Below are positions 1 through 64,000 of a DNA stretch of 64,000 nt, in pieces. A program made the translations under genes and the position numbers. The stretch lies in the NCBI GenBank assembly GCA_025354985.1, contig JANXLU010000011.1:124001-188000 (forward strand), given 5' to 3'. Below the pieces are notes generated by a model. It did no database searches. It was given only the letters and a program-made list of their open reading frames with translations, and had not been told where the DNA came from. Within the stretch, counting starts at the first letter, position 1; every line of letters starts with the position of its first letter. The DNA comes from Chloroflexota bacterium (lineage in GTDB: Bacteria; Chloroflexota; Anaerolineae; J036; Brachytrichaceae).

Positions 1-305
1 GGCAGGATAACCTTGTGTTGCCTAAGGGTGGCAAAAACAAATATACGGCTGAGGTTTTTATGAATTATCTACTTCGCCCCGAGGTTGCAGCAAAAAACGC
101 AAATGCACTTGGTCTATCAGTGTCAAATATCGAAGTGATGAAACAAGGTCTGATCGACAAGGCGTTGCTTGAAAACAAGGCGCTCTATCCAGACAATATT
201 GTTGACAAGGTTTCCAAGCACCAGCTGGAATGGATTTTGCACTTTCCAGACGAGAAAGTCAACGCGGCATATGACCGCGCGTACAACGAGGTCCTGGCCA
301 AATAG
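1..305 (+). CDS. C-terminal end of a spermidine/putrescine-type ABC substrate-binding protein (PotD-like), partial
   Basis: The gene begins before the window; the reading frame is open from base 3 and about 100 C-terminal residues are visible. The fragment contains AEVFMNYLLRPEVAAKNANA and later AYPDN-like and AYDRAYNEV segments (here LYPDNIVDKV and AAYDRAYNEV), which resemble the C-terminal lobe of PotD-family extracellular polyamine-binding proteins, where the sequence walks through a series of helices closing the second lobe. By family it would bind polyamine or a similar small cation outside the membrane and deliver it to a PotBC/PotA-type permease, which must lie upstream of the window. 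A very stable hairpin follows at 324-362. The assignment rests on this fragment alone, so substrate is open; other solute-binding families of the same fold are possible. Confidence 0.75.
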   Translation, partial: QDNLVLPKGGKNKYTAEVFMNYLLRPEVAAKNANALGLSVSNIEVMKQGLIDKALLENKALYPDNIVDKVSKHQLEWILHFPDEKVNAAYDRAYNEVLAK

Positions 306-323
306 CGGTCTCGTTGGTGCGAT

Positions 324-362
324 TAAATGGAAGTAGCCCGCGTCGCGGGCCACTTCCATTTA
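324..362. terminator. strong bidirectional rho-independent terminator
   Basis: A long hairpin has arms 325-334 (AAATGGAAGT) and 352-361 (ACTTCCATTT), continued inward by GCCCGC/GCGGGC around a short loop, with only one mismatched column. It sits between the converging ends of the potD-like gene (stop at 303-305) and the DMT permease gene (stop codon 360-362, inside the hairpin). The A/T-rich outer ends supply a U-rich tail on either strand, so it can end both transcripts. Confidence 0.85.
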
Positions 363-1259
363 TTGTCGTGTGGTTTGTCGTCTGGACAGCGAAACGATTG
401 CGAGCCCCATGATTACTGCAATGCCCCCCAGGATTTGTTGCAGCGAAGGATTGATGCCAAAGATCAGAAGTGACCACAGTGCCGCCATGATCGGGCTCAT
501 CGTCAGTACAAGTGTGTGCATCGAAATGGTAAGTCGTCTCAGCGCCAAGTAATAGAGCGCCCGACTTATAACGACGTCCGCAGTTGCCGCCACAAATAGC
601 CATAGCCAAACAATGCCACTTGGTATTTGCCATTGACCAGTCACGGTTACCGCGACAATCGTCATGAATGTAGTACTGGCTACCCTCCAGACGAAGAATT
701 CGATAAATTCTATTCCGCCTCCAAATTTCTTAACCAACGCCGCGTGCAGCGCGTATAAGAAGGTTCCGCCGATGACCATGAACGATCCAACGCGTAACAA
801 GTCACCAGGTTGAAAAGAAATAATCACCACCCCAAAAATGCACAAGACCGCTCCAATAACCTGTGCCCGGGTCAACCGGTCCTTGAGCCACACGACGCCC
901 AGAAAGAGGTTGTAAACAACGATAATTTGAGCCAGCAAAGTGCCAACGCCTGGATCTATGAAGCCAATGGCGTAATAGTTGATCGTGCTCGCTGTTGCAA
1001 CCAGTGCTCCAATAAGCAGAAAAAACCACCAATGCGCGACAAATGTTGACCACCGCAATTTCCGCTTCCAGGCGGCATAGGCGGAAATTTGCACGGTTGC
1101 AATCATGAAATACCAGACAAGGGAAGCCATTGCCGGCAAATACTGATGCAGGATTCTCGCCCAGACAAAATACAGCCCGTCCAGGGCGATCAATCCGGCT
1201 ACCAACAAGGTTGTTGATGGTTCGCGAGAGGTTATCGGAATCTGCAGCGACGATTCCAT
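360..1259 (-). CDS. EamA/DMT-superfamily permease
   Basis: 299 residues with about ten hydrophobic segments arranged as two EamA repeats, the usual size and layout of drug/metabolite transporters in the cytoplasmic membrane. Conserved-looking stretches include YYAIGFIDPGVGTLLAQ in the first repeat and a matching ALYYLALRRLTISMHTLV in the second, the position where EamA proteins carry their proline/alanine-rich helices. It starts one base into the stop codon of the upstream flavin oxidase gene (TAATG), so the two are translationally coupled and probably handle one amine or amino-acid derivative: permease plus oxidase. Substrate and direction of transport cannot be read from the sequence. Confidence 0.85.
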   Translation of the reverse strand: MESSLQIPITSREPSTTLLVAGLIALDGLYFVWARILHQYLPAMASLVWYFMIATVQISAYAAWKRKLRWSTFVAHWWFFLLIGALVATASTINYYAIGFIDPGVGTLLAQIIVVYNLFLGVVWLKDRLTRAQVIGAVLCIFGVVIISFQPGDLLRVGSFMVIGGTFLYALHAALVKKFGGGIEFIEFFVWRVASTTFMTIVAVTVTGQWQIPSGIVWLWLFVAATADVVISRALYYLALRRLTISMHTLVLTMSPIMAALWSLLIFGINPSLQQILGGIAVIMGLAIVSLSRRQTTRQ

Positions 1260-2443
1260 TAAATAAAGACCGGGATGGCGCCCTTGTTCTGCCAGGTTCC
1301 GCCCTTGAGTCCTGGACGATCAAGGCGAAAGCGTTGAATCGGATAACGAGTGGCACCATTTGTCACGAGCTCGGCAAGAATTGCGCCAATCACAACTCCA
1401 AACTTGAATCCGTGGCTGGAACACGGCGACGCGACAACCACATTGCCATTTTCACCGGCCGCATCTATGATGAAGTCCTCATCAGGCGTCATCGCATAGC
1501 GACATGACACACTCTCAATGATTCGCCCCGTCAATCCCGGAAGCAATTTGGCTGCGTAGTTGCGAAGTTGGTCAACACGTGCTTGATCAATTGTTCGATC
1601 TTCGTTGTTTGGGTCAACTCCAGGCGTAACGCGATCCAGCATGAGCTTTACGCCCGTGTGATTATGTATTGGAAAAACGGAACCAACTGATGTTGTGCCT
1701 GGAAAGTGATGAATCACCAGGGGCAATGTGACTGGCTGGAATTGGGCTGGATCGCGCGCTTCAAAAAATGACACCTGTTCCTTAAGTACCGTAAGGGGTA
1801 GCTCAATCCCAATCTGTGCCAGGATACCCGCGCTCCATGAGCCGGCGGCCATGACAACTTTTTTGGCCGAATACTTGTTACTGCGTGTAATGACTTCAAC
1901 ACCAGTCGATGAAGTGTGTAGTTTGACAACTGGCTCGTTCTCTATAATTTTTGCGCCATGCACAACCGCCTGTGACGCAAGCGTTGCAACACATTGGTCG
2001 GCGGACAACATGCTCCAGTCGGCTTGATATATGCCAACAACGTCTTCTGGCAATCGAAACTGGGGATATCGATGGGCAATTTCCGATTGATTTAGTATTT
2101 CGTAAGGGACATGTGCGGCGTCGAATGTGCGCAAGATGCCATCCATATACATTGCCTCACGCGATCCGAGGTCTAGCCCGCCAGTTTTCAGTATGAGCTG
2201 TGTGCCACTTTCCAGTTGCAGGTCGGACCATTGGTGAAACGATTCTCGCGCCAGGTGAACATAGTCCAAGCCATCGTACGCTAGCCGAATAATCCGTGTT
2301 GGGCCATGCGAACTGCCCATGGTGTGGCCGATCCGAAACTGTTCAATTAGGGTGACGGCGGTGCCCAACTTGGCCAGGTGGTACGCGGCTGCACACCCCA
2401 TGACGCCTCCTCCCACGACTAGCACCTCAGCTGTGTTATTCAT
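1259..2443 (-). CDS. Monomeric sarcosine oxidase / N-methyl-amino-acid oxidase-like flavoenzyme
   Basis: 394 residues, the normal length for monomeric sarcosine oxidase and N-methyltryptophan oxidase (SolA). The N-terminus has the FAD-binding Rossmann motif VLVVGGGVMGCAAAYHLAKL, followed by a conserved GSSHGPTRIIRLAY segment. Near the C-terminus, SPCSSHGFKFGVVIG carries the cysteine that binds FAD covalently in this family. Family chemistry is oxidation of a secondary N-methyl amine to imine with H2O2 release; whether the substrate is sarcosine, an N-methyl amino acid or another amine is not decidable here. It is the first gene of a two-gene operon with the DMT permease. Its start at 2443 is only 46 bases from the divergent rlmD start. 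Confidence 0.85.
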   Translation of the reverse strand: MNNTAEVLVVGGGVMGCAAAYHLAKLGTAVTLIEQFRIGHTMGSSHGPTRIIRLAYDGLDYVHLARESFHQWSDLQLESGTQLILKTGGLDLGSREAMYMDGILRTFDAAHVPYEILNQSEIAHRYPQFRLPEDVVGIYQADWSMLSADQCVATLASQAVVHGAKIIENEPVVKLHTSSTGVEVITRSNKYSAKKVVMAAGSWSAGILAQIGIELPLTVLKEQVSFFEARDPAQFQPVTLPLVIHHFPGTTSVGSVFPIHNHTGVKLMLDRVTPGVDPNNEDRTIDQARVDQLRNYAAKLLPGLTGRIIESVSCRYAMTPDEDFIIDAAGENGNVVVASPCSSHGFKFGVVIGAILAELVTNGATRYPIQRFRLDRPGLKGGTWQNKGAIPVFI

Positions 2444-2489
2444 GTGTTCAAGATACCCGTATTCTCACACAAGGGATAATCTTGACGAT

Positions 2490-3632
2490 ATGAGTACCGA
2501 CTTGTCGAATCATCCCGACTATATTACATTGGACATTACCGATTTGACGCCCAGCGGTGATGCAATTGGTCGCCATGACGGAATAGTCGTGTTTGTGCCG
2601 TTGGTCCTTCCGGGCGAGCGGGTTGAGGTGGAAATTATCCATCGCCGAAAATCATTTTGGCGCGGTCGCGCAATTCGTTGGCTGAGTAGACGCGAGGACC
2701 GGGCGGAGCCACCATGCGCCTATTTTGGCAGCTGCGGCGGCTGCCAGCTTCAACACCTGAAGTACGAAACCCAGCTGCACATGAAAACTCGATTTGTGCG
2801 GGAGCAGCTCGTGCACATTGGCAAGTTTGCCGATCCGGTAGTCCTTGATTGCGTTCCCGCCCCTGCGACGCTGGGTTATCGCAACCGGGTGCAGTTTTCA
2901 ATTGGCAAAGATGGCAAACCCGGCTATCATCCGCCGCGCCAGCATGGTGTGATGGAGATTGACAAATGTGCAATCGCGGAGCCATTTATTAACGAGCAAC
3001 TTACGCTGTTGCGAAGCGGGCGGATTTCATACACGGGACAACAGGTTGATGTAAGGGTGCCCATGAATCCTGTAACGGTGGGCGGCTATCAGTATTACGT
3101 TTCTCCAGAGTCATTCTTCCAGGTGAACACGGAACAGGCGGCAAATATGGTACGGCACACCTTGCAACAGCTTGAACTCAAACAAACTGATCATGCCCTT
3201 GATCTTTATTGCGGAGTCGGTCTGTTTACGCTTCCAATGGCTGATCAGGCCGAATATGTTGTGGGAATTGAATTTGGCGAAAGTAGTACTTCTGATGCGC
3301 GTCGGAATTTGAAGACACATATTGAGGACGAACGCGCCCGGATCATAACGGCGGATGTTGGTAAGGCTTTGGCCAGGAGCGATATAGCTTCGCAAAGCTG
3401 GCAGGCTGTTCTGTTGGATCCACCAAGAGCTGGTGTGAATCACGAAACACTCAGGCAACTGATTGCCTTGCGGGCGGCACGGTTGGTATACGTGAGCTGC
3501 GATCCCGCGACACTGGCCCGGGATGCCAAAGTGCTGTGCGATGCAGGCTACAAAATGATCCAAATTCAACCGTTCGACATGTTTGCTCAAACCAACCACG
3601 TTGAAAGTGTCGTTACGTTCCACCTGAATTAG
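2490..3632 (+). CDS. rlmD: 23S rRNA (uracil-5-)-methyltransferase RlmD/TrmA family
   Basis: 380 residues from ATG 2490. Order of parts: an N-terminal TRAM domain (about residues 10-70, TPSGDAIGRHDGIVVFVP), a [4Fe-4S] motif CAYFGSCGGCQLQHLKYE at about 75-95, and a SAM-dependent methyltransferase domain with LDLYCGVGLFTLPMA, LLDPPRAG and the catalytic-cysteine motif VYVSCDPATLARD. These match the RlmD/RumA-type enzymes that place 5-methyluridine in rRNA. An in-frame upstream extension exists, but it reads antisense to the oxidase gene and lacks family similarity, so the shorter start was chosen; there is no strong ribosome-binding site. Some TrmA-like and RlmCD enzymes of Gram-positives share these motifs, so the exact modified base is inferred. 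Confidence 0.9.
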   Translation: MSTDLSNHPDYITLDITDLTPSGDAIGRHDGIVVFVPLVLPGERVEVEIIHRRKSFWRGRAIRWLSRREDRAEPPCAYFGSCGGCQLQHLKYETQLHMKTRFVREQLVHIGKFADPVVLDCVPAPATLGYRNRVQFSIGKDGKPGYHPPRQHGVMEIDKCAIAEPFINEQLTLLRSGRISYTGQQVDVRVPMNPVTVGGYQYYVSPESFFQVNTEQAANMVRHTLQQLELKQTDHALDLYCGVGLFTLPMADQAEYVVGIEFGESSTSDARRNLKTHIEDERARIITADVGKALARSDIASQSWQAVLLDPPRAGVNHETLRQLIALRAARLVYVSCDPATLARDAKVLCDAGYKMIQIQPFDMFAQTNHVESVVTFHLN

Positions 3633-3975
3633 TCATCTCCGACATAGTGTACGAGCAGCGCTGCTGTGGGCTACAGCGACGCAGGGTGGCTAATCGACTT
3701 TACGTTGGTGTGCCCGTCATTGCAATTTTTTGATCCGAGTTTCCCGGACCATGTTCGTTGGTGCTTGCACCTTGACGCGGATACATGCGTGGTCAGCTGA
3801 TCAAGGATTATTTTCCTGTCATCTTGCCAGACGGCCTCGGTCGACCGGCAAGACCTGGTAAGTTCCTTGCCGTCCACTCGCTTTTGCAAGCTGAATTGCA
3901 ACGACCATCTGGCCAGGTGTTTTCCCATCGGTTGGTGGGCGTGACATGCGCAGATTTGCCGTACAACCAATTTCA
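3633..3975. other. intergenic stretch without a recognisable gene
   Basis: About 340 bases between rlmD and the PFOR gene. Open frames on both strands exist but have no start signals, no recognisable motifs and composition unlike the neighbouring genes. A short palindrome AGCAGCGCTGCT near 3655 follows the rlmD stop and could be a weak terminator. The PFOR promoter must lie here but I cannot point to convincing -35/-10 boxes. Confidence 0.5.
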
Positions 3976-6900
3976 ATGGAAAGCACACGCCAAATCACAA
4001 CCATTGAAGGCAACGAGGCTGCGGCGTACGTCGCCTATAAAACGAGTGAAGTTATCGCGATTTATCCAATCACACCATCGTCCCCGATGAGCGAGCTCGC
4101 CGATCAGTGGAGCGCGAGTGGTGGGACAAACCTCTGGGGCGGGGTGCCGCTTGTGCAGGAAATGCAGGCCGAAGGTGGTGCCGCAGGCGCCATACATGGC
4201 GCTCTGCAGGCGGGTGCTCTTGCCACCACGTTTACCTCCAGCCAGGGCTTGCTGCTAATGATCCCCAATATGTACAAGATTGCGGGCGAATTGACCAGCA
4301 CGGTATTTCACATTGCAGCGCGTTCGATCGCAACGCAAGGGCTTTCGATCTTTGGCGATCACAGCGACGTAATGGCAACACGCTCCACCGGCTGGGCGAT
4401 GCTGTTCGCCAACTCTGTTCAAGAGGTGATGGACTTCGCGCTCATCACCCAGGCCAGTACGTTAAAGTCGCGCGTTCCGTTTCTCCACATTTTCGATGGT
4501 TTTCGCACCAGTCATGAGATTAGCAAGATTGAGAAGCTGGCCGATGACGACATCCGGGACCTGATCGATGACGATCTTGTGCGCCAACATCGCGCCCGCG
4601 CACTTTCGCCCGATCATCCATTTATCCGTGGCACTGCTCAAAACCCCGACACGTTCTTTCAGGCCCGCGAAGCATCGAATTCGTACTACTTGGCCGTTCC
4701 ACAGATTGTTCAGAACGCCATGGATAAATTTGGGGCCAGAGTTGGCCGGGCCTATCATCTGTTTGACTATGCCGGTGCGCCGGATGCCGAACGCGTAATT
4801 GTGGCCATGGCGTCTGGTTGCGAGACGGTTGAGGAAACCGTGAACCATTTGAATGCCCTGGGCGAGCGGGTGGGGCTGGTTAAGGTGCGCCTTTATCGTC
4901 CATTCTCAGTCAGCCATTTCATGGCGGCGTTGCCGGCCACCGTGAAAGCCATTGCCGTGCTGGACAGGACAAAGGAGCCTGGCGCAATTGGAGAACCGCT
5001 GTATCAGGACGTGGTGACGGCGATTGCCGAAGCCATGGCAGTGGGAGATGAAACGACAACGCGTCTGGTTAAACTGCCCAGAATCGTCGGCGGTCGTTAT
5101 GGTCTGTCTTCGAAAGAGTTTACGCCGGCGATGGCGAAGGCCGTGTTTGATCAGTTGACGCGCCTGCAACCGCGCAACCATTTCACCGTAGGCATTGAAG
5201 ATGACGTGACGCACACAAGCCTTGACTACGACGCGGACTTTACACTTGAACCAGCTGACACCGTGCGTGCCATGTTTTGGGGGTTGGGAAGCGACGGTAC
5301 AGTAGGCGCAAATAAAAACTCGATCAAGATTATTGGTGAGGAGACGGAAAACTATGCGCAGGGTTATTTTGTATATGACTCGAAGAAGGCGGGCGCGCGC
5401 ACGATCTCACACTTGCGCTTCGGACCGCGCCCGATTCGGAGTCCATATTTGATCCAAGGCGCTACGTTTATCGCAGTGCATCAGGCCAGTTTTCTGGAAC
5501 GCTACGACACATTGGAACATGCTTCTTCGGGCGCCATAGTATTACTGAATATCCCCAATGAAGTGAAGGCAGTCTGGTCATGCCTGCCGCGCCTCTTTCA
5601 GGAGAAATTACTCGCGAAGAAGTTGAAGCTATTCGTGATCGATGCTGACAAAGTTGCGCGTGAAAACGGAATGGGAAGCCGGATCAATACCGTCATGCAA
5701 GTGTGTTTCTTTGCGTTGAGCGGGGTATTACCGCGCGATGAAGCGATCGCCAAAATCAAGGATGCCATCCGAAAAACCTACGGCAAGCGCGGCGAGACTG
5801 TGATTCGCCAGAACTTTGCGGCAGTGGACGCCTCGCTAGCCAATCTCGTGGAGGTTCCCCTGCCCACCAGAGAAAGTGCAACGCTAAACTCAAATGAGGC
5901 GATGCTCGTCGTACCCATGGCAGCGCCCAACTTTGTGCAGCAGGTAACAGCAAGGATGATTGCGGGCAAGGGTGACTTCATCCCCGTCAGCGCCTTGCCG
6001 GTTGACGGAACTTACCCTACCGCAACGGCGCAGTGGGAGCGTCGCAACCTCGCTGACGAAGTCCCTGTGTGGGACCCGGATATCTGCATCCAGTGCGGCA
6101 AATGTGTGCTGGTCTGTCCGCATGCGGTCATTCGCGGCAAAGTGTTTGATCCGGCCGAATTGGTGGAGGCGCCCGAAACGTTTAAAAGCGCCGACGCGCG
6201 GTGGAAGGAATTGCCCGACAAAAAATACGCACTGCAAGTGAGCGTTGAGGATTGTACGGGTTGCACCTTGTGCGTAGAGGTGTGTCCTGTAAAGGACAAG
6301 CGGAATACGAGTCGCAAAGCCATCAACATGCAACCGCAGTTACCGCTGCGCGAAGCAGAGAAAAGGAATTGGGATTTCTTTTTGAAGCTACCAGATGACC
6401 CGACGTCGAGTCAGGGCAGGGAACCGTTACACTTCACAGGCGTCAAAAACGTGCAATTGTTGCGCCCCTTGTTTGAATTTAGCGGCGCGTGTTCCGGATG
6501 CGGCGAGACGCCCTATCTGAAACTTCTCAGCCAATTGTATGGCGACCACGCCATTATCGCCAACGCGACCGGATGCTCCAGTATTTACGGGGGAAATCTG
6601 CCAACCACCCCTTGGGCCAAAAACGCCCAGGGTCGCGGTCCTGCGTGGAGCAATTCACTATTTGAAGACAATGCGGAGTTTGGTTTGGGAATGCGACTCG
6701 CGTTGGACACACAAGTGACCCATTCGCGCAGCCTTGTGCATCAGATGCGCGACGATTTGGGTGGCGGCTTGGCCGATGCATTGTTGACAGCAGACCAAGG
6801 GACTGATTCCGGAATCGCCGCGCAACGTGAGCGCGTGGCACAACTGAGGCAGAAACTTCTACTAATGAACACAACTGCGGTCGTCGCTGACTTGCTCGGC

Positions 6901-7563
6901 CTGGCCGATGCGCTGGTGAAAAAGTCCGTTTGGATCGTCGGTGGAGATGGCTGGGCATATGACATCGGTTACGGTGGCTTGGATCATGTGCTGGCGAGCG
7001 GTCGCAAAGTGAACGTACTGGTGCTGGACACCGAGGTGTATTCCAACACCGGCGGTCAATCTTCCAAGGCAACACCACTGGGTGCCGTGGCAAAGTTTGC
7101 AGCCGGCGGAAAAACCACACCCAAGAAGGACCTTGGCAGATTGGCAATGAGCTATGGCAGCGTTTATGTGGCCCAAGTGGCGATGGGCGCAAACGACGCT
7201 CAGACCGTGCGAGCGTTTATTGAAGCTGAGGCGTTCCCGGGGCCTTCGCTCATCATTGCATATAGTCATTGCATCGCGCATGGCATTGATATGACGAAGG
7301 GCATGCATCAGCAAAAACTGGCTACTGATAGTGGCTACTGGCCGTTGTACCGCTTTAACCCGGCTCTAAAGGCTGAGGGCAAGAATCCGCTGCAACTGGA
7401 CTCGGGTGCTCCCAAGATACAGTTCAAGGATTATGCGTTGAATGAAACTCGCTATCGGGTGTTGGGCCAACTTGATGCCAAAGCTGCAGAAGATTTGATG
7501 CAGCAAGCACAACAACGCGTGACCGAGCATTGGAAGGCATATGAAGCCATGGCGAAAGGTTAG
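3976..7563 (+). CDS. nifJ: Pyruvate:ferredoxin (flavodoxin) oxidoreductase, single-chain PFOR
   Basis: 1195 residues, typical of homodimeric single-chain PFOR. The enzyme decarboxylates pyruvate oxidatively to acetyl-CoA and CO2 and reduces ferredoxin or flavodoxin in the cytoplasm. Visible landmarks: N-terminal domain I with EVIAIYPITPSSPMSELAD; a central pair of [4Fe-4S] motifs CIQCGKCVLVCPHAV and CTGCTLCVEVCPVKDK at about residues 700-770; the C-terminal thiamine-diphosphate domain with GACSGCGETPYLKLL, NATGCSSIYGGN and GGDGWAYDIGYGGLDH, and LDTEVYSNTGGQSSKATPLG. ATG 3976 was preferred to ATG 3946 because homologues begin close to the ITTIEGNEAAAYVAYK segment; neither has a clear ribosome-binding site. 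A small frameshifted gene and a PyrD-like gene follow directly, a neighbourhood common for nifJ. It points to an anaerobic or facultative metabolism. Confidence 0.95.
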   Translation: MESTRQITTIEGNEAAAYVAYKTSEVIAIYPITPSSPMSELADQWSASGGTNLWGGVPLVQEMQAEGGAAGAIHGALQAGALATTFTSSQGLLLMIPNMYKIAGELTSTVFHIAARSIATQGLSIFGDHSDVMATRSTGWAMLFANSVQEVMDFALITQASTLKSRVPFLHIFDGFRTSHEISKIEKLADDDIRDLIDDDLVRQHRARALSPDHPFIRGTAQNPDTFFQAREASNSYYLAVPQIVQNAMDKFGARVGRAYHLFDYAGAPDAERVIVAMASGCETVEETVNHLNALGERVGLVKVRLYRPFSVSHFMAALPATVKAIAVLDRTKEPGAIGEPLYQDVVTAIAEAMAVGDETTTRLVKLPRIVGGRYGLSSKEFTPAMAKAVFDQLTRLQPRNHFTVGIEDDVTHTSLDYDADFTLEPADTVRAMFWGLGSDGTVGANKNSIKIIGEETENYAQGYFVYDSKKAGARTISHLRFGPRPIRSPYLIQGATFIAVHQASFLERYDTLEHASSGAIVLLNIPNEVKAVWSCLPRLFQEKLLAKKLKLFVIDADKVARENGMGSRINTVMQVCFFALSGVLPRDEAIAKIKDAIRKTYGKRGETVIRQNFAAVDASLANLVEVPLPTRESATLNSNEAMLVVPMAAPNFVQQVTARMIAGKGDFIPVSALPVDGTYPTATAQWERRNLADEVPVWDPDICIQCGKCVLVCPHAVIRGKVFDPAELVEAPETFKSADARWKELPDKKYALQVSVEDCTGCTLCVEVCPVKDKRNTSRKAINMQPQLPLREAEKRNWDFFLKLPDDPTSSQGREPLHFTGVKNVQLLRPLFEFSGACSGCGETPYLKLLSQLYGDHAIIANATGCSSIYGGNLPTTPWAKNAQGRGPAWSNSLFEDNAEFGLGMRLALDTQVTHSRSLVHQMRDDLGGGLADALLTADQGTDSGIAAQRERVAQLRQKLLLMNTTAVVADLLGLADALVKKSVWIVGGDGWAYDIGYGGLDHVLASGRKVNVLVLDTEVYSNTGGQSSKATPLGAVAKFAAGGKTTPKKDLGRLAMSYGSVYVAQVAMGANDAQTVRAFIEAEAFPGPSLIIAYSHCIAHGIDMTKGMHQQKLATDSGYWPLYRFNPALKAEGKNPLQLDSGAPKIQFKDYALNETRYRVLGQLDAKAAEDLMQQAQQRVTEHWKAYEAMAKG

Positions 7564-7814
7564 GTGAGCCATGTGGTTCAACAATATTCTGTCAACCCTC
7601 TTAAAGTCGCCCTTGAGAGGCCTGGCACAGGTCGCGCAATTCAAGACGCCGCGCAGGTTGTTCAATACATCCGGCGCTATCTGGCGGAAGGCCGGCGTGT
7701 GCGGGCCGGTTTTGCGTCTCCCGCGACGCGAACGGAAGTCTGAATGCTGTAGCGTTGATGCGTGAGGCACGGGAACGCGTAGCTATAGAAGTAAAACTTG
7801 CAAGAAAAGCCTAG
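7564..7814 (+). pseudogene. small unknown gene interrupted by a one-base frameshift
   Basis: Directly after the PFOR stop (TAG then GTG 7564) a frame encodes 59 residues, with PLKVALERPGTGRAIQDAAQ and VVQYIRRYLAEGRRVRAG, and stops at TGA 7741-7743. Slipping back one base at 7737 continues smoothly as [20 protein letters not shown] and ends at TAG 7812-7814, 7 bases before the next gene. Together this is an approximately 83-residue, Arg/Ala-rich, largely helical protein that exactly fills the space between two genes. I do not recognise the family. Either a one-base deletion (real or a sequencing error) or recoding separates the parts; no canonical slippery heptamer is visible at the junction. 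The second part also has its own ATG at 7758 (18 codons). Confidence 0.45.
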
Positions 7815-7821
7815 GAGTAAT

Positions 7822-8850
7822 ATGGATTTAACGACCACCTACATGGGGCTGAAGCTGAAGAACCCTATCGTACCATCGTCATCACCACTGTCGCACAGCG
7901 TGGACAGTATCAAACGGCTTGAGGACGCGGGAGCATCAGCCGTGGTGATGTATTCGCTCTTTGAAGAGCAAATCGAACAGGACGCGCAGTTGCTCGAACA
8001 CTACTTTCGGATCGGCGCAGACAGCCATGCCGAGGCACTGAGCTATTTCCCCAACATGCATGCTTACAACGTGGAACCGGATGCGTATGTTGAGTTGATC
8101 CGTAGGGCCAAGGAAAGCGTGGGCATTCCAGTTATCGGCAGTTTGAATGGAGCATCGACAGGCGGCTGGGTGCAATATGCGCGAAGCATTGAGCAAGCTG
8201 GTGCCGATGCGCTGGAGATTAATGTGTATTACGTGCCGACCGATCATGACATGTGCGGTGACGAGGTGGAGAAACGCTACGTGGACGTTTTATGCGATGT
8301 TAAGCGCGCAGTCCGCATACCGGTGGCGATGAAGCTCAGCCCATTCTTCAGCGCGACCGCAAATATGGCCAAACGCTTGATGCTTGGCGGTGCGAGCGCG
8401 TTGGTCCTGTTCAATCGGTTTTATCAACCCGACCTTGACCTCGAAACACTAAGCGTGATACCACGGTTGAAGCTAAGCGACTCGGATGAGTTGCGTTTGC
8501 CGTTGCGCTGGGTCGCGATTCTATATGGGCGCTTCGCGGTCGATTTTGCCATTAGCACAGGTGTGCATACTTGCGAAGACGCGCTGAAGGGGCTGATGGC
8601 CGGTGCAAAAGTGACCATGATGGCATCCGAATTACTGCAGAACGGCGTGGATCGGATCGGACAGGTTTTGCGAGGTATGCAAGATTGGATGGAAGCGCAC
8701 GAGTATGAATCCGTCCAGCAAATGCAAGGGAGTATGAGTCAGATGCATGTATCCCAGCCGGATGCCTTTGAACGTGCCAACTACATGAAGGTACTGGATT
8801 CATGGCGCGCGCCGCTGATGCGGAAACCTGACACTGCCAACCCATTTTGA
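7822..8850 (+). CDS. Dihydroorotate dehydrogenase-like flavoprotein (PyrD family) of the nifJ neighbourhood
   Basis: 342 residues from ATG 7822, preceded by GGAG at a good distance. The protein is an FMN TIM barrel: [20 protein letters not shown] opens as in Pyr[21 protein letters not shown] and [14 protein letters not shown] follow, then [18 protein letters not shown] with the FMN-binding lysine and a C-terminal [20 protein letters not shown] phosphate-binding region. Genuine pyrimidine-synthesis PyrD proteins share the fold, but this subfamily is usually found beside pyruvate:ferredoxin oxidoreductase, as here, and its reaction has not been settled; it may use ferredoxin as redox partner. 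The N-terminal extension to 7798 was rejected in favour of the start with the ribosome-binding site. Confidence 0.85.
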
Positions 8851-9039
8851 ACTGCGCCTAGCTCATCGTGAAAAGTCCGCATGGACCGCGTGTCCTGGCC
8901 TGTAATGGATCACCCTTAATTTGCCCAAGCCGATGCGCCCAATACGGCGCTGACATAAGTGATCCTTAACTACGACTGGCTACTCGCCAACGCAAACCCT
9001 AACTGCTAATATTGGTATGAGAACTGGTTCGGTTCGCGG

Positions 9040-10491
9040 CTAACTAAGAAGATAGTTGAGCACGTCCTCGGCTGAATAGCCTGTTTTCGCGGGAGTAAGA
9101 TAGTGGCCTACGGTGGCAAGATCATCGCCTGATGTGATCAGCGGTGACTCGATATAGCCATCCCGGCGATGTTGCGGGAAGCCGGCAGTGGCGACCAGGC
9201 AGTTGCACAGGCAGGCTCGGTTGAACGTGTCTTCAATATGGCCGCCTTTCTGGACGTAATCGTCAACGGGTTCAGCTGCACATCGATACCCAAGCGTGCC
9301 ATCCTCCTTCTTAAAGAGAATGCGAAGGAATCCAAGATCACAGATCCGGTTGCGCGCTTCGTAGAGCGCAAGTTCGGAAAGTGTTCCTTCCAGATTGACA
9401 ACCTTGAACGGAAACCCGGTCGCTGAAGCCTGTAGGCTGGTAAAGACATCCACCTTGGCATCCATAACCGTCTTCAGAACGCGTTTCTTTAGCTCTGGGT
9501 CCATGCCAGATTCGTTGCATAGTGCAAAAGCCGTACCGACCTGCACACCAGTCGCGCCTGCAGCAAGCGCTCTCTGCACCTGCACTGGATGAGCAAAGCC
9601 ACCAGCCAGCCAAAAGGGAAGTCCAGTCTGTTTTATCTTGTCCAAATCCACGAGATCTCTTTCGCCGTAGATCGGTTCGCCTCTTGCATTTAGCCGAACA
9701 GCACCACGTGGAGGGGCATTGTGCCCACCCGCTGTCGGCCCCTCGATGATGAAGCCATCAACGCTGCCTTCACTACGTTTGAGCAAAGCCTGCGCCAGCA
9801 CAACAGACGAAATGATGGGGAGAAATTTAGGCCGCTTGAGCGCGCCGACGAGATTGGCGATGCCAGGGAAAACCTCTTCAGGTGAAAAGGACATCTGAAA
9901 GTCATCGTCCGGCGCCGCGCCGTGAACATCGAGCCGATAAAGGACGCGTTCATGACGGGCAAGCTTGTCAAGCACCCCGGCAATCTGCGTGGGAATACCC
10001 GCCCCCATCAGCACAAAATCCACTCCAGCAAGAAGTGCGCCATACAGCGCGGCCAAGTTGGACATCTGGATTTTTTCGAGTAGGTTGATGCCGACCAATC
10101 CGCTATGCCCTTCCCTGGCTAAAAATACCTCGACGAAATTTGCAACGACGGTAAGTTGATCCAAAAATTTGGGCGGGTGAATCGAGTAGGCTGGCGGTGA
10201 TTTGTAGGGTGTTCCATCGTTTTTACCACCGGGTACGTAATATCGATCAAGCATCAATTGAACAGGTTCGGCCATCGGGAATCTGCTCAATGCCCGGCGG
10301 ATGTCCCCTGTTATGTCACCCTGCGCAAGCCGACTTGTAAATATACGGTTTATGCCGGTGCCAGAAACCACACCCAACTGGCCCAACTGTGAAACAGCCC
10401 TGGCTAATCGCCAATCTGAGATGGCTACACCCATGCCACCCTGAATAATAGTGGGAAGGTTCATTGAGATTTGTGGCGACAGTCCAACCAT
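9040..10491 (-). CDS. Nitronate monooxygenase / PfaD-like FMN oxidoreductase
   Basis: 483 residues with the 2-nitropropane dioxygenase (nitronate monooxygenase) TIM-barrel fold: LPTIIQGGMGVAISDWRLAR at the N-terminus, IEGPTAGGHNAPPRG in the middle with the histidine of the AGGH motif that acts as base in this family, and WLAGGFAHPVQVQRALAAGA and GVQVGTAFALCNESG binding FMN phosphate. It is longer than ordinary 320-residue enzymes; the extra C-terminal 120 residues contain a cysteine-bearing ACLCNCLVATAGFPQH segment also seen in long nitronate-monooxygenase and PfaD relatives. Family members oxidise nitronates or act as enoyl reductases in polyunsaturated fatty acid synthases. No synthase genes are nearby, so a detoxification or redox role is more likely. 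Monocistronic. Confidence 0.8.
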   Translation of the reverse strand: MVGLSPQISMNLPTIIQGGMGVAISDWRLARAVSQLGQLGVVSGTGINRIFTSRLAQGDITGDIRRALSRFPMAEPVQLMLDRYYVPGGKNDGTPYKSPPAYSIHPPKFLDQLTVVANFVEVFLAREGHSGLVGINLLEKIQMSNLAALYGALLAGVDFVLMGAGIPTQIAGVLDKLARHERVLYRLDVHGAAPDDDFQMSFSPEEVFPGIANLVGALKRPKFLPIISSVVLAQALLKRSEGSVDGFIIEGPTAGGHNAPPRGAVRLNARGEPIYGERDLVDLDKIKQTGLPFWLAGGFAHPVQVQRALAAGATGVQVGTAFALCNESGMDPELKKRVLKTVMDAKVDVFTSLQASATGFPFKVVNLEGTLSELALYEARNRICDLGFLRILFKKEDGTLGYRCAAEPVDDYVQKGGHIEDTFNRACLCNCLVATAGFPQHRRDGYIESPLITSGDDLATVGHYLTPAKTGYSAEDVLNYLLS

Positions 10492-10974
10492 GTCTTCGGA
10501 TGGTAGAACAGTTCATTTCATCGCGCAATGGTCACATGACCAGTACGGGCAGCCCAACGGCAATCGCCGCAAGAATCCAAAGTCATCTGGGTGCGGAAAT
10601 CATGGTGAGGACAACAATTGAATCGATTATTCCGTCGATACACGCCGTTTGATCATGCATTAGCTTGCCATGGGATTCTCCGAGTGCGCCCTGACATAAA
10701 TCGTCGCGTAACCGCGAGCCTAGACCAAAGCTGTGACCAACCTCATCGCCGTCGTTGCGCCTGCAACGCATCACAGATTGTGAAAGGAACGTAAAGCAAC
10801 ATCATGAGTTCGTGCACACGCTTCGAAAACGCCATACACTGGTCGGCTAAGGCATGCGCAGCCACTATCCCCGCGCACTAGCCAGCTGACCATTCATCGC
10901 TTGTCCTGCTGCCGCTTTGCCAGATGCTGTTCTCGTCGTATGGTGATCATATTCCTAACGACGGGACACATGGC
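10492..10974 (+). other. intergenic stretch with no recognisable gene, leading into a broken stress-protein gene
   Basis: About 480 bases. The short open frames here have no ribosome-binding sites, no motifs and no plausible homologues. Together with the neighbouring truncated universal stress protein gene it looks like decaying sequence, but no specific ancestral gene can be identified. Confidence 0.5.
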
Positions 10975-11245
10975 ATGTTTAAGAAGATTCTCGTTCCGCT
11001 TGACCGTTCGCGAATGGCAGAGGCAGCGTTGCCGGTGGCGCGGGGTCTGGCACAAAGCTTTGGCGCCGAAACCCGTAAGCGCTATTCTGGAGTACGCCGA
11101 TAAAAATGGCATTGATTCGATCACTATGTCCACCCATGGGCGAAGCGGCATCAGCCGGTGGCTGGTGGGCAGTGTGATTGACAAGGTGGTGCAAGGCGCC
11201 AAGGTGCCTGTATTGCTCGAGAGACCGGATGATTCCAAAACCTGA
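10975..11245 (+). pseudogene. universal stress protein gene broken by an internal deletion
   Basis: ATG 10975 starts MFKKILVPLDRSRMAEAALP, a standard UspA N-terminus, but after about 33 residues the frame runs into junk and stops at about 11101. In another frame, from about 11078, the C-terminal part of the same family continues: VSAILEYADKNGID, then STHGRSGISRWLVGSVIDKV, which is the ATP-phosphate-binding motif, ending at TGA 11243-11245. Compared with the intact paralogue at 11687-12124, about 60 codons between the two parts are missing and the remainder is out of frame. The gene cannot make a whole protein. It stands immediately before the globin gene (start 11250). Confidence 0.8.
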
Positions 11246-11249
11246 CATT

Positions 11250-11675
11250 ATGAATAACCAACAAATCAAACTATTACAGACCGCATTTGCGAGGGTAGAA
11301 CCGGTGGCGCAAGAAGCCGGCGAGCTGTTTTATAACCGGCTGTTTCAAATAGACCCGTTGTTACGACCGTTGTTTACGGGTGACCTTCAGGTGCAAAGTC
11401 GCATGCTGATGACCGCAATTGGGCTGGTAGTGCAGGGGTTGGATCAACCCGAGCACGTGACGAAACAGATCAGGGTAATTGGACAGCGGCATGTGGCCTA
11501 TGGTGCAATGCCTGCTGACTTCGAGAGTTTTGGGGCGGCATTGCAGTGGGCCCTTGAGCAGACTCTAGGAGATGACTTTAGCCCGCCGGTTCAAGAAGCC
11601 TGGGCCGAGGCATTCACTTTTATAGCGCAGGGAATGAAGGCCGCATCCAATGGTCATTTGGTGGCAAAACCTTGA
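11250..11675 (+). CDS. Single-domain haemoglobin (globin family)
   Basis: 141 residues from ATG 11250. The sequence follows the globin fold: helix A/B with LLQTAFARVEPVAQEAGELF and YNRLFQIDPLLRPLF (CD corner), an E helix around RMLMTAIGLVVQGL, the F-helix IRVIGQRHVAYGAMPADFES with the proximal haem-ligand histidine in RHVAYGA, and a G/H pair ending in WAEAFTFIAQGMKAA. It resembles the globin domain of flavohaemoglobins but has no reductase domain, like Vgb-type bacterial haemoglobins. Likely roles are oxygen delivery or nitric oxide dismutation. It is sandwiched between universal stress protein genes, which suggests control by oxygen or nitrosative stress. An upstream in-frame extension overlaps the pseudogene and was rejected. 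Confidence 0.85.
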   Translation: MNNQQIKLLQTAFARVEPVAQEAGELFYNRLFQIDPLLRPLFTGDLQVQSRMLMTAIGLVVQGLDQPEHVTKQIRVIGQRHVAYGAMPADFESFGAALQWALEQTLGDDFSPPVQEAWAEAFTFIAQGMKAASNGHLVAKP

Positions 11676-11686
11676 TGAGGTTCTCA

Positions 11687-12124
11687 ATGTTTACGAAAAT
11701 ACTCGTCCCAATCGATGGCTCAACCTTTTCTGAAATGATTTTTCCATATGTTCGCGAGCTTGCGCTGAACTATGGCGCTGCGGTGCACCTGGTGCGTGTG
11801 CAGGGACAGTTTGGATATGAACCGCCCTTGGGAATGGTGTTAACTGCAATACCAGAGCCCATGCAGGTACGTCCGGCGGATCAGCTCGAGATTCTGGCAG
11901 AGCAGCTGAGGCTTGAGAATATCACGATTACGACCGAGGTCATCGAAGGCCATGTGGCTGAAGGCATTCTTGATTGTGCCAAGCGTCATGGTGCGGACAT
12001 GATTGCAATGACAACGCATGGTCGCGGAGGGATAAACCGTTGGTTGCTGGGCAGTGTTGCGGACAAGATCGTGCACTCAGCACCGGTTCCAATCCTCTTG
12101 GTCCGGCCGGACAGATTAACGTGA
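11687..12124 (+). CDS. Universal stress protein (UspA family)
   Basis: 145 residues from ATG 11687, preceded by the ribosome-binding site GATGAGG. It opens MFTKILVPIDGSTFSE with the nucleotide-contacting Asp, and near the end has MTTHGRGGINRWLLGSVADK, the G-x2-G-x9-G(S) ATP-binding loop of ATP-binding universal stress proteins, then VPILLVRP. Such proteins are cytoplasmic dimers that bind ATP and help survival in starvation or low oxygen; the exact role is unknown. The gene starts 11 bases after the globin stop, so both are probably co-transcribed. Confidence 0.9.
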   Translation: MFTKILVPIDGSTFSEMIFPYVRELALNYGAAVHLVRVQGQFGYEPPLGMVLTAIPEPMQVRPADQLEILAEQLRLENITITTEVIEGHVAEGILDCAKRHGADMIAMTTHGRGGINRWLLGSVADKIVHSAPVPILLVRPDRLT

Positions 12125-12330
12125 TCTCACGAGGACCATTCGGGGTCACGGCGGTTCGCACGACCCCTGGCTCTAATCAGCATTAAATTGGTTCGACGAA
12201 TTGCTTGTCAATGAGGTGTGCGCACTCGGGTCCCCTGGTTGAATTCGGCAACCACCATGAGCGCCACGTTTTTCCTATGACGAGAAGAATGTCTGCAAGT
12301 GTTGTGGGTGATGATTTAAGCTGCACCGAG

Positions 12331-13077
12331 CTAGGGCGCTTGCAACAGGCGGTGGACCAGTGCCTTCATTTGATCATCCGTTAGACCCAAGGCTTTGAAA
12401 TACCGGGCAACGCTACCGTGGTGGTTTCGAATAAACGCCAGTGTGCCCGTCACCATCTCTGGCTGTCCATATAGTCGCAAATCGATGTGGGCGCGCGTCT
12501 CTGGTGTTGCCCCCCACTTTAGCCGAATCTCCTCAAACATAGGTTCGAGATTCTTGTTACTCTCCATATAGTCCGCGACCAGATCAATGTCGCTAACGCC
12601 CATTGCGGCGAGCACAAGCAGGCCAATCAGCCCAGTGCGATCTTTGCCCGCATGGCAGTGGAACAGGACGGTACCTGGCGGCGCATCTGCAATAGTCGTC
12701 AGCACGCGAGCCACGTTTCCGGTCCAGCCCTCCAAAATTGCTATATTCCAGGCGCTCTCGCACGGACCGTTTTTCAAGACTTCATGCGAGGCGTTGTCCG
12801 AACTCTCTATCAAGGGGATGTGGTGATACGCTACGCCCTTCTCGTGCGCGAATGGATTTGGCGTGGCTTCAAGCTCAGTTGAGAATCTTAGATCAATGAC
12901 CGTCGTTACGCCGTCTGCCTTAAGTGACCTGACACTTTCAGGTGTCAACCGGTGCAGATTGTCAGCCCGAAGCAATCGTTTCCACTGCGTTGGGCGGCCG
13001 TCCTTGGATTGATAACCACCCATATCCCTTACGTTATATGTCTTTGGAAGATCTCGTTTGCGATTTATTGGATTCAT
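12331..13077 (-). CDS. Protein-tyrosine/serine phosphatase (IphP-type, Y_phosphatase3)
   Basis: 248 residues from ATG 13077. The signature loop VLFHCHAGKDRTGLIGLL contains the catalytic cysteine and arginine of the C-x5-R active site; the opening RDLPKTYNVRDMGGY and LLRADNLHRLTPESV are typical of this family. Relatives dephosphorylate phosphotyrosine, phosphoserine or phosphoinositides. A C-terminal helical domain after the loop is of normal size. A longer start at 13113 would overlap the upstream ABC-F gene; the chosen start leaves an 11-base gap to it, so the two probably form one minus-strand transcript. The substrate is unknown; the PASTA kinase at 16457 is a possible but unproven partner. 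Confidence 0.85.
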   Translation of the reverse strand: MNPINRKRDLPKTYNVRDMGGYQSKDGRPTQWKRLLRADNLHRLTPESVRSLKADGVTTVIDLRFSTELEATPNPFAHEKGVAYHHIPLIESSDNASHEVLKNGPCESAWNIAILEGWTGNVARVLTTIADAPPGTVLFHCHAGKDRTGLIGLLVLAAMGVSDIDLVADYMESNKNLEPMFEEIRLKWGATPETRAHIDLRLYGQPEMVTGTLAFIRNHHGSVARYFKALGLTDDQMKALVHRLLQAP

Positions 13078-13088
13078 GTTTCGTGTAG

Positions 13089-15017
13089 CTACAGGAGGCT
13101 TAGCGCATCCCAAGCCTGGGCTAGATCGCTCTCCACGCGGCTATAGTCGGCTCCCAATTCCTTGGCCCGCTCGTAGTTAGAGCCGGCCAGTTCCATCTGC
13201 CAGCTTAACTCGCTTAGTTTACGTTCAAGATATGTAATTCTCTGTTCTGCCTCTTCCAACGCGCGTTGTTTCTTGATTTGCCCATTTTTAGAGGTTGCGT
13301 TTTGATCAACCGCCATAGAAATCGGCTTTGCGACTGCAGGTTTGGCGACGGGCGGAGTTACCCTCGCACTGTCCTTGCGTAATGCCTCATCCAGACTTTC
13401 CTTCCACGCGTCATAGGTTCCTTTGAATATGTTGAGTTGTGTTCGCCCGTCCGTCTCCCGCTCCAGCGACCAGACTTGAGTCGCCAGCGCAGCCACAAGA
13501 TAGCGGTCATGGCTAACCAATAGCAGCGTGCCATCAAAGTGATCCAAGGCATCAGTCAATATCTCTTGAGACGGGATGTCCAGGTGATTTGTCGGTTCAT
13601 CCAAGAGTAGGAAATTTGCCCCTTGCAAGGTCAGCTTGGCGAGTGCTACGCGGCCGCGTTCGCCACCGCTCAGCACGCCAAGCTTTTTGAACGCGTCGTC
13701 GCCGGCAAACAGGAATCTACCGAGGATGTTCCGAGCCATTGGTAGCGTAATAGTGCCATCGGCAGCCATGAGCTCTTCAAGGACAGTGTTGTCAAGATTT
13801 AACCCTTCATGCGCCTGTGCGAAGTAGCCGATGTTTACTGCCGCGCCCAAGCGGACGGTTCCGGCAAGCGGCGGAATGGTTGCAAGCACGGTCTTGAGAA
13901 ACGATGTCTTGCCCGTGCCATTGGCACCGATCAACGCTGCGCGCTCGGTCCGCAACAATTGCAAGTCTGGACATGAAAAAAGTGTGCGACCATCGTCACG
14001 GTATCCAACTGTAAGATTTGTCGCTTCGAGCACAATATTGCCCGATCTTGTGGCGCTTCCAAGCCTGAGTGCCATGAGTTTGTTCTCAATTGGCTTCTCC
14101 AGACGCTCCATGCGATTGAGCCTGGTTCGTCTGCCTTTTGCCTGATTCGTGTTTTGACCGGCGATATTGCGGCGAATGAATTCCTGCTCTTTCTTGATGA
14201 ACTCCTGTTGTGCCTCAAAAACTGTCAGCGCACGCTCCCGGCGCTCGGTGCGCTGCACCACATAGTCCGTGTAATTGCCATGATACTGTTCCATGCGCAC
14301 GGTCCCGCCCATCGCATCGGTGAGAGACATTTCCCAAACGCGTTCGCATACTTCGTCCATGAAGTAGCGGTCATGGCTCACGCACACAAGGGTGCCCTCC
14401 CACTCCTGCAAATAGTGTTCAAGCCACTCAATTCCCTGGGCATCCAGGTGGTTCGTTGGTTCGTCGAGAAGCAAAATATCGGGATCAAGCAATAGTAGGC
14501 GCGCTAGTGCCACGCGCACGCGCTGACCACCGCTAAGGTGGCTGATTCGCTTCTGTTCGTCTTGCCGCGTAAAGCCCAGCCCGGTCAACACCCGCCTGAT
14601 TCGGGCGTCCAAGTCATAGCCGCCCAGCAGTTCAAATTCGTGCTGAAGCGAACCATACTTCGCCAGCGTGACGGCATGGCTCCCGGGCGTCAGCAACTCC
14701 TCTTCCATCCGTTTCATGCGATCTTGAATCGCTATCAATTCGGGAAAAGAGGTCTGCATCGCATCCCATACCGTGGTTTCTGCGCCATCTTCTACGGTTT
14801 GAGCCAAGTATCCGAACGTGACGCCCCGTGCATAGTGCAGTTCGCCTTTGGAGGCATCGTCGAGTTTGCTTAGGATTCGGAGCAGGGTGGTCTTGCCACA
14901 ACCGTTTGGTCCAATGAGCGCAATTTTGTCACCTTTGGCAACTGCAAAGTCCAGCCCAACGAACACGTCATATGCCCCATAACTCTTTGTCAGGGCGGTT
15001 GCAGTCAACAAACTCAT
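13089..15017 (-). CDS. ABC-F family ATPase (ribosome-associated type)
   Basis: 642 residues from ATG 15017. It has two ABC domains in one chain and no membrane segments. First domain: Walker A GPNGCGKTTLL, signature LSGGQRVRVALARLLL, Walker B LLLDEPTNHLD. A linker of about 80 charged residues (the P-site tRNA interaction motif region) joins it to the second domain with GANGTGKTSFLK, LSGGERGRVALAKLTL and LLLDEPTNHLD. The C-terminus ends in a predicted coiled coil (RALEEAEQRITYLERKLSEL), as in Uup and YdiF-like proteins. ABC-F proteins act on stalled or antibiotic-bound ribosomes; no basis exists here for choosing resistance over housekeeping. It lies between the CCA-adding enzyme and the phosphatase. 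Confidence 0.9.
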   Translation of the reverse strand: MSLLTATALTKSYGAYDVFVGLDFAVAKGDKIALIGPNGCGKTTLLRILSKLDDASKGELHYARGVTFGYLAQTVEDGAETTVWDAMQTSFPELIAIQDRMKRMEEELLTPGSHAVTLAKYGSLQHEFELLGGYDLDARIRRVLTGLGFTRQDEQKRISHLSGGQRVRVALARLLLLDPDILLLDEPTNHLDAQGIEWLEHYLQEWEGTLVCVSHDRYFMDEVCERVWEMSLTDAMGGTVRMEQYHGNYTDYVVQRTERRERALTVFEAQQEFIKKEQEFIRRNIAGQNTNQAKGRRTRLNRMERLEKPIENKLMALRLGSATRSGNIVLEATNLTVGYRDDGRTLFSCPDLQLLRTERAALIGANGTGKTSFLKTVLATIPPLAGTVRLGAAVNIGYFAQAHEGLNLDNTVLEELMAADGTITLPMARNILGRFLFAGDDAFKKLGVLSGGERGRVALAKLTLQGANFLLLDEPTNHLDIPSQEILTDALDHFDGTLLLVSHDRYLVAALATQVWSLERETDGRTQLNIFKGTYDAWKESLDEALRKDSARVTPPVAKPAVAKPISMAVDQNATSKNGQIKKQRALEEAEQRITYLERKLSELSWQMELAGSNYERAKELGADYSRVESDLAQAWDALSLL

Positions 15018-15066
15018 GCGATGATCAATTGTACTGAATGACTGCGCATGATCGCGAATCCCCACC

Positions 15067-16350
15067 TCATACTGTCGGCGGCAGGATAAGGAACTCGATG
15101 CCAAGTAGCTCCCGTAAATACGCAAGCTCTTCGGCTCTGGTGGTTATCTGTCGGTCAATAAGCGCCGTGCGCAGCCGATTTAGAACCCGTGTGTAGGCTG
15201 GTCCCGGCTTTAGGCCCTGCGCCTTCAAATCATCACCAGTAACCGATGGTTTGATCCAGCGCCATGTGTCCCATTCGGTCTTACATGCGATGCGCTTGCT
15301 TGCATCACCGTCAAACAGCCATCCTATTCGCAATGCTAGCTCGCCGAACCCGCCGAGCAGTGCACTCTGTTCGCTGGCTTGTGTGCCGTGAAACAACGCA
15401 CGGTTGATTGTTCCAAGCGCACCCAATGCCACAAGCCCGTCGCGCAATTCTGACTCTAATGGCAGCCAATTGATCCAGCGACTACCGGCGAGCTGTCCCT
15501 GGTTATATGTTATGGCTCCCCAACCTTCTACTGTTGAATCCGGTATTGCCTTATCCTGCAAGCCATGATTTTTCCAGGGCTGCAATAATCGGGTATTTTC
15601 TCCAATGTCCAGACGTTTGTGAATCGTTATTGCGTCCGGCATCGGTATTGACAAGCTTTTGAAAACACCCCAGCTGCCCAGAATGGCGAGGCAAGATACC
15701 CTAGATGACTCAAGAAATATGGACTCCATTTCGTACTTGATGCGTTCGCCACTTAAAGCTGCAAGAAATGGCAGACCATTCTGAATCCAATTGAGCGTGT
15801 GTGACTCCACCGAAAACCCAAGGCGCGCCGCATAGCGCGCCGCCCTGAAAATTCGCGTGGGATCATCAACAAAACTGCCCGGATGCAAGGCGCGTATGAG
15901 ACGCTCTCTAAGATCGCTGATCCCGCCAAACTGGTCCAATAAAGCGCCATCTTCCAAGCGAACGGCCAAACAATTAATGGCAAAATCCCGCCTCCGCAAA
16001 TCATCCAATAGCGTTGTTGGTTCCACGATCGGCAGAGCGGCTGGCGACAGGTATCTTTCAGATCGTGCGGTCGCGAAATCCACCGGCACTTCGTCAATTA
16101 GCCAAGTCGCAGTACGAAAGCGTGGATGCTGTACAACCGATCCACCATAACGCTCTTGCAGGGTGATGGCTAGCAGGGGCGCATGACCCTCGACCACAAA
16201 ATCCAGGTCGCCAATATCCCGGTGCAGCAGTGCATCACGAATCGCGCCACCAACAACCGCGCACGGGAGTGATTGTTGGCGCGACACGGATTGCACGCGC
16301 TCGAATATGGTGCGCTGCACCGGTTTGAGAACTGTCTCCAGCGAAAGCAT
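15067..16350 (-). CDS. CCA tRNA nucleotidyltransferase / poly(A) polymerase family protein
   Basis: 427 residues. The N-terminal class II nucleotidyltransferase core shows PCAVVGGAIRDALL, the metal-binding GDLDFVVEG, and VDFATARSERY, followed by LLDDLRRRDFAINCLAVRL and LIRALHPGSFVDDPTRIFRA, the RNA- and nucleotide-recognition neck of CCA-adding enzymes. The C-terminal part is divergent. These enzymes add or repair the 3'-CCA end of tRNA. The tRNA-Leu gene in this window lacks an encoded CCA, so such an enzyme is needed. Some genomes split the job between separate CC- and A-adding enzymes, and this protein could be either. It is followed by the ABC-F gene after 49 bases. Confidence 0.85.
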   Translation of the reverse strand: MLSLETVLKPVQRTIFERVQSVSRQQSLPCAVVGGAIRDALLHRDIGDLDFVVEGHAPLLAITLQERYGGSVVQHPRFRTATWLIDEVPVDFATARSERYLSPAALPIVEPTTLLDDLRRRDFAINCLAVRLEDGALLDQFGGISDLRERLIRALHPGSFVDDPTRIFRAARYAARLGFSVESHTLNWIQNGLPFLAALSGERIKYEMESIFLESSRVSCLAILGSWGVFKSLSIPMPDAITIHKRLDIGENTRLLQPWKNHGLQDKAIPDSTVEGWGAITYNQGQLAGSRWINWLPLESELRDGLVALGALGTINRALFHGTQASEQSALLGGFGELALRIGWLFDGDASKRIACKTEWDTWRWIKPSVTGDDLKAQGLKPGPAYTRVLNRLRTALIDRQITTRAEELAYLRELLGIEFLILPPTV

Positions 16351-16456
16351 ACATATGACGAGTCCTGCGGCAGTGATATTGGTAGCCGTGGTTTGAAGTC
16401 GCAGAACCGGTCAGCATGTCGAGTGTAACCGACCAAACTGTTAAAATTGATTGTTA

Positions 16457-18625
16457 ATGCCCGACATGGCCGCAAGTGCCGCGCTCCTCAATCAACGCTA
16501 CCGCCTGCTGGCCATTATCGCGGGTGGCGGCATGGCGACCGTTTACAAGGCGCAAGACACACAACTCAATCGTGTGGTTGCGATCAAGACCCTTCGCGAT
16601 TCATTTGCCGGTGACCCAACATTTGTGCAGAAATTTCGCGAAGAAGCGCAGGCGGCGGCTGGATTGAACCACCCAAATATTGTCACAATATATGACGTTG
16701 GGCGGGATGTATTTAACGGAATGAATCGGCAATACATTGTCATGGAGTATGTGGCCGGTCAGGATCTCAAGCACGACATGCGGGATCGCCTTGCAACGGG
16801 CAGGCAGTTTTCAATCGATGAGGCGGTGGACATTGCCCGCCAGATTTGTGAAGGCGTTGGGGCCGCGCATAAACGCGGTGTCGCCCATTGTGATCTCAAG
16901 CCGCAGAATATCATAATTACACCGGAAGGCGCCGCCAAAGTGACAGACTTTGGTATTTCGCGGGCCTACACCAGTTTGGTTGGCGAAAAAGCTGAGACGG
17001 TGTGGGGCACACCACAATACTATGCGCCGGAGCAGGCCACGGGTAACCCTCCTAACGCCGCGAGCGACGTGTACTCGGTCGGGGTGATATTGTTTGAAAT
17101 GCTTGCGGGCAGGTTGCCGTTTGAAAGCAACAATGGTCGTGAGCTCGCACAAATGCACCTGTCGGCCGAGCCGCCTGAGCTTCACCGCCTTAATCCAAAC
17201 GTGAGCCTGCAGTTGGAAAGCATCGTTCGCCGTGCACTTGCCAAGGATCCCTCTAATCGATACCGTGATGCCGTGCAGTTTGCGCGAATTCTCGGCTCAT
17301 ATTTGGAGCAAGGTCGCGAACAAACGATTAGCACGGCATCCACTATTGCTTCCGCCGCCACTGATGGTTCAAAATCATCAAATATGGTTCCTGGAATGGG
17401 TGGTTCAACAATTCCGGCCGGAAACACCGCGCCCACGGCCCAACCAATAGGCAAGGCCGGTCGGAGCCAACCACAGCGCATCGTCGAACGGCAAGCGGTG
17501 CACGTTGGCCCCGCCGCAGCAATTTCGGGTGGCACAGCCGTTGACACGGGCGGCACTGCGTCGACAACGGGCGCAACAAATTCTCTTCCACGTGTGAGCA
17601 CCGGTCGCGATTGGCTGTTGTGGGCATTGGCTGCGGTTGCGCTTGCATGCGTGCTTGGTCTTATTCCGCTGTATTTGACCGACGTGCGCGCCTATCTCGC
17701 CCCTCCAGGGCAGCTGGCCACCATTACACCACTGCCGGTCGCAACTGTGGCGTTGCCCATCGGATCTGTGGCCACGCCCTCAAAAAACGTCGCTATTGTC
17801 CCTGCACTCACGGGATTGACGCTTGAAGCAGCACAGCAACGGGTTGCCCTTTCGGGATTGCAACTCAATGTCATTACCGAAACGTTGGATGCGACCCTCA
17901 CTCAGACGTTAATTGGTGATCAGTTGCCGTTCGCCAATAGTCAGGTTCCGCCAGGAAGTCTGATAAATGTAAGCCTTCGGCGAGCGCCGCCCAGCCAACA
18001 GGTTCCAGTTGAATTGGCCGGGCGATTGTTTGACGAGAGCATTTCACGAACACTTTCGGCCGTCGGCTGGACGCTTATCGTAAGCGATATATTCAGCCTG
18101 CTACCCGAAAAAACGATTTTGGTGTCTGACCCCCGGGGCGGTGCCATGTTGTCGGTAAGCGGCACGTTGACTATTGGCGTTTCAACCGGTGGTCGTGCGG
18201 ATATCAGCGCCACATTTGCAGTGCCGATCCTGTTGGAAAGCGTCAAGCTGCGAAGTGAAAAATTTACGCCTGGTCAACCCATCGATTTTGACGTGACGTG
18301 GCGTGGCACTGGACGAGTTCCACGTGACTATAAGGTCTTTGTTCACCTGTTGGAAAACGATCAATATGTTCTTGTTGCACAGGATGCAGATCGTGAGCCG
18401 CGCAATTTTGGCTCCTCGTCACGAACATCCGGCTGGGTCGCGGGAACCGTGGTGACAGACAACTACACGCTTATCGTCCCAAGTAACCAGCGACCCGGAA
18501 GGTATCGCATCGCAATCGGTCTGTATCAAGATCAACAACCACGCGTGACCGTAACCAGTGGAGGCCGGGCATCCGAGGTCATTCGCGATAGTGTTGTAGT
18601 GAGAACAATTGAGGTCATTAGATGA
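16457..18625 (+). CDS. Membrane Ser/Thr protein kinase with PASTA-like and beta-sandwich extracellular domains
   Basis: 722 residues from ATG 16457. Residues 15-280 form a PknB-type kinase: glycine loop AIIAGGGMATVYKAQD, VAIK lysine 44, DFG at 164-166 and APE in YYAPEQATG. The catalytic loop reads HCDLKPQN (144-151), so the usual Arg before the catalytic Asp is Cys: a non-RD kinase. A low-complexity Gly/Thr/Ala linker (290-380) precedes one membrane helix at 386-407. Outside follow one clear PASTA repeat (PALTGLTLEAAQQRVALSGL), a second degenerate PASTA-like unit, and a beta-rich domain with PGQPIDFDVTWRGTG and SNQRPGRYRIAIGLYQ. PASTA domains sense cell-wall fragments. The stop overlaps the next start (ATGA), so kinase, dehydrogenase and regulator are co-translated. 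Confidence 0.88.
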   Translation: MPDMAASAALLNQRYRLLAIIAGGGMATVYKAQDTQLNRVVAIKTLRDSFAGDPTFVQKFREEAQAAAGLNHPNIVTIYDVGRDVFNGMNRQYIVMEYVAGQDLKHDMRDRLATGRQFSIDEAVDIARQICEGVGAAHKRGVAHCDLKPQNIIITPEGAAKVTDFGISRAYTSLVGEKAETVWGTPQYYAPEQATGNPPNAASDVYSVGVILFEMLAGRLPFESNNGRELAQMHLSAEPPELHRLNPNVSLQLESIVRRALAKDPSNRYRDAVQFARILGSYLEQGREQTISTASTIASAATDGSKSSNMVPGMGGSTIPAGNTAPTAQPIGKAGRSQPQRIVERQAVHVGPAAAISGGTAVDTGGTASTTGATNSLPRVSTGRDWLLWALAAVALACVLGLIPLYLTDVRAYLAPPGQLATITPLPVATVALPIGSVATPSKNVAIVPALTGLTLEAAQQRVALSGLQLNVITETLDATLTQTLIGDQLPFANSQVPPGSLINVSLRRAPPSQQVPVELAGRLFDESISRTLSAVGWTLIVSDIFSLLPEKTILVSDPRGGAMLSVSGTLTIGVSTGGRADISATFAVPILLESVKLRSEKFTPGQPIDFDVTWRGTGRVPRDYKVFVHLLENDQYVLVAQDADREPRNFGSSSRTSGWVAGTVVTDNYTLIVPSNQRPGRYRIAIGLYQDQQPRVTVTSGGRASEVIRDSVVVRTIEVIR

Positions 18626-20136
18626 ATAATGTGTTGGCAAAGCTAGGACTGGAATCCGATAACCTCGGGGCATGTAGTGGTCCTGATCATTGGCTTAATG
18701 TGGGCGGTGAATGGATAACGAGTCTGAATCCGTTTGACGGCGAGCCAATCGCACGCGTGCAATGCACTAACAGCGGTTCATATGAATCAATCGTTGTGCA
18801 AGCCAGTGTTTCTTTTCGCCACTGGCGCACAATACCCGCCCCGAAACGCGGTGACCTCGTTCGCGACTTGGGTGAGTCACTGCGGCGATTGAAGGAACCG
18901 CTGGGCGAGTTGATAAGCCTTGAGACCGGCAAGATCAAAGCTGAGGGCGTGGGTGAAGTTCAGGAGATGATCGATATATGCGATTTTGCCGTTGGGTTAA
19001 GCCGCCAGCTATACGGACTTACGATTGCCAGCGAGCGGCCTGAACATCGCATGAGTGAAACCTGGCACCCATTGGGTCCCATTGGGATTGTCACTGCCTT
19101 TAACTTTCCGGCGGCCGTATGGAGTTGGAATGCCGCTCTTGCGGCCATGTGTGGAGACACCATGATTTGGAAGCCCAGCGAACTGGCGCCGCTGACTGCT
19201 GTTGCCATTCAACATCTGGCCAACCGTGTGATGGCGGACCATGGCGTTCAGGGCGTCTTTTGCCTCGCGGTTGGAAAAGGTGACATTGGTGCACTGCTGT
19301 GCGCTGATTCGAGGATCCCACTCGTTTCATTTACGGGTAGCGTGGCCACCGGCCGAACCGTTGCGCATGTTGTCGCCTCCCGTCTCGGACGAACGATATT
19401 GGAGCTGGGCGGGAACAATGCGATTATTGTGACGGAAAACGCGGATCTGGATCTGGCCGTGCGCGCCATTCTCTTTGGTGCGGTGGGAACTGCTGGGCAA
19501 CGATGCACATCCACCCGGCGAATCATCGTTCACGAATCTGTTGGCGATGCACTAATAGCGCGCTTGGTGGCGGCATATAAGAGCATTGTGCTGGGCGATC
19601 CACTTCTGCCCGAAACCTTGGTCGGTCCATTGATTACCGCACAGGCGGTTGCAAAAATGGTGTCAGCGATTGAGCGGGCTGTAGCCTCCGGCGGAACGCT
19701 TTTGACCGGTGGCACGCTCAGACCCGATGTTGGCCCTCAATTTGTCGAGCCGGCCATCGTATCCGTTCCCTCACAGACCGAGGTGGTGCGGGAAGAAACT
19801 TTTGCGCCGATCCTGTATGTGATGCAGTATCAGACCATCGAACAAGCAATCGCCTTGCACAATGATGTGACGCAGGGATTGTCATCCGCTATTTTTACGG
19901 ATAGCCTGCGTCAGGCCGAGCTCTTTCTAAGTGCCTCGGGTTCGGATTGTGGGATTGCAAATGTCAACATTGGAACAAGTGGCGCGGAAATTGGTGGTGC
20001 ATTTGGCGGCGAGAAACAAACGGGTGGTGGACGCGAGAGCGGTAGCGACGCCTGGAAATCGTATATGCGTCGACAGACCAACACCGTAAATTGGGGCCGG
20101 TCGCTCCCGCTTGCGCAAGGCATAAAATTCGGATAA
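18622..20136 (+). CDS. ALDH7-type aldehyde dehydrogenase (aminoadipate-semialdehyde / piperideine-6-carboxylate dehydrogenase-like)
   Basis: 504 residues, normal ALDH length. The general base and nucleophile are visible: LELGGNNAIIVTENADLDLA and GTAGQRCTSTRRIIVHESV (catalytic Cys). NAD binding is shown by FTGSVATGRTVA. The C-terminal block FGGEKQTGGGRESGSDAWK followed by YMRRQTNTVNW is characteristic of the antiquitin/ALDH7 family, which oxidises alpha-aminoadipate semialdehyde in lysine breakdown; some bacterial members act on other semialdehydes. It overlaps the kinase gene by four bases, and its stop abuts the XRE regulator ATG, so it belongs to the kinase-to-pantothenate kinase transcript. 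No other lysine-catabolic gene is present, so the physiological substrate is uncertain. Confidence 0.88.
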   Translation: MNNVLAKLGLESDNLGACSGPDHWLNVGGEWITSLNPFDGEPIARVQCTNSGSYESIVVQASVSFRHWRTIPAPKRGDLVRDLGESLRRLKEPLGELISLETGKIKAEGVGEVQEMIDICDFAVGLSRQLYGLTIASERPEHRMSETWHPLGPIGIVTAFNFPAAVWSWNAALAAMCGDTMIWKPSELAPLTAVAIQHLANRVMADHGVQGVFCLAVGKGDIGALLCADSRIPLVSFTGSVATGRTVAHVVASRLGRTILELGGNNAIIVTENADLDLAVRAILFGAVGTAGQRCTSTRRIIVHESVGDALIARLVAAYKSIVLGDPLLPETLVGPLITAQAVAKMVSAIERAVASGGTLLTGGTLRPDVGPQFVEPAIVSVPSQTEVVREETFAPILYVMQYQTIEQAIALHNDVTQGLSSAIFTDSLRQAELFLSASGSDCGIANVNIGTSGAEIGGAFGGEKQTGGGRESGSDAWKSYMRRQTNTVNWGRSLPLAQGIKFG

Positions 20137-20568
20137 ATGGCAAACTCGTTTGGGCACATCCTTAAAAGACTTCGTGAGCGCAAACACTTTACGCAGGCCG
20201 AGGTGATTGAGAAGAGTGGGTTGGATCGAAGCCCGAGCTATATAAGCAGTCTTGAGACCAACAAGACCAGCCCGACGGTTGATGAGTTGGAGGCGCTTGC
20301 TGTGCTTTACTCATCAACAGTGTTTGATATTTTGAGTGAGGTCAAAGGCGTGGGTGCCAAGTGGGACTTTACGCCGAATCCGGATATTCAAATGATGTTT
20401 AGCTTTTACGGGGCGCTAAACGTTGATCGCAAAAAAATTGCGCTGGAGTTCACTCAGTTTTTGGCTGAAAAACAGTTGATGGAAAAGCGCATGTCCGAAA
20501 TTACAACGGAACGCGAGTCGATGCCGATTGCAGCTAGTCTGGCCGCTGATGTTTGGTCGCCAAAATGA
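20137..20568 (+). CDS. XRE-family helix-turn-helix regulator
   Basis: 143 residues. Residues 5-65 form a Cro/C1-type helix-turn-helix: FGHILKRLRERKHFTQAEVI, then SYISSLETNKTSPTVDELEA for the recognition helix and following helix. The C-terminal 75 residues are helical and of unknown type; no sensory domain is recognisable. It starts directly on the base after the ALDH stop codon and its own stop overlaps the pantothenate kinase start (ATGA), so translation is coupled on both sides. A regulator embedded in the middle of an operon often controls that operon, but no operator could be identified. Confidence 0.85.
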   Translation: MANSFGHILKRLRERKHFTQAEVIEKSGLDRSPSYISSLETNKTSPTVDELEALAVLYSSTVFDILSEVKGVGAKWDFTPNPDIQMMFSFYGALNVDRKKIALEFTQFLAEKQLMEKRMSEITTERESMPIAASLAADVWSPK

Positions 20569-21377
20569 CAAGGTTGATCGCATTTGATTTCGGTCTGAGT
20601 CAAACAAAGGTTGCCATTCGGATGGATGGTTCGGAACAGCTGCACGTGACACCGTCGGGCGACGCTGTGGACGAAAATTTGGTTTCCGGACTGCTTAATT
20701 CGCTGGGCCACCAGGCGTCAGACTTTGACCGCATTGCCGTGACCGGCGGAAAGCATGCCAGGTTGCCCGATCATTTCAATCACACCCCATTACTCCACTT
20801 TAGCGAGTCCCAGTGCACTGGTTTTGGCGGGGCTGAACTTGCTCATGTAACCAGCGCGATGGTTGTCAGCGCAGGCACGGGAACGGCCTGCATATCGGTG
20901 CGGGATGGCGTTTGTAAACACACATTTGGCACTGCGGTCGGCGGCGGCACACTCCAGGGTCTTGGTCGCCTGCTGTTGGGGCAAGGTAATGCGGAGAGGA
21001 TAGACGAATTGGCCCGGCTAGGTGTTGCAAGCGCATGTGACTTGACAATTGTCGATGCAATTGGTGGACAGCTGGACTATTTGCCCAGTGACATGACTGC
21101 CGTCAATTTTGGTCGTGTGGCAATTGGAGCCTCCCCAACACGGGCGGACCTGGCTGCTGGACTAACCAATATGGTGGCGCAAACCGTTAGCCTGATAGCC
21201 ATTGGTGCGGCGCGTGGCGAAAATCAACAAAAGATCATATTTGTGGGTAGCTTGCTGCAGCTACCCCGGTTGCGCGCCTATTGTCATGACGTCGCGTCCA
21301 TGTATGGTGTCACGTTTGATGTGCCCGGCAATGGTACGTTTGCGGGTGCGCTGGGTGCGCTTGAGCTCATAGCCTAA
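20565..21377 (+). CDS. coaW: Type II pantothenate kinase-like protein (CoaW/Fumble family)
   Basis: 270 residues from ATG 20565, the size of Staphylococcus CoaW. The ASKHA-type fold is visible: IAFDFGLSQTKVAIR (phosphate 1 loop), AVTGGKHARLP, AMVVSAGTGTACISV (phosphate 2), AVGGGTLQGLGRLLLGQGNA, DMTAVNFGRVAIGA and a final FAGALGALEL. The order and spacing match the staphylococcal enzyme, which makes 4'-phosphopantothenate, first step of CoA synthesis, and is not inhibited by CoA. The conserved acidic region around residue 75 reads LLHFSESQCTGFGG and does not align cleanly with the catalytic Glu of CoaW, so a related sugar or vitamin kinase activity is possible. Confidence 0.75.
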   Translation: MTRLIAFDFGLSQTKVAIRMDGSEQLHVTPSGDAVDENLVSGLLNSLGHQASDFDRIAVTGGKHARLPDHFNHTPLLHFSESQCTGFGGAELAHVTSAMVVSAGTGTACISVRDGVCKHTFGTAVGGGTLQGLGRLLLGQGNAERIDELARLGVASACDLTIVDAIGGQLDYLPSDMTAVNFGRVAIGASPTRADLAAGLTNMVAQTVSLIAIGAARGENQQKIIFVGSLLQLPRLRAYCHDVASMYGVTFDVPGNGTFAGALGALELIA

Positions 21378-21389
21378 AATCTAACCGAC

Positions 21390-23048
21390 ATGAGCACCGG
21401 AAATCGCCCAATTGTCCTTGCCGGATTTATGGCGAGTGGAAAAAGCACCGTCGGACGGCTGTTGGCCAGGCGACTTGGGTTTGAATTTGTCGATCTGGAT
21501 CGACTCATTGAGTCTGAAACTGGCGCCACAATCGCTCAGTTTTTTGCGGAACGTGGCGAGGCTGCATTTCGGGCGGTTGAGGCCGACCTGTTAAACCGTT
21601 TGCTTTCTTTCCCGGGCGTACTGGATTCCAACGCGACAGTCATTGCTGTTGGGGGAGGGGCGGTCATGAATCCGGTGACGCGGCGGGCGTTGCTTCGTCA
21701 GGCGCTGGTAATTAATCTTACTGCTTCGGTCGACGAAATTTTGAAACGTGCCGGTGATGTGCGTTCCCGACCGTTGCTAAACGTTGAGGATCCGCGTGCG
21801 CGAATCGAAACCCTGATGCGAGAACGTTCGCGCGTATATGCAGAATTGCATTACAGCTTTGACAGCACTGGCATGAAGGCGCCTGATGTAGCCGAGCAAC
21901 TCTTTCAAGTGGTGCGCGCCGAACGTGCGCGATTCCAGCTTCAAGTGCCAATTTCGCCGGTTCATCCAAGCGCGACACACGACTATGACATTGCAGTAGG
22001 AGAATGTTTAATCGATCACCTGGGTCATGCGCTGGTGGCGCGCTCCTACGCTCAGCCGCTCGCGGTCGTCACCGACGCAACGGTGGGCGCAAACTACGCC
22101 GCGCAGGTTCAGCATGCACTCAATTCGGTTTCCATTGGGTCCTTCGTGGTCACCATGTGTCCCGGTGAATCGGCCAAAAATCTGGAGTCCGTTGATCGCA
22201 TATACGCCTCGTTTGCCTCTAATGGATTGTCCCGGGATGGTGCGGTCATTGCGCTTGGCGGAGGGGTTGTCGGCGATACGGCTGGTTTTGCGGCGGCCAC
22301 CTGGATGCGTGGCCTGGCGCTTATTCAAATTCCCACCAGCCTGCTCGCAATGGCTGATTCCTCGATTGGCGGCAAGGTTGGTGTCGATGCGCCCTTTGGT
22401 AAAAACTTGATCGGCGCATTTAAGCAGCCTGACCTGGTGGTGCTTGATCTTGCCACGCTGCGAACATTGCCCCAGGACGAGTTGTCGTGCGGTTGGGCGG
22501 AGATCATCAAGGCTGCGTTTATTTCCGGACGAATGTCATTTGAAGACCTGGAGCGGGATATTTTGGGATCTTGGATTTCACCACGCAAGGCTGCACCAGC
22601 GCTGATGGAAGCAATTCACCTTAAGAGAGCAATTGTGCAGGAAGATCCGTTCGAACACGGTAGGCGTGCCTGGCTAAACCTTGGACATACGTTTGGTCAC
22701 GCGATTGAATGGTGGAGCGGATTCACCATCAAGCATGGCCAGGCGGTGGCGCTTGGCATGGTGTGCGCGTTTAATCTCGCCGTTGCGCTTGGCCTTAGCA
22801 CCGACCAGTGGCTTGACAAGTTGTTCTCGTTACTTAAGGCAGCGCGGCTTCCACTGCGGTTGGCCGATCTTCCGGCAGCGGCAGGATTGGAGTTTGATAG
22901 TGCGAAAGTATGCGAAATAATGCAATCTGACAAGAAGAAAAAGGGCGGCAAGCTGCGCTTTGTTCTCCTACGCGCACCGGGCGACTTGGTGATTACGCCG
23001 GATGTCGACATTAGCCAAATTCGACATGCGCTCACAAGTATTTTGTAA
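21390..23048 (+). CDS. aroKB: Bifunctional shikimate kinase / 3-dehydroquinate synthase (AroK-AroB fusion)
   Basis: 552 residues. Residues 1-175 are shikimate kinase: P-loop GFMASGKSTVGRLLARRLG, DLD at FEFVDLDRLIE, GEAAFRAVEADLL with the shikimate-binding Arg, and VIAVGGGAVM. Residues 195-552 are 3-dehydroquinate synthase: NAD-binding ALGGGVVGDTAGFAAAT and IPTSLLAMADSSIGGKVGVD, with zinc ligands in WAEIIKAAF, NLGHTFGHAIE and KHGQAVALG. The chain thus catalyses step 2 (DAHP to 3-dehydroquinate) and step 5 (shikimate phosphorylation) of aromatic biosynthesis in the cytoplasm. The same fusion order is known from Thermotoga. It is the last gene of the kinase operon, 12 bases after coaW. Confidence 0.93.
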   Translation: MSTGNRPIVLAGFMASGKSTVGRLLARRLGFEFVDLDRLIESETGATIAQFFAERGEAAFRAVEADLLNRLLSFPGVLDSNATVIAVGGGAVMNPVTRRALLRQALVINLTASVDEILKRAGDVRSRPLLNVEDPRARIETLMRERSRVYAELHYSFDSTGMKAPDVAEQLFQVVRAERARFQLQVPISPVHPSATHDYDIAVGECLIDHLGHALVARSYAQPLAVVTDATVGANYAAQVQHALNSVSIGSFVVTMCPGESAKNLESVDRIYASFASNGLSRDGAVIALGGGVVGDTAGFAAATWMRGLALIQIPTSLLAMADSSIGGKVGVDAPFGKNLIGAFKQPDLVVLDLATLRTLPQDELSCGWAEIIKAAFISGRMSFEDLERDILGSWISPRKAAPALMEAIHLKRAIVQEDPFEHGRRAWLNLGHTFGHAIEWWSGFTIKHGQAVALGMVCAFNLAVALGLSTDQWLDKLFSLLKAARLPLRLADLPAAAGLEFDSAKVCEIMQSDKKKKGGKLRFVLLRAPGDLVITPDVDISQIRHALTSIL

Positions 23049-23067
23049 TGTGGCCATGCCGATGGCC
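23049..23067. terminator. possible bidirectional terminator hairpin between converging genes
   Basis: A perfect six-base-pair hairpin, GGCCAT (23052-23057) and ATGGCC (23062-23067), fills the gap between the aroKB stop and the end of the convergent GH5 gene. It lacks a convincing U tract, so termination by this element alone is uncertain. Confidence 0.35.
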
Positions 23068-24170
23068 TAGTTCGGCACGAGCGCCTGCCTCAGTAGCTCC
23101 ACCCAGCTGTTTGTTCCACGGTTAAATGCGCCAAACCCGGATGCGTATTCCCAATAACTCCAGGCAAACCCGCGCCGCTCAGCTTCCCGGGCTACATAGG
23201 TGGTCCATCTTGCGCGCGCGCTTAGTTCGGCTTTATTGTAGGCGCCAAATTCCCCCATCCAAACGGCGCGATTATTTTCTATGCTCCATTGTTTGACGAG
23301 ATCCAAGTCAAAGTCCACCGAATTTTTATCATGGGTGTTTCCTTCCCAGTCCGTGCCCAACCACTTGTCACTGCCAGGCATCCATTCTGCGCCCTGATGG
23401 GTAAAGTTCATTGGGGAATAATAGTGAAAGGTAGCTATGAGGTTTGGATCGGTGGGCAATTTCAGCATGGTTAGGGCATGGATGCTGTTGTATTCAACCC
23501 CTCCAATGACGATGTTACGCATCGGGTTTGTTGTTCTGACTACTGCAAGTGTTTCCGCAACCAGTGCGTTCCATACGCCGGCGCTGACGGAATCGTGCGG
23601 CTCGTTTAGTAGCTCAAAAACCAGGCCGGAAGGATAGTCCTTGAAGTAATCCGCAATTTGGCGCCACAGTTCGACAAAGCGCGCACGATGTGTTTGATAA
23701 TCTGCAAACAACTCTTCGTAATGCTGCATGTTGACCACGACAACCAACCCATTGTCCAGCCCCGCCCGCGCTACGTGCCCGATACGTTGAAAAAAGGCCG
23801 GTTCAATCACATAGGGAGGTGCAACTGATGCGTGTGCCGACCACCTGACTGGCACACGTATGGTTGAAAATCCCGTTTTGGCGATATTCGATATATCCGT
23901 ATCTTGAATGGTGATACCCCATTCACCCTCGCTTGGAGCTTCCAATGCATTCCCGAAGTTGATTCCGCGCCTCATGGTGCGCACTTGGTTGACCGGGTCA
24001 ACCGGTATGAATTTGGAAACGGGTAGTGCGGTAGCAGTTGCGGTTGGTTGGGGTGTGATGGTTTGTCTTTGCGTTACCAGCGCCGCTGGAAGTGTAGGTT
24101 TGGTTGTGCCAACCGCGCAAGACATAAGCATGGCACATGCTGCGAGTATGGCTGGCGAATTATGTCCCAT
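23067..24170 (-). CDS. Secreted glycoside hydrolase family 5 (cellulase-like) lipoprotein
   Basis: 367 residues from ATG 24170. The N-terminus looks like a lipoprotein signal (ILAACAMLMSCAVGTTKP, lipid-bearing Cys in LMSC), then a Thr/Pro-rich linker, then a GH5 barrel. Catalytic residues are evident: acid/base Glu in FELLNEPHD and nucleophile Glu in WMGEFGAYN; other GH5 landmarks are RRGINFGNALEAP, FSTIRVPVRWSAHA and LIATFHYYSPMNFTHQGAEW. Family 5 enzymes cut beta-glucans such as cellulose or mannan; subfamily and substrate are not readable. It acts outside the cell, anchored to the membrane. Starts further upstream were rejected because they would precede the signal peptide. The gene diverges from the MocA-type oxidoreductase. 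Confidence 0.88.
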   Translation of the reverse strand: MGHNSPAILAACAMLMSCAVGTTKPTLPAALVTQRQTITPQPTATATALPVSKFIPVDPVNQVRTMRRGINFGNALEAPSEGEWGITIQDTDISNIAKTGFSTIRVPVRWSAHASVAPPYVIEPAFFQRIGHVARAGLDNGLVVVVNMQHYEELFADYQTHRARFVELWRQIADYFKDYPSGLVFELLNEPHDSVSAGVWNALVAETLAVVRTTNPMRNIVIGGVEYNSIHALTMLKLPTDPNLIATFHYYSPMNFTHQGAEWMPGSDKWLGTDWEGNTHDKNSVDFDLDLVKQWSIENNRAVWMGEFGAYNKAELSARARWTTYVAREAERRGFAWSYWEYASGFGAFNRGTNSWVELLRQALVPN

Positions 24171-24204
24171 AGGAGGGCATTCTAAGACCAATATACTCGG
24201 AACC

Positions 24205-25245
24205 ATGGGAAACGCGAAACCGATGCGGGTTGTGGTTGCAGGATGTGGAGGAATCAGTAACGTTTGGTTTAAGAGCATCAACTCACAACCTGAAATTGAG
24301 GTCGTGGGATTGGTCGACTTTATGGCTGCGGCCGCCGAGAAACAGCGCGACGTCTATGGTCTCGCTGGCGCGCATATATATGGCAGTTTGGACGCGGCAT
24401 TGCGTGCCTGCGCTCCAGACATCGTTTTTGACCTTACCGTGCCTGATGCGCATGCCGATAACGTCATAATTGCGCTGGAACACGGCTGCCATGTGTTGAC
24501 TGAGAAACCGATGGCCCACACGATGCCGGACGCAAGACGGGCGCTGGCGGCCGCGCGCTTGGCCGGGTTGCAATATGCAGTAATGCAGAATCGTCGGTAT
24601 TCATCCGGTATTCGCCGTATGCGCGCCCTACTGAATTCCGGCGTGCTGGGAACCTTAACGACCGTGCATGTTGACTTTTTTATCGGAGCACACTTTGGCG
24701 GATTTCGCGATCATATGGTGCACGTTCTGCTGCTTGATATGGCCATTCATACATTTGACGCCATCCGATTTGTAAGTGGTGCCGATGCCACCGGTGTTTA
24801 TTGCAAGGAATGGAATCCACAGGGCTCATGGTATGACCGGGACGCCTCTGCGGTTGCCATTTTTGAAATGACCCACGGCATAGTTTCCACGTATCGGGGC
24901 AGCTGGTCGAGCGAGGGCAAGAGCACGAGTTGGGAGAGCCAATGGCGTTTTATTGGGACTAACGGTAGCGCCGTCTGGGACGGCAACGACGTCATCGATG
25001 CGGAAACGATTCGACCCGATCCCGGCCCGGTATTCCGCCATGCGTATGATGTTGTGATCCCGTCGGCGCTTGCCGTGCTGCCGGCCGATCACGCACATGA
25101 TAGTTGTATTCGTGACTTTATTGCCTGTGTTCAGCAGGGGCGTTGTCCATTGACCTCGGCGTCAGACAACATTAAGAGCCTGGCCATGGTGTTTGCAGCC
25201 ATCGAAAGTGCTGACTCAGGTGGACATGTGACGTTGGTGGAATGA
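24205..25245 (+). CDS. Gfo/Idh/MocA-family NAD(P)-dependent oxidoreductase
   Basis: 346 residues from ATG 24205, preceded by AGGAGG about 30 bases upstream and a second in-frame ATG at 24223 that is also possible. The N-terminal Rossmann motif reads VVVAGCGGISNVWFKSINSQ, followed by the conserved HVLTEKPMAHTMPDARRAL block with the EKP lysine. The C-terminal domain has the family pattern HMVHVLLLDMAIHTFDAIRF, in which the DxxxH pair belongs to the sugar-binding site. Enzymes of this family oxidise or reduce sugars, inositols and their derivatives. It diverges from the secreted GH5 enzyme; a link in carbohydrate use is plausible but unproven. Confidence 0.88.
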   Translation: MGNAKPMRVVVAGCGGISNVWFKSINSQPEIEVVGLVDFMAAAAEKQRDVYGLAGAHIYGSLDAALRACAPDIVFDLTVPDAHADNVIIALEHGCHVLTEKPMAHTMPDARRALAAARLAGLQYAVMQNRRYSSGIRRMRALLNSGVLGTLTTVHVDFFIGAHFGGFRDHMVHVLLLDMAIHTFDAIRFVSGADATGVYCKEWNPQGSWYDRDASAVAIFEMTHGIVSTYRGSWSSEGKSTSWESQWRFIGTNGSAVWDGNDVIDAETIRPDPGPVFRHAYDVVIPSALAVLPADHAHDSCIRDFIACVQQGRCPLTSASDNIKSLAMVFAAIESADSGGHVTLVE

Positions 25246-25338
25246 CGCTATGCGGTCCGCAGCTCACGGGTGGCTCATGCTTGCCGATACAATTACCAGT
25301 CACACTTTTATTGAATCGTCGTCGGAGTATTTTGTTTT

Positions 25339-26685
25339 ATGTCGTTGAATGCGTTTAAGCCAGCACCAATTTTTAAGTCCAACCACCTCTCAAGTTCTCA
25401 AATAGGGAAGTATTCCGAATTATCGGCCGATAGCTCTTGGTTGAACGACTGGCGTACCCGTTCACTGCAAACATTTGACCGGGTTGCCCCTCCTGTTCGT
25501 AACGACGAAATATGGAGGCGAGTGGATTTGAACCGTTTCAAACTGCAAGATTCGTTGCAGACCATTGAATGCAAATCTGCAGCCATTGATAAGAATGAAT
25601 CTTGGTCTGTTCATGCAACTGCGGACAAGGCGCCCGGCTGGATGTTTCACAGCAATGGCACGTGCCTTGCCCAGCGTCTGAGCCCTGAATTGGTCTCAAA
25701 AGGTGTGATTTTTTCAAGCATTGAGAATGCATCGCGTGAACATTCCGGTCTTTTGGCACGCTACCTAATGACGCAATGTGTCAAGCCAACCGACACTTTT
25801 ATGGCGGCGATGCACGCAACTTTAATAAAGGGCGGCGTAGTGCTGTATGTGCCGAAAGGCGTGCAGATTGAAGCGCCCTTGCGTGCGGCCACATGGCTGA
25901 CAGCAGATCAACCTACTGCGTTTCACCATACGCTGGTGGTTCTTGAAGACGGTGCACGCGCTACCCTGATTGAAGAGTTTGCATCTCCAACCAATGATCA
26001 AAGTGGCGCGCAGGCGATGGTAAACAGTTCGGTCGAGCTTTTGGTTGGAAATGGCGCCCACCTTGATTATGTGAGCATCCAAGATTTTGGTCGACACACG
26101 TATAACTTCAGCACGGAACGCGCAAAAGTTGGATCAAAAAGCACGCTACATTGGGTTCTGGGGAGCGTGGGATCGCGGTTCACCAAGAGTGCTATCGAGG
26201 CCGACATGCTGGGTGAAGGAAGCACGGCACTGCTAAGCGGCGTCTACTTTGCAGATGCCAAACAGCAGATGCACTATGACACGCAGCAAAACCACATTGC
26301 AGGTGGTTGCAAGAGTGATTTACTTTACAAGGCGGCACTGCGTGATGATGCCAGGACCGTTTGGCGCGGAAACATACGCGTGTTCCCCGGCGCGCAAAAA
26401 ACGGATAGCTATCAAGCAAACCGCAACCTGCAGCTCAGCGAACACAGCCGCGCCGATTCCATTCCAGGCCTTGAAATCGAAGCTGATGACGTGCGATGCA
26501 CCCATGGCGCAACTGTTGGACAGATTGAGAAGGAACCCATGTTTTATCTGGAAAGCCGTGGCATAAATCCCATGGATGCTCGACGCTTGATCGTAGAGGG
26601 ATTTTTTGCCCCGGTTATTGAGCGCATACCCTTGGATGAGACGCGCCAGCGCCTTATCGATGAAATTGGAAAGAAAATCGGCTAG
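25339..26685 (+). CDS. sufD: Fe-S cluster assembly protein SufD
   Basis: 448 residues, normal for SufD. The C-terminal half carries the right-handed beta-helix of the SufBD family, with DARTVWRGNIRVFPGAQKTD, YQANRNLQLSEHSRADSIPG, EADDVRCTHGATVGQ and LESRGINPMDARRLIVEGF, including the conserved Cys/His pair of CTHGA. The N-terminal part (PPVRNDEIWRRVDL) is the usual helical region. With SufB and SufC it forms the scaffold on which [Fe-S] clusters are built; the conserved signature alone could also suit SufB, but the length and N-terminus favour SufD. No sufB, sufC or sufS is next to it here, so the rest of the machinery lies elsewhere. A start within the first codons is supported by placement after the upstream promoter gap. 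Confidence 0.88.
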   Translation: MSLNAFKPAPIFKSNHLSSSQIGKYSELSADSSWLNDWRTRSLQTFDRVAPPVRNDEIWRRVDLNRFKLQDSLQTIECKSAAIDKNESWSVHATADKAPGWMFHSNGTCLAQRLSPELVSKGVIFSSIENASREHSGLLARYLMTQCVKPTDTFMAAMHATLIKGGVVLYVPKGVQIEAPLRAATWLTADQPTAFHHTLVVLEDGARATLIEEFASPTNDQSGAQAMVNSSVELLVGNGAHLDYVSIQDFGRHTYNFSTERAKVGSKSTLHWVLGSVGSRFTKSAIEADMLGEGSTALLSGVYFADAKQQMHYDTQQNHIAGGCKSDLLYKAALRDDARTVWRGNIRVFPGAQKTDSYQANRNLQLSEHSRADSIPGLEIEADDVRCTHGATVGQIEKEPMFYLESRGINPMDARRLIVEGFFAPVIERIPLDETRQRLIDEIGKKIG

Positions 26686-26716
26686 CTCGTACGCGGATGC
26701 ACGCGCATCCATCGAG

Positions 26717-27097
26717 ATGCGGATGCAGGTGAAAAGTTATGACGTTGACTACAACCGACACGTCCATAACGCGGTTTACATCCGCTGGTTGGAAGACATG
26801 CGCACCGCACTGTTGGACAAATACTATCCGTTGGAGAAGTTTTTGGCGACCGGTTGCGGACCAGTCCTTGTAAGGACCCTTATTGAGTATCGGCGTGCGA
26901 TACGGCTATTTGATCCGGTTACGGCCAGAATGTGGGTTACCGGGTCTTCACTCGTGCGGTTTGAACTGTGCGCAGTGTTTTACGTGGGCGAAGCATTGGC
27001 GTGCCAGGCGGAGCAAACAGGTGCCATCGTTGATGTGGCTACCGGGCGCGCCGTCCGCGCCCCGGTTGAATTTGTCGCCGCGTTTGGCGGAAGTTAA
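26717..27097 (+). CDS. Acyl-CoA thioesterase, hotdog fold (4HBT/YbgC-like)
   Basis: 126 residues from ATG 26717. The protein opens MRMQVKSYDVDYNRHVHNAV, with the Asp/Asn region that in 4-hydroxybenzoyl-CoA and YbgC-type thioesterases holds the catalytic acid in D-x-N/R-H-V-x-N, followed by YIRWLEDMRTALLDKYYPLE. An alternative in-frame ATG at 26660 overlaps the end of sufD and adds a charged, non-conserved tail, so it was rejected; the choice is moderately certain. Such enzymes hydrolyse acyl-CoA or acyl-ACP. It converges with a second hotdog gene, sharing four bases with its 3' end. Confidence 0.75.
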   Translation: MRMQVKSYDVDYNRHVHNAVYIRWLEDMRTALLDKYYPLEKFLATGCGPVLVRTLIEYRRAIRLFDPVTARMWVTGSSLVRFELCAVFYVGEALACQAEQTGAIVDVATGRAVRAPVEFVAAFGGS

Positions 27098-27495
27098 GCG
27101 GCCGCCGTACCGAGCTTTTCTCGCCAGGTCTCAGGTATCTGCACAGACTTATTGCTCGCGTAATCCAGGCAAACAAGCACGGCGCGGGCTTCCGCCATCA
27201 GTTGATTGTCACGCTCACGTGTGATGCGGTGGAACATGTCAAACGATCGATTGCGAAGCTCGCCCACCCGTGCAGTGACGGCCAGTGCGTCCCCATAAAC
27301 CGCGGGAGACCTGAAATCAATTTCAGTGCGCGCCAAAATCCAGGCAATGCCGGGCTTTCCCGGGTCTCGAAATATTCCAAGTGAATTCATCAAGCCAATT
27401 CTGGCTTCCTCTAGAAACGTGTGATATATCGCATTGTTTACGTGCGCCAGGGCATCCATATCAGCGAATCGCACGAGCACTCGAATCGAATACAT
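27094..27495 (-). CDS. Acyl-CoA thioesterase, hotdog fold (4HBT family)
   Basis: 133 residues. It begins MYSIRVLVRFADMDALAHVN with the conserved F-x-D-x-D-x2-H-V-N signature, where the second Asp is the catalytic residue in this family, followed by NAIYHTFLEEARIGLMNSLG and RTEIDFRSPAVYGD. Only moderate similarity to the converging neighbour at 26717-27097 suggests an ancient duplication or independent recruitment of the same fold. Hydrolysis of short- or medium-chain acyl-CoA is the expected reaction. It probably shares a transcript with no other gene, as a 69-base gap separates it from the isomerase fusion upstream. Confidence 0.85.
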   Translation of the reverse strand: MYSIRVLVRFADMDALAHVNNAIYHTFLEEARIGLMNSLGIFRDPGKPGIAWILARTEIDFRSPAVYGDALAVTARVGELRNRSFDMFHRITRERDNQLMAEARAVLVCLDYASNKSVQIPETWREKLGTAAA

Positions 27496-27564
27496 GTCAA
27501 ATTGGTCGCCTCGCCCGCATGCCTTGCTGTGCGCGCGGGGCGACCCAGTTCTCGCCTGAGCTAT

Positions 27565-29493
27565 TTATTTCTTAGTAACGCTGACGCTGACAATTTTGTC
27601 CGGCGTCGCCTTGCCATCATCTGGCGCAAGCGTCTTGGCAAGTTCCAGACCCTTTGTGACCTGGCCGATCACAGTAAAGGCGCCCGCGAGTTGCGGCGAC
27701 TCTGCAAATGTAATCACGATTTGTGAGCCGGTTTGATCGGCGTCCTGGCCCGTGCTTTTGAACAAAGCCACAGTGCCGGGTGTCTTCCAGGCTGTTGCCG
27801 GTGTGGCACTCAATTCCGAATCACATTCGTATCCGCTGGTTCCCAACCCGCTGCCACTTGGATCACTAAACAACACTGCGTTAACTTGCACGTCATTTAG
27901 CTGGATCTTTGTATCGTTGTAGTAGCCTTTTTGGGCCAGAAACAGAAATGAATTTACATTCACAGGCGCAATTTTTGGGTCAAGCTCCAACACGACGTCA
28001 CCCTTGCTTGTTTTTAGAGTAACTTCATATATGCTCTTGCCGTCACTTACGCTCTCGGGCTTGGCAAATCGAAGCGGTTTGGCGGCCAGGAATGTCGTGT
28101 ATCCGGCACGCCGCTTAAGGTAGCTGGCAAGGTTTGGACCCAAGTTGGGATCGCTAAATGCCGTTGATGGAATAGGCTGGCCATCAAGAAAAAGAGACGG
28201 AGTGGCCTGAAGCTGCAAAACTGTGCCGCTCTTTATGTCGCGATCCACACGCGCCGCAATTTCTGGCGAGGCAAGTGATTTGTCGAATTTATCGACATCC
28301 ATCTTCAGTTCTTTGGCAAAACCGTCCAACGTTTTGTTGAAATCAGTGATTGGAACAGAGCTCCACTCGGTCTGCCGGCTATATAGCAAATCCTGTAGTT
28401 CGGTAAACTTGCCCTGTTCATTGGCAGCCTCAAGCGCCCGGCTTGCGACCAGGGCCTTGTCATGGATACTTGTCAGCGGGTAATGCCTGGACACGATCTT
28501 TAGCGTATCTGAATATGAAGACAACAGGGTTTTTACCATCGGCTGAAAGGCCGCACATGCCGGACACTGCGGGTCTCCGTATTCGACCAGTGTGCTCGTC
28601 GCATCCGCCTTGCCAAACACATGATCATCCTTTAACAGTGTGAGGTTTGGGTCTTCGATGCCAAATGTATCCGTCACAATGCGACACTCGGCCGGTTTGG
28701 CGGGCGCGGCGGTAGGTACTGGCGCTGCAGGCGCCGCGGCCACCGCTTCGCCGGTGGATACGGCAATCTCCACGCTGTCGATTTTGTCACCGACCGCAAT
28801 TTTTCGGACAATGTCAAGCCCGGATAGTGTTTTGCCGAACGCGGTGTAGGCCCCGTCTAGCGCAGTTTGAGCACCAATCGTGATATAAAACTGGCTGCCG
28901 CTGCTTTCTTGCTTTGGATTCACATTGTCTGGCAATCTGGCCATGGCAATAGCGCCATCAATGTGGGGTAGTTTGATCTCGGCCGGAACGGTGTATCCAG
29001 GACCACCGCTGCCATTGCCGGCGGGATCGCCACCTTGGATCACGAATCCGGGCTCGACGCGATGAAAGGTCAAGCCGTCGTAAAACCCATTTTGTGACAA
29101 ATAGATAAAATTGTTTACAGTTAGAGGAGCGGCGCCCGGGTCCAATTCCACTTTGATGTCGCCCTTGCTGGTCTTAATGGTCGCGATGTATTTTTTGCTC
29201 ACGTCAATAGATACAGGCGGTGGCGTCTTGCCAATATTTCCACGTTGCTGGGACGTAAGCTTGGCATACGGCCGATCACCGGCAGGGGCGGCTGGCGCAC
29301 TGGCCTGCGTGGGTGCTTGTGGGGCGGATGTTGGTGCCGTCTGCACGGCCTGACCCGCTGGCGTCGGTGGGGTTATGCGTGCTGGTTGGGTAGGGCCAAC
29401 GGCAGCTGTAGGCGGGCCATTGGGTGTGGGTGCGGCACATGCAGACAATAATATTGCTGCCGTGAGCGCACCGGCAGCGAATTTGTTATTCAT
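27565..29493 (-). CDS. Secreted lipoprotein fusing cyclophilin, DsbA-like thioredoxin and degenerate cyclophilin domains
   Basis: 642 residues. A lipoprotein signal ends with LSAC (Cys 19), followed by a Pro/Ala/Thr-rich tether to about 75. Residues 100-250 are a cyclophilin-type peptidyl-prolyl isomerase with an intact active site, FHRVEPGFVIQGGDP at 143-157 (Arg, Phe, Gln). Residues 270-470 are a DsbA/thioredoxin_4 domain with the redox motif CPAC at 310-313 in VEYGDPQCPACAAF. Residues 485-642 form a second cyclophilin-like domain whose active-site segment is replaced by IQLNDVQVNAVLFSDPSG, so it is probably not catalytic. The chain would fold exported proteins by both proline isomerisation and disulfide formation outside the membrane. 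Orientation is opposite to the thioesterase 3' neighbour at 26717; stop spacing suggests a monocistron. Confidence 0.85.
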   Translation of the reverse strand: MNNKFAAGALTAAILLSACAAPTPNGPPTAAVGPTQPARITPPTPAGQAVQTAPTSAPQAPTQASAPAAPAGDRPYAKLTSQQRGNIGKTPPPVSIDVSKKYIATIKTSKGDIKVELDPGAAPLTVNNFIYLSQNGFYDGLTFHRVEPGFVIQGGDPAGNGSGGPGYTVPAEIKLPHIDGAIAMARLPDNVNPKQESSGSQFYITIGAQTALDGAYTAFGKTLSGLDIVRKIAVGDKIDSVEIAVSTGEAVAAAPAAPVPTAAPAKPAECRIVTDTFGIEDPNLTLLKDDHVFGKADATSTLVEYGDPQCPACAAFQPMVKTLLSSYSDTLKIVSRHYPLTSIHDKALVASRALEAANEQGKFTELQDLLYSRQTEWSSVPITDFNKTLDGFAKELKMDVDKFDKSLASPEIAARVDRDIKSGTVLQLQATPSLFLDGQPIPSTAFSDPNLGPNLASYLKRRAGYTTFLAAKPLRFAKPESVSDGKSIYEVTLKTSKGDVVLELDPKIAPVNVNSFLFLAQKGYYNDTKIQLNDVQVNAVLFSDPSGSGLGTSGYECDSELSATPATAWKTPGTVALFKSTGQDADQTGSQIVITFAESPQLAGAFTVIGQVTKGLELAKTLAPDDGKATPDKIVSVSVTKK

Positions 29494-29606
29494 TCAATTC
29501 TCCGGTATTTTGGTGGGTCTGGAATCAGGCGCGCGTTTCTGAGCGTCCAATTCGATGAAAAGTCGACAAAATTATAGTTGCTCGCAAATCTTTTGATTAC
29601 GAAATG

Positions 29607-30161
29607 CTAACAATTTGTCGTGCGCAATTCCCAATTGCCGTGCATCTGCCAAATGCACGTTGCCTGGCGTTCATATAAACGCAACACCCACTGTGCCTTC
29701 ATGGACACATCGATGCATAGTCGTGCCAACTCTTCAAGTCGCTGATGTTGCTCGGGTGGGAAGCCGTAGGCCAGACTCAGGTGCAGCCAGCCTTTCAATC
29801 GAATTGCGTCGCGACGCGATGTTGATGACGATGCTACCTGCAATCTGCGTGCAATAAGTTGAAGAAAAGGTGAGGAAATTTGCAGTCCGTGAAAGTCGGT
29901 CCGAATGATCAATTCTTGAATCAAAATGTCATTGGGCTTTGTCAGTGGTGCCGTTTTGCAAATTTGATCAAGATCCGAGATATAGGTTGGAATCGATGTT
30001 TCGCGGTCATGGAAGAAACCCGTGAGTGAAATGTGTGGCATGAAATCATGCGCAAGGTTCCGGCCGATTTCAGTCGACGAGCGTTCAAAGTAGACCGACA
30101 GTGCGCCTGCGAGCTCACCAAGCGGGCAGGCATACAAAATTAGCTCACACAGCGCACTCAT
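29607..30161 (-). CDS. 2H phosphoesterase-like protein at the end of the C-P lyase operon
   Basis: 184 residues from ATG 30161. Two histidine motifs stand about 100 residues apart: HDFMPHISLTGFF (His-x-Ser at residues 43-46) and KGWLHLSLAYGF, the signature of 2H phosphoesterases such as 2'-5' RNA ligase and cyclic nucleotide phosphodiesterase. The plant and yeast branch of this family opens ADP-ribose 1'',2''-cyclic phosphate. C-P lyase produces 5-phosphoribosyl 1,2-cyclic phosphate, which carries the same ribosyl ring, and no phnP gene is present, so this protein may replace PhnP (inference). Its ATG overlaps the stop of the acyltransferase gene by four bases, so it is translationally coupled to the operon. 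Confidence 0.65.
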   Translation of the reverse strand: MSALCELILYACPLGELAGALSVYFERSSTEIGRNLAHDFMPHISLTGFFHDRETSIPTYISDLDQICKTAPLTKPNDILIQELIIRTDFHGLQISSPFLQLIARRLQVASSSTSRRDAIRLKGWLHLSLAYGFPPEQHQRLEELARLCIDVSMKAQWVLRLYERQATCIWQMHGNWELRTTNC

Positions 30162-30793
30162 AGGAGCTTTGGATCCATCAGGTCTTTCCAACGAGCGACC
30201 AGTGTTGCACGATCCCAGTCCCACCATTTTGAATCGGCGATTCGCGTAATCGTTGCATCATCGAACCGGTTGCGGATTTTTTTGGCTGGTACACCAGCGA
30301 CGACGCTATATGGCTCGACGTTTTTTGTCACAACACTTCCCGTTCCTATTACCGCCCCGTTGCCTATGACGACACCAGGCATGATCGTGGCGTTGTGACC
30401 TATCCACACATCGTGGCCAACCTGGCAGCGGTGATCCCGGCGCCATTCGAAGAACTCGTGGTCATCTTGTGTATCAAGGCCATATTCGATCCTACGATAC
30501 GTCATATGGTGCTGCGTTGCGCGATCCATCGGGTGATTTCCCGGGTTAATACGGACAAATGAGGCAATGGAACAGAACTTTCCAATATCGGCATAGATGA
30601 GCTGTGAATCCCCGGCGAGATATGTATGTTCGGCAACGTTGGCCTCAACCAACGTGCAGCCTGCGCCAATATCGGTCCAGGAACCGAGTTTGCAATTACG
30701 GACAATTGAGGATGCGTGAATGGTGGGCGTTTCTTTTAGAATCTTTGGCGGCGTGGCCTCGCGTGCCGGAAAAGACGTAATTTCATAAATCAT
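30158..30793 (-). CDS. Hexapeptide-repeat acyltransferase of the phn operon (DapH/GlmU-related)
   Basis: 211 residues made of left-handed beta-helix repeats, as in the xenobiotic/virginiamycin acetyltransferase group. The typical loop region reads CQVGHDVWIGHNATIMPGVV then IGNGAVIGTGSVVTKNVEPY and SVVAGVPAKKIRNRF, and HHMTYRRIEYG provides the catalytic-type His loop. In many bacteria a protein of this class is encoded next to phnM, and it may acetylate aminophosphonate substrates as PhnO does in E. coli; this is family context, not proof. It overlaps phnM by four bases and the 2H phosphoesterase gene by four bases, so all three are coupled. Confidence 0.75.
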   Translation of the reverse strand: MIYEITSFPAREATPPKILKETPTIHASSIVRNCKLGSWTDIGAGCTLVEANVAEHTYLAGDSQLIYADIGKFCSIASFVRINPGNHPMDRATQHHMTYRRIEYGLDTQDDHEFFEWRRDHRCQVGHDVWIGHNATIMPGVVIGNGAVIGTGSVVTKNVEPYSVVAGVPAKKIRNRFDDATITRIADSKWWDWDRATLVARWKDLMDPKLL

Positions 30794-31956
30794 AATGTGG
30801 TGCCATCCATGTAAATGGGATTTCCGTTGCGTAGCGTCATGCGTACCCGTGGAAATTCTCCTCGGTCATCAAAGATCATGATGTCGGCACGATTCCCTAC
30901 AATTAGTGAGCCGCGATTGACAAGCTTGCATGCACTGGCAACGTTGTGAGTCACCAAGGCCATTGCATGGTTTTGATCCAACAATCCAAGCTTTACAAGG
31001 GCACACACGCTTTGCAAAAGCGCACCGGGATGATAGTCCGCGGCGAGAATGTCGACCAATCCATTTGCAATTGCGTCCCGCGCACTTAGGTTGCCGGAGG
31101 TGCTCACGCCACGCAGCGCGTTTGGCGCACCCATTACGACCGCCATTTTGTGGCCACGCGCCGCTTGTGCGGCTTCCGCGGTAACTGGGAATTCGCTCAA
31201 CGAGACGCCAAATGAGCTCATCAAGCCGACCTTTTCAACCGTGTCGTCATCATGCGAGGCCACCACGATGCCGAGGTCGTGCGCGCGCTTCGCAAGCTGC
31301 TGGATGATTTCCCAGGGCTTGGGCCGCTCCTGCGCCTTTTGTACCGTTTCAAGCGACATCACCGAATAGTCGGTGCTAAGCTTGCTCCATCGCTCCATTT
31401 CTTTCATGTAACGCTCTATATCGCGATACTGACCCTGTCCAGGCGTATGATCGTTTAGCGACACCAAGTGCACCATCCCTTCTTCAATAAGTCGCTCTAA
31501 AAGGGGTGGGGCGTTTTGATTTGTAACCTCAAAACGTGCATGGATGCGCCAATCGACCAGGCAGTTCTTGCGCTCGTTATGAATTGCAGTTACGAGTTCC
31601 TGCGCTGTTTCGTGCCGTCGAACGCCAACCTGGCGGATTGAAATTTCGCTAAATGAAACCGCTGCAAATGCTGTGGTGACGCCGGCCGCAGCCAACCGCT
31701 TGTCCAGTTCTTGAATTGCAATGGCGAAGGGCAGGCGGGCATTCGGGCGCGGCTCAAGCTCTCGCTCGATCATGTCACCGTGCATATCAATGATTCCGGG
31801 TGCTGCAGTGAGGCCGGCAACCCGATACGAGCGACCGGCACCGTTGGCGGGTGCGGATCCTTCCCGAATTTCCGCAATTGTGCCATCCTGGATGCGTATG
31901 CAACCATTGCGGATGATTCGGTCCGGCAGGATCAGCCTAAGGTTTTCAAGCCACAT
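30790..31956 (-). CDS. phnM: Alpha-D-ribose 1-methylphosphonate 5-triphosphate diphosphatase PhnM
   Basis: 388 residues, normal for PhnM. It is an amidohydrolase-superfamily protein: VAGLTAAPGIIDMHGDMIER holds the HxD-type metal motif, IVVASHDDDTVEKVG a later metal ligand region, and LVDILAADYHPGALLQSVCA the C-terminal Asp ligand. PhnM removes pyrophosphate from ribosyl 1-phosphonate 5-triphosphate to give the 5-phosphate, the substrate of PhnJ. It overlaps phnL by 11 bases and the acyltransferase gene by four. A lone amidohydrolase could be assigned otherwise, but the operon context makes PhnM secure. Confidence 0.93.
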   Translation of the reverse strand: MWLENLRLILPDRIIRNGCIRIQDGTIAEIREGSAPANGAGRSYRVAGLTAAPGIIDMHGDMIERELEPRPNARLPFAIAIQELDKRLAAAGVTTAFAAVSFSEISIRQVGVRRHETAQELVTAIHNERKNCLVDWRIHARFEVTNQNAPPLLERLIEEGMVHLVSLNDHTPGQGQYRDIERYMKEMERWSKLSTDYSVMSLETVQKAQERPKPWEIIQQLAKRAHDLGIVVASHDDDTVEKVGLMSSFGVSLSEFPVTAEAAQAARGHKMAVVMGAPNALRGVSTSGNLSARDAIANGLVDILAADYHPGALLQSVCALVKLGLLDQNHAMALVTHNVASACKLVNRGSLIVGNRADIMIFDDRGEFPRVRMTLRNGNPIYMDGTTL

Positions 31957-32641
31957 GTTTTATTTCGATTTCCTTGTCGATGAGATGCCGAATGTCCTCC
32001 GGATGGTGAAAGACGCCTATAAATGCCACGCCCTGATCCTTAAGCAGACTCAAACGCGTCGTTAACGCAGCCCGTGCCACCGCATCAAGCGAGGCGGTTG
32101 GCTCGTCCAGTAATATCAACCGACGGGTTGTGGCCAGCGTATGGGCAAGGTTGACCTTTTGCTGCTCCCCACCGCTAAACGTGGTCGGGTACGCGTGGTG
32201 GAGTTCACGCTTTAAGCCAAAAGAATCTAGCAGCTCACGTGCATCTTGTTCGGCCGCATCCGGCGTCACGTCGGCGTTTGGCCGATGCAAGAATGACTCC
32301 GCAACCATTGCGAGTGCGCTGACGCGTGGTCGGGCTTTTAGGAACTGCGTCACGTGACCGATTTCCTCATGGCGAAGGTTCAGTATCTGTCGGTCCGTTG
32401 CCGTAACCAAATCGACGCCTCCTGTACGGCTCAAATATAGGGCGCTACCGGAACTTGGCAGATACGTTCGAAACAGGCAGCGCAGCAGGGTGCTTTTGCC
32501 AGCGCCATTTGGACCGGTGACCAGCATAAATTGACCTTCATACAGATCAAAATCCAGATTTTCGAAAGCTGGAATCTCCCGCTCCAAGTGGTGAATGGTG
32601 AATCGTTTGCAATAACTACGGACTTCAAGCAGTGCGTTCAT
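31946..32641 (-). CDS. phnL: C-P lyase system ABC-type protein PhnL
   Basis: 231 residues. Walker A VTGPNGAGKSTLLRCLF, signature FSGGEQQKVNLAHTL, and Walker B LILLDEPTASLDAVARAAL are all present. It has no membrane segment. PhnL is the partner ABC subunit of the C-P lyase core and binds on top of PhnK; PhnGHI with PhnL forms the first-step transferase activity in E. coli. Its gene shares its boundary base with phnK (TAATG) and overlaps phnM by 11 bases. Confidence 0.93.
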   Translation of the reverse strand: MNALLEVRSYCKRFTIHHLEREIPAFENLDFDLYEGQFMLVTGPNGAGKSTLLRCLFRTYLPSSGSALYLSRTGGVDLVTATDRQILNLRHEEIGHVTQFLKARPRVSALAMVAESFLHRPNADVTPDAAEQDARELLDSFGLKRELHHAYPTTFSGGEQQKVNLAHTLATTRRLILLDEPTASLDAVARAALTTRLSLLKDQGVAFIGVFHHPEDIRHLIDKEIEIKHVA

Positions 32642-33468
32642 TAAAGTTTTGCGTGCACCAACTGTTGCGTATAGGCATGTTGCGGATCTTCCAACACCTG
32701 GTCGGCAAGTCCCTGCTCTACAACCCGTCCATGTCGCATAACCATTACCCGGTCGGCAAGCATCCGTATGACACCCAAGTCATGAGACACCACAATCATG
32801 GTAGTTCCTATGTCACGTTGCACCCGGCGAAGCGTGTCAAGGACAAGCGCCTGAACACTTACGTCCAAACCGGTTGTTGGCTCGTCGAGCAGGAGCAATT
32901 TGGGATTCAGTGCAATGGCTTTCGCCAATTGCACCCGTTGCTGCATGCCGCCGGAAAGTGCAAGCGGCGGGTCATCCATCCGGTCAAGCGGAAATTCGCT
33001 GGCTCGGAAGGACGTCTCGGCGGCCTGCCTAAGCTGTGAATAGTTTCGCACTCCGGCCACGATTAGTCGCTCGGCGACGTTTCCACTGCTGGTGTTGTTC
33101 ATGCGCAGACCGATGTGCGGGTTCTGATATACGATGCCAATATGGAAGACTCGGATTGCCCGCTGCTCTGACCGATCCAGCTTAAACAAATCACCTGCAT
33201 AAATGCCATCGAGTTCATAGGATCCCGTATCGGGTTGCTCCTCTAGATTTAACATGCGGAGTATGGTGCTCTTCCCACTGCCACTTTCCCCGACGATGCC
33301 CAACACTTCGCCTCGATAGGCGGTTATATCCACGTTATTAACAGCGACAACATTCTTGCCGTAACGCTTTGCCAATCCAACCGCCTTCAAGACTGGCTTC
33401 TCCTCAATTACGGTCGCAGGGATAACGTCTTCGGCCGTGCTATTTGGATCAGGCTCAGAGTTCTTCAT
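32641..33468 (-). CDS. phnK: C-P lyase system ATP-binding protein PhnK
   Basis: 275 residues, slightly longer than E. coli PhnK because of an N-terminal acidic tail (EDVIPATVIEEK). Walker A GESGSGKSTILRML, signature LSGGMQQRVQLAKAIAL, Walker B LLLLDEPTTGLD and the H-loop VVSHDLG are intact. The sequence resembles oligopeptide-transporter ATPases but, as known for PhnK, it binds the soluble PhnGHIJ core, contacting PhnJ, and not a membrane domain. It overlaps the end of phnJ by 14 bases, so it is co-translated with it. Confidence 0.93.
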   Translation of the reverse strand: MKNSEPDPNSTAEDVIPATVIEEKPVLKAVGLAKRYGKNVVAVNNVDITAYRGEVLGIVGESGSGKSTILRMLNLEEQPDTGSYELDGIYAGDLFKLDRSEQRAIRVFHIGIVYQNPHIGLRMNNTSSGNVAERLIVAGVRNYSQLRQAAETSFRASEFPLDRMDDPPLALSGGMQQRVQLAKAIALNPKLLLLDEPTTGLDVSVQALVLDTLRRVQRDIGTTMIVVSHDLGVIRMLADRVMVMRHGRVVEQGLADQVLEDPQHAYTQQLVHAKL

Positions 33469-34420
33469 CTTTAAGAAATCCGCCTATATAAAAGTGCCCT
33501 GTTTCATTGTCATAATACGGAACGCCGGCGCATTCCGTGCCATCGACCCGTTTCACGTCCGCAACCAGTTTTTCGCGGTAACTGGTATCGGAAATTTCGT
33601 GTTCGGCCCCACCAGACTGCAAGGGAATTTCGCTCATAAATTTGTTGCTCCCCCCGCTTATGCGGCACGTCCAGCCGCGCTGGTTCTCGATTCGGAAGGG
33701 CACGTCATCAAATTCGAGCGGTTTGACCGAGGTGTACGGTGGAACAACATACAGCCGCTTTTCACGGCCTGCACTCAAGATGGTCAGGTGCTGCGCCATA
33801 TGCAGCTTTGGAACATCCCACCGTGGTATCGGTGAAGGACTCATGACATATCTTCCATGCACTAATGCCGGGTAACTGGCGCCTATTGTTACGCGCCGGT
33901 AACGCACAAGCTGTTCATAAAGTCCGAGCCACAGTAAACCGTATTCTCCGTCGCCGTGCATTTCACGGGATTTGCCAATATCACTTTCCACGCCGCGGAG
34001 CGGTTCCGGGTCGGGAACCTGAAGAACCAAAATCTGGTGCTCACCCATAATTTCTTCCGGCACCCGGTGTCGGCTCTGAACAATGGTGGCTGCCAGCGTG
34101 TCGGTTGTGGTGTGGCACGCGCTCACTCTAAAAATAAAGCGACGCAAGTTTGCGGCATTGACGCTGTCGTCAGCACCCTGATCAATGACCTTGACGTTAT
34201 CTTCAGGACCGACCAAGGACAAGGTGGCTTGAAGGCCACCTGTCCCCCAGCCCCGTGCAATTGGCAGCTCGCGGCTCGCATAGGGCACCTGATAGCCCGG
34301 AATTGCAATCGCCTTCAGTGTTTTGCGCCTAAGCTCGCGTTTTGCATATTCGTCCAAAAACGCATAGCTATACCCGTTGTTGGGACTGGCGAGCTCGGAT
34401 AACGTTCTGTGCCCTGTCAT
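33455..34420 (-). CDS. phnJ: Divergent C-P lyase subunit PhnJ lacking most Fe-S cysteines
   Basis: 321 residues (E. coli 281). The body aligns closely with PhnJ: AIAIPGYQVPYASRELP keeps the glycyl-radical Gly (Gly42 here, Gly32 in E. coli), RGWGTGGLQATLSLVGPED and VIDQGADDSVNAANLRRF are classical, and QSRHRVPEE (His118) matches the zinc-site histidine. PhnJ normally binds a [4Fe-4S] cluster with C241, C244 and C266 and uses C272 as thiyl radical. Here only the first remains (Cys252, in WTCRISGG); the others are Ser255, Ile276 and Arg282. The C-terminus is about 40 residues longer, with Cys297. No frameshift explains this: the frame is continuous and the gene overlaps phnI by 4 and phnK by 14 bases. 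Activity may use other ligands or may be lost. Confidence 0.9.
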   Translation of the reverse strand: MTGHRTLSELASPNNGYSYAFLDEYAKRELRRKTLKAIAIPGYQVPYASRELPIARGWGTGGLQATLSLVGPEDNVKVIDQGADDSVNAANLRRFIFRVSACHTTTDTLAATIVQSRHRVPEEIMGEHQILVLQVPDPEPLRGVESDIGKSREMHGDGEYGLLWLGLYEQLVRYRRVTIGASYPALVHGRYVMSPSPIPRWDVPKLHMAQHLTILSAGREKRLYVVPPYTSVKPLEFDDVPFRIENQRGWTCRISGGSNKFMSEIPLQSGGAEHEISDTSYREKLVADVKRVDGTECAGVPYYDNETGHFYIGGFLKDEEL

Positions 34421-35598
34421 GACAGTTCCTTACCAGACTTGGCAGCGCCGTTTGGCGCGTTTTCAGAAAACGATCCTGGTGTTCCAAGTGGGACGGAAGC
34501 ACCGGTTGTTTTCAGGTAATCACCGGCCGCAGTTACCGCGCGCATTGCATCCAAATCACTGCCAAACGTAACATAGTGCGGCAGCTTGTAGTGAATACAA
34601 AACCCACTACTCTCCACGGGGTCCGTGTGATGCAGCACGTAATCCTCCGTGTGACTTGGGTGCGGCTTTGGCAGGTCCATGGCCATATCCAGCATTGACC
34701 CGGCAATGCATTTGATTTCGTTCCAACCGATGGTCGCGCAATAGCCCAGAGCGAGCTCGGGCTTTTCTGCAGCTCCTTTGAACGTTGTAACTATTTCGGC
34801 CTGGCTTAAACGAACCCGACCGATACTGAATGGCTCACCTGAAACGGGATGTGTGATTGTGACATCCGCATACCCTAGACGCAATTCATTGACCGTCGGA
34901 TGTACGGTTCCATAGCCGCGCATGTTCGCATAACCCAGACTGAGAATCCCACCGGTATCTGCCCGGCCCAAAAGCTGCAGACGAACGGCGCGATCCGCGG
35001 GAATATGCATGGGCTCGCGCGTAACATCAGGCAGTGAGTCCGGTGAAACGGAACTGGCCGAAAATGGCAGCTCCGGAAGCAGGCCTTCTGCGCGTTGCCA
35101 GTCTGCGACAGCGGGTAGTGATGCTTGCCTTGTTAACAATTCGGAATTGCGGATCATTTGGACGGGGAGCGTGCTCGAAATTGGTCCATGATCTCGCTCG
35201 TTGTCCAGCATTTCGAGTGGCAGCAATCTGTGGCTATAGTCGAGTGTCGGGCCGAGTATTTGGCCGCCTGGAATATCTTTGAAGGCGGCAGATATGCGCC
35301 GCACGGTCAACCAATCGTCCTGCACCAGCGTCTTGGCATATGCAATACGCGGCTGGGTACTTCTAAATGCGCGCAGCATTAGCACGGATTCATACAGGTC
35401 GCCACCGGTATACAAAATTGCCAAAGCCGCCAGCTCGGGTGCATAGAGCGAGCCCTCTCCCATCACTTTGTCTATCAGGTAGGGCATGGTGGATTCCACT
35501 CTCCTGACGTCGTCGGCGTTGAAGGTTGACTTTAATGAGTGAAATAGTTGCTCGGCATTAAGAATTGCCTGTTCTCCGCCTCGTGCTGCCACATACAT
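34417..35598 (-). CDS. phnI: C-P lyase core subunit PhnI
   Basis: 393 residues, standard PhnI length. It carries the conserved start YVAARGGEQAILNAEQLF, the LGPTLDYSHRLLPLEML region, LGYANMRGYGTVHPTVNELR, and near the end HTDPVESSGFCIHYKLPHYV, whose His336 and His341 match the two zinc-binding histidines (H328, H333) that PhnI contributes opposite PhnJ in E. coli. With PhnGHL, PhnI attaches the phosphonate to ribose 1-position of ATP, releasing adenine; PhnI alone is a nucleosidase. It starts 1 base after phnH and overlaps phnJ by four bases. Confidence 0.95.
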   Translation of the reverse strand: MYVAARGGEQAILNAEQLFHSLKSTFNADDVRRVESTMPYLIDKVMGEGSLYAPELAALAILYTGGDLYESVLMLRAFRSTQPRIAYAKTLVQDDWLTVRRISAAFKDIPGGQILGPTLDYSHRLLPLEMLDNERDHGPISSTLPVQMIRNSELLTRQASLPAVADWQRAEGLLPELPFSASSVSPDSLPDVTREPMHIPADRAVRLQLLGRADTGGILSLGYANMRGYGTVHPTVNELRLGYADVTITHPVSGEPFSIGRVRLSQAEIVTTFKGAAEKPELALGYCATIGWNEIKCIAGSMLDMAMDLPKPHPSHTEDYVLHHTDPVESSGFCIHYKLPHYVTFGSDLDAMRAVTAAGDYLKTTGASVPLGTPGSFSENAPNGAAKSGKELS

Positions 35599-35599
35599 T

Positions 35600-36148
35600 T
35601 CAGGTCACCTCCAAAAGTGTGGTCCTGGGTACGCCTACGACCTGGTGTTGGTCAATCAAAAAACAATCGACGCCCCTGGGGTATCGAATCAGCTGAGCGC
35701 GAATCGTCCAAAATGCCAGTGGAACATCGCAATCGAAGTCCGTTGTTGATTTGACGCCGGGACCTGATACGCGCAGTTGAAATCCAGTTTTGAACGAGCA
35801 ATTGATGACGAGCGTCGCACTGCGATCGGGATGATTAATCGTTCCGATCCGTACACCAGACAGGTGCGGTGTATCTGCGATTTCCAACGCATTAAGAAAA
35901 ACATAGTCGGCATCGACGAGTCCCGTTCGCGCTGCTCCAGTACGGTCCAAAAGGGCGCTGTCGATTGCCTTGTCACAATAGAAGGTGGTCTCCAAGTCAA
36001 GCAGTGTCTCCGCGACGACCGCAAGACCCGCCTCCGGGAGGTGCTGAACAGTTCCAGGATAGGAAAGGGACCACATGAGCGCCAAATACGCTGTTCGTAG
36101 GCGAGCTTCGTGGGGCGACTCACTCGTCGCAGTTTTGGATGCAGTCAT
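35600..36148 (-). CDS. phnH: C-P lyase core subunit PhnH
   Basis: 182 residues (E. coli 194). Features matching PhnH include AYLALMWSLSYPGTVQHLP at the N-terminus, LLDLETTFYCDKAID, and the C-terminal LRVSGPGVKSTTDFDCDVPL plus RYPRGVDCFLIDQHQVVGVP, which covers the conserved GPGI- and R-x-PxGxDx-type signatures. PhnH has a PLP-transferase-like fold but does not bind PLP; it is a dimerisation partner of the PhnI surface. A 108-base gap separates it from phnG, unlike the tight spacing of the rest of the operon. Confidence 0.92.
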   Translation of the reverse strand: MTASKTATSESPHEARLRTAYLALMWSLSYPGTVQHLPEAGLAVVAETLLDLETTFYCDKAIDSALLDRTGAARTGLVDADYVFLNALEIADTPHLSGVRIGTINHPDRSATLVINCSFKTGFQLRVSGPGVKSTTDFDCDVPLAFWTIRAQLIRYPRGVDCFLIDQHQVVGVPRTTLLEVT

Positions 36149-36256
36149 CGTTGCTTAGTATTCAAGCAAAGGTGGCACACACTTTGCTCATCCGCCGGTT
36201 GACAGAGAAATTGTTCGCGGTCTATTTGAGAGGCTCAACTTGATCCAAACTGAAGA
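36149..36256 (-). other. unusual 108-base gap inside the phn operon
   Basis: Between phnG and phnH lies a gap in an operon whose other core junctions overlap or touch. I see no ribosome-binding site far upstream, no hairpin of note, and no start codon for a small gene in the minus strand. An internal promoter for phnH onward or a decayed remnant is possible. Confidence 0.4.
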
Positions 36257-36673
36257 TCAAAAGGTCTCCATTTCAACTTTGGTTTCTTCAACCGACTTTC
36301 TCAGTTCGAAATCAGCCGACCTTTGAATGCGCCTCTGATCTTCGACAAAATCGAAAATGTCCGCAGTATGTAACTGGGAACGCAGCGCCGCGTCAAGAAC
36401 AGCGACAGCAAGTGCCTGCTCGGTATCCCTTCCGAGGCATGCGCCATAGCCGTGTGCGTCATGCGAAGTGAGCGTGACAAACGCTTCGGCAATCAGGATT
36501 TCGCCAATGTAGAAGGCGCTTCCTTTGGCTGTATCTCGATGCGGGAGCATCACGATCCCGCTGCGATTACGATCCACTTTCACCTCGCCCAGGCCGGCAA
36601 GTAGCGATTCGGCAAATCGTTTTACGGTTTGTGCCGGAGCTTGGGCGAGGATTGAAAGTGTGTCTTCAAGCAT
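36257..36673 (-). CDS. phnG: C-P lyase core subunit PhnG
   Basis: 138 residues, near the usual 150. PhnG features: SILAQAPAQTVKRFAESLL at the N-terminus, VDRNRSGIVMLPHRDTAKGS, FYIGEILIAEAFVTL, GYGACLGRDTEQALAVAVL. PhnG forms an obligate complex with PhnI and is required for the first condensation with ATP. It lies 22 bases after phnD, so the binding protein and core enzyme are on one transcript, without the regulator PhnF that starts many phn operons. Confidence 0.92.
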   Translation of the reverse strand: MLEDTLSILAQAPAQTVKRFAESLLAGLGEVKVDRNRSGIVMLPHRDTAKGSAFYIGEILIAEAFVTLTSHDAHGYGACLGRDTEQALAVAVLDAALRSQLHTADIFDFVEDQRRIQRSADFELRKSVEETKVEMETF

Positions 36674-36695
36674 TTGAAACCATTCGGGTTCCAGA

Positions 36696-37745
36696 CTATT
36701 TCATCTTCTTCAGGTCAAGATTGAGCAATTTGGCCGCATCCCGCAGAATGTTATAGAAATCATCCAGGCGGGCAAGGCCAAGATCCTTTGTCGGATCAAC
36801 GAAGTAGGAACCTGCTGCGGCGACGTAGGCCGGATCGTTGGTAGCGTCCAGAAGCGTCTTCTTCATGGTGTCCTTGAAGCTCTGGGGCAGGTCGGCGCGC
36901 ACGGCAAATGGGGTCTCCGGAATGGGCACGCTGTAGAAGAAAGGCACTATGCTGCCGTCTTTGCAGTTGGCATAGTTGGCATCTACTTCAGCCTGAGTGC
37001 GCGGCTTTCCGACAATTCCATCCGGGAAAGCACAGAAGTCTATTTGGCCGTCCTTGGCAAGTGCATACAAGTTGCCCTCAAATGTTGCTGCCGCGGGAAC
37101 CTTGTTGTTCCAAACTGCCTGCACAGCGCTTGGATGGCTGCCGGCAAAGATCACCTTCATGTCCTTGTCCGGGTCAATCTTGTTGTTCAACAACGAGGTC
37201 TTGGGCATCAAATGACCGCTGGTGCTCGCCGGATCTACGAACGCAAAATCCTTGCCCTTGAGATCGTTGATGGATTTGATCCCGCTGCCTTTTTTGGTGA
37301 TCAGGACGCTGTAATAATACGGCTTCAAGTTCGGGTCAATCTTGGCTGTGTCACCCTTCTTAACAGTTGGGGTAAGGTTGACAACCAATGCCTCGGCATT
37401 GGCTTCCTGCACGGCCAGCACGTAGCTGAACGGGCCAACAATCATGGCATCGGCCTTCTTGTTGCGCATGGCCTCAATCACCGCGCTGTAGCTGCTTCCG
37501 GTGACACCCTTCACCGTAACACCCATGTTCTTCTGAATGCGATCTATGAACGCGGTCTGGTCCTTCAGAGCCTTTTCGGCGTCATCACCGGCGAAGAAGC
37601 CGATCGTGATTTCCTTGGGCCAGTCCGCCTTTGGATCGGCGGCTACAGGGGCCTTGGCGGTTGGGGCGGCGGGAGCCGCGCACGCCACCAGCATTATGCC
37701 GCTGGCAACGGCAAGCAAACTCTTGTGTACGATAGTCTTTTCCAT
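36696..37745 (-). CDS. phnD: Phosphonate ABC transporter substrate-binding lipoprotein PhnD
   Basis: 349 residues. A lipoprotein signal peptide with VACA lipobox (Cys 22) and an Ala/Pro-rich tether lead into a phosphonate-binding periplasmic-type domain: ITIGFFAGDDAEKALKDQTA, VTGSSYSAVIEAMRNKKADA, MIVGPFSYVLAVQEANAEAL and AFVDPASTSGHLMPKTSLL, where the PxSTSGxxxP motif binds phosphonate. It captures phosphonates outside the membrane. Gene order here is phnC-phnE-phnD, whereas E. coli has C-D-E, so the binding protein comes third and is followed at once by phnG. Confidence 0.95.
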   Translation of the reverse strand: MEKTIVHKSLLAVASGIMLVACAAPAAPTAKAPVAADPKADWPKEITIGFFAGDDAEKALKDQTAFIDRIQKNMGVTVKGVTGSSYSAVIEAMRNKKADAMIVGPFSYVLAVQEANAEALVVNLTPTVKKGDTAKIDPNLKPYYYSVLITKKGSGIKSINDLKGKDFAFVDPASTSGHLMPKTSLLNNKIDPDKDMKVIFAGSHPSAVQAVWNNKVPAAATFEGNLYALAKDGQIDFCAFPDGIVGKPRTQAEVDANYANCKDGSIVPFFYSVPIPETPFAVRADLPQSFKDTMKKTLLDATNDPAYVAAAGSYFVDPTKDLGLARLDDFYNILRDAAKLLNLDLKKMK

Positions 37746-37784
37746 TTGTTTTGTTACTCCACTATTTGATTCAGTCTGTCAAGG

Positions 37785-38669
37785 TCACACGACCTTCTTG
37801 CGGATTCGATCACTGGCCCGGTCAATAATGAGCACAGTGGAAATCACCAGGATCAGGGCGCCCATCAAGTTTTGATATTGAAAAAGCGCGAAGTATTTTT
37901 GAATCTGGAAGCCGATTCCACCACCACCGACGTATCCCAGGACGGTTGCGGCACGAATGTTGCCCTCTAGAACCAACAAGGCAAACGAAGCAATGCTGGG
38001 CAATGCCTGTGGAAGAACGGCATAGCGAAACACAGCCAGACGATCTGCTCCTGTCGCACGCACTGCAAGCACTTGTTGAGGCTCAATGGATTCAATACTG
38101 TCTCCATATATGCGGCCAAGACCGCCGAGCGACGTGCACGTCAAGGCAAGTACACCTGCAAAAGGCCCCAGTCCCACTGCAGCCACGAAGACAAGCGCCA
38201 TAAAGAGTTCCGGCACGGCCCGGACGCTGTTGACAAAAAACCGGGTAACGTAATACAGCACTGGATGCGGGCTCACGTTGCGCGCCGCCAGAATGCCAAT
38301 CGGGATTGAAAACAACAGCGCCGCGCTTGTACCTATCAGCGCAATGAACATTGTCTGAATGATTGAGCCGGCGACCGTCGGATAAAGAATTTCTCCAAGT
38401 GGTGTTTCCAGACCAGTGAGCTCAAATTTTGGCGGAAAACATCGCACAATAAACGCTGCGATATTTGGCAAGCCCTCGAGAAGCTCCTGCGGTTCAGCCT
38501 TGATATTCCGTAGACCAATCGTATACACCAGTCCCACGAGTCCCAAGATGAGAATCGTCCGCCAGCTTATTGCTGGAAATGGCTTGAGCATCGTCTCGCG
38601 TGCCGACGCTTGAATCAGCTTTGCTGAAGAGGCGGAAGCCTGACCGTGTGTTGTTGCCTGAACGTCCAT
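37785..38669 (-). CDS. phnE: Phosphonate ABC transporter permease PhnE
   Basis: 294 residues with about six membrane helices and a cytoplasmic amphipathic N-terminus. The permease-signature loop reads LGPFAGVLALTCTSLGGLGRI then YGDSIESIEPQQVLAVRATGA, matching the EAA motif of PhnE-type phosphonate and phosphite permeases. Other matching parts are RNVSPHPVLYYVTRFFVNSV and RAVPELFMALVFVAAVGLG. It pairs with PhnC and PhnD for phosphonate import. Confidence 0.94.
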   Translation of the reverse strand: MDVQATTHGQASASSAKLIQASARETMLKPFPAISWRTILILGLVGLVYTIGLRNIKAEPQELLEGLPNIAAFIVRCFPPKFELTGLETPLGEILYPTVAGSIIQTMFIALIGTSAALLFSIPIGILAARNVSPHPVLYYVTRFFVNSVRAVPELFMALVFVAAVGLGPFAGVLALTCTSLGGLGRIYGDSIESIEPQQVLAVRATGADRLAVFRYAVLPQALPSIASFALLVLEGNIRAATVLGYVGGGGIGFQIQKYFALFQYQNLMGALILVISTVLIIDRASDRIRKKVV

Positions 38670-38695
38670 AACTTTTTCTCTTTAGTGATTCAAGG

Positions 38696-39454
38696 TTAGC
38701 CCGATATTTTGTCGAAGTTGTATATGCGATCCATAGCAGCATCATCCAACTGAGCAGGCGTGCCGTCAAATACAATGACGCCTTGCGCCAGACCAATCAT
38801 CCGATCAACATATTTGGCGGCAAGATCCAACTGATGGATGTTGATGATGGTCAACGTGCCATCCTCGCGCGCTACACGTGCCAGGTCACCGATGATGATG
38901 GCCGAAAGGTTGGGATCCAGGGATGCCACGGGTTCGTCGGCCAGAATAATAGTCGGCTCCTGCGACAATGCGCGAGCAATACTCACGCGCTGTTTCTCGC
39001 CACCCGAGATTTTGTCTGCCCTATAACTGGCGCGGTGAAGCATGTTTACCCGCTCCAGATTTCTAATCGCGATTTCCCTGTGCCCGCGATCAAAATAACC
39101 AATCAGATTTTTCCCGCGACCGTTGTATGACAGCCGACCGGTAAGAACATTGCTCATGACTGAAAGCCGCTCGATCAAGTTGTATTCCTGCCATACAAAC
39201 CCCACTTTGCGCCGCAAGTTCGTAAGTTGGCGCTCTTCCATGCCAACAATTTCTTCCCCATCGAGACGGATCGACCCTGCTTGTGGTTTTTCCAGCCCGT
39301 TTATGCACCGCAATAGGGTGCTCTTTCCAGCGCCACTACGACCGATGATTGCGATAATTTCGCCCTTTTTTGCGTTGAAGGTGACCCGCTTTAGCGCGGC
39401 ATGCCCGTTTGGGTATTCCAGCCTAAGGTCCTTGATCTGAAGAATATCGTCCAC
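38696..39454 (-). CDS. phnC: Phosphonate ABC transporter ATP-binding protein PhnC
   Basis: 252 residues starting with GTG at 39454, preceded by AGAAGG six bases away, which supports this start. Walker A AIIGRSGAGKSTLLRCINGL, Q-loop FVWQEYNLIERLSV, signature SGGEKQRVSIARALSQEP, Walker B IILADEPVASLDP and H-loop INIHQLDLA are complete. The hydrophobic core is typical of phosphonate/phosphite ATPases. It is the first gene of the phn operon; the divergent regulatory region with candidate Pho boxes lies immediately upstream. Confidence 0.95.
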   Translation of the reverse strand: MDDILQIKDLRLEYPNGHAALKRVTFNAKKGEIIAIIGRSGAGKSTLLRCINGLEKPQAGSIRLDGEEIVGMEERQLTNLRRKVGFVWQEYNLIERLSVMSNVLTGRLSYNGRGKNLIGYFDRGHREIAIRNLERVNMLHRASYRADKISGGEKQRVSIARALSQEPTIILADEPVASLDPNLSAIIIGDLARVAREDGTLTIINIHQLDLAAKYVDRMIGLAQGVIVFDGTPAQLDDAAMDRIYNFDKISG

Positions 39455-39794
39455 TTGTTGCCTTCTGCGTTCCTAGGTAGCAAAGGTATGTGGCACCTGT
39501 TAAGGCTGTACCGGCCGAATATTAAGAACGCTTAAAATTCTTTTGACCGATTAGCGCGCCTATTCGCGGCTGTGGTCGTCGTGGGATAACACCATCTTAA
39601 CGCCTGAAAACGGAAACTGCTTGGTCACTATATTTGTCTTGGATCACCTGACAATTTTCTGCAGGATGCACTGATCGGGCGCACAACACAGTTGCTTATG
39701 CACACCTGATAAATATGTTAAGCACGGATCACCTGTTCTTAATTGGGATGCACCAAAGGCTCGTTACTGTTTACCTGCGGAGGTTGAAACACCA
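39455..39794. promoter_or_regulatory. divergent regulatory region between phnC and the plcP-like gene, with candidate Pho-box units
   Basis: 340 bases with no gene. Read on the minus strand (phnC side), CTTAAT at 39521-39526 and CCTTAACA at 39498-39505 are 22 bases apart (two helical turns), and TTTTAAGC (39530-39537) lies 10 bases further out; together they resemble CTTAAC-type Pho boxes. On the plus side, GTTAAG (39717-39722) and CTTAAT (39738-39743) are 21 bases apart before the plcP-like gene. Spacing is less exact than at pstB and pstS. The plcP-like ribosome-binding site is GGAGG at 39779-39783. Confidence 0.45.
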
Positions 39795-40661
39795 ATGCAA
39801 CTACGCCGACATCCCGACCTGCATCTCACCGAGGCACTCGATGCCACCCTCAAACGGGCGGACACATTCATGCCTTTGGACGTGCGCTCCGCAAAATTGG
39901 TCGTCTTCTCCGATTTGCATCGTGGAGCCGGAAACTCGGCGGACGAATTTCTGCGCACGGAAACCACGTATTTGGCCGCGCTGTGGCGCTATTTCCAGGC
40001 CGGGTTTACGCTGGTAAGTTTGGGTGATATGGAGGATCTGTGGAAGGAACCACCTGCCCGGGTAATTGCGACACACCGTGCATCCCTCCAACTTGAGCGC
40101 AGCTTTCATCTTCAAGGACGCTATCTTAGGTTTTGGGGTAATCACGATGAAAGTTGGGGGAACAGTCAAAGCGTGCTACGCTGGCTTCACCCGGTTTATG
40201 GTGACGCATTGCGGATTTATGAATCGCTGCGGATGAAGGTGGTTGACGGCACCTGCCACCTTGGTGAACTGTTATTTCTGCATGGCCACCAAGGCACTTG
40301 GGATGGTGAGCGTTTGTCAACAGTCGCCCGCCCTGTGGTTCGGCACATCTGGCGCTTGGTCCAGCTCTGCACCGGTTGGTCCTCCAATCAACCTGAAAAC
40401 GTGTTGAAAATGAGCCGGGGTGAGAACATTATGCAGGGTTGGGCCATGCGCAACGGACTTACGATGGTCACCGGGCACACCCACCGCCCGATGGTCAGAC
40501 GTCGCTATCTCAATTCCGGTGCGTGTTGTTTCTCGGATGGCTCCATTACGGGCCTCGAAATTGACGGTGGCGAAGTGCGCCATATTCAGTGGAACTTATC
40601 CAGTTCAACCCCAAATTCAATCGTCATAAGCCATGCGCCGTTGGTTTCCGTGCTAGGTTGA
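39795..40661 (+). CDS. PlcP/LpxH-like metallophosphoesterase
   Basis: 288 residues, ATG 39795 after a GGAGG ribosome-binding site. The five metal-binding motifs of calcineurin-like phosphoesterases are in order: SDLHRG, LGDMEDLW, WGNHDESW, LHGHQG and GHTHRP. The GDxE-D-W pattern resembles LpxH/UDP-2,3-diacylglucosamine pyrophosphatase relatives; the PlcP branch of that family releases the headgroup of phosphatidylglycerol or phosphatidylethanolamine when phosphate is scarce. Immediately downstream stands a GT28 diacylglycerol glycosyltransferase and then the Pst system, the setting expected for a lipid-remodelling phospholipase. A different phosphodiester substrate cannot be excluded. No membrane segment or signal peptide, so it acts in the cytoplasm. 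Confidence 0.72.
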   Translation: MQLRRHPDLHLTEALDATLKRADTFMPLDVRSAKLVVFSDLHRGAGNSADEFLRTETTYLAALWRYFQAGFTLVSLGDMEDLWKEPPARVIATHRASLQLERSFHLQGRYLRFWGNHDESWGNSQSVLRWLHPVYGDALRIYESLRMKVVDGTCHLGELLFLHGHQGTWDGERLSTVARPVVRHIWRLVQLCTGWSSNQPENVLKMSRGENIMQGWAMRNGLTMVTGHTHRPMVRRRYLNSGACCFSDGSITGLEIDGGEVRHIQWNLSSSTPNSIVISHAPLVSVLG

Positions 40662-40678
40662 GCTGACTTTGACCTGAT

Positions 40679-40718
40679 ATTAATGAAGATTTAACAATTG
40701 GAATTTAGCGTTTAATCT
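40679..40718 (+). promoter_or_regulatory. candidate Pho box upstream of the GT28 gene
   Basis: ATTAAT (40679-40684) and TTTAAC (40690-40695) have their TTAA cores exactly 11 bases apart; a third TTTAATCT lies at 40711-40718, directly before the start codon. The pattern resembles the stronger repeats before pstB and pstS. The area is AT-rich, so chance similarity is possible. Confidence 0.45.
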
Positions 40719-40719
40719 C

Positions 40720-41859
40720 ATGCACCTCAACCGCGGGCTTAAACAGAAAATTTCGATTCTCTATGCCGACACGGGTGGCGGTCATCGCAGTTCTGGTGAG
40801 GCAATTTCTCAGGGCATTGAGATCGCCTATCCCGGCCAATTCGAGGTTTCATTCGTAAATAATTTTCGCAGTTGGCCATTTCCGTTTTCAATTGCCGAAG
40901 ATATCTACCCGCCACTGGTCAATCATGCCCGGCCGGTATACAAAGCCACGTTCCGTGCGACAAATCACAAGAATGTGACTGCAACCCTTCGCCGAATGTT
41001 TGAACCGTTGTCCGAAAAGCTAGCAGCGGAAATGCTCGCGCAATATCCAGCGGACTTGTATCTTTCAGTGCACCCGTTATACAACCAGGTTTTGCCTGCA
41101 GCCATCTGCGAAACTAATGCGCGGGCAAAATATGTGTCAGTAGTGACCGATCTCGTCACCGGACATGTTCAGTGGTATCACCAGGATGTGCATCGTTGCA
41201 TCGTGCCAACATCGGCGGCTTTTGAGCAAGCGGTGCATTTTGGCATTCCGCGGGATCACGTTCGAATCGGCGGCCAGCCGGTGTGGCCCGATTTCGCAAA
41301 GCGGATGACCGCGGGCGCCCAAACACGCGCCGCGCTTGGTCTTGACCCAAATATTCCGGTTGCCTTGTTGATGGGCGGTGGAGATGGAATGGGCAGGTTG
41401 GAAGGCTTGGCGCGCAACATCGCATGGAGTGGATTACCCCTTCAATTAATCGTGGTGTGTGGCAGGAACGTCGCTGTGATGCAAGCGCTTGAGTTCGTGC
41501 GTCCACGAATCCCTGCCATGCGTGTGCTTGGATTTGTCCGGAACGTTCCGGAACTAATGGGCGCATCCGATGTGCTGATCACAAAAGCCGGTCCGGGCAC
41601 CATTTGCGAAGGATTTGTGGCGGGCCTGCCAATTATTCTCTATGACGCAATCCCGGGCCAGGAGGAGGGCAACATTGCGTTGGTCGAAGAGCAGGGTGCC
41701 GGGGTTTACTGCAAGTCAACGCGATCGGTGCTGCGCCAGCTGGAACATTGGCTGGGAAACAAAGAGGCCTTTCACACGGCAAAGATTTCTTCATCGCAAT
41801 TGGCGCGGCCCGATGCCGCCGTTGATATCGCACGCCTGTCAATAGAAATGTTGGCTTAA
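40720..41859 (+). CDS. GT28 diacylglycerol glycosyltransferase (MGDG-synthase/UgtP-like)
   Basis: 379 residues. N-terminal domain: ISILYADTGGGHRSSGEAIS, the GGGHxxA-type motif of monogalactosyl/glucosyl-diacylglycerol synthases, and ADLYLSVHPLYNQVLPAAI. C-terminal nucleotide-sugar domain: VALLMGGGDGMGRLEGL and ASDVLITKAGPGTICEGFVA, followed by PIILYDAIPGQEEGNIALVE, the family GPGT and PGQE-GN motifs. It would transfer glucose or galactose from UDP-sugar to diacylglycerol at the membrane surface. Diacylglycerol would be supplied by the PlcP-like enzyme encoded 58 bases upstream. Its stop codon overlaps the Pho box before pstB. Confidence 0.85.
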   Translation: MHLNRGLKQKISILYADTGGGHRSSGEAISQGIEIAYPGQFEVSFVNNFRSWPFPFSIAEDIYPPLVNHARPVYKATFRATNHKNVTATLRRMFEPLSEKLAAEMLAQYPADLYLSVHPLYNQVLPAAICETNARAKYVSVVTDLVTGHVQWYHQDVHRCIVPTSAAFEQAVHFGIPRDHVRIGGQPVWPDFAKRMTAGAQTRAALGLDPNIPVALLMGGGDGMGRLEGLARNIAWSGLPLQLIVVCGRNVAVMQALEFVRPRIPAMRVLGFVRNVPELMGASDVLITKAGPGTICEGFVAGLPIILYDAIPGQEEGNIALVEEQGAGVYCKSTRSVLRQLEHWLGNKEAFHTAKISSSQLARPDAAVDIARLSIEMLA

Positions 41860-41884
41860 TCTTTACTTAACCTACGCTGGTATT
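41855..41884 (+). promoter_or_regulatory. Pho box upstream of pstB
   Basis: CTTAATCT (41855-41862), three bases, then CTTAACCT (41866-41873): two 8-base repeats with 11-base period, followed by a degenerate third unit CTGGTATT (41877-41884). This matches the CTTAACC-type Pho boxes of cyanobacteria and Gram-positive relatives. A TATTCT sequence at 41881-41886 could be the -10 box; the start codon is at 41902. The first repeat overlaps the stop codon of the glycosyltransferase gene. Confidence 0.75.
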
Positions 41885-41901
41885 CTATTTCGTTCGAGAT
41901 C

Positions 41902-42735
41902 ATGTCAGAAACAAAAATGTCAACCGCCTCAAATGGATCAACGGGTGCTCAGGCAAATGATGTGTACCAAAAAATGCACGCCGAAAATCTGAGCATTTAT
42001 TACGGAAAGTTCCGTGCCGTAGCAGAGGTTACCGTTCCAGTAAGGGAGAAAATGATCACCGCGATCATCGGCCCCAGCGGATGCGGCAAGAGCACGCTGT
42101 TGCGATCATTCAATCGAATGAATGATCTCGTCGCTGTCGCGCGCGTATCTGGAAAGATAATGCTCGACGGCCTGGACATTTATGGCACTGATGTGGATGT
42201 TGTTGAGGTTCGTCGGCGTGTCGGCATGGTGTTCCAGCGTCCGAATCCATTCCCAAAATCAATATATGACAACGTCGCGTATGGCGTAAAACTAAACAAT
42301 ACGCGCATCCGCAAGGGCGACCTGGATGCAATTGTCGAAGACAGCCTGCAAGGTGCCGCCCTCTGGGATGAGGTTAAGGATAAGCTCAAGCAGTCTGGCA
42401 CTGCGTTATCGGGCGGTCAGCAGCAACGCTTGTGCATCGCCCGCGCAATCGCGACGCATCCGGATGTACTTCTGATGGACGAACCGTGTGCCGCGCTCGA
42501 TCCAATTGCAACCGTGAAAGTTGAAGAGCTGATGCAGGAGCTCAAGAAGCAATTCACGATTGTTATTGTGACCCACAACATGCAGCAGGCCGCTCGCGCC
42601 AGCGACTACACGATGATGATGATGATGCGGTCGGACCGCGCCGGCGAAATGATCGAGTTTGATCAAACGAAGAAGATATTCACCAACCCGCGGGATAAAC
42701 GCACAGAGGACTATGTAAACGGTCGCTTCGGGTAA
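41902..42735 (+). CDS. pstB: Phosphate import ATP-binding protein PstB
   Basis: 277 residues. After a 30-residue polar N-terminus come [19 protein letters not shown], Walker [41 protein letters not shown] (Q-loop, PstB-specific), signature [18 protein letters not shown], Walker [14 protein letters not shown] and [16 protein letters not shown]. These are diagnostic for PstB, which powers high-affinity phosphate uptake through PstCA. It is the first gene of the pst group and precedes phoU, an order unlike pstSCAB-phoU of E. coli. Confidence 0.97.
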
Positions 42736-42761
42736 TTTTTTTACGGAGTAGCTCAATAGCA

Positions 42762-43448
42762 ATGACACACATACAGAATAGAAGCAAGCTTGACCGCGAT
42801 TTGTCCGACCTGCGCGACGACATGGTTCGGATGAGTTCACACGTTGAAGCAATGACGGAAAAGGTCGTATCGGCACTGTTGGAGCACAATCTCGACAAGG
42901 CACGCGAAGTACGCGCCGAAGAAAAGCTCATTGATTCAATGCGTTACGAAATCGAGGAGAAATGCATCACCACGCTTGCCATGCAGGCGCCACTGGCACG
43001 CGACTTGCGCATTGTAATTGCCGCTTCGCACATCGCAGTCGAAATTGAACGCATGGCCGACTATGACAATGGCATCGCCAAAATTGTATTGCGGCTTGGC
43101 GATGCAGCACCTGTTCCCTGGATGCCTGACTTCAGATCGCTGCAGGTGAAGGTGTGCACCATGTTGCGTTCTGCGCAGGAGGCTTACCTGAAGTCTGACT
43201 TGAATGGCGTTCGACAGGTGATGGCCATGGATGGCGAAGTCGACCGGCTCTATAAGGCCATTCAGTCCGATCTATTTGAAGTTATGGGAAGTGATCCCGC
43301 AACGATTGGCCGCGCCCAAAGCCTGCTTTGGGTGGCACACAACCTGGAACGGTTGGGTGACCGCGTGACCAACGTTTGTGAACGCATTGTATTTATGCTT
43401 ACGGGCGAACTTCATGAAGACAAAAAGAGATCGTTAAACCAGGCTTAA
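42762..43448 (+). CDS. phoU: Phosphate transport system regulator PhoU
   Basis: 228 residues folding as two three-helix PhoU repeats, with the acidic metal-binding signatures IEEKCITTLAMQAPLARDLR in the first and DRVTNVCERIVFM in the second (E/D-x3-D/N-type motif). PhoU restrains the Pst transporter and the PhoR-PhoB signalling pathway when phosphate is plentiful. It follows pstB after 26 bases, and its 3' end contains the Pho box for pstS. There is no kinase gene for a PhoR partner nearby. Confidence 0.95.
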   Translation: MTHIQNRSKLDRDLSDLRDDMVRMSSHVEAMTEKVVSALLEHNLDKAREVRAEEKLIDSMRYEIEEKCITTLAMQAPLARDLRIVIAASHIAVEIERMADYDNGIAKIVLRLGDAAPVPWMPDFRSLQVKVCTMLRSAQEAYLKSDLNGVRQVMAMDGEVDRLYKAIQSDLFEVMGSDPATIGRAQSLLWVAHNLERLGDRVTNVCERIVFMLTGELHEDKKRSLNQA

Positions 43449-43451
43449 CGA
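43433..43451 (+). promoter_or_regulatory. Pho box upstream of pstS
   Basis: GTTAAACC (43433-43440) and CTTAACGA (43444-43451) are spaced by three bases, giving the same 11-base period as the pstB box. The second repeat overlaps the phoU stop codon (43446-43448). The pstS ribosome-binding site AGGAG is at 43502-43506 and its start at 43511. Confidence 0.7.
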
Positions 43452-43510
43452 AAATTGGCTACGTTTTACTTTGTTTGACGTAACAAACGACACCAAAAAA
43501 TAGGAGTTTT

Positions 43511-44602
43511 ATGACAATTAACAAATCCCATGCAATAGCCTCGTGGCTTGCGCTTTCCATGTTTCTGGCAGCTTGCGCCGCGCCAACTGCGGCGCCACAG
43601 GAGCCGAAGGGTTCCACTGCGCTAAACGGTTCGGGCGCAACGTTCCCCCAGCCGCTGTATGAAGATTGGGCATTTGCATATTCGCAATTGGACCCCTCTG
43701 TTCTTATCAACTATGCCGGTGGCGGTTCGGGCCAGGGCAAGACGGACATCACTAAGGGCACCGTAGACTATGCGGGTTCAGATGCCGCATTGAGTGATGC
43801 TGAAGCCGCGACCAAGCCTTTGGTTCAGCTTCCATCCGTGGCTGGTGCAGTGGTCGCGATTTTCAACATTCCCGATGTGACCACAACAGTAGTTCTGGAC
43901 GGTCAGGTCTTGGGTGACATTTACAGCGGCAAGATTGAGAAGTGGAATGACGCCGCCATAGTCAAGCTCAATCCAAAACTCACATTCCCTGACTTGCCAA
44001 TCAATGTTGTGCATCGCGCCGATGGCTCGGGCACCAGCAGCATTTTCACTACATATCTGTGCGCCGCCAATGCCAACTGGAAGGCCGCCGTGAACCCATG
44101 CAAGGGAACCACGGTTGACTGGCCCGTTGACAAACTGAAGCGTGGTCAAGGCGGTCGCGGCAATCAAGGTGTTGCCGCAGCGGTTCAGAAGACCAGCGGT
44201 GCCATTGGCTACGTTGAGCTGGCCTATGCCAAGAACAACGGTATTGACTATGCCCAGATGATCAACTCTGCCAATAAGCAGGTGGATGCCACGGTTGCCA
44301 GCACGACGGCCGCTACGGTTGGCGCCGCGTTTAGTGATCGCAATTCAGCCGATATTGTGAACGTGGCGAGCGCCGATGCCTGGCCAATTAGCGGATTCAC
44401 GTATCTCATCGTGGCCAAGGACTTTACCGACTGCAAAAAGGCCGGTAAGTTGCTACAGTTTTTCAACTGGGTGTTGACTGATTCAGCCGCAATTTCCCGC
44501 GCAGGCAAGTTGCTGTATTCACCTCTTGGTGATGATGCCAAGGCCAAGTCGTTGGCGGCATTGAAGACGGTAACCTGCAATGGTCAGCCCGTGCTGAAGT
44601 AG
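43511..44602 (+). CDS. pstS: Phosphate-binding lipoprotein PstS
   Basis: 363 residues with a lipoprotein signal (LAAC lipobox, Cys 22) and short Ala/Pro tether. The phosphate-binding domain shows LNGSGATFPQPLYEDWAFAY, NYAGGGSGQGKTDITKGTVD, YAGSDAALSDAEAA, and VVHRADGSGTSSIFTTYL, whose Ser/Thr/Asp side chains bind phosphate. It delivers phosphate to PstCA. A hairpin follows before pstC. It has its own Pho box within phoU. Confidence 0.97.
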   Translation: MTINKSHAIASWLALSMFLAACAAPTAAPQEPKGSTALNGSGATFPQPLYEDWAFAYSQLDPSVLINYAGGGSGQGKTDITKGTVDYAGSDAALSDAEAATKPLVQLPSVAGAVVAIFNIPDVTTTVVLDGQVLGDIYSGKIEKWNDAAIVKLNPKLTFPDLPINVVHRADGSGTSSIFTTYLCAANANWKAAVNPCKGTTVDWPVDKLKRGQGGRGNQGVAAAVQKTSGAIGYVELAYAKNNGIDYAQMINSANKQVDATVASTTAATVGAAFSDRNSADIVNVASADAWPISGFTYLIVAKDFTDCKKAGKLLQFFNWVLTDSAAISRAGKLLYSPLGDDAKAKSLAALKTVTCNGQPVLK

Positions 44603-44624
44603 GGTAGGCCGCTTGTAAATTTAT

Positions 44625-44668
44625 TACCGCGATGTGGTCGGTGAAGAAATCCACCACACATCGCGGTA
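44625..44668 (+). terminator. long hairpin between pstS and pstC
   Basis: TACCGCGATGTG (44625-44636) pairs perfectly with CACATCGCGGTA (44657-44668), and inner bases add GG-T/ACC pairs. No U tract follows (the next bases are TCACGTTTAAGC). It probably acts as an attenuator or 3'-end stabiliser that raises PstS level relative to the membrane subunits, and not as a full stop. Confidence 0.6.
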
Positions 44669-44684
44669 TCACGTTTAAGCCAAA

Positions 44685-45677
44685 ATGACCAGCATTCCTG
44701 CATCAGTTGTCCGGAGCCCTTCCGCAAGATTGGGGCGCGCACTGGCTCATGGCGATGTGCCATATCGCCTAATCACGGTTGCTGCGTCCATAGTTCTGAT
44801 CCTGCTCGTCGTCAGTTTTGGTCTGATGCTGTGGATCACCTCCGCGCCGACACGCACACAATTCGGCCTGCAGTCATTGATTTCTTCTGATTGGAACCCA
44901 TCCGGTGAAATATTTGGGTCACTACCATTTGTAGTTGGAACATTGCTCACCTCGCTGGTTGGTTTGGCAATCGCATTACCGTTCAGCCTGTCTATCGCGA
45001 TTTTCCTGGTTGAACTGTGTCCGCCGCGCTTACGGGGACCTGTCGGTACCATGGTTGAGCTGCTTGCAGCAATACCGAGCGTCGTCTATGGTTTGTGGGG
45101 GTTGTTTGCGTTCATTCCCGCCGTTGTAAAACCGCTTGGGGACTTTCTTTTGAAGCTCCTCGGCACCCCGACCAATTTTATTTACCTGCCATTCTTGAGT
45201 GGCCCATTTTTTGGCACGAGTATTTTTGCATCCGGGGTGATCCTGGCGATTATGGTCGTGCCGAGCATTACCGCAATTACGCGCGATGTGTTGCTGGCAG
45301 TTCCCGCCGCGCAGCGCGAGGCCTCGTTTGCACTTGGCGCCACGCACTCTGAAACTATTTCAAAGGTCATTTTGCCTTACGGTATGTCTGGCATTCTCGG
45401 CGCCATCATTTTGGGTCTGGGTCGTGCGCTGGGCGAAACAATGGCCGTTACTATGACGGTCGGCAACGTTTCCGAGCTGCCCACTTCTTTGCTTAACCCT
45501 GGCTACACCATGTCCAGTGTTATCGCCAATGAGTGGGGTGAAGCGCGCTCATTACTTCATTCAAGCGCACTTCTGGAGATTGGACTGATGTTGTTTGCCA
45601 CCAGCCTATTGTTAAACGTGTTGGCCCGCCTCCTGGTGTGGAGCGTGTCTCGGAAAAATCCTGATCAACGGGGGTAA
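44685..45677 (+). CDS. pstC: Phosphate ABC transporter permease PstC
   Basis: 330 residues, about six membrane helices after a cytoplasmic N-terminus. Characteristic stretches: FGSLPFVVGTLLTSLVGLAI, FLVELCPPRLRGPVGTMVEL and LLAAIPSVVYGLWGLFAFIP of PstC, and the EAA loop REASFALGATHSETISKVIL. It forms the channel with PstA. A six-base gap and a ribosome-binding GGGGG tract lead into pstA. Confidence 0.95.
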   Translation: MTSIPASVVRSPSARLGRALAHGDVPYRLITVAASIVLILLVVSFGLMLWITSAPTRTQFGLQSLISSDWNPSGEIFGSLPFVVGTLLTSLVGLAIALPFSLSIAIFLVELCPPRLRGPVGTMVELLAAIPSVVYGLWGLFAFIPAVVKPLGDFLLKLLGTPTNFIYLPFLSGPFFGTSIFASGVILAIMVVPSITAITRDVLLAVPAAQREASFALGATHSETISKVILPYGMSGILGAIILGLGRALGETMAVTMTVGNVSELPTSLLNPGYTMSSVIANEWGEARSLLHSSALLEIGLMLFATSLLLNVLARLLVWSVSRKNPDQRG

Positions 45678-45684
45678 AAAAACC

Positions 45685-46578
45685 ATGGTTACACAGGCAG
45701 TTCGGACCACCTCGCAAGAACGCGTCAAGCTCAAAAGCACCTCCGCTCAGGGGCGTCGCGCGGCAATAAATTCGATTACCCTCGGATTGACATGGATCGC
45801 AACATTTGCGGCGATCATTCCACTGGTTTGGGTGATCGGAGATGTTATTTCACGCGGTTTGCCCTATATGTCGGCCGAATTTTTTACCTCCACGTTTAAG
45901 CCGTTGACACTTGGCGGCGGGGGAGTGCTGCACGCAATTGTCGGTAGCGCCGAATTGGTGGGTATTGCGTCGCTCATATCAATTCCGATTGCAATCCTTG
46001 CTGCAATTTACGTTTCCGAGCATCGCAATACGACCTTCGGCTTGGTTATTAGATTCAGTACGGATGTGATGTCGGGTTTGCCTTCCATCGTTGTCGGCCT
46101 GTTCGTGTATACATTTTTGGTGAGCGGGCAGGGCTACTCCGCATTTGCCGGCAGCGTTGCTCTGGCGATCATGATGATTCCTATTGTGCTGCGCACCACG
46201 GAAGAAATGCTCATGTTGGTGCCGCGGGCACTGCGCGAAGGTTCGCTTGGCTTGGGCGCAACGGAATGGAAAACAATGATATTGATTGTTTTGCCTGCGG
46301 CCGTCTCCGGCATCATTACCGGTATTCTTCTGGCAATAGCTCGCGTTTCGGGAGAAGCAGCGCCGTTGCTGTTGACTGCGCAAGGTAGCAACGTGTTGTC
46401 CACTTCACTGTCGCAGCCAATTGCCGCGCTGCCACTGACTATGTATAAATATGCGATTGATCCATCGCCAATACGCAACGGCCAGGCATGGGCAATTGCA
46501 CTGGTAATTGTTGTATTTGTGTTAATTCTAAATTTATCCGCACGTGCGCTAACGCGCAATCGCGTCAAGGGACTGTAG
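45685..46578 (+). CDS. pstA: Phosphate ABC transporter permease PstA
   Basis: 297 residues with six membrane helices. PstA features: EHRNTTFGLVIRFSTDVMSG, LPSIVVGLFVYTFLVSGQ, and the EAA loop REGSLGLGATEWKTMILIVL, followed by PAAVSGIITGILLAIARVSGE. It completes the PstCA channel and is followed by phoB after six bases. Confidence 0.95.
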   Translation: MVTQAVRTTSQERVKLKSTSAQGRRAAINSITLGLTWIATFAAIIPLVWVIGDVISRGLPYMSAEFFTSTFKPLTLGGGGVLHAIVGSAELVGIASLISIPIAILAAIYVSEHRNTTFGLVIRFSTDVMSGLPSIVVGLFVYTFLVSGQGYSAFAGSVALAIMMIPIVLRTTEEMLMLVPRALREGSLGLGATEWKTMILIVLPAAVSGIITGILLAIARVSGEAAPLLLTAQGSNVLSTSLSQPIAALPLTMYKYAIDPSPIRNGQAWAIALVIVVFVLILNLSARALTRNRVKGL

Positions 46579-46584
46579 GACGCA

Positions 46585-47253
46585 ATGGCAAAATTGTTGA
46601 TTGTCGAGGATGAGCCAACGCTGCGCAACGTGCTGACCACCAATATGCGCAATGAGGGCTATGAAGTGCATTCGGTAGGCGACGGCTCGGAGGCGCTCGA
46701 GCTCGCGCGATCCGAATTACCGGATCTGTGCCTCCTTGACGTCATGTTGCCTGGTCTGGATGGTTTGAGTTTGTGTCGCATCCTTAGAAAGGAATCGGAC
46801 GCAGCGATCATTTTGTTGACGGCACGTGGCGCTGAAATGGATCGCGTCATCGGTCTTGAGACGGGTGCCGATGACTACGTGATGAAGCCGTTTTCGATGC
46901 CCGAGCTCACGGCTCGCGTGCGCGCGGCGCTTAGGCGCAGCAGCCGACGCCAGTCGGATAAGATTCGGTTTGGGGATATCGAAGTTGATTTGGCCGCACG
47001 GATGGTGCACCGCAGCGGCGAACAATTGAAACTCAGCTATAAGGAATATGAGCTCCTGGCAACCTTGTTACGCAACAAGGGAGTCGTTTTAACGCGCGAT
47101 TTTTTGCTTGCCCAGGTTTGGGGATACGACTATGACGGCGACCCGCGGACGTTGGATGTACATGTGCGTTGGCTGCGCGAGAAGATCGAGCAGGATGCGT
47201 CGAGCCCATTGATCGTGCAAACCGTGCGCGGCGTTGGCTATCGGGTCGTATAG
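46585..47253 (+). CDS. phoB: Response regulator of the OmpR/PhoB family
   Basis: 222 residues. Receiver domain: LLIVEDEPTLRNVLTTNMRN with the acidic pair, phosphorylation Asp in LCLLDVMLPGLDGL, LLTARG and DDYVMKPFSMPELTARV with the switch Thr and Lys. C-terminal winged helix: SYKEYELLATLLRNKGVVLT, RDFLLAQVWGYDYDGDPRTLD, VDVH-like region LDVHVRWLREKIEQ. Location at the end of the pst genes makes control of the Pho boxes likely. No histidine kinase gene follows, so the cognate PhoR must lie elsewhere. Confidence 0.9.
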   Translation: MAKLLIVEDEPTLRNVLTTNMRNEGYEVHSVGDGSEALELARSELPDLCLLDVMLPGLDGLSLCRILRKESDAAIILLTARGAEMDRVIGLETGADDYVMKPFSMPELTARVRAALRRSSRRQSDKIRFGDIEVDLAARMVHRSGEQLKLSYKEYELLATLLRNKGVVLTRDFLLAQVWGYDYDGDPRTLDVHVRWLREKIEQDASSPLIVQTVRGVGYRVV

Positions 47254-47318
47254 CAGCCCGTTCGAGCGTTTACCCAACCTTAAAGACTCCTTCACCTTGT
47301 AACTGCAACATCGCTGAA

Positions 47319-47567
47319 ATGAGTCGACTGGATTTGCAAGCCCAGATTGAGTTGCGGAAGTCGTTGTTGGCGCAAATTGCACATGGTCTGGTTTTTTCTC
47401 AGCGGGATGAAGCGCTGACCCTGAGAAATCGACGTGAACGGATTCGGGTCGAGCTAGCAGCGCTCACCAGGGAATCTGATGAAATTGGGTTGACCAATAT
47501 GAGTTTGGCCGCGGCGCAAACCGGTACGCAACACATTGATTCACATGTCAGCAACAGCACCGAATGA
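47319..47567 (+). CDS. small unknown protein between phoB and ppx
   Basis: 82 residues from ATG 47319. The product is highly helical and charged: SRLDLQAQIELRKSLLAQIA and DEALTLRNRRERIRVELAAL suggest a coiled-coil pair. There is no recognisable domain, signal or membrane segment. The frame overlaps the ppx start by 23 bases. It sits in a transcript with the phosphate genes; a small regulator is one possibility but nothing in the sequence shows it. Some chance remains that it is not a gene. Confidence 0.5.
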   Translation: MSRLDLQAQIELRKSLLAQIAHGLVFSQRDEALTLRNRRERIRVELAALTRESDEIGLTNMSLAAAQTGTQHIDSHVSNSTE

Positions 47568-48489
47568 ACTGGCGATCATAGACATCGGCGGCAACGCCGT
47601 TAACCTGGCCCTGTTTATGCGCCATCCAGGCTCTACCGAAATTGTCCGAACGTATAGGGCGTCACAGCGGCTTCGGCTAATCGAAGAAATGGATGGCAAC
47701 GGCTTCTTAAGCCAGGCCGCCATTTTGAATGCTGAAAACACCATTGTCACCTACTGTTCGTGGTGCGAATCCGCTGGCATATCGATACGTAATGTCGTTT
47801 GCGTGGCAACCAGTGCCGTTCGAGAAGCCAACAATCGCGATGTACTCGTTGATGCAGTTCGATCTCGCTTGGACCTTCAGCTAAAAATTCTGACTGGAGA
47901 GGAAGAGGCCGCTCTCGGTGTCGATGCGGTGCGCCATTCCTTGGCAATGGAAAATGGTATCGTGTTTGACCTTGGTGGCGGCGATCTTCACATTACACGA
48001 GTTCTGCGTGGTCGTTCAACCAACATGACCGGGTTACCGCTGGGGGCACTCCGCCTAAGCCGGCATTTCCCACACCGGTCTGCGTTGAGCCAGGGGCAGC
48101 TGGAGGCGCTTTCGGCGTTTGTGTTGGCAAAGTTTGCACGCCTATCCTGGTTGGCAAAGAGTGCTTCGGGCGCATCTGTCATCGGATTTGGTGGAACCGT
48201 TCGAGACTTGGCCGAGTTCATTGCCACCGATCCTCACAAAAAGCAAAATGTTGATGGCATGGTCGTCAGCGTGGAACAGGTGGACGAAGTGATCAGGCTG
48301 CTGTCGTCCTTATCCCTCGACGAGGTTCGCTTGCTCCCCGGGATGCCGCCTGAACGCGGTGATATGGCGCTAAATGGCGCGATTGTCGTGCGCGAACTGT
48401 TGCGCGCGGCGCGTGCCGATCAGATGCAGATTAATGGCGCCTCCATTCGCGAGGGCCTGGCGCTGCAGCATTTTGCCGCAATTTCGTGA
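47545..48489 (+). CDS. Ppx/GppA-family exopolyphosphatase or guanosine pentaphosphate phosphatase
   Basis: 314 residues from ATG 47545. ASKHA fold with ELAIIDIGGNAVNLALFMRH (phosphate 1; usual GSNS region reads GGNA), VVCVATSAVREANNRDVL, ILTGEEEAALGVDAV, and GIVFDLGGGDLHITRVL (phosphate 2). These are the core motifs of Ppx/GppA proteins that remove terminal phosphates from polyphosphate or pppGpp. Length corresponds to the short single-domain type. Location in the phosphate island suggests polyphosphate use. An in-frame start slightly upstream uses TTG and was not preferred. Confidence 0.85.
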   Translation: MSATAPNELAIIDIGGNAVNLALFMRHPGSTEIVRTYRASQRLRLIEEMDGNGFLSQAAILNAENTIVTYCSWCESAGISIRNVVCVATSAVREANNRDVLVDAVRSRLDLQLKILTGEEEAALGVDAVRHSLAMENGIVFDLGGGDLHITRVLRGRSTNMTGLPLGALRLSRHFPHRSALSQGQLEALSAFVLAKFARLSWLAKSASGASVIGFGGTVRDLAEFIATDPHKKQNVDGMVVSVEQVDEVIRLLSSLSLDEVRLLPGMPPERGDMALNGAIVVRELLRAARADQMQINGASIREGLALQHFAAIS

Positions 48490-48648
48490 CTTCATGCGCG
48501 GCAGCCGATTTGATGCTGGCAGCGGTTCTGCGTCCGAATTTGAGGACGATTGACAGTGTTAAGAACTCTGCAATCCAATCTTCGTTCCAGCTTAACAGTT
48601 GCGGCACATAATCCATTTGTTCTTGGATTTCTCCCTTCTCTTGTAGGA

Positions 48649-48677
48649 GTAAGCAGGTCGGTGGTCGGCCTGCTTAC
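48649..48677 (+). terminator. hairpin after the phosphate gene cluster
   Basis: GTAAGCAGG (48649-48657) pairs perfectly with CCTGCTTAC (48669-48677), with an 11-base loop region that can add pairs. GTACGTTTT follows, a short U tract. It lies 160 bases after the ppx stop and 36 bases before the YbbR-like start, and could end the phosphate transcript. Confidence 0.5.
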
Positions 48678-48712
48678 GTACGTTTTCAGCACAAGACATT
48701 AGAATATCGCGT

Positions 48713-49936
48713 ATGTTGCGGTGGTTGGTGAATAACCTTGGGCTGATTGTGCTCGCGCTCACGATGGCCTTGATTCTTTGGGTCATTTCAGCCATTCAGA
48801 GTGATCCAATTGCCGAGGCACAGATTCAATATCGGGTGCAGGTTCAGGGCGAAGAGCGGTTGAGCGATTTCGTGGTTACATCAAACATTCCAAGCCTGAT
48901 CGAGACCACCGTTCGTGCCCCGCGCTCCAAACTGGCCGAGCTACAGGCGACAAGCCCAAAGATCGTAATCGATCTGGTTGATCTTGGGCCCGGCCAGCAT
49001 GTATTTCGCGTCCAACCTACGTTGGCGATCGAGCCCGGTTCGATTGTTTCCACGCAGGTGGCAACTGCTACGGTTTCGATCGAACGACTAATGCAGGGTA
49101 AAGCTCCAATCAAGCTCAGCACGTCTGGAGTTCCCGCCGTTGGGTTTCGCGTCGGTGCTACAAAACTTGACGCGGATCAAGCGACAATCATCGCCACCCA
49201 GTCAGTATTGTCGCGGGTGGCCGCAATAAATGCGGTCATCCAGGTGGATGGTCTGCGGGCCTCCATGGATGTCAATGCCCAGCGCCTCGTGCCGGTAGAT
49301 GCTTCCGGCACTGTTGTGCGCGATGTAAAGATTACGCCGGACACCGTACAGGCGCGCGTATCGGTTGAGCAACTGAGCAACTATAGGGACCTGCCTGTTG
49401 TCGTAAAGTGGCGCGGTCAGCCGGCGGAAGGCTATTCGGTGGTGGACATTACGGTGGATCCACTAATTGTGACCGTCTTCGGGCAGGCAGACGCGGTTCA
49501 AGGAACAAAGGGTTTCATCGACACGCTTGACGTCGTGATTGATAACAAACAAGAGGACGTGGACGAACGCGTAGGTGTGAATGTGCCGCCCGGTGTATCG
49601 TTGGTAAACGCCACGCAAACTGTCCGCGTGCGGATGTTGATCCGCCCACAGATTGGCAGCAGAACCGTTAAGCGCAAGCCCACAATTCTTGGGCTGAGCT
49701 CAGCCTTGAGTGCAACCGTTCAACCCGGACAGGTAGATATTGTCCTGAGTGGACCACTGCCCCGATTGACGAAGCTTACCGAAGACGATGTTCGGGCCAC
49801 GATTGATGTGGTCGGTCTGGATGAGGGAAGGTATGAGTTAACCCTGCAGTTGGTGGCGCCCGATGCGGTAGTCGCCACCAGCCTGTTGCCAAAGACCGTG
49901 CAGGTTGACCTTGTCAGGCCCAAAAAGAAGCCGTAA
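48713..49936 (+). CDS. YbbR/CdaR-like membrane-anchored protein
   Basis: 407 residues. An N-terminal membrane helix (NLGLIVLALTMALILWVISA) anchors an extracellular chain of about four YbbR repeats of roughly 85 residues, each rich in beta strands; repeats are marked by phrases such as VVTSNIPSLIETTVRAPRSK, VKWRGQPAEGYSVVDITVDP, and LIVTVFGQADAV. CdaR proteins of this kind regulate the c-di-AMP cyclase CdaA, whose gene normally lies next to it; no cdaA or glmM is here. ATG 48713 is at the beginning of the helix. The function in this organism is open. Confidence 0.82.
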   Translation: MLRWLVNNLGLIVLALTMALILWVISAIQSDPIAEAQIQYRVQVQGEERLSDFVVTSNIPSLIETTVRAPRSKLAELQATSPKIVIDLVDLGPGQHVFRVQPTLAIEPGSIVSTQVATATVSIERLMQGKAPIKLSTSGVPAVGFRVGATKLDADQATIIATQSVLSRVAAINAVIQVDGLRASMDVNAQRLVPVDASGTVVRDVKITPDTVQARVSVEQLSNYRDLPVVVKWRGQPAEGYSVVDITVDPLIVTVFGQADAVQGTKGFIDTLDVVIDNKQEDVDERVGVNVPPGVSLVNATQTVRVRMLIRPQIGSRTVKRKPTILGLSSALSATVQPGQVDIVLSGPLPRLTKLTEDDVRATIDVVGLDEGRYELTLQLVAPDAVVATSLLPKTVQVDLVRPKKKP

Positions 49937-49979
49937 TGCACGTCCGTATCCGAATTTCGCGGCATTTGGAGTATTGCCG

Positions 49980-50882
49980 ATGAGCACTGGCCAACAGATC
50001 CTGCCGCGTGCGGTGATAAATGCAGTTGAAGGATATATTGGCAACCCGATTGCAAATATCACCAGTACAAGCGGAGGGTTCTCGCACACGGTCGTTTGTG
50101 CCGATGTGGCACCATTTGGACGGGTTGTAATCAAGGCGGCTTCAGATGACGAAAAGCGTCATGAAATTCGCAGCGAGGGTTCGATGCTTCGCCTCCTGGG
50201 TGGCGCAGTACAAGCTCCCAAGATCCATGCCATGGTTGAAACTGATGTCTGGACCGTTGAGCTGGTGGAATTTCTTCCGGGGATCAACGGGCTCCAGTTT
50301 GTGCAGGATGTCACAACAGTCAAATCCATGGTTTGCGCGCTTGCTGGTGCACTTGCACGGGTGCATCGGCATTTTGACAATCAAATGCACGGTCTGGATG
50401 TTGTCGATGCGCACTTCAGTCCAACCAGTAGTTTTAGGCGCGTGGCATTGGGTCTTGAGGCTATTCCGCTTCGACCTGACCAACGTATTGCGTTGGAGTT
50501 CGCCGCTCGGGCGGTTGCGTCAAGCACGTATGCGCCGTGCTTGATCCATGGTGATGCCGGTTTGCACAACATACTTTGGTCAAAGGCCGCCGGAATGTGT
50601 GGATTGCTTGATTGGGAATGGTCCGGGTTGGGTAACCCGCAATTAGATCTCGCCTGGCTTCGCTGGACGCTTGCATGGCGTGCGTTGGACACGCATTGGC
50701 CGGACGCGTTCGAAGCCTACACGTCGGCTGGTGGACGGGCCACACTGCCACACGCTGGCGCCTTGTCCAGTCTGGTATGTGCTCAGATTGCAATGATTTT
50801 GGTCAGATCAAAGGCCAATCAGGCCGCGACCCACGAATGGCTCAGGAGATTGGATTGGACGCTTGCGCGGGCCCTTGAATAG
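49980..50882 (+). CDS. Aminoglycoside phosphotransferase (APH)-family kinase
   Basis: 300 residues from ATG 49980, preceded by GGAG. APH/choline-kinase fold: SGGFSHTVVCADVAPFGRVV (G-loop with ATP-binding Lys in VIKAASDDEKR), LIHGDAGLHNILWSKAA with the catalytic Asp and Asn (HGDxxxxN), and GLLDWEWSGLGNPQLDLAWL with the metal-binding Asp. Family members phosphorylate aminoglycosides, homoserine, choline or other small alcohols. There is no resistance context; a metabolic substrate is as likely. Its last 64 bases overlap the convergent FMN reductase gene. Confidence 0.85.
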   Translation: MSTGQQILPRAVINAVEGYIGNPIANITSTSGGFSHTVVCADVAPFGRVVIKAASDDEKRHEIRSEGSMLRLLGGAVQAPKIHAMVETDVWTVELVEFLPGINGLQFVQDVTTVKSMVCALAGALARVHRHFDNQMHGLDVVDAHFSPTSSFRRVALGLEAIPLRPDQRIALEFAARAVASSTYAPCLIHGDAGLHNILWSKAAGMCGLLDWEWSGLGNPQLDLAWLRWTLAWRALDTHWPDAFEAYTSAGGRATLPHAGALSSLVCAQIAMILVRSKANQAATHEWLRRLDWTLARALE

Positions 50883-51397
50883 TGTGCAAGGGCAGCCATA
50901 CTCTTCTCAATCCGATGGATTACCTCCGGTGATATCACACCTGTCGCACGGTTGATGCCCGCATCTCCAACGGCGTGAACAGCCGGTCCGACCTGAACTG
51001 CATTCACTTCATAGACCATGGTTCGCGCAAGATGGTCGCTGGACAGTGCACTGCGTAATCCTCCCAGCGTCTCAATGATGACAAATGGTTTAAATCGTTC
51101 GCGGTCGCTGTCAAGTGCGTAGTGCAGAAAATTGAGTAGCACGCCACTCATCCCGAAGTTATATACAGGCGATGCAAGGACCCAGCCATGGGCACTGTTA
51201 AAGAGGTTGACGGCGCTTAGGGTTTCCGGATCATTTTCACTGGCAGGATAGGGCGCAACCGCCATTGAAGAGAGATCCACGGTCTGGACCTCACAGCCAA
51301 TCGACCTCAGAAAATTTCCCGCGTACTGCGCCGCGATCCGCGAACGCGAAATCGGTGCCAGGCTTGATGAAACGACAACAATACTTGGTTGATTCAT
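50819..51397 (-). CDS. NADPH-dependent FMN reductase-like flavodoxin-fold protein
   Basis: 192 residues. The flavodoxin-like fold of the NADPH-dependent FMN reductase family shows at SIVVVSSSLAPISRSRIAAQ (FMN phosphate loop, S-x-S-x2-S/R type) and GWVLASPVYNFGMSGVLLNF (P-x-Y-x3-G/S-x-x), followed by FVIIETLGGLRSAL. Such enzymes reduce FMN, azo dyes or quinones with NAD(P)H in the cytoplasm. It is the last gene of a minus-strand set starting at the ATP-grasp gene, 10 bases after the acetyltransferase gene. Its 3' end runs 64 bases into the convergent kinase gene. Confidence 0.85.
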   Translation of the reverse strand: MNQPSIVVVSSSLAPISRSRIAAQYAGNFLRSIGCEVQTVDLSSMAVAPYPASENDPETLSAVNLFNSAHGWVLASPVYNFGMSGVLLNFLHYALDSDRERFKPFVIIETLGGLRSALSSDHLARTMVYEVNAVQVGPAVHAVGDAGINRATGVISPEVIHRIEKSMAALAHYSRARASVQSNLLSHSWVAA

Positions 51398-51407
51398 GTT
51401 TGAGTGG

Positions 51408-51869
51408 TTAATCTGCGACCGTGAGTGTCAACGAATAATTCAGAAAGAACGTATTTTTTACGAAACCGAAGCGCTCATATACGCGTTGCGCCACGATATT
51501 GTCCACCGCCGTCGAAAGGTCAATCCGGGCCGACCCAGTTTGCTCGCCAAATTGTTTGACGCGCTCCAGCAATGTGGTGCCCACGCCCAAGCCCCGGGCG
51601 CGCGATGCCACGAATAGATCGTTCAGAATCCAAATGCGACGCAACCTAACGGAGCTGTATGATGCAAACAGTTGGGCCATTCCACATGGCGCACCGCCTT
51701 GCCGGGCAAGGAATATGGTACTTGTCCCATTCTCGAGGTGGGCGCTCAAGAATGTTCCGCAATCCTCTGGATTGCTTGGCTGGCCATAAAATTGGCGGTA
51801 TTCGTCAAACAGCGGGATGAGGTCCTGCAAATCTCCAAGATCGCATCGTTCAATGCTTAGTTGGTTCAT
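51408..51869 (-). CDS. GNAT-family N-acetyltransferase
   Basis: 153 residues. GNAT core: LNDLFVASRARGLGVGTTLL with the acetyl-CoA pyrophosphate loop (R-x-x-G-L/I-G-x-x-L/A), DLSTAVDNIVAQRVYERFGF for strand/helix 5, and NTFFLNYSLTL at the end. The substrate amine is unknown. It overlaps the DUF3291-RidA gene by four bases, so it is translationally coupled to it. Confidence 0.9.
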   Translation of the reverse strand: MNQLSIERCDLGDLQDLIPLFDEYRQFYGQPSNPEDCGTFLSAHLENGTSTIFLARQGGAPCGMAQLFASYSSVRLRRIWILNDLFVASRARGLGVGTTLLERVKQFGEQTGSARIDLSTAVDNIVAQRVYERFGFVKNTFFLNYSLTLTVAD

Positions 51870-52702
51870 GGCGAATCCGAAATCAGAGCACTCACCTCGA
51901 TTTCGACAAGGAGTGCCGGGTCGATTAATCTGCTTACCTCGACCATGGTGGCAACCGGTTTTATGTCCCTAAAGAATTCACCGTGCACGTCACCGATAAT
52001 GCGCCAGTGCGAAATATCGGTGACAAACATTCGCGTGCGCACCACATCTGCGAGTGACGCGCCGGCCTGTATCAGTGCGCGCTCAATCTTCTTCAACACG
52101 AATCTCGTCTGTTCTGCCGGATCATTTGCACCAATCACTGCGCCGCTTACATCTACCGCGGTGGTGCCCGCAACTTCAATAGAATTTCCCAATCGAACGG
52201 CCCTGCAATAACCGATCTGATCTTCAAAAATCGTGCCGCTGCCAACATTCAACCGCGTGTCAGGCGGGCTGAACAATTTTGAAAAAGTGAACGCACGGGG
52301 AGTTGGGCCAAAATTTGCCAATGCCACCAATGCTTGCTTGGATTCTTCCACGGTCGGCTGATGACCGGCCGGAACCCACCAAATCGCAGAATAGTTTTTG
52401 GATTTCTCAAACCACTCTCCCCGCCGTCTTAGATAGGAGGTATGCTGGCTGTGGAATGCGTAGTCTTGCAGCGCGGAGATGCCGGTCCACACGCTGGCGT
52501 TGTAAATGGTTCGGTCATTCTCAAAGGCGCGCAGAGACGTGGCATTGCCGTTGCCGGCGATAAAGCGCCACACAAATCCAGGCGCTGATTCGGCCAACGC
52601 GTTAATGTGATCCAATGCGTCCATGAAATCCGCCATGCGCGCATCAGAAAGGTCATACTTTGCCGTGGCGATATTTACCTGAGCAAGGTGATATAACGTC
52701 AT
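51866..52702 (-). CDS. DUF3291-RidA fusion protein
   Basis: 278 residues, two domains. Residues 1-145 match the DUF3291 antibiotic-monooxygenase-like type: YHLAQVNIATAKYDLSDARM, NALAESAPGFVWRFIAGNGN, ASVWTGISALQDYAFHSQHT, EWFEKSKNYSAIWWVPAGHQ. Residues 150-278 are a RidA/YjgF domain: GNSIEVAGTTAVDVSGAVIG, EQTRFVLKKIERALIQAGAS, DVVRTRMFVTDISHWRIIGD and VEVSRLIDPALLVEIEVSAL; the conserved Arg that binds carboxylates in true RidA is retained in VRTRMFVTD. RidA deaminates reactive enamines/imines. The combined enzyme may generate and clear such an intermediate, an inference. Both coupled neighbours overlap it by four bases. Confidence 0.8.
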   Translation of the reverse strand: MTLYHLAQVNIATAKYDLSDARMADFMDALDHINALAESAPGFVWRFIAGNGNATSLRAFENDRTIYNASVWTGISALQDYAFHSQHTSYLRRRGEWFEKSKNYSAIWWVPAGHQPTVEESKQALVALANFGPTPRAFTFSKLFSPPDTRLNVGSGTIFEDQIGYCRAVRLGNSIEVAGTTAVDVSGAVIGANDPAEQTRFVLKKIERALIQAGASLADVVRTRMFVTDISHWRIIGDVHGEFFRDIKPVATMVEVSRLIDPALLVEIEVSALISDSP

Positions 52703-53643
52703 GACAATGGTTTGAGAAGGAGCTGCTCTGTATTTGGCGCTACCGTTTGTAGCAGGCCCCGGTGACCAATTGCCGCGTCAATGGCCAAGGCGAATCTGCC
52801 GGCAGCACCCGGTGCATTCGACAAACACAAATCCGGCTCGATCAATTCCAGTTCCATTAGGATAAAAACGTCATTTTGAACCACGCCATCCACCCGTGCA
52901 TACGTTAGCCGATGCTTCACATAGTTAAGTATTGGTATGCATTGATCAATTATTGCTTTGGAAACCTCCACACGCCGCGTTGAACCGCCATGCGCTTCCT
53001 GTACCCTGAAATCCCCGGTTCGCGGCTTCTTGACCACGGCGTGGCTGAAAATTCGGTCAAAGAAAACCAGAGAATATTCACCCTCCCGGATTATTTCACG
53101 CAAAAACGGTTGTATCAGCACATCGCCCTCCTGCATCATGTCCCTAAGGAGCGCTTGGTCGCGCTTTCCGGATGATGCATCCGTGATCCATGTTTGGTAC
53201 GCACTCGCACCGATTGCCGGCTTGATTACCGCCTTGGGCCACCCATTTGATTGCAGGACATGCTGCAAATCGACCGCCCGACCCCGGGTCGCCCAAACGG
53301 TTGGAACAATCTTGGCTCCTTGTTGCTCAAGATCGCGCAGATAGCGCTTGTTCGCGTTCCACCGCAAAACTTCGGGTGAGTTGATGACTTGGATGTTTAA
53401 TGAGGCAACTGTGGCAAGCCAGGCGCCAAACTCGGCAAGCTTCACGTGGTAATCCCATGTGCTGCGGATCACCAGTGCGCGATACGTACTCCAATCGACC
53501 GCTTCATCCGACCAAACTTCGAAGGTGACGACGAAGCCCAGTCGTTCGAGAGCGTGAAACATCAATTGATCATCAGCTGTTCCGTCCGGGTAAGCGCTGC
53601 AAGTGATCAGCGCAATCTGCTGATAAATTTTGTTTTCGAACAC
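52699..53643 (-). CDS. ATP-grasp family ligase-like protein
   Basis: 314 residues starting with GTG at 53643. An ATP-grasp fold is indicated by VIRSTWDYHVKLAEFGAWLA, VINSPEVLRWNANKRYLRDL, KIVPTVWATRG, PKAVIKPAIGASAYQTW, and LIQPFLREIIREGEYSLVFF with FILMELELIEPDLCL carrying the metal-binding Glu residues. The RSTWDYHx start is seen in DcsG-type (D-cycloserine pathway) and related ATP-grasp enzymes that join an amino acid or carboxylate to an amine. It is the first gene in a four-gene set with the DUF3291-RidA fusion, GNAT and FMN-reductase proteins. The product is unknown. Confidence 0.8.
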   Translation of the reverse strand: MFENKIYQQIALITCSAYPDGTADDQLMFHALERLGFVVTFEVWSDEAVDWSTYRALVIRSTWDYHVKLAEFGAWLATVASLNIQVINSPEVLRWNANKRYLRDLEQQGAKIVPTVWATRGRAVDLQHVLQSNGWPKAVIKPAIGASAYQTWITDASSGKRDQALLRDMMQEGDVLIQPFLREIIREGEYSLVFFDRIFSHAVVKKPRTGDFRVQEAHGGSTRRVEVSKAIIDQCIPILNYVKHRLTYARVDGVVQNDVFILMELELIEPDLCLSNAPGAAGRFALAIDAAIGHRGLLQTVAPNTEQLLLKPLS

Positions 53644-53694
53644 GACTATCTAGTTTATCTTGTAAGGTGGGCCCGATCACAATTTGTCAAATGG

Positions 53695-54360
53695 TTACGC
53701 GATCGTGCTGGCAGTTGAAGGGCTATCGCTCTTTGCTTGCACAGCCAGGACGTGGTCCCGCATCAGACCACCAATTGCCTTCGCGTCGGTGTTCGGACTG
53801 GCAACCAATGCCTGGGACGCACTGCGTTGGTTCTCAATCGTGTGATGCTGACTCAGTTTTGCCTTGCCTTCCAGTTTGCTAACGGTCACCTCAAACCATA
53901 CGATTCCAGCAAGCTGTGCCGCTTGAAACGAGGCAGGTTGTGCAGCAAACGTGATCTCATTTTCCGGCTCAAAAACTGAATGCATTTGGTGAAGCATTTC
54001 GAGCTTTTGATTTGTATCGTGTGAAACACGCCCTATGCCCGTGGCGTGCACGGCGATATAGTTCCACGTAGGGATACCATGGTTATGAATGTAGGTGGTT
54101 GGCGAAACAAATGTGTGTGGCCCCGTGAAAATGACCAGGCATTCGCGTTGGTCTTGTTCAAAAGCACGCCAATGGGGGCTGGCCTTGGCAAAGTGACCCA
54201 GAATGATGACATGCCCGTCCACAATCCGCGTCAGCAATGGCAAATGCGATGCAACCAGTGCGCCATCCAGCTGGCTGACAACCGTGGCAAATGAATTTGC
54301 CTGCATGTACGCAACGCAGGTCGCCTGATTCTCAAGTAGGTTGTGCTTTGGTATGTACAT
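53695..54360 (-). CDS. PaiB-like FMN-binding negative regulator
   Basis: 221 residues with the PaiB/FMN-binding split-barrel pattern: MYIPKHNLLENQATCVAYMQ, LVASHLPLL, VIFTGPHTFVSPTTYIHNHG, IPTWNYIAVHATGIG. Bacterial PaiB proteins bind FMN or haem-like cofactors and reduce protease and sporulation gene expression in Bacillus; many genomes place them beside transporters under a MocR regulator, as here. The start overlaps the end of the DMT exporter gene by 29 bases, implying one transcript. The role in this organism is inferred. Confidence 0.85.
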   Translation of the reverse strand: MYIPKHNLLENQATCVAYMQANSFATVVSQLDGALVASHLPLLTRIVDGHVIILGHFAKASPHWRAFEQDQRECLVIFTGPHTFVSPTTYIHNHGIPTWNYIAVHATGIGRVSHDTNQKLEMLHQMHSVFEPENEITFAAQPASFQAAQLAGIVWFEVTVSKLEGKAKLSQHHTIENQRSASQALVASPNTDAKAIGGLMRDHVLAVQAKSDSPSTASTIA

Positions 54361-55264
54361 TTTGTGTTTCGTATATGGGCGCCCGACGTGCCACGAAAAT
54401 TAACATAACGACCAGACTCGCTGCCGCGATCATCAAAGGTGAAATCGACTCGCCAAGCAGAAGTGCCGCCCAAAGAACGGTGAGAAAAGCTTGGACCAAC
54501 TGTACTTGGCTGACGCGGGCGATACCCCCCAGCGCAAGCCCGCGGTACCAGGCAAAGAATCCAAGAAACATGCTGATGCAGCCAAGATACAGAAACGCAC
54601 CCCACGAGGTTGGCGATGCCTGGATTCCAAACATGGCAACGCGCGACCAAACAGGAAGCACGAGAAACGGCGCGGCGATGACGTTTGCCCAACAGATTGT
54701 CTGCCAGCTACCGATTACACGGCTCATCTTGCCACCGGCAACATAGCCCAGCGTTGCTATTGCCACCGCAATCAACATGAGTGCATCGCCCGCCTCAATC
54801 GTAATCCCATTGGTGATAAACAGATAACCAAAGACGGTCGCGCTACCACCACATGCTGCCAGCCAAAACAGGGCACTCGGCCTTTGTCTATTCGCAAAGG
54901 CACCACCAATTGCGGTCGTAAGTGGCAGCAAGGCATTGATGACTGCGGCATGTGCACTCGGTACAAAGCGCACCGCCCAGCTGCTTGCCAAGGGAAAACC
55001 AATCACAACGCCAACAGTTACAAGTGACAACCCTAGCCACTGGTCTCGGGTCGGAATTGGTTGCCTCTTGAGTGCGAGAAGACAGATCGAAAGTACTGCG
55101 GCCAGCAACGCGCGACCCAAACCGACAAACGTTGGGTCGAGTTCTCGCGTTGCCAGCCTGGTCATGGGCAGAGAAAAGCTAAATGCCAGCACGCCAAGGA
55201 GCCCAAATAGTAGACCGGCTGTAACGTCTTTTTGCGCTCGCAAGTCTACGGTTGGTTTTGTCAC
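54332..55264 (-). CDS. EamA/DMT-superfamily exporter
   Basis: 310 residues with ten membrane helices and two EamA repeats (LGVLAFSFSLPMTRLATREL in the first; AFLTVLWAALLLGESISPLM in the second). The second repeat has a typical P/G/E triad with ALLLGE. The gene is divergent from the MocR regulator, with a 68-base gap, and overlaps paiB downstream. Substrates of this family include amino acids and amines; the MocR neighbour suggests an amino acid or PLP-linked metabolite. Confidence 0.88.
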   Translation of the reverse strand: MTKPTVDLRAQKDVTAGLLFGLLGVLAFSFSLPMTRLATRELDPTFVGLGRALLAAVLSICLLALKRQPIPTRDQWLGLSLVTVGVVIGFPLASSWAVRFVPSAHAAVINALLPLTTAIGGAFANRQRPSALFWLAACGGSATVFGYLFITNGITIEAGDALMLIAVAIATLGYVAGGKMSRVIGSWQTICWANVIAAPFLVLPVWSRVAMFGIQASPTSWGAFLYLGCISMFLGFFAWYRGLALGGIARVSQVQLVQAFLTVLWAALLLGESISPLMIAAASLVVMLIFVARRAPIYETQNVHTKAQPT

Positions 55265-55332
55265 TCCTCAAGTGTATGCAATAATGGATCGCAAACAAGA
55301 GCCATTCTTGCAAAAGTTATGGTGCCAATAGG
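55265..55332. promoter_or_regulatory. short divergent promoter region between DMT exporter and MocR regulator
   Basis: 68 bases. An inverted repeat AATGG ... CCATT (around 55283-55306) lies between the two starts and is a candidate operator for the MocR protein. No -35/-10 boxes are clear enough to name. Confidence 0.35.
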
Positions 55333-56844
55333 ATGTCAAAGCGCGCATTAACATTTGATCTTGCAATGATTACGGTTGATCGAGGGGACAGCCTCTCAAT
55401 GGTCCAGCAGCTATACAACGCGCTGCGCACCGCGATTTTGTCTCACACACTAAAACCAGGTACGCGTTTGCCAAGCACGCGAAGATTGTCAACCGACCTG
55501 GGTGTTAGTCGAAACACAATTTCAGCCACCTTTGATCAATTGCGTGCCGAAGGATACTTGGAATGCAGGGTCGGCGATGGGACCTACATAAGTTCCCAAC
55601 TTCCGGATGAGCTGTTAACGGTTCACCAGGGTTCACCGGATCCCGCCAAGCGACGCAGCGAGCCTGATGCGACAGAACTCTCGGTTCGCTATAAAACCAT
55701 GCAGGCGATGCCTACCGGTGGCATGGACAGTGAATCAATTCGACCGTTTCGAACGGGTATACCCGCATTGGATGCATTTCCAATCAATATCTGGACAAGG
55801 CTGACTACCCGCCGTTGGCGCACCGTTTCAACAAACCTGCTCTCGTATGAATCAAGCCCGGGATACTATCCCTTACGAGAGGCGATTAGCGAATATCTTG
55901 GCAGCGCGCGCGGTGTCAATTGCCGGCCGGATCAGGTGTTTGTTACATCCGGGTCGCAGGATGCGCTCTCGGTTGCGTGCAGCCTGTTGCTTAACCCGGG
56001 GGATCAGGCGTGGATCGAGGACCCGGCATACAGAGGTGGACGGTTGGCTCTGGTCAATGCGGGCGTTGAAGTGATTCCGGTGCCAGTCGATTCTGAGGGG
56101 CTCAACGTAGCGGAAGGAATCAATCGTGCGCCGCTCGCTCGAATGGCCTACGTAACGCCATCGTATCAATATCCGTGCGGCGTGACCATGCCTCTGTCGC
56201 GTCGGCTTGAACTATTGAAATGGGCACAAAACGCGCGGGCTTGGATTCTGGAAGATGATTACAACAGCGAGTATCGGTTTAGTGGTCGCCCTCTTGCGTC
56301 GTTGCAAGGGCTTGACACTAACGAGCGTGTGTTATATATCGGCACCTTTAGCAAAGTGCTCTTCCCGTCCTTAAGAATCGGATATCTCATCGTGCCACCA
56401 ACCTTGGTGGATTCGTTCGCCCGGGCCATGCAGATGATGTTTCATTATTCACCGTTGGTTGATCAGGCCGTGCTGTGTGATTTTATAAGCCAGGGGCACT
56501 TTGCCCGCCACGTAAGACGGATGCGGTCAATATATGCCGATCGTCGACTAGTACTGGATCAGGAGCTGCAACAAGTGTTTGAAGGCGCTTTGCAGGTGGA
56601 TTGTGCTGCAGCCGGGATGCACATTATGGCCAGATTGGCGGGCGCAAATGCTGGTCGCGATACAGACATTAGCGTCGCCGCAGGTCGGCACGGGTTGCAG
56701 ATACACGCGCTAAGCACGTATGCGTTACGTAGGCTGGGGCAGGGTGGTTTGGTGTTGGGCTATGGCGCATACACTCCGCGCGTGTTGCGCCTTGGTGTGC
56801 GCAAGCTGCGAACAATCATCAGGGAAAATGGAATTACCGTTTGA
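55333..56844 (+). CDS. MocR-type transcriptional regulator (GntR winged helix fused to PLP aminotransferase)
   Basis: 503 residues. Residues 15-85 form a GntR winged helix: SMVQQLYNALRTAILSHTLK, GTRLPSTRRLSTDLGVSRNT, ISATFDQLRAEGYLECRVGD. Residues 120-500 are a fold-type I aminotransferase domain: QVFVTSGSQDALSVACSLLL, WIEDPAYRGG, AWILEDDYNSEYRFSGRPLA and GTFSKVLFPSLRIGYLIVPP, with the Lys of FSKVLFP as the PLP-binding lysine. MocR proteins sense PLP or an amino acid and regulate adjacent genes, here probably the divergent DMT-PaiB transcript. Its stop overlaps azlC on the opposite strand by 11 bases. Confidence 0.92.
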   Translation: MSKRALTFDLAMITVDRGDSLSMVQQLYNALRTAILSHTLKPGTRLPSTRRLSTDLGVSRNTISATFDQLRAEGYLECRVGDGTYISSQLPDELLTVHQGSPDPAKRRSEPDATELSVRYKTMQAMPTGGMDSESIRPFRTGIPALDAFPINIWTRLTTRRWRTVSTNLLSYESSPGYYPLREAISEYLGSARGVNCRPDQVFVTSGSQDALSVACSLLLNPGDQAWIEDPAYRGGRLALVNAGVEVIPVPVDSEGLNVAEGINRAPLARMAYVTPSYQYPCGVTMPLSRRLELLKWAQNARAWILEDDYNSEYRFSGRPLASLQGLDTNERVLYIGTFSKVLFPSLRIGYLIVPPTLVDSFARAMQMMFHYSPLVDQAVLCDFISQGHFARHVRRMRSIYADRRLVLDQELQQVFEGALQVDCAAAGMHIMARLAGANAGRDTDISVAAGRHGLQIHALSTYALRRLGQGGLVLGYGAYTPRVLRLGVRKLRTIIRENGITV

Positions 56845-57541
56845 CGGTCGGCCGCGAGCGTTCAGTCAATACACCGGCAGCGATGCCACAAGCTGCAGCC
56901 ACGAGCAGGCCAAGTTTTAGGGGTAACGCAACCGCGGGCAACGCGACTGTGCCGGCTACCAACGCTGCAGCGACGGAAGACCGGTCCTTGAGCGTGGGAA
57001 AGACCAGCGCGATAAACGTTAGCGGAAGCGCAAAGTCCAGCTGCCAACTCGTCGGGATAGTGCCGCCGATAAACAATCCCAATGCCGTACTTATCTGCCA
57101 GGTGCACCACATTGCAAGACCGGCGCCCAAAAAGTACCACCTCGCTTGCAATCTGTAGGCATCATCCAATGATTGGCGCAACCGACCAATGACGATTGCA
57201 TATGCTTCGTCGGTGAGCAGATACGCCAGGATTATTTTCCAGCGCCACCCATATCGGAGCAAATATGGGGCGACGGACGCGCTATATAGCATGTGCCGAA
57301 GGTTGACGATGGCGCCAGTGATCACGATGATTCCAGCTGGAACAGTGGTCGCAATCAATTGGGCCGCAATAAATTGGCTGGAACCGGCGAACACCAATGC
57401 GGACATGCTTTGAGCGATCATCCTTTGCATTCCAGCCTGAATGGCAAGTGTCCCAAAAATAAGCCCAAAAGGAAATACGCCTGGCAGAATTGGCATCGTC
57501 GCCCGAACGCCTGCTAGAAACTCGGTCTTTGCGCTGCTCAT
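56834..57541 (-). CDS. azlC: AzlC-family branched-chain amino acid exporter large subunit
   Basis: 235 residues, about five to six membrane helices. AzlC features: GVRATMPILPGVFPFGLIFG, MIAQSMSALVFAGSSQFIAA, VIVTGAIVNLRHMLYSASVAP-like (here ITGAIVNLRHMLYSASVAPY), and LLTDEAYAIVIGRL. With AzlD it forms a transporter of branched-chain amino acids or their analogues, exported in Bacillus. It is one base away from azlD upstream. It converges on the MocR gene with an overlap of 11 bases. Confidence 0.92.
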   Translation of the reverse strand: MSSAKTEFLAGVRATMPILPGVFPFGLIFGTLAIQAGMQRMIAQSMSALVFAGSSQFIAAQLIATTVPAGIIVITGAIVNLRHMLYSASVAPYLLRYGWRWKIILAYLLTDEAYAIVIGRLRQSLDDAYRLQARWYFLGAGLAMWCTWQISTALGLFIGGTIPTSWQLDFALPLTFIALVFPTLKDRSSVAAALVAGTVALPAVALPLKLGLLVAAACGIAAGVLTERSRPTVKR

Positions 57542-57542
57542 G

Positions 57543-57869
57543 TTATGCAGTAAATAATGTAAGGCCCCACAGAGTCACCATTCCAGTGGCGATTGTTACA
57601 AATACATTGCGCGTGATAAGGGCGACTGCAACCGCAAGTGCAGCGGCAATAAGCCGGTAATTGGACGGCGCGAGCACCAGAGCGCCGTTTATCAGGAACA
57701 CGTCCGGGAAAATGATGGCGCACAACACGGCCGGCGGCACAAACCTGAGCACTCTGATCAGCCAGACCGGGACATCTGTTCTTCCAAAAAGTGCGATAAA
57801 CGAGAGTCGCTGCGCGAAGGTGATTGCCCCAAGGATGAAAAACAGAATCAGCAGCTGAACGTTGGTCAC
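57543..57869 (-). CDS. azlD: AzlD-family branched-chain amino acid exporter small subunit
   Basis: 108 residues with three to four hydrophobic helices. AzlD features: LFFILGAITFAQRLSFIALF, VPVWLIRVLRFVPPAVLCAI, LINGALVLAPSNYRLIAAAL. The R-F-V-P-P-A motif is typical. It lies one base before azlC and starts within the stop codon region of the FmdB-type gene (four-base overlap), so the three genes are co-transcribed. Confidence 0.9.
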   Translation of the reverse strand: MTNVQLLILFFILGAITFAQRLSFIALFGRTDVPVWLIRVLRFVPPAVLCAIIFPDVFLINGALVLAPSNYRLIAAALAVAVALITRNVFVTIATGMVTLWGLTLFTA

Positions 57870-58477
57870 TTCTTCTTGCTGCCGCGTCCGCCTATGGAGA
57901 CGGATTTGGTAGGCCTGGCCTTGGCCGAGCCAGCCTTTGCGTCTTTCTTGGTCATGCCGCGTCCCGTCCGGGATGCCCCGGCTTTCTTTGGATCAGATTT
58001 TGGTTCTGGGTCATCTGCCGGTGCTGCTGGTGGCATGCCATAGGGATCATCCATTTCGCCACCCATACCTTCCGGCCCCGCCAATACGTCACCCATTTTT
58101 TGTTCAATTGCCTCGGGGTCTTCACCTTTTTCCAGCCGACCAACGACCTCCTCAAATTCTTCGCCCAGCGATTCGCCAGTTTGCGCCGCCATTTTGCGCA
58201 TAAATCTGCCAAGACTCCTCGGATCATTTTCGTCAAGGCCCTCCATTTCCTTTAGTAGCCCTTCGTCCATGCCGTTGTCACCATCTGTGCCGGATTCGGA
58301 ACCCGACGAGTCTCTTGAGCCATGTCGGAGCACCCGTACCTTGCTTATGACACGCGTTAGTTTGGGGCTCCCGCATTTCTCGCATCGGGCGCTGGCCTCG
58401 TTTACGGCGGCAATGCTTGGCCACCAGATGCTCACCTTTTTAAGGCAGTTTGAGCATCGATATTCATATATTGGCAT
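57866..58477 (-). CDS. FmdB-family zinc-ribbon protein with long disordered tail
   Basis: 203 residues from ATG 58477. The first 50 residues are an FmdB/CxxC_CxxC_SSSS zinc ribbon: MPIYEYRCSNCLKKVSIW and RCEKCGSPKLTRVIS, with four zinc-binding cysteines. The remaining 150 residues are low complexity: an acidic stretch (DGDNGMDEGLLKEMEGLDEN), an EEFEEVVGRLEKGEDPEAI segment and a Lys/Pro/Gly-rich basic tail ending GGRGSKKK. FmdB proteins were named in the formamidase regulon, but the ribbon is widespread and its function unclear. It lies upstream of azlD by overlap. Confidence 0.85.
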   Translation of the reverse strand: MPIYEYRCSNCLKKVSIWWPSIAAVNEASARCEKCGSPKLTRVISKVRVLRHGSRDSSGSESGTDGDNGMDEGLLKEMEGLDENDPRSLGRFMRKMAAQTGESLGEEFEEVVGRLEKGEDPEAIEQKMGDVLAGPEGMGGEMDDPYGMPPAAPADDPEPKSDPKKAGASRTGRGMTKKDAKAGSAKARPTKSVSIGGRGSKKK

Positions 58478-58510
58478 GAAACGCATTGTACGAGATACAC
58501 TAGATTACAG

Positions 58511-59344
58511 ATGTCCATTACTGCCCTTGTGCTTACATATAACGAATCAAGGCATATTTCCGAATGTCTAAGAACCCTTAAGTGGGCGGATCAGCGCATT
58601 GTTTGGGATTCATTCAGCACTGATGACACTGTGGCGCTTGCCGCAGCAGCGGGTGCCACGGTTGTTCAAAATCCGTTCAAGAATTATGCGCAACAGCGTA
58701 ACGATGCGCTCGATTGGGTGGCGCACAACATGCCTGGTTTGCACGGTATCGCGCGGGCTGATTTTGCGGTTTCCTCAATGCCGGCGGGCGACTGGGTTTT
58801 CTTCGTAGATGCTGATGAGCGGGTCCCAGCTGACCTTGCAAAAGAAGTCGTCTTGGTATCGCAAAACGTGGACCGACCGGTTTGGACGGTGCCAAGACAC
58901 AATTATCTCTTCGGGAAATTAACCCTGGGGGCGGGTTGGTATCCCGATCGTCAAGCTCGGCTATTCTTAGTCGGGAAGGCGCGGTTCAACCCCACAGTAG
59001 CGGTTCACGAGGTACCCGAATTTGATGGTGAAATGGGTGAACTGCAAAACGTGCTTATTCACTATAACTACGATAATCTGGCGCAGTTTTACGCAAAACA
59101 GCGCAAATATGCGGACCTTCAGGCAAGAATTCTCCACGATCAGGGCATTCGGCCAAAGCCTCGCAACTATTTATTGCAACCGCTGCGTGAATTTCGACGA
59201 AGATTTTTCATCCTGCATGGATACCGCGATGGATTTCACGGACTTCGGCTAAGCGGCTTGATGGCCTATTACGATTTTGACATGTATCGCAGACTGGCGC
59301 GGTTGGGGAAAACGACAAAGGCGACCGATGTCGGTCGCCTTTGA
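58511..59344 (+). CDS. Family 2 glycosyltransferase (LpcC/WaaE-like)
   Basis: 277 residues with a GT-A fold: ITALVLTYNESRHISECLRT (nucleotide-sugar binding), RIVWDSFSTDDTVALAAAAG, and the DxD motif in WVFFVDADERVPADLA, followed by GAGWYPDRQARLFLVGKARF, the loop before the acceptor site seen in beta-1,4-glucosyltransferase relatives. The C-terminus is cationic (QKYA-like QAKQRKYADLQARILHDQG). It would add a sugar to a surface or lipid acceptor. Its last codons (KATDVGRL) are formed by the hairpin that serves as terminator of the convergent tRNA-Leu gene. Confidence 0.88.
   Translation: MSITALVLTYNESRHISECLRTLKWADQRIVWDSFSTDDTVALAAAAGATVVQNPFKNYAQQRNDALDWVAHNMPGLHGIARADFAVSSMPAGDWVFFVDADERVPADLAKEVVLVSQNVDRPVWTVPRHNYLFGKLTLGAGWYPDRQARLFLVGKARFNPTVAVHEVPEFDGEMGELQNVLIHYNYDNLAQFYAKQRKYADLQARILHDQGIRPKPRNYLLQPLREFRRRFFILHGYRDGFHGLRLSGLMAYYDFDMYRRLARLGKTTKATDVGRL
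59317..59342 (-). terminator. rho-independent terminator of tRNA-Leu, inside the glycosyltransferase gene
   Basis: On the minus strand, AAAGGCGACCG pairs perfectly with CGGTCGCCTTT, with a four-base loop, starting only seven bases after the tRNA 3' end (59349). GTCGTTTTCC follows, a U tract. The same bases encode the last residues of the glycosyltransferase on the plus strand, and the palindrome can serve that transcript too. Confidence 0.85.
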
Positions 59345-59348
59345 ACCA

Positions 59349-59430
59349 TGCCCAGGACAGGACTTGAACCTGCATGCCTTGCGGCTCCACCCCCTCAAGA
59401 TGGTGCGTCTGCCAATTTCGCCACCTGGGC
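59349..59430 (-). tRNA. tRNA-Leu (anticodon GAG)
   Basis: 82-base cloverleaf: 7-bp acceptor stem GCCCAGG/CCTGGGC; anticodon stem CCATC/GGTGG with loop TTGAGGG, giving GAG (anticodon bases 59394-59396), which reads CUC and CUU; a long variable arm with stem GCC/GGC, typical of class II leucine tRNAs; T arm with TTCAAGT loop. Discriminator base A follows at 59349 and no CCA is encoded, so a CCA-adding enzyme is needed. Confidence 0.93.
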
Positions 59431-59489
59431 GAGAGAATCAGGATTATACCAAAGGTCGCTCCAAAACCCGCCTTCGAAATTTGCCGTCA

Positions 59490-60653
59490 TTATTTCCAGG
59501 CAGCAGCATAAAACTCGAGGTATTCGGCAAGGTGCGCCTGCCAATATGCGTCCACATGACCGCCTTTATTCACTTTGACCGTGTTTTCAATTTTGTCCGC
59601 GTTGAATTCCTGGCCCAATTGCTCGATCGCATACTGCATGGGGTCTTCATCACCCGCATCGAGGTAAAACCGCTGTCCACGCGCATCGTCCGGGTTTCCT
59701 ATCATGCTGATCATGTTGAATCCCTCTGGCACACCGATGAGCATGTCGCTACTAATTGCCGGGCTGTGTCCGCCAATGCTTCCGAATTCCTCGGGATGGC
59801 GCATGCCAATCTCAAGTGACCAATACCCTCCCCGGGAGATGCCCCCAATGCCACGCCCGGCGCTGTCGTAGCGTACGTAATACTTTTCATAAATCGTGGG
59901 AAGCACGTCACGAATCACATAGTCTTCCCACGAATCCGTGCCACCGCTGCTATATACAAATTTACTGTTGTCATTTGCATCCTCGTCAGTACGTGGAATG
60001 ACCATGATGAAGGGCGGAACCTTTTTGCTGGCAATCAGGTTGTCGGCCACGGATGCCACTCCGATATCAAGCCATTGGTTTTCTTGCAGCCCAAGGCCTT
60101 GAAGCAACACGAGCATGGGCAGTCGCTTGCCATCGCCGTTGCTGCGATAACACGGTGGCGTATATACATCAACGATCAGCTTTTCAACCAGCACGGTGGT
60201 CGAAATCGTCTCAAGATTCATTAATCCGGTTGAATCCGTGCAGGTTGGTGTGGCCGGCGCCGACGTGCCAGGTTTGCTGAGCGGTACAAACGGGGTAGGC
60301 GGTCCGCCTGGCGTGGCTGTCTGAACCAGGTTTGCCGGGGGTGCCGTTGTCACGAGTGTGGTCGGTGAACCCGTAACTTGACGGCGATTTGCCAATGGTG
60401 GACCAAGCGCTGAGCCAGCCCGCCGCAACCCTCGCATTGCTGCGGCCGCTTCTGAAGTAATGGGAGATGCGGTTGAAATAGATACAAGTGTCGGTGTTGC
60501 AGTGGGCCTGCTCGCGACCATGTGGGTCGCGGCAAATGTGATAACAATTTTTGGTGTGGGTTGCACAGTAGGGAACGTGGAGGTTTCCGGGCTGCTGCAC
60601 GAGCACAAGATCAGGATTGCTAAGAAGGCGCAGTTGCGCCTAAAGCTTGTCAC
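59490..60653 (-). CDS. Secreted esterase lipoprotein (EstD/esterase family, alpha/beta hydrolase)
   Basis: 387 residues. A lipoprotein signal (LCSCSSPET, Cys 19) leads into a Ser/Thr/Pro/Ala-rich tether of about 140 residues. The esterase domain (about 155-387) shows LVLLQGLGLQENQWL and the nucleophile elbow GGISRGGYWSLEIGMRHPEE, where Ser in GISRGG is catalytic, with IGGHSPAISSDMLIGVP and YLDAGDEDPMQYAIEQLGQE carrying the acid. The His is likely in KGGHVDAYWQAHLAEYLEFY. The fold matches esterase D / feruloyl esterase types. Substrate unknown; it acts outside the cell. Confidence 0.82.
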   Translation of the reverse strand: MTSFRRNCAFLAILILCSCSSPETSTFPTVQPTPKIVITFAATHMVASRPTATPTLVSISTASPITSEAAAAMRGLRRAGSALGPPLANRRQVTGSPTTLVTTAPPANLVQTATPGGPPTPFVPLSKPGTSAPATPTCTDSTGLMNLETISTTVLVEKLIVDVYTPPCYRSNGDGKRLPMLVLLQGLGLQENQWLDIGVASVADNLIASKKVPPFIMVIPRTDEDANDNSKFVYSSGGTDSWEDYVIRDVLPTIYEKYYVRYDSAGRGIGGISRGGYWSLEIGMRHPEEFGSIGGHSPAISSDMLIGVPEGFNMISMIGNPDDARGQRFYLDAGDEDPMQYAIEQLGQEFNADKIENTVKVNKGGHVDAYWQAHLAEYLEFYAAAWK

Positions 60654-60706
60654 CCTTCAAATTCTAGTCAACTTCATTAGCAATCGCCCAAGTAAAATGG
60701 TGACTC

Positions 60707-61936
60707 ATGTCATTACCGGTCCGCGTGTTGCATTTCGCTGATATTCACATCGGCATGGAGAACTATGGTCATCTGGACCGTGCAACCGGTGTCAATCAAC
60801 GGGTGCTTGACTTTATCCGTGGCTTAAAGACAGTCGTGGATTATGCCCTTGATCATGAGGCCGACCTCGTGATTTTTGCGGGCGATGCCTTCAAAACGCG
60901 CGATCCCAATCCCACCATTCTTCGAGAATTTTCGCGCCAACTCATGCGCCTTAGCGCGGCCCAAGTGCCCACAATACTGTTGGTTGGCAATCACGATATG
61001 CCATTGATCGAAAAGCGCGCGAATAGCGTTGATATCTTCAACACGCTTGCGGTGCCGTTTATTACCGTAGGTAAAACCGAGAGACTGCACTTGATCGAAA
61101 CCCGCCGCGGCATGGTCCAGGTTGCCACCGCCCCCTGGCCGGCGCGATCCCGCCTGATGGCAAGTGCCGATGAATATCGCAAGTTGTCGATCGAGGATCT
61201 TGATCGTGAACTTGAACGTGTCGTAGGGGATGAGCTGCAGCGCCTGGCAAGCGAGGTCGATCCAGGGTTGCCAGCCATCCTGACCGGTCACTTTACGGTT
61301 GGCGGTGCACAATTCGGGAGCGAACGAAACGTCATGATCGGGCGCGACGCCGTAATTTCGCTGGCGGCGTTGGCCAACCCTGCCTGGGATTACGTTGCGC
61401 TTGGGCATATCCATAAACACCAACAGGTAAATCGAGGTTCGCTGCCACCGGTCGTATACAGCGGGTCGTTGGAAAGAATTGATTTTGGCGAAGAATCTGA
61501 TGCCAAGGGCTTTGTCTGGGTCGAGCTTGTGCGCGGCCAGACCATATGGCGCTTCGTCCCGGTTTCTGTCAGACCGTTCATAACGATCGACGCAGATGCC
61601 ACGCACGACGGCGAAACACCCACGGACGCCGTTCTGCGCGCAATCGAGCGACATGATGTTACCGGGGCTGTTGTCAGAGTGCGCGTAAAGCTACTTCATG
61701 AACAAGAGGCTCACTTTCGGCCAAAGCTGGTCGAGGACGCACTGGCGGCGGCGCATTTTGTTGCCTCGATATCCAGGGAAGTTGAACGCGACGCCCGATC
61801 TCGTATTGGCATTGAGAATGCCGAGTCGCTGAGCCCGCTTGAATTGCTTGATCGGTATTTTAAGAGTAGATCGACTTCTGCGGAACGCACCGCGGATTTG
61901 CTTGAAGTGGCCAAGACTCTGATTGAATCACAGTAA
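60707..61936 (+). CDS. SbcD/Mre11-like DNA repair nuclease
   Basis: 409 residues. Metallophosphatase motifs in order: VLHFADIHIG, LVIFAGDAFK, VGNHDMP, TGHFTVGG and LGHIHKHQQV. These residues bind two Mn ions as in SbcD/Mre11. The C-terminal domain from about 290 follows the Mre11 layout. It pairs with an SbcC/Rad50 ATPase, but no such gene lies directly downstream. A start with a weak ribosome-binding site is accepted; the genes downstream follow within 12 bases. Confidence 0.9.
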   Translation: MSLPVRVLHFADIHIGMENYGHLDRATGVNQRVLDFIRGLKTVVDYALDHEADLVIFAGDAFKTRDPNPTILREFSRQLMRLSAAQVPTILLVGNHDMPLIEKRANSVDIFNTLAVPFITVGKTERLHLIETRRGMVQVATAPWPARSRLMASADEYRKLSIEDLDRELERVVGDELQRLASEVDPGLPAILTGHFTVGGAQFGSERNVMIGRDAVISLAALANPAWDYVALGHIHKHQQVNRGSLPPVVYSGSLERIDFGEESDAKGFVWVELVRGQTIWRFVPVSVRPFITIDADATHDGETPTDAVLRAIERHDVTGAVVRVRVKLLHEQEAHFRPKLVEDALAAAHFVASISREVERDARSRIGIENAESLSPLELLDRYFKSRSTSAERTADLLEVAKTLIESQ

Positions 61937-61948
61937 CATCCATCCGTC

Positions 61949-63790
61949 ATGAAGTTTGCTGAAGCATTGCACGACCGTATCCTGCTCGTCGATGGAGGCA
62001 TGGGCACAAGTATTCTGGCACATGGTGTTGGCTATGACGAGAGCTATGAACTACTTAACCTGACGCGACCGGAGTTGATATCTGAAATCCACCGCGGCTT
62101 TGTGTTTGCCGGAGCCGATGTCATCGAAACAAATACGTTTGGGGCCAATCGCATCCGGCAGGAGCAATATGGTCAGCAGAATGCGGTCGCCAAAATGAAT
62201 TCCGCGGCGGTACAAATAGCACGTGCTGCACGCGGTATGTCAGGTTTCGTTGTCGGTGCAGTCGGGCCGCTTGGTGCGCGGTTGCAACCACTCGGAGCTG
62301 TGAAAGTTGCGGATGCGTTTGCTGCCTACCGGGAGCAAATCGATGCCCTGGCAAACGCCGGCGTGGACGCCCTGGTTTTAGAAACTCATAGCGATTTGGC
62401 GGAGATTGAGCAGGCGATCCGGGCCGCGCGAACCGTTTGCGACCTGCCCATCGTGGCATTGATGACATTTGGTCGCGACAAACTAACGCTTTTGGGCAAC
62501 ACGCCGGTTGAAATAGCTACGCGCCTTTCGGCGATGGGCGTTGCGGTCATCGGTGCGAACTGCAGCACCGGCCCGCAGCGGATGATCGAAGTCGTCGAAG
62601 AGATGGCCGGCTTGAACCTCGCACCCTTCTTGGGCGCAATGCCAAATGCCGGTTATCCCGAGGTTCGCAATGACCGACTGATGTATCCCGCCACCCCAAA
62701 ATACTTTGCAGGAAGCGCCCGTCGTCTTGCAGATTTGGGCGTGCGATTTATTGGTGGCTGTTGTGGCACTACCCCCGAACATACCCGCGCTATGCGCGAG
62801 GCGTTGTCCGACCGCATGGCTCCGCGAGCCGTAATGCGCAGCGCCCCTGGAGCGTCGGCCAGCGTGCGTGTTTCGCCTTCAATGGATGCCGCGCCGACGC
62901 AACTGGCGGATGCATTGACTTCACAGAGTTTTGTCGTGACCGTCGAATTGGAACCGCCCCGCAGTTTTGATACGAACGACGTTGAGAGCACGGCCCGCAT
63001 GTTCAAGGACAGCGGCGCAACCGTGCTGGATATCGCCGATGCACCGCTGGCCAAGATGCGCCTAAACGGCATGGTGCTTGCACATCGTGTGCAGGAACGG
63101 GTCGGTATTGAAACAATTCTGCACTTTCCGGTGCGCGGACGCAGTTTGCTGCGGGTGCAGAGCGATTTGCTGGGCGCGCATGCGCTCAACATTCGGAATC
63201 TGTTTGTAACGATGGGTGACCCCACCAAACACGGAGACTTTCCCCAGGCAAATGACACCCATGACATAGTCCCCACCGGCCTAATACAACTGCTATCCGA
63301 AAAATTCAACCATGGTTTGGACTATGCCGGAAATTTGCTGGGTGGTCGCTGCAGTTTTGTAGCCGGTTGCGCCGTAAATATGACTCCTCTTCCCGGCGAA
63401 TCCATGGAAAAGGAAGCGACACTTCTTAAAAAGAAAATGGATTGTGGCGCCCAGTTTGCAATTACGATGCCGGTGTTCGACGTTCCACGTGCACACGCAT
63501 TCATTGAATACTTCAAAGCGAAATTTGGAAGTGCTCCGCTTCCCTTGTTGGCGGGTATCCTGCCATTGGCCAGCGTTCGACATGCCGAGTTTTTTCGCAA
63601 CGAAGTGCCGGGAATTCAAATTGGAGAAGACATAATCCACCGACTTTCCCTTGTCGGAACAAAAACCCGGACCGAAGGCGCAAATATAGCGCGCGAGACA
63701 ATTGCTGGTCTTAAGCCGTTGCTCGCAGGGGTCTACTTGATTCCCGCATTCGAACGGTTTGACGTGATTGCAGGGTTGATGCGGATGTAG
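61949..63790 (+). CDS. Bifunctional homocysteine S-methyltransferase / 5,10-methylenetetrahydrofolate reductase
   Basis: 613 residues, two enzymes. Residues 1-290: homocysteine methyltransferase with LLVDGGMGTSILAHGVG, GADVIETNTFGANRIRQ, GANCSTGPQRMIEVV (first Zn-binding Cys) and FIGGCCGTTPEHTRAMREAL (the Cys-Cys zinc ligands). Residues 320-613: methylenetetrahydrofolate reductase (MetF) with FVVTVELEPPRSFDTNDV, GATVLDIADAPLAKMRLN, NIRNLFVTMGDPTKHGD and FAITMPVFDVPRAHAFIEYF. Together they make 5-methyl-tetrahydrofolate and use it, or a linked donor, to methylate homocysteine to methionine. The fusion is known in Firmicutes and Chloroflexota. Confidence 0.92.
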   Translation: MKFAEALHDRILLVDGGMGTSILAHGVGYDESYELLNLTRPELISEIHRGFVFAGADVIETNTFGANRIRQEQYGQQNAVAKMNSAAVQIARAARGMSGFVVGAVGPLGARLQPLGAVKVADAFAAYREQIDALANAGVDALVLETHSDLAEIEQAIRAARTVCDLPIVALMTFGRDKLTLLGNTPVEIATRLSAMGVAVIGANCSTGPQRMIEVVEEMAGLNLAPFLGAMPNAGYPEVRNDRLMYPATPKYFAGSARRLADLGVRFIGGCCGTTPEHTRAMREALSDRMAPRAVMRSAPGASASVRVSPSMDAAPTQLADALTSQSFVVTVELEPPRSFDTNDVESTARMFKDSGATVLDIADAPLAKMRLNGMVLAHRVQERVGIETILHFPVRGRSLLRVQSDLLGAHALNIRNLFVTMGDPTKHGDFPQANDTHDIVPTGLIQLLSEKFNHGLDYAGNLLGGRCSFVAGCAVNMTPLPGESMEKEATLLKKKMDCGAQFAITMPVFDVPRAHAFIEYFKAKFGSAPLPLLAGILPLASVRHAEFFRNEVPGIQIGEDIIHRLSLVGTKTRTEGANIARETIAGLKPLLAGVYLIPAFERFDVIAGLMRM

Positions 63791-63839
63791 GAGGCGGCCT
63801 TCATAGTAAATTCACAATGCCGGTTACCATGCGTCAGTC

Positions 63840-64000
63840 ATGTTTAACCGACGTACTCGCGGGACTGGTGGGCCCGACCAATCTGGCGATACTCCCACCG
63901 GCCCCATTCAAGTTTCCCGGCTAATTTCATATCTGCGCCCCTATTGGCGCCGTATGCTGCTTGCAATCATTGCGCTCATTGGCGCAACTGCGCTTCAGGC
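63840..64000 (+). CDS. ABC transporter (type I exporter) N-terminus, partial
   Basis: The gene starts at ATG 63840 and runs off the window; 53 codons are visible. After a 26-residue polar N-terminus comes VSRLISYLRPYWRRMLLAII followed by LIGATALQ, the first membrane helix of ABC exporters with the usual basic YLRPYWRR lead. The ATPase is not visible, so the type is inferred from this segment alone. The frame is continuous to the edge. Confidence 0.6.
   Translation, partial: MFNRRTRGTGGPDQSGDTPTGPIQVSRLISYLRPYWRRMLLAIIALIGATALQ

Follow-up and report, generated by a model that had tools for sequence, protein, structure and literature searches.

A metallophosphoesterase gene and an MGDG-synthase-type glycosyltransferase gene between phn and pst in a Chloroflexota genome: a possible pair for lipid remodelling under phosphate starvation

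The 64-kb stretch of Chloroflexota DNA analysed here (the window) carries a metallophosphoesterase gene (MPE) followed by a glycosyltransferase gene of family GT28, which the original prediction had proposed as a pair that exchanges phospholipid for glycolipid (Table 1). Both genes are real, intact and exactly where they had been placed, and they sit beside pst, as had been said, between the divergent phn cluster and pstB. MPE, GT28 and pstB are co-directional with short gaps, 58 bp between MPE and GT28 and 42 bp from the GT28 end to the pstB start, and the order downstream on the same strand is pstB-phoU-pstS-pstC-pstA-phoB-ppx. NCBIfam models matched phnD, phnH, phnM, pstS, an exopolyphosphatase and an OmpR/PhoB-type regulator, the last being 60-67% identical to the regulator that adjoins phoU in relatives. 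A promoter and terminator scan of the locus was uninformative.

Table 1. Features of the locus, with positions in the window.
Feature	Position	Strand	Remarks
phnC E D G H I J K L M, phosphonate uptake and C-P lyase	30790..39454	-	divergent from MPE
Divergent phnC / MPE promoter region	39455..39794
Pho-box-like site GCTTAAAATTCTTTTGACCG	39530..39549	+	phnC-MPE gap; best PWM match of the window
Pho-box-like site GGATAACACCATCTTAACGC	39584..39603	+	phnC-MPE gap; third best PWM match
MPE, metallophosphoesterase of an unnamed family	39795..40661	+	288 aa; proposed phospholipid (or other phosphate-ester) hydrolase
Three 11-bp-spaced units, TTGAC-TTAAT-TTAAC	40669..40695 (40669, 40680, 40691)	+	MPE-GT28 gap
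GT28, MGDG-synthase/UgtP-type glycosyltransferase	40720..41859	+	379 aa; proposed diacylglycerol (DAG) glycosyltransferase
Pho-box-like site GCTTAATCTTTACTTAACCT	41854..41873	+	GT28 to pstB; second best PWM match
pstB	41902..42735	+	78-82% identical to pstB of congeners
phoU	42762..43448	+
Pho-box-like site	43432..43451	+	phoU end, before pstS; fourth best PWM match
pstS	43511..44602	+	TIGR00975, 1.6e-92
pstC	44685-45677	+
pstA	45685-46578	+
PhoB/MtrA-type response regulator, candidate Pho-box binder	46585..47253	+	PhoB model 4e-69, below cut-off

The surroundings of the pair have features of their own. The order pstB-phoU-pstS-pstC-pstA (41902-46578) differs from pstS-C-A-B-phoU in G202 and pstC-A-B-phoU in congeners, and the pstC and pstA of the window are closer to those of G202 (59-66%) than to those of congeners (30-35%), which suggests a replacement or rearrangement. 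At the end of the phn cluster a small protein (29607-30227, minus strand), 48% identical in G197, has weak similarity to 2H phosphoesterases (PF13563) and is a candidate replacement for PhnP, which is missing here. C-P lyase, represented by PhnJ, is rare in the class (4/199 genomes).

The GT28 protein carries two domains above the Pfam cut-offs (PF06925 MGDG_synth, 2.3e-17; PF04101, 5.7e-9), and its best solved relative is Arabidopsis MGD1 (4wyi, 4.4e-63), followed by a processive DAG beta-glucosyltransferase (2.6e-31), while its scores are under the NCBIfam equivalog cut-offs. The domains and the match to MGD1 agree with its earlier description as a glycolipid-type enzyme of the MGDG-synthase kind and, being of GT28 type rather than the GT4 type of Agt, with the view that it differs in family from Agt. 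The protein is very probably a glycolipid synthase, and we infer from its family that the acceptor would be DAG and the donor UDP-Gal or UDP-Glc. The gene itself is ordinary for the class, being found in 153/199 class genomes and 27/28 order genomes. In the tree it forms a lineage-specific duplicate pair (100/99) with the C91 copy (68%), which is apparently the housekeeping one and has no Pho-box-like site in its upstream region. A third copy (L076, G000:C28:63260-64275) is split over frames with an in-frame stop and is either a pseudogene or an assembly error.

The MPE protein matches Pfam Metallophos above the cut-off (2.9e-6) and no NCBIfam model, and its predicted structure is confident (pLDDT 93.4), with Foldseek returning generic MPEs only, at low TM-scores (Vps29, PP5, purple acid phosphatase, SMPDL3A). 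All ligands of a two-metal site are present (D40, H42, D78, N116, H117, H163, H165, H228, H230) and invariant across 51 homologues; the set is that of the two-metal site of PlcP, but it is generic to MPEs. The LpxH/PlcP motif set that had been read into the protein holds at the level of motifs only: GD..(E/D).W, GNHD and GHTHRP are there, the last being the part that matches LpxH chains, but HGHQ stands in place of HGD, and the C-terminal NCGDWVES stretch of PlcP is missing, with NSGACCFSDG there instead. For comparison, the main reference was the P. aeruginosa pair L098, whose PlcP has been studied experimentally; it was chosen because the S. meliloti record (L095) is a pSymB homologue, and we infer from the adjacent GT and cyclase genes that L098 is PA3219-PA3218. 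A PlcP bait was used solely to retrieve real records. The PlcP HMM gave the window MPE an E-value of 0.3 and gave LpxH proteins 4e-15 to 9e-11 (Z=1e5 for both), with a few MPE family members reaching about 1e-13, and the LpxH HMM gave the window MPE E=23. In a tree that carries a long-branch warning, a branch of 4.66 changes per column (support 100/99) sets 88 MPE family members apart from both PlcP and LpxH, and within this clade the MPEs of the window and of a congener, G172, are sisters (100/99). The PlcP HMM, the separate clade and the generic fold matches rule out a PlcP by sequence, so that the label PlcP-like fails as a statement of family membership. Profile-profile comparison ranked PlcP (98%, 1.3e-13, 220 columns) above LpxH (94.7%, 5.6e-8, 182 columns), with single sequences of ApaH, CpdA and SbcD far below both. 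Judged by its sequence, the MPE is a member of an unnamed, patchy and uncharacterised family outside PlcP and LpxH. It was rejected as PhnP too, since TIGR03307 is of the metallo-beta-lactamase type and MPE is calcineurin-like. Neither a PlcP proper nor LpxC was found in this genome.

The idea that the pair is a variant of remodelling in this phylum finds no support in its distribution, since MPE is present in 24/199 class genomes and 4/400 phylum genomes and was seen to adjoin GT28 in this genome only. Within the searched members of the order, and likewise in the family of the window, MPE was confined to two species of a single genus, both of which bear phn, and the pst operons of other congeners have neither MPE nor GT28. 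In the second species, G172, MPE is followed by a GT2 gene that is incomplete at the contig end; according to PMC5809773, the GT2 family also includes a cyanobacterial DAG glucosyltransferase. The GT28 gene of G172 heads a separate operon (L077, G172:C143) with a tyrosine phosphatase and a phosphonate-associated hexapeptide transferase (TIGR03308). Box-like sites precede this apparent operon (p 0.06), which is divergent from a truncated lipoprotein gene. In a scan of genome contigs, from which 80 loci were kept, MPE family members came up in Chloroflexota, Chitinophagaceae, Gemmatimonadota and further groups, and at none of the 80 loci was GT28 or pst a neighbour; direct MPE searches of plasmids and viral contigs found nothing. 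Among 102 other MPE loci examined, 98 have no lipid-type GT within 600 bp of MPE and, besides G172, none adjoins pst or C-P lyase genes. Related GT4 genes run co-directionally with MPE homologues in three further families (L043, L047, L049); their best NCBIfam models, below cut-off, are lipid glycosyltransferases. A GT lies next to MPE in 4/20 cases in the class, a statistic that is no more than suggestive because its control is partly circular. In Parabacteroides (L097, 3735-4889) the gene after a PlcP-like gene encodes a GT of PF13528, so that there too a PlcP has a partner other than GT4.

Regulation was approached through the promoters of relatives. Seven genomes of the same family share an 11-bp direct repeat, YTTAAM-N5-YTTAAM, ahead of their pst/pho genes; this motif emerged from comparing the relatives' promoters, and generic 7-mer repeat scoring gave nothing significant. 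The same box was seen in relatives at L193 1112, L194 5469, L195 7940, L196 3182, L197 9050, L198 8857 and L200 8435. Exact TTAA-N7-TTAA occurs one to three times per relative's locus, before pst or phoU genes (0-0.3 expected), and three times in the window (0.3 expected), all at this locus, in the MPE-GT28 gap, in the GT28-pstB gap and at the phoU end before pstS. With a position weight matrix (PWM) trained on the relatives' pst/pho promoters only, six of the eight best matches in the window lie in the gaps of this locus, which make up 1.4% of the bases (binomial 2e-10), and when each relative was left out in turn the sites at 39530 and 41854 were always in the top three. Single scores are not above the best of shuffled windows (10.7-16.9), so the case for Pho boxes rests on joint location; taken alone, the MPE-GT28 gap offers a weak box (PWM 9.9, p 0.046; site 40678 ranks eighth in the window). 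In the 10-kb locus of G172 the two best sites lie in the phnC-MPE gap and in the MPE-GT2 gap, where three units (GCTTAACATTT, GTTTTACTGAG and CCTTAACATAT) stand at even spacing. Since the top boxes stand at the MPE gaps in both the window and G172, MPE and its GT look Pho-controlled in two species. The supposed link of the pair to phosphate starvation is upheld by its place in the phosphate regulon and by predicted promoter sites in the phnC-MPE, MPE-GT28 and GT28-pstB gaps, from which Pho-linked expression of MPE and GT28 can be predicted with considerable confidence. An 11-mer common to both phnC-MPE gaps, TTTTAAGCGTT, is within chance.

Remodelling by PlcP and Agt is documented mainly in Pseudomonadota and Bacteroidota. 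Under phosphate starvation it operates in Phaeobacter, SAR11 and P. aeruginosa PA3219-PA3218 (PMC4796936, PMC8528852), with PlcP-Agt1 of the last verified genetically (PMC8528852), and plcP is often in an operon with a GT, in varied neighbourhoods and with Pho boxes (PMC4796936). The present locus resembles these systems in that a metallophosphoesterase gene adjoins a lipid-type GT gene, that Pho-box-like promoter sites are predicted and that no secretion signal is evident. It differs in that the phosphoesterase is outside PlcP, the GT is an MGD-type GT28 as against the GT4 Agt, and the pair is placed between phn and pst. A second likeness is with plants, where type-B MGDG synthases (MGD2/MGD3) are induced by phosphate shortage (PMC5809773). 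Here too an MGD-type GT28 duplicate appears tied to phosphate starvation with the other copy apparently housekeeping, but the duplication is bacterial and independent and the gene is paired with a phosphoesterase gene. MGDG synthases are described as occurring mostly in Chloroflexi and Firmicutes (PMC2530860), and a transfer of MGDG synthase from Chloroflexi has been proposed (PMC5809773). These homologues are of the same GT28 family and apparently of the same phylum as the window, and the relevant passages of the two papers draw no link from them to phosphate genes.

Computation establishes the two genes and their order, the GT family, the duplication and, in two species, boxes of the Pho type. 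Our preferred reading of them is lipid remodelling under phosphate starvation by an MGD-type GT28 and a PlcP-like enzyme that is not orthologous to PlcP, and we hold it to be evenly balanced between right and wrong. When phosphate is short, the PhoB-type regulator would bind the 11-bp-repeat boxes before MPE, GT28 and pstB and turn on MPE-GT28-pst along with the divergent phn operon. A cytosolic MPE would then cut the phosphorylated head group off a membrane phospholipid, in the manner of PlcP but from a different MPE branch, which would free the phosphate-bearing head group and leave DAG. The MGD-type GT28 would transfer sugar from a UDP-sugar onto this DAG, and the phosphorus-free glycolipid would take the place of the phospholipid in the membrane. 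That MPE hydrolyses phospholipid is suggested by its context, and we put the chances of it at roughly equal either way. In favour of the remodelling reading, besides the Pho-type boxes and the MGD-type GT, are the closer profile match of MPE to PlcP than to LpxH, the GT4 neighbours of MPE homologues in three families and the failure to find a PlcP proper or LpxC in this genome; against it are the place of MPE outside the PlcP clade, the generic fold matches, the scarcity of neighbouring lipid-type GTs at other MPE loci, the lack of conservation of the MPE-GT28 pair and the weak box between the two genes.

The strongest competing reading gives MPE a part in phosphonate use, since its constant neighbour is phnC and no phnP was found. 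MPE would then act at the PhnP step (on 5-phosphoribosyl 1,2-cyclic phosphate) or on another soluble phosphate ester, and GT28 would make glycolipid independently. The neighbour kept in both species is indeed the divergent phnC and not the GT family, no PhnP scored above cut-off in the order, neither phnP nor phnN was recognised in the G000 and G172 phn clusters, and the restriction of MPE to phn-bearing species in its family points the same way. However, phn clusters without MPE exist in G197 and G055, PhnJ was missing from the 22 other class genomes that have MPE, MPE is co-directional with a GT in both species, and the 2H-type phosphoesterase that G000 and G197 carry in their phn clusters could do the PhnP step, which leaves this role on the unlikely side. 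MPE could also serve for phosphate scavenging in the cell, as a general phosphomono- or diesterase, and adjoin GT28 only because both joined the Pho regulon. The generic fold would fit, as would a patchy family that in most genomes lacks conserved partners, but in two congeners a GT follows MPE and the gap between them holds a Pho-box-like site, and MPE homologues pair with lipid-type GT4, so we regard scavenging, too, as rather improbable. An origin of the DAG from the synthesis side and not from finished phospholipids, with MPE as a phosphatidate or phosphatidylglycerophosphate phosphatase, follows the same DAG-to-glycolipid logic and suits a superfamily that includes monoesterases and diesterases, but phosphatidate is not singled out by the sequence, and this seems very unlikely. 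MPE as an enzyme of lipid A synthesis like LpxH (UDP-2,3-diacylglucosamine hydrolase), with which it has distant superfamily kinship, a common motif layout and some similarity in the GHTHRP stretch, is ruled out by its separate clade, by an LpxH HMM that does not score the MPE family and by the lack of any lipid A pathway marker here, LpxC being missing in 28/28 order genomes with positive controls included.

Beyond the locus, we offer more tentatively, and at somewhat less than even probability, the proposal that the part of PlcP was taken over independently in Chloroflexota by a third, non-orthologous phosphoesterase family. Its GT partner would be Pho-controlled and interchangeable (GT28 here, GT2 in the congener, GT4 in further families), and the MGD-type duplicate linked to Pho would form a parallel to plant MGD2/3. 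The 11-bp Pho box can be used for predicting members of the Pho regulon across this lineage. If lipid remodelling is the function of the pair, it would be a Chloroflexota version with a different phosphoesterase and the GT family of plants, and thus a convergent solution. A widespread MPE family, so far uncharacterised, would thereby gain a function, and the plant pathway would have a parallel in the phylum proposed as a source of plant MGDG synthase.
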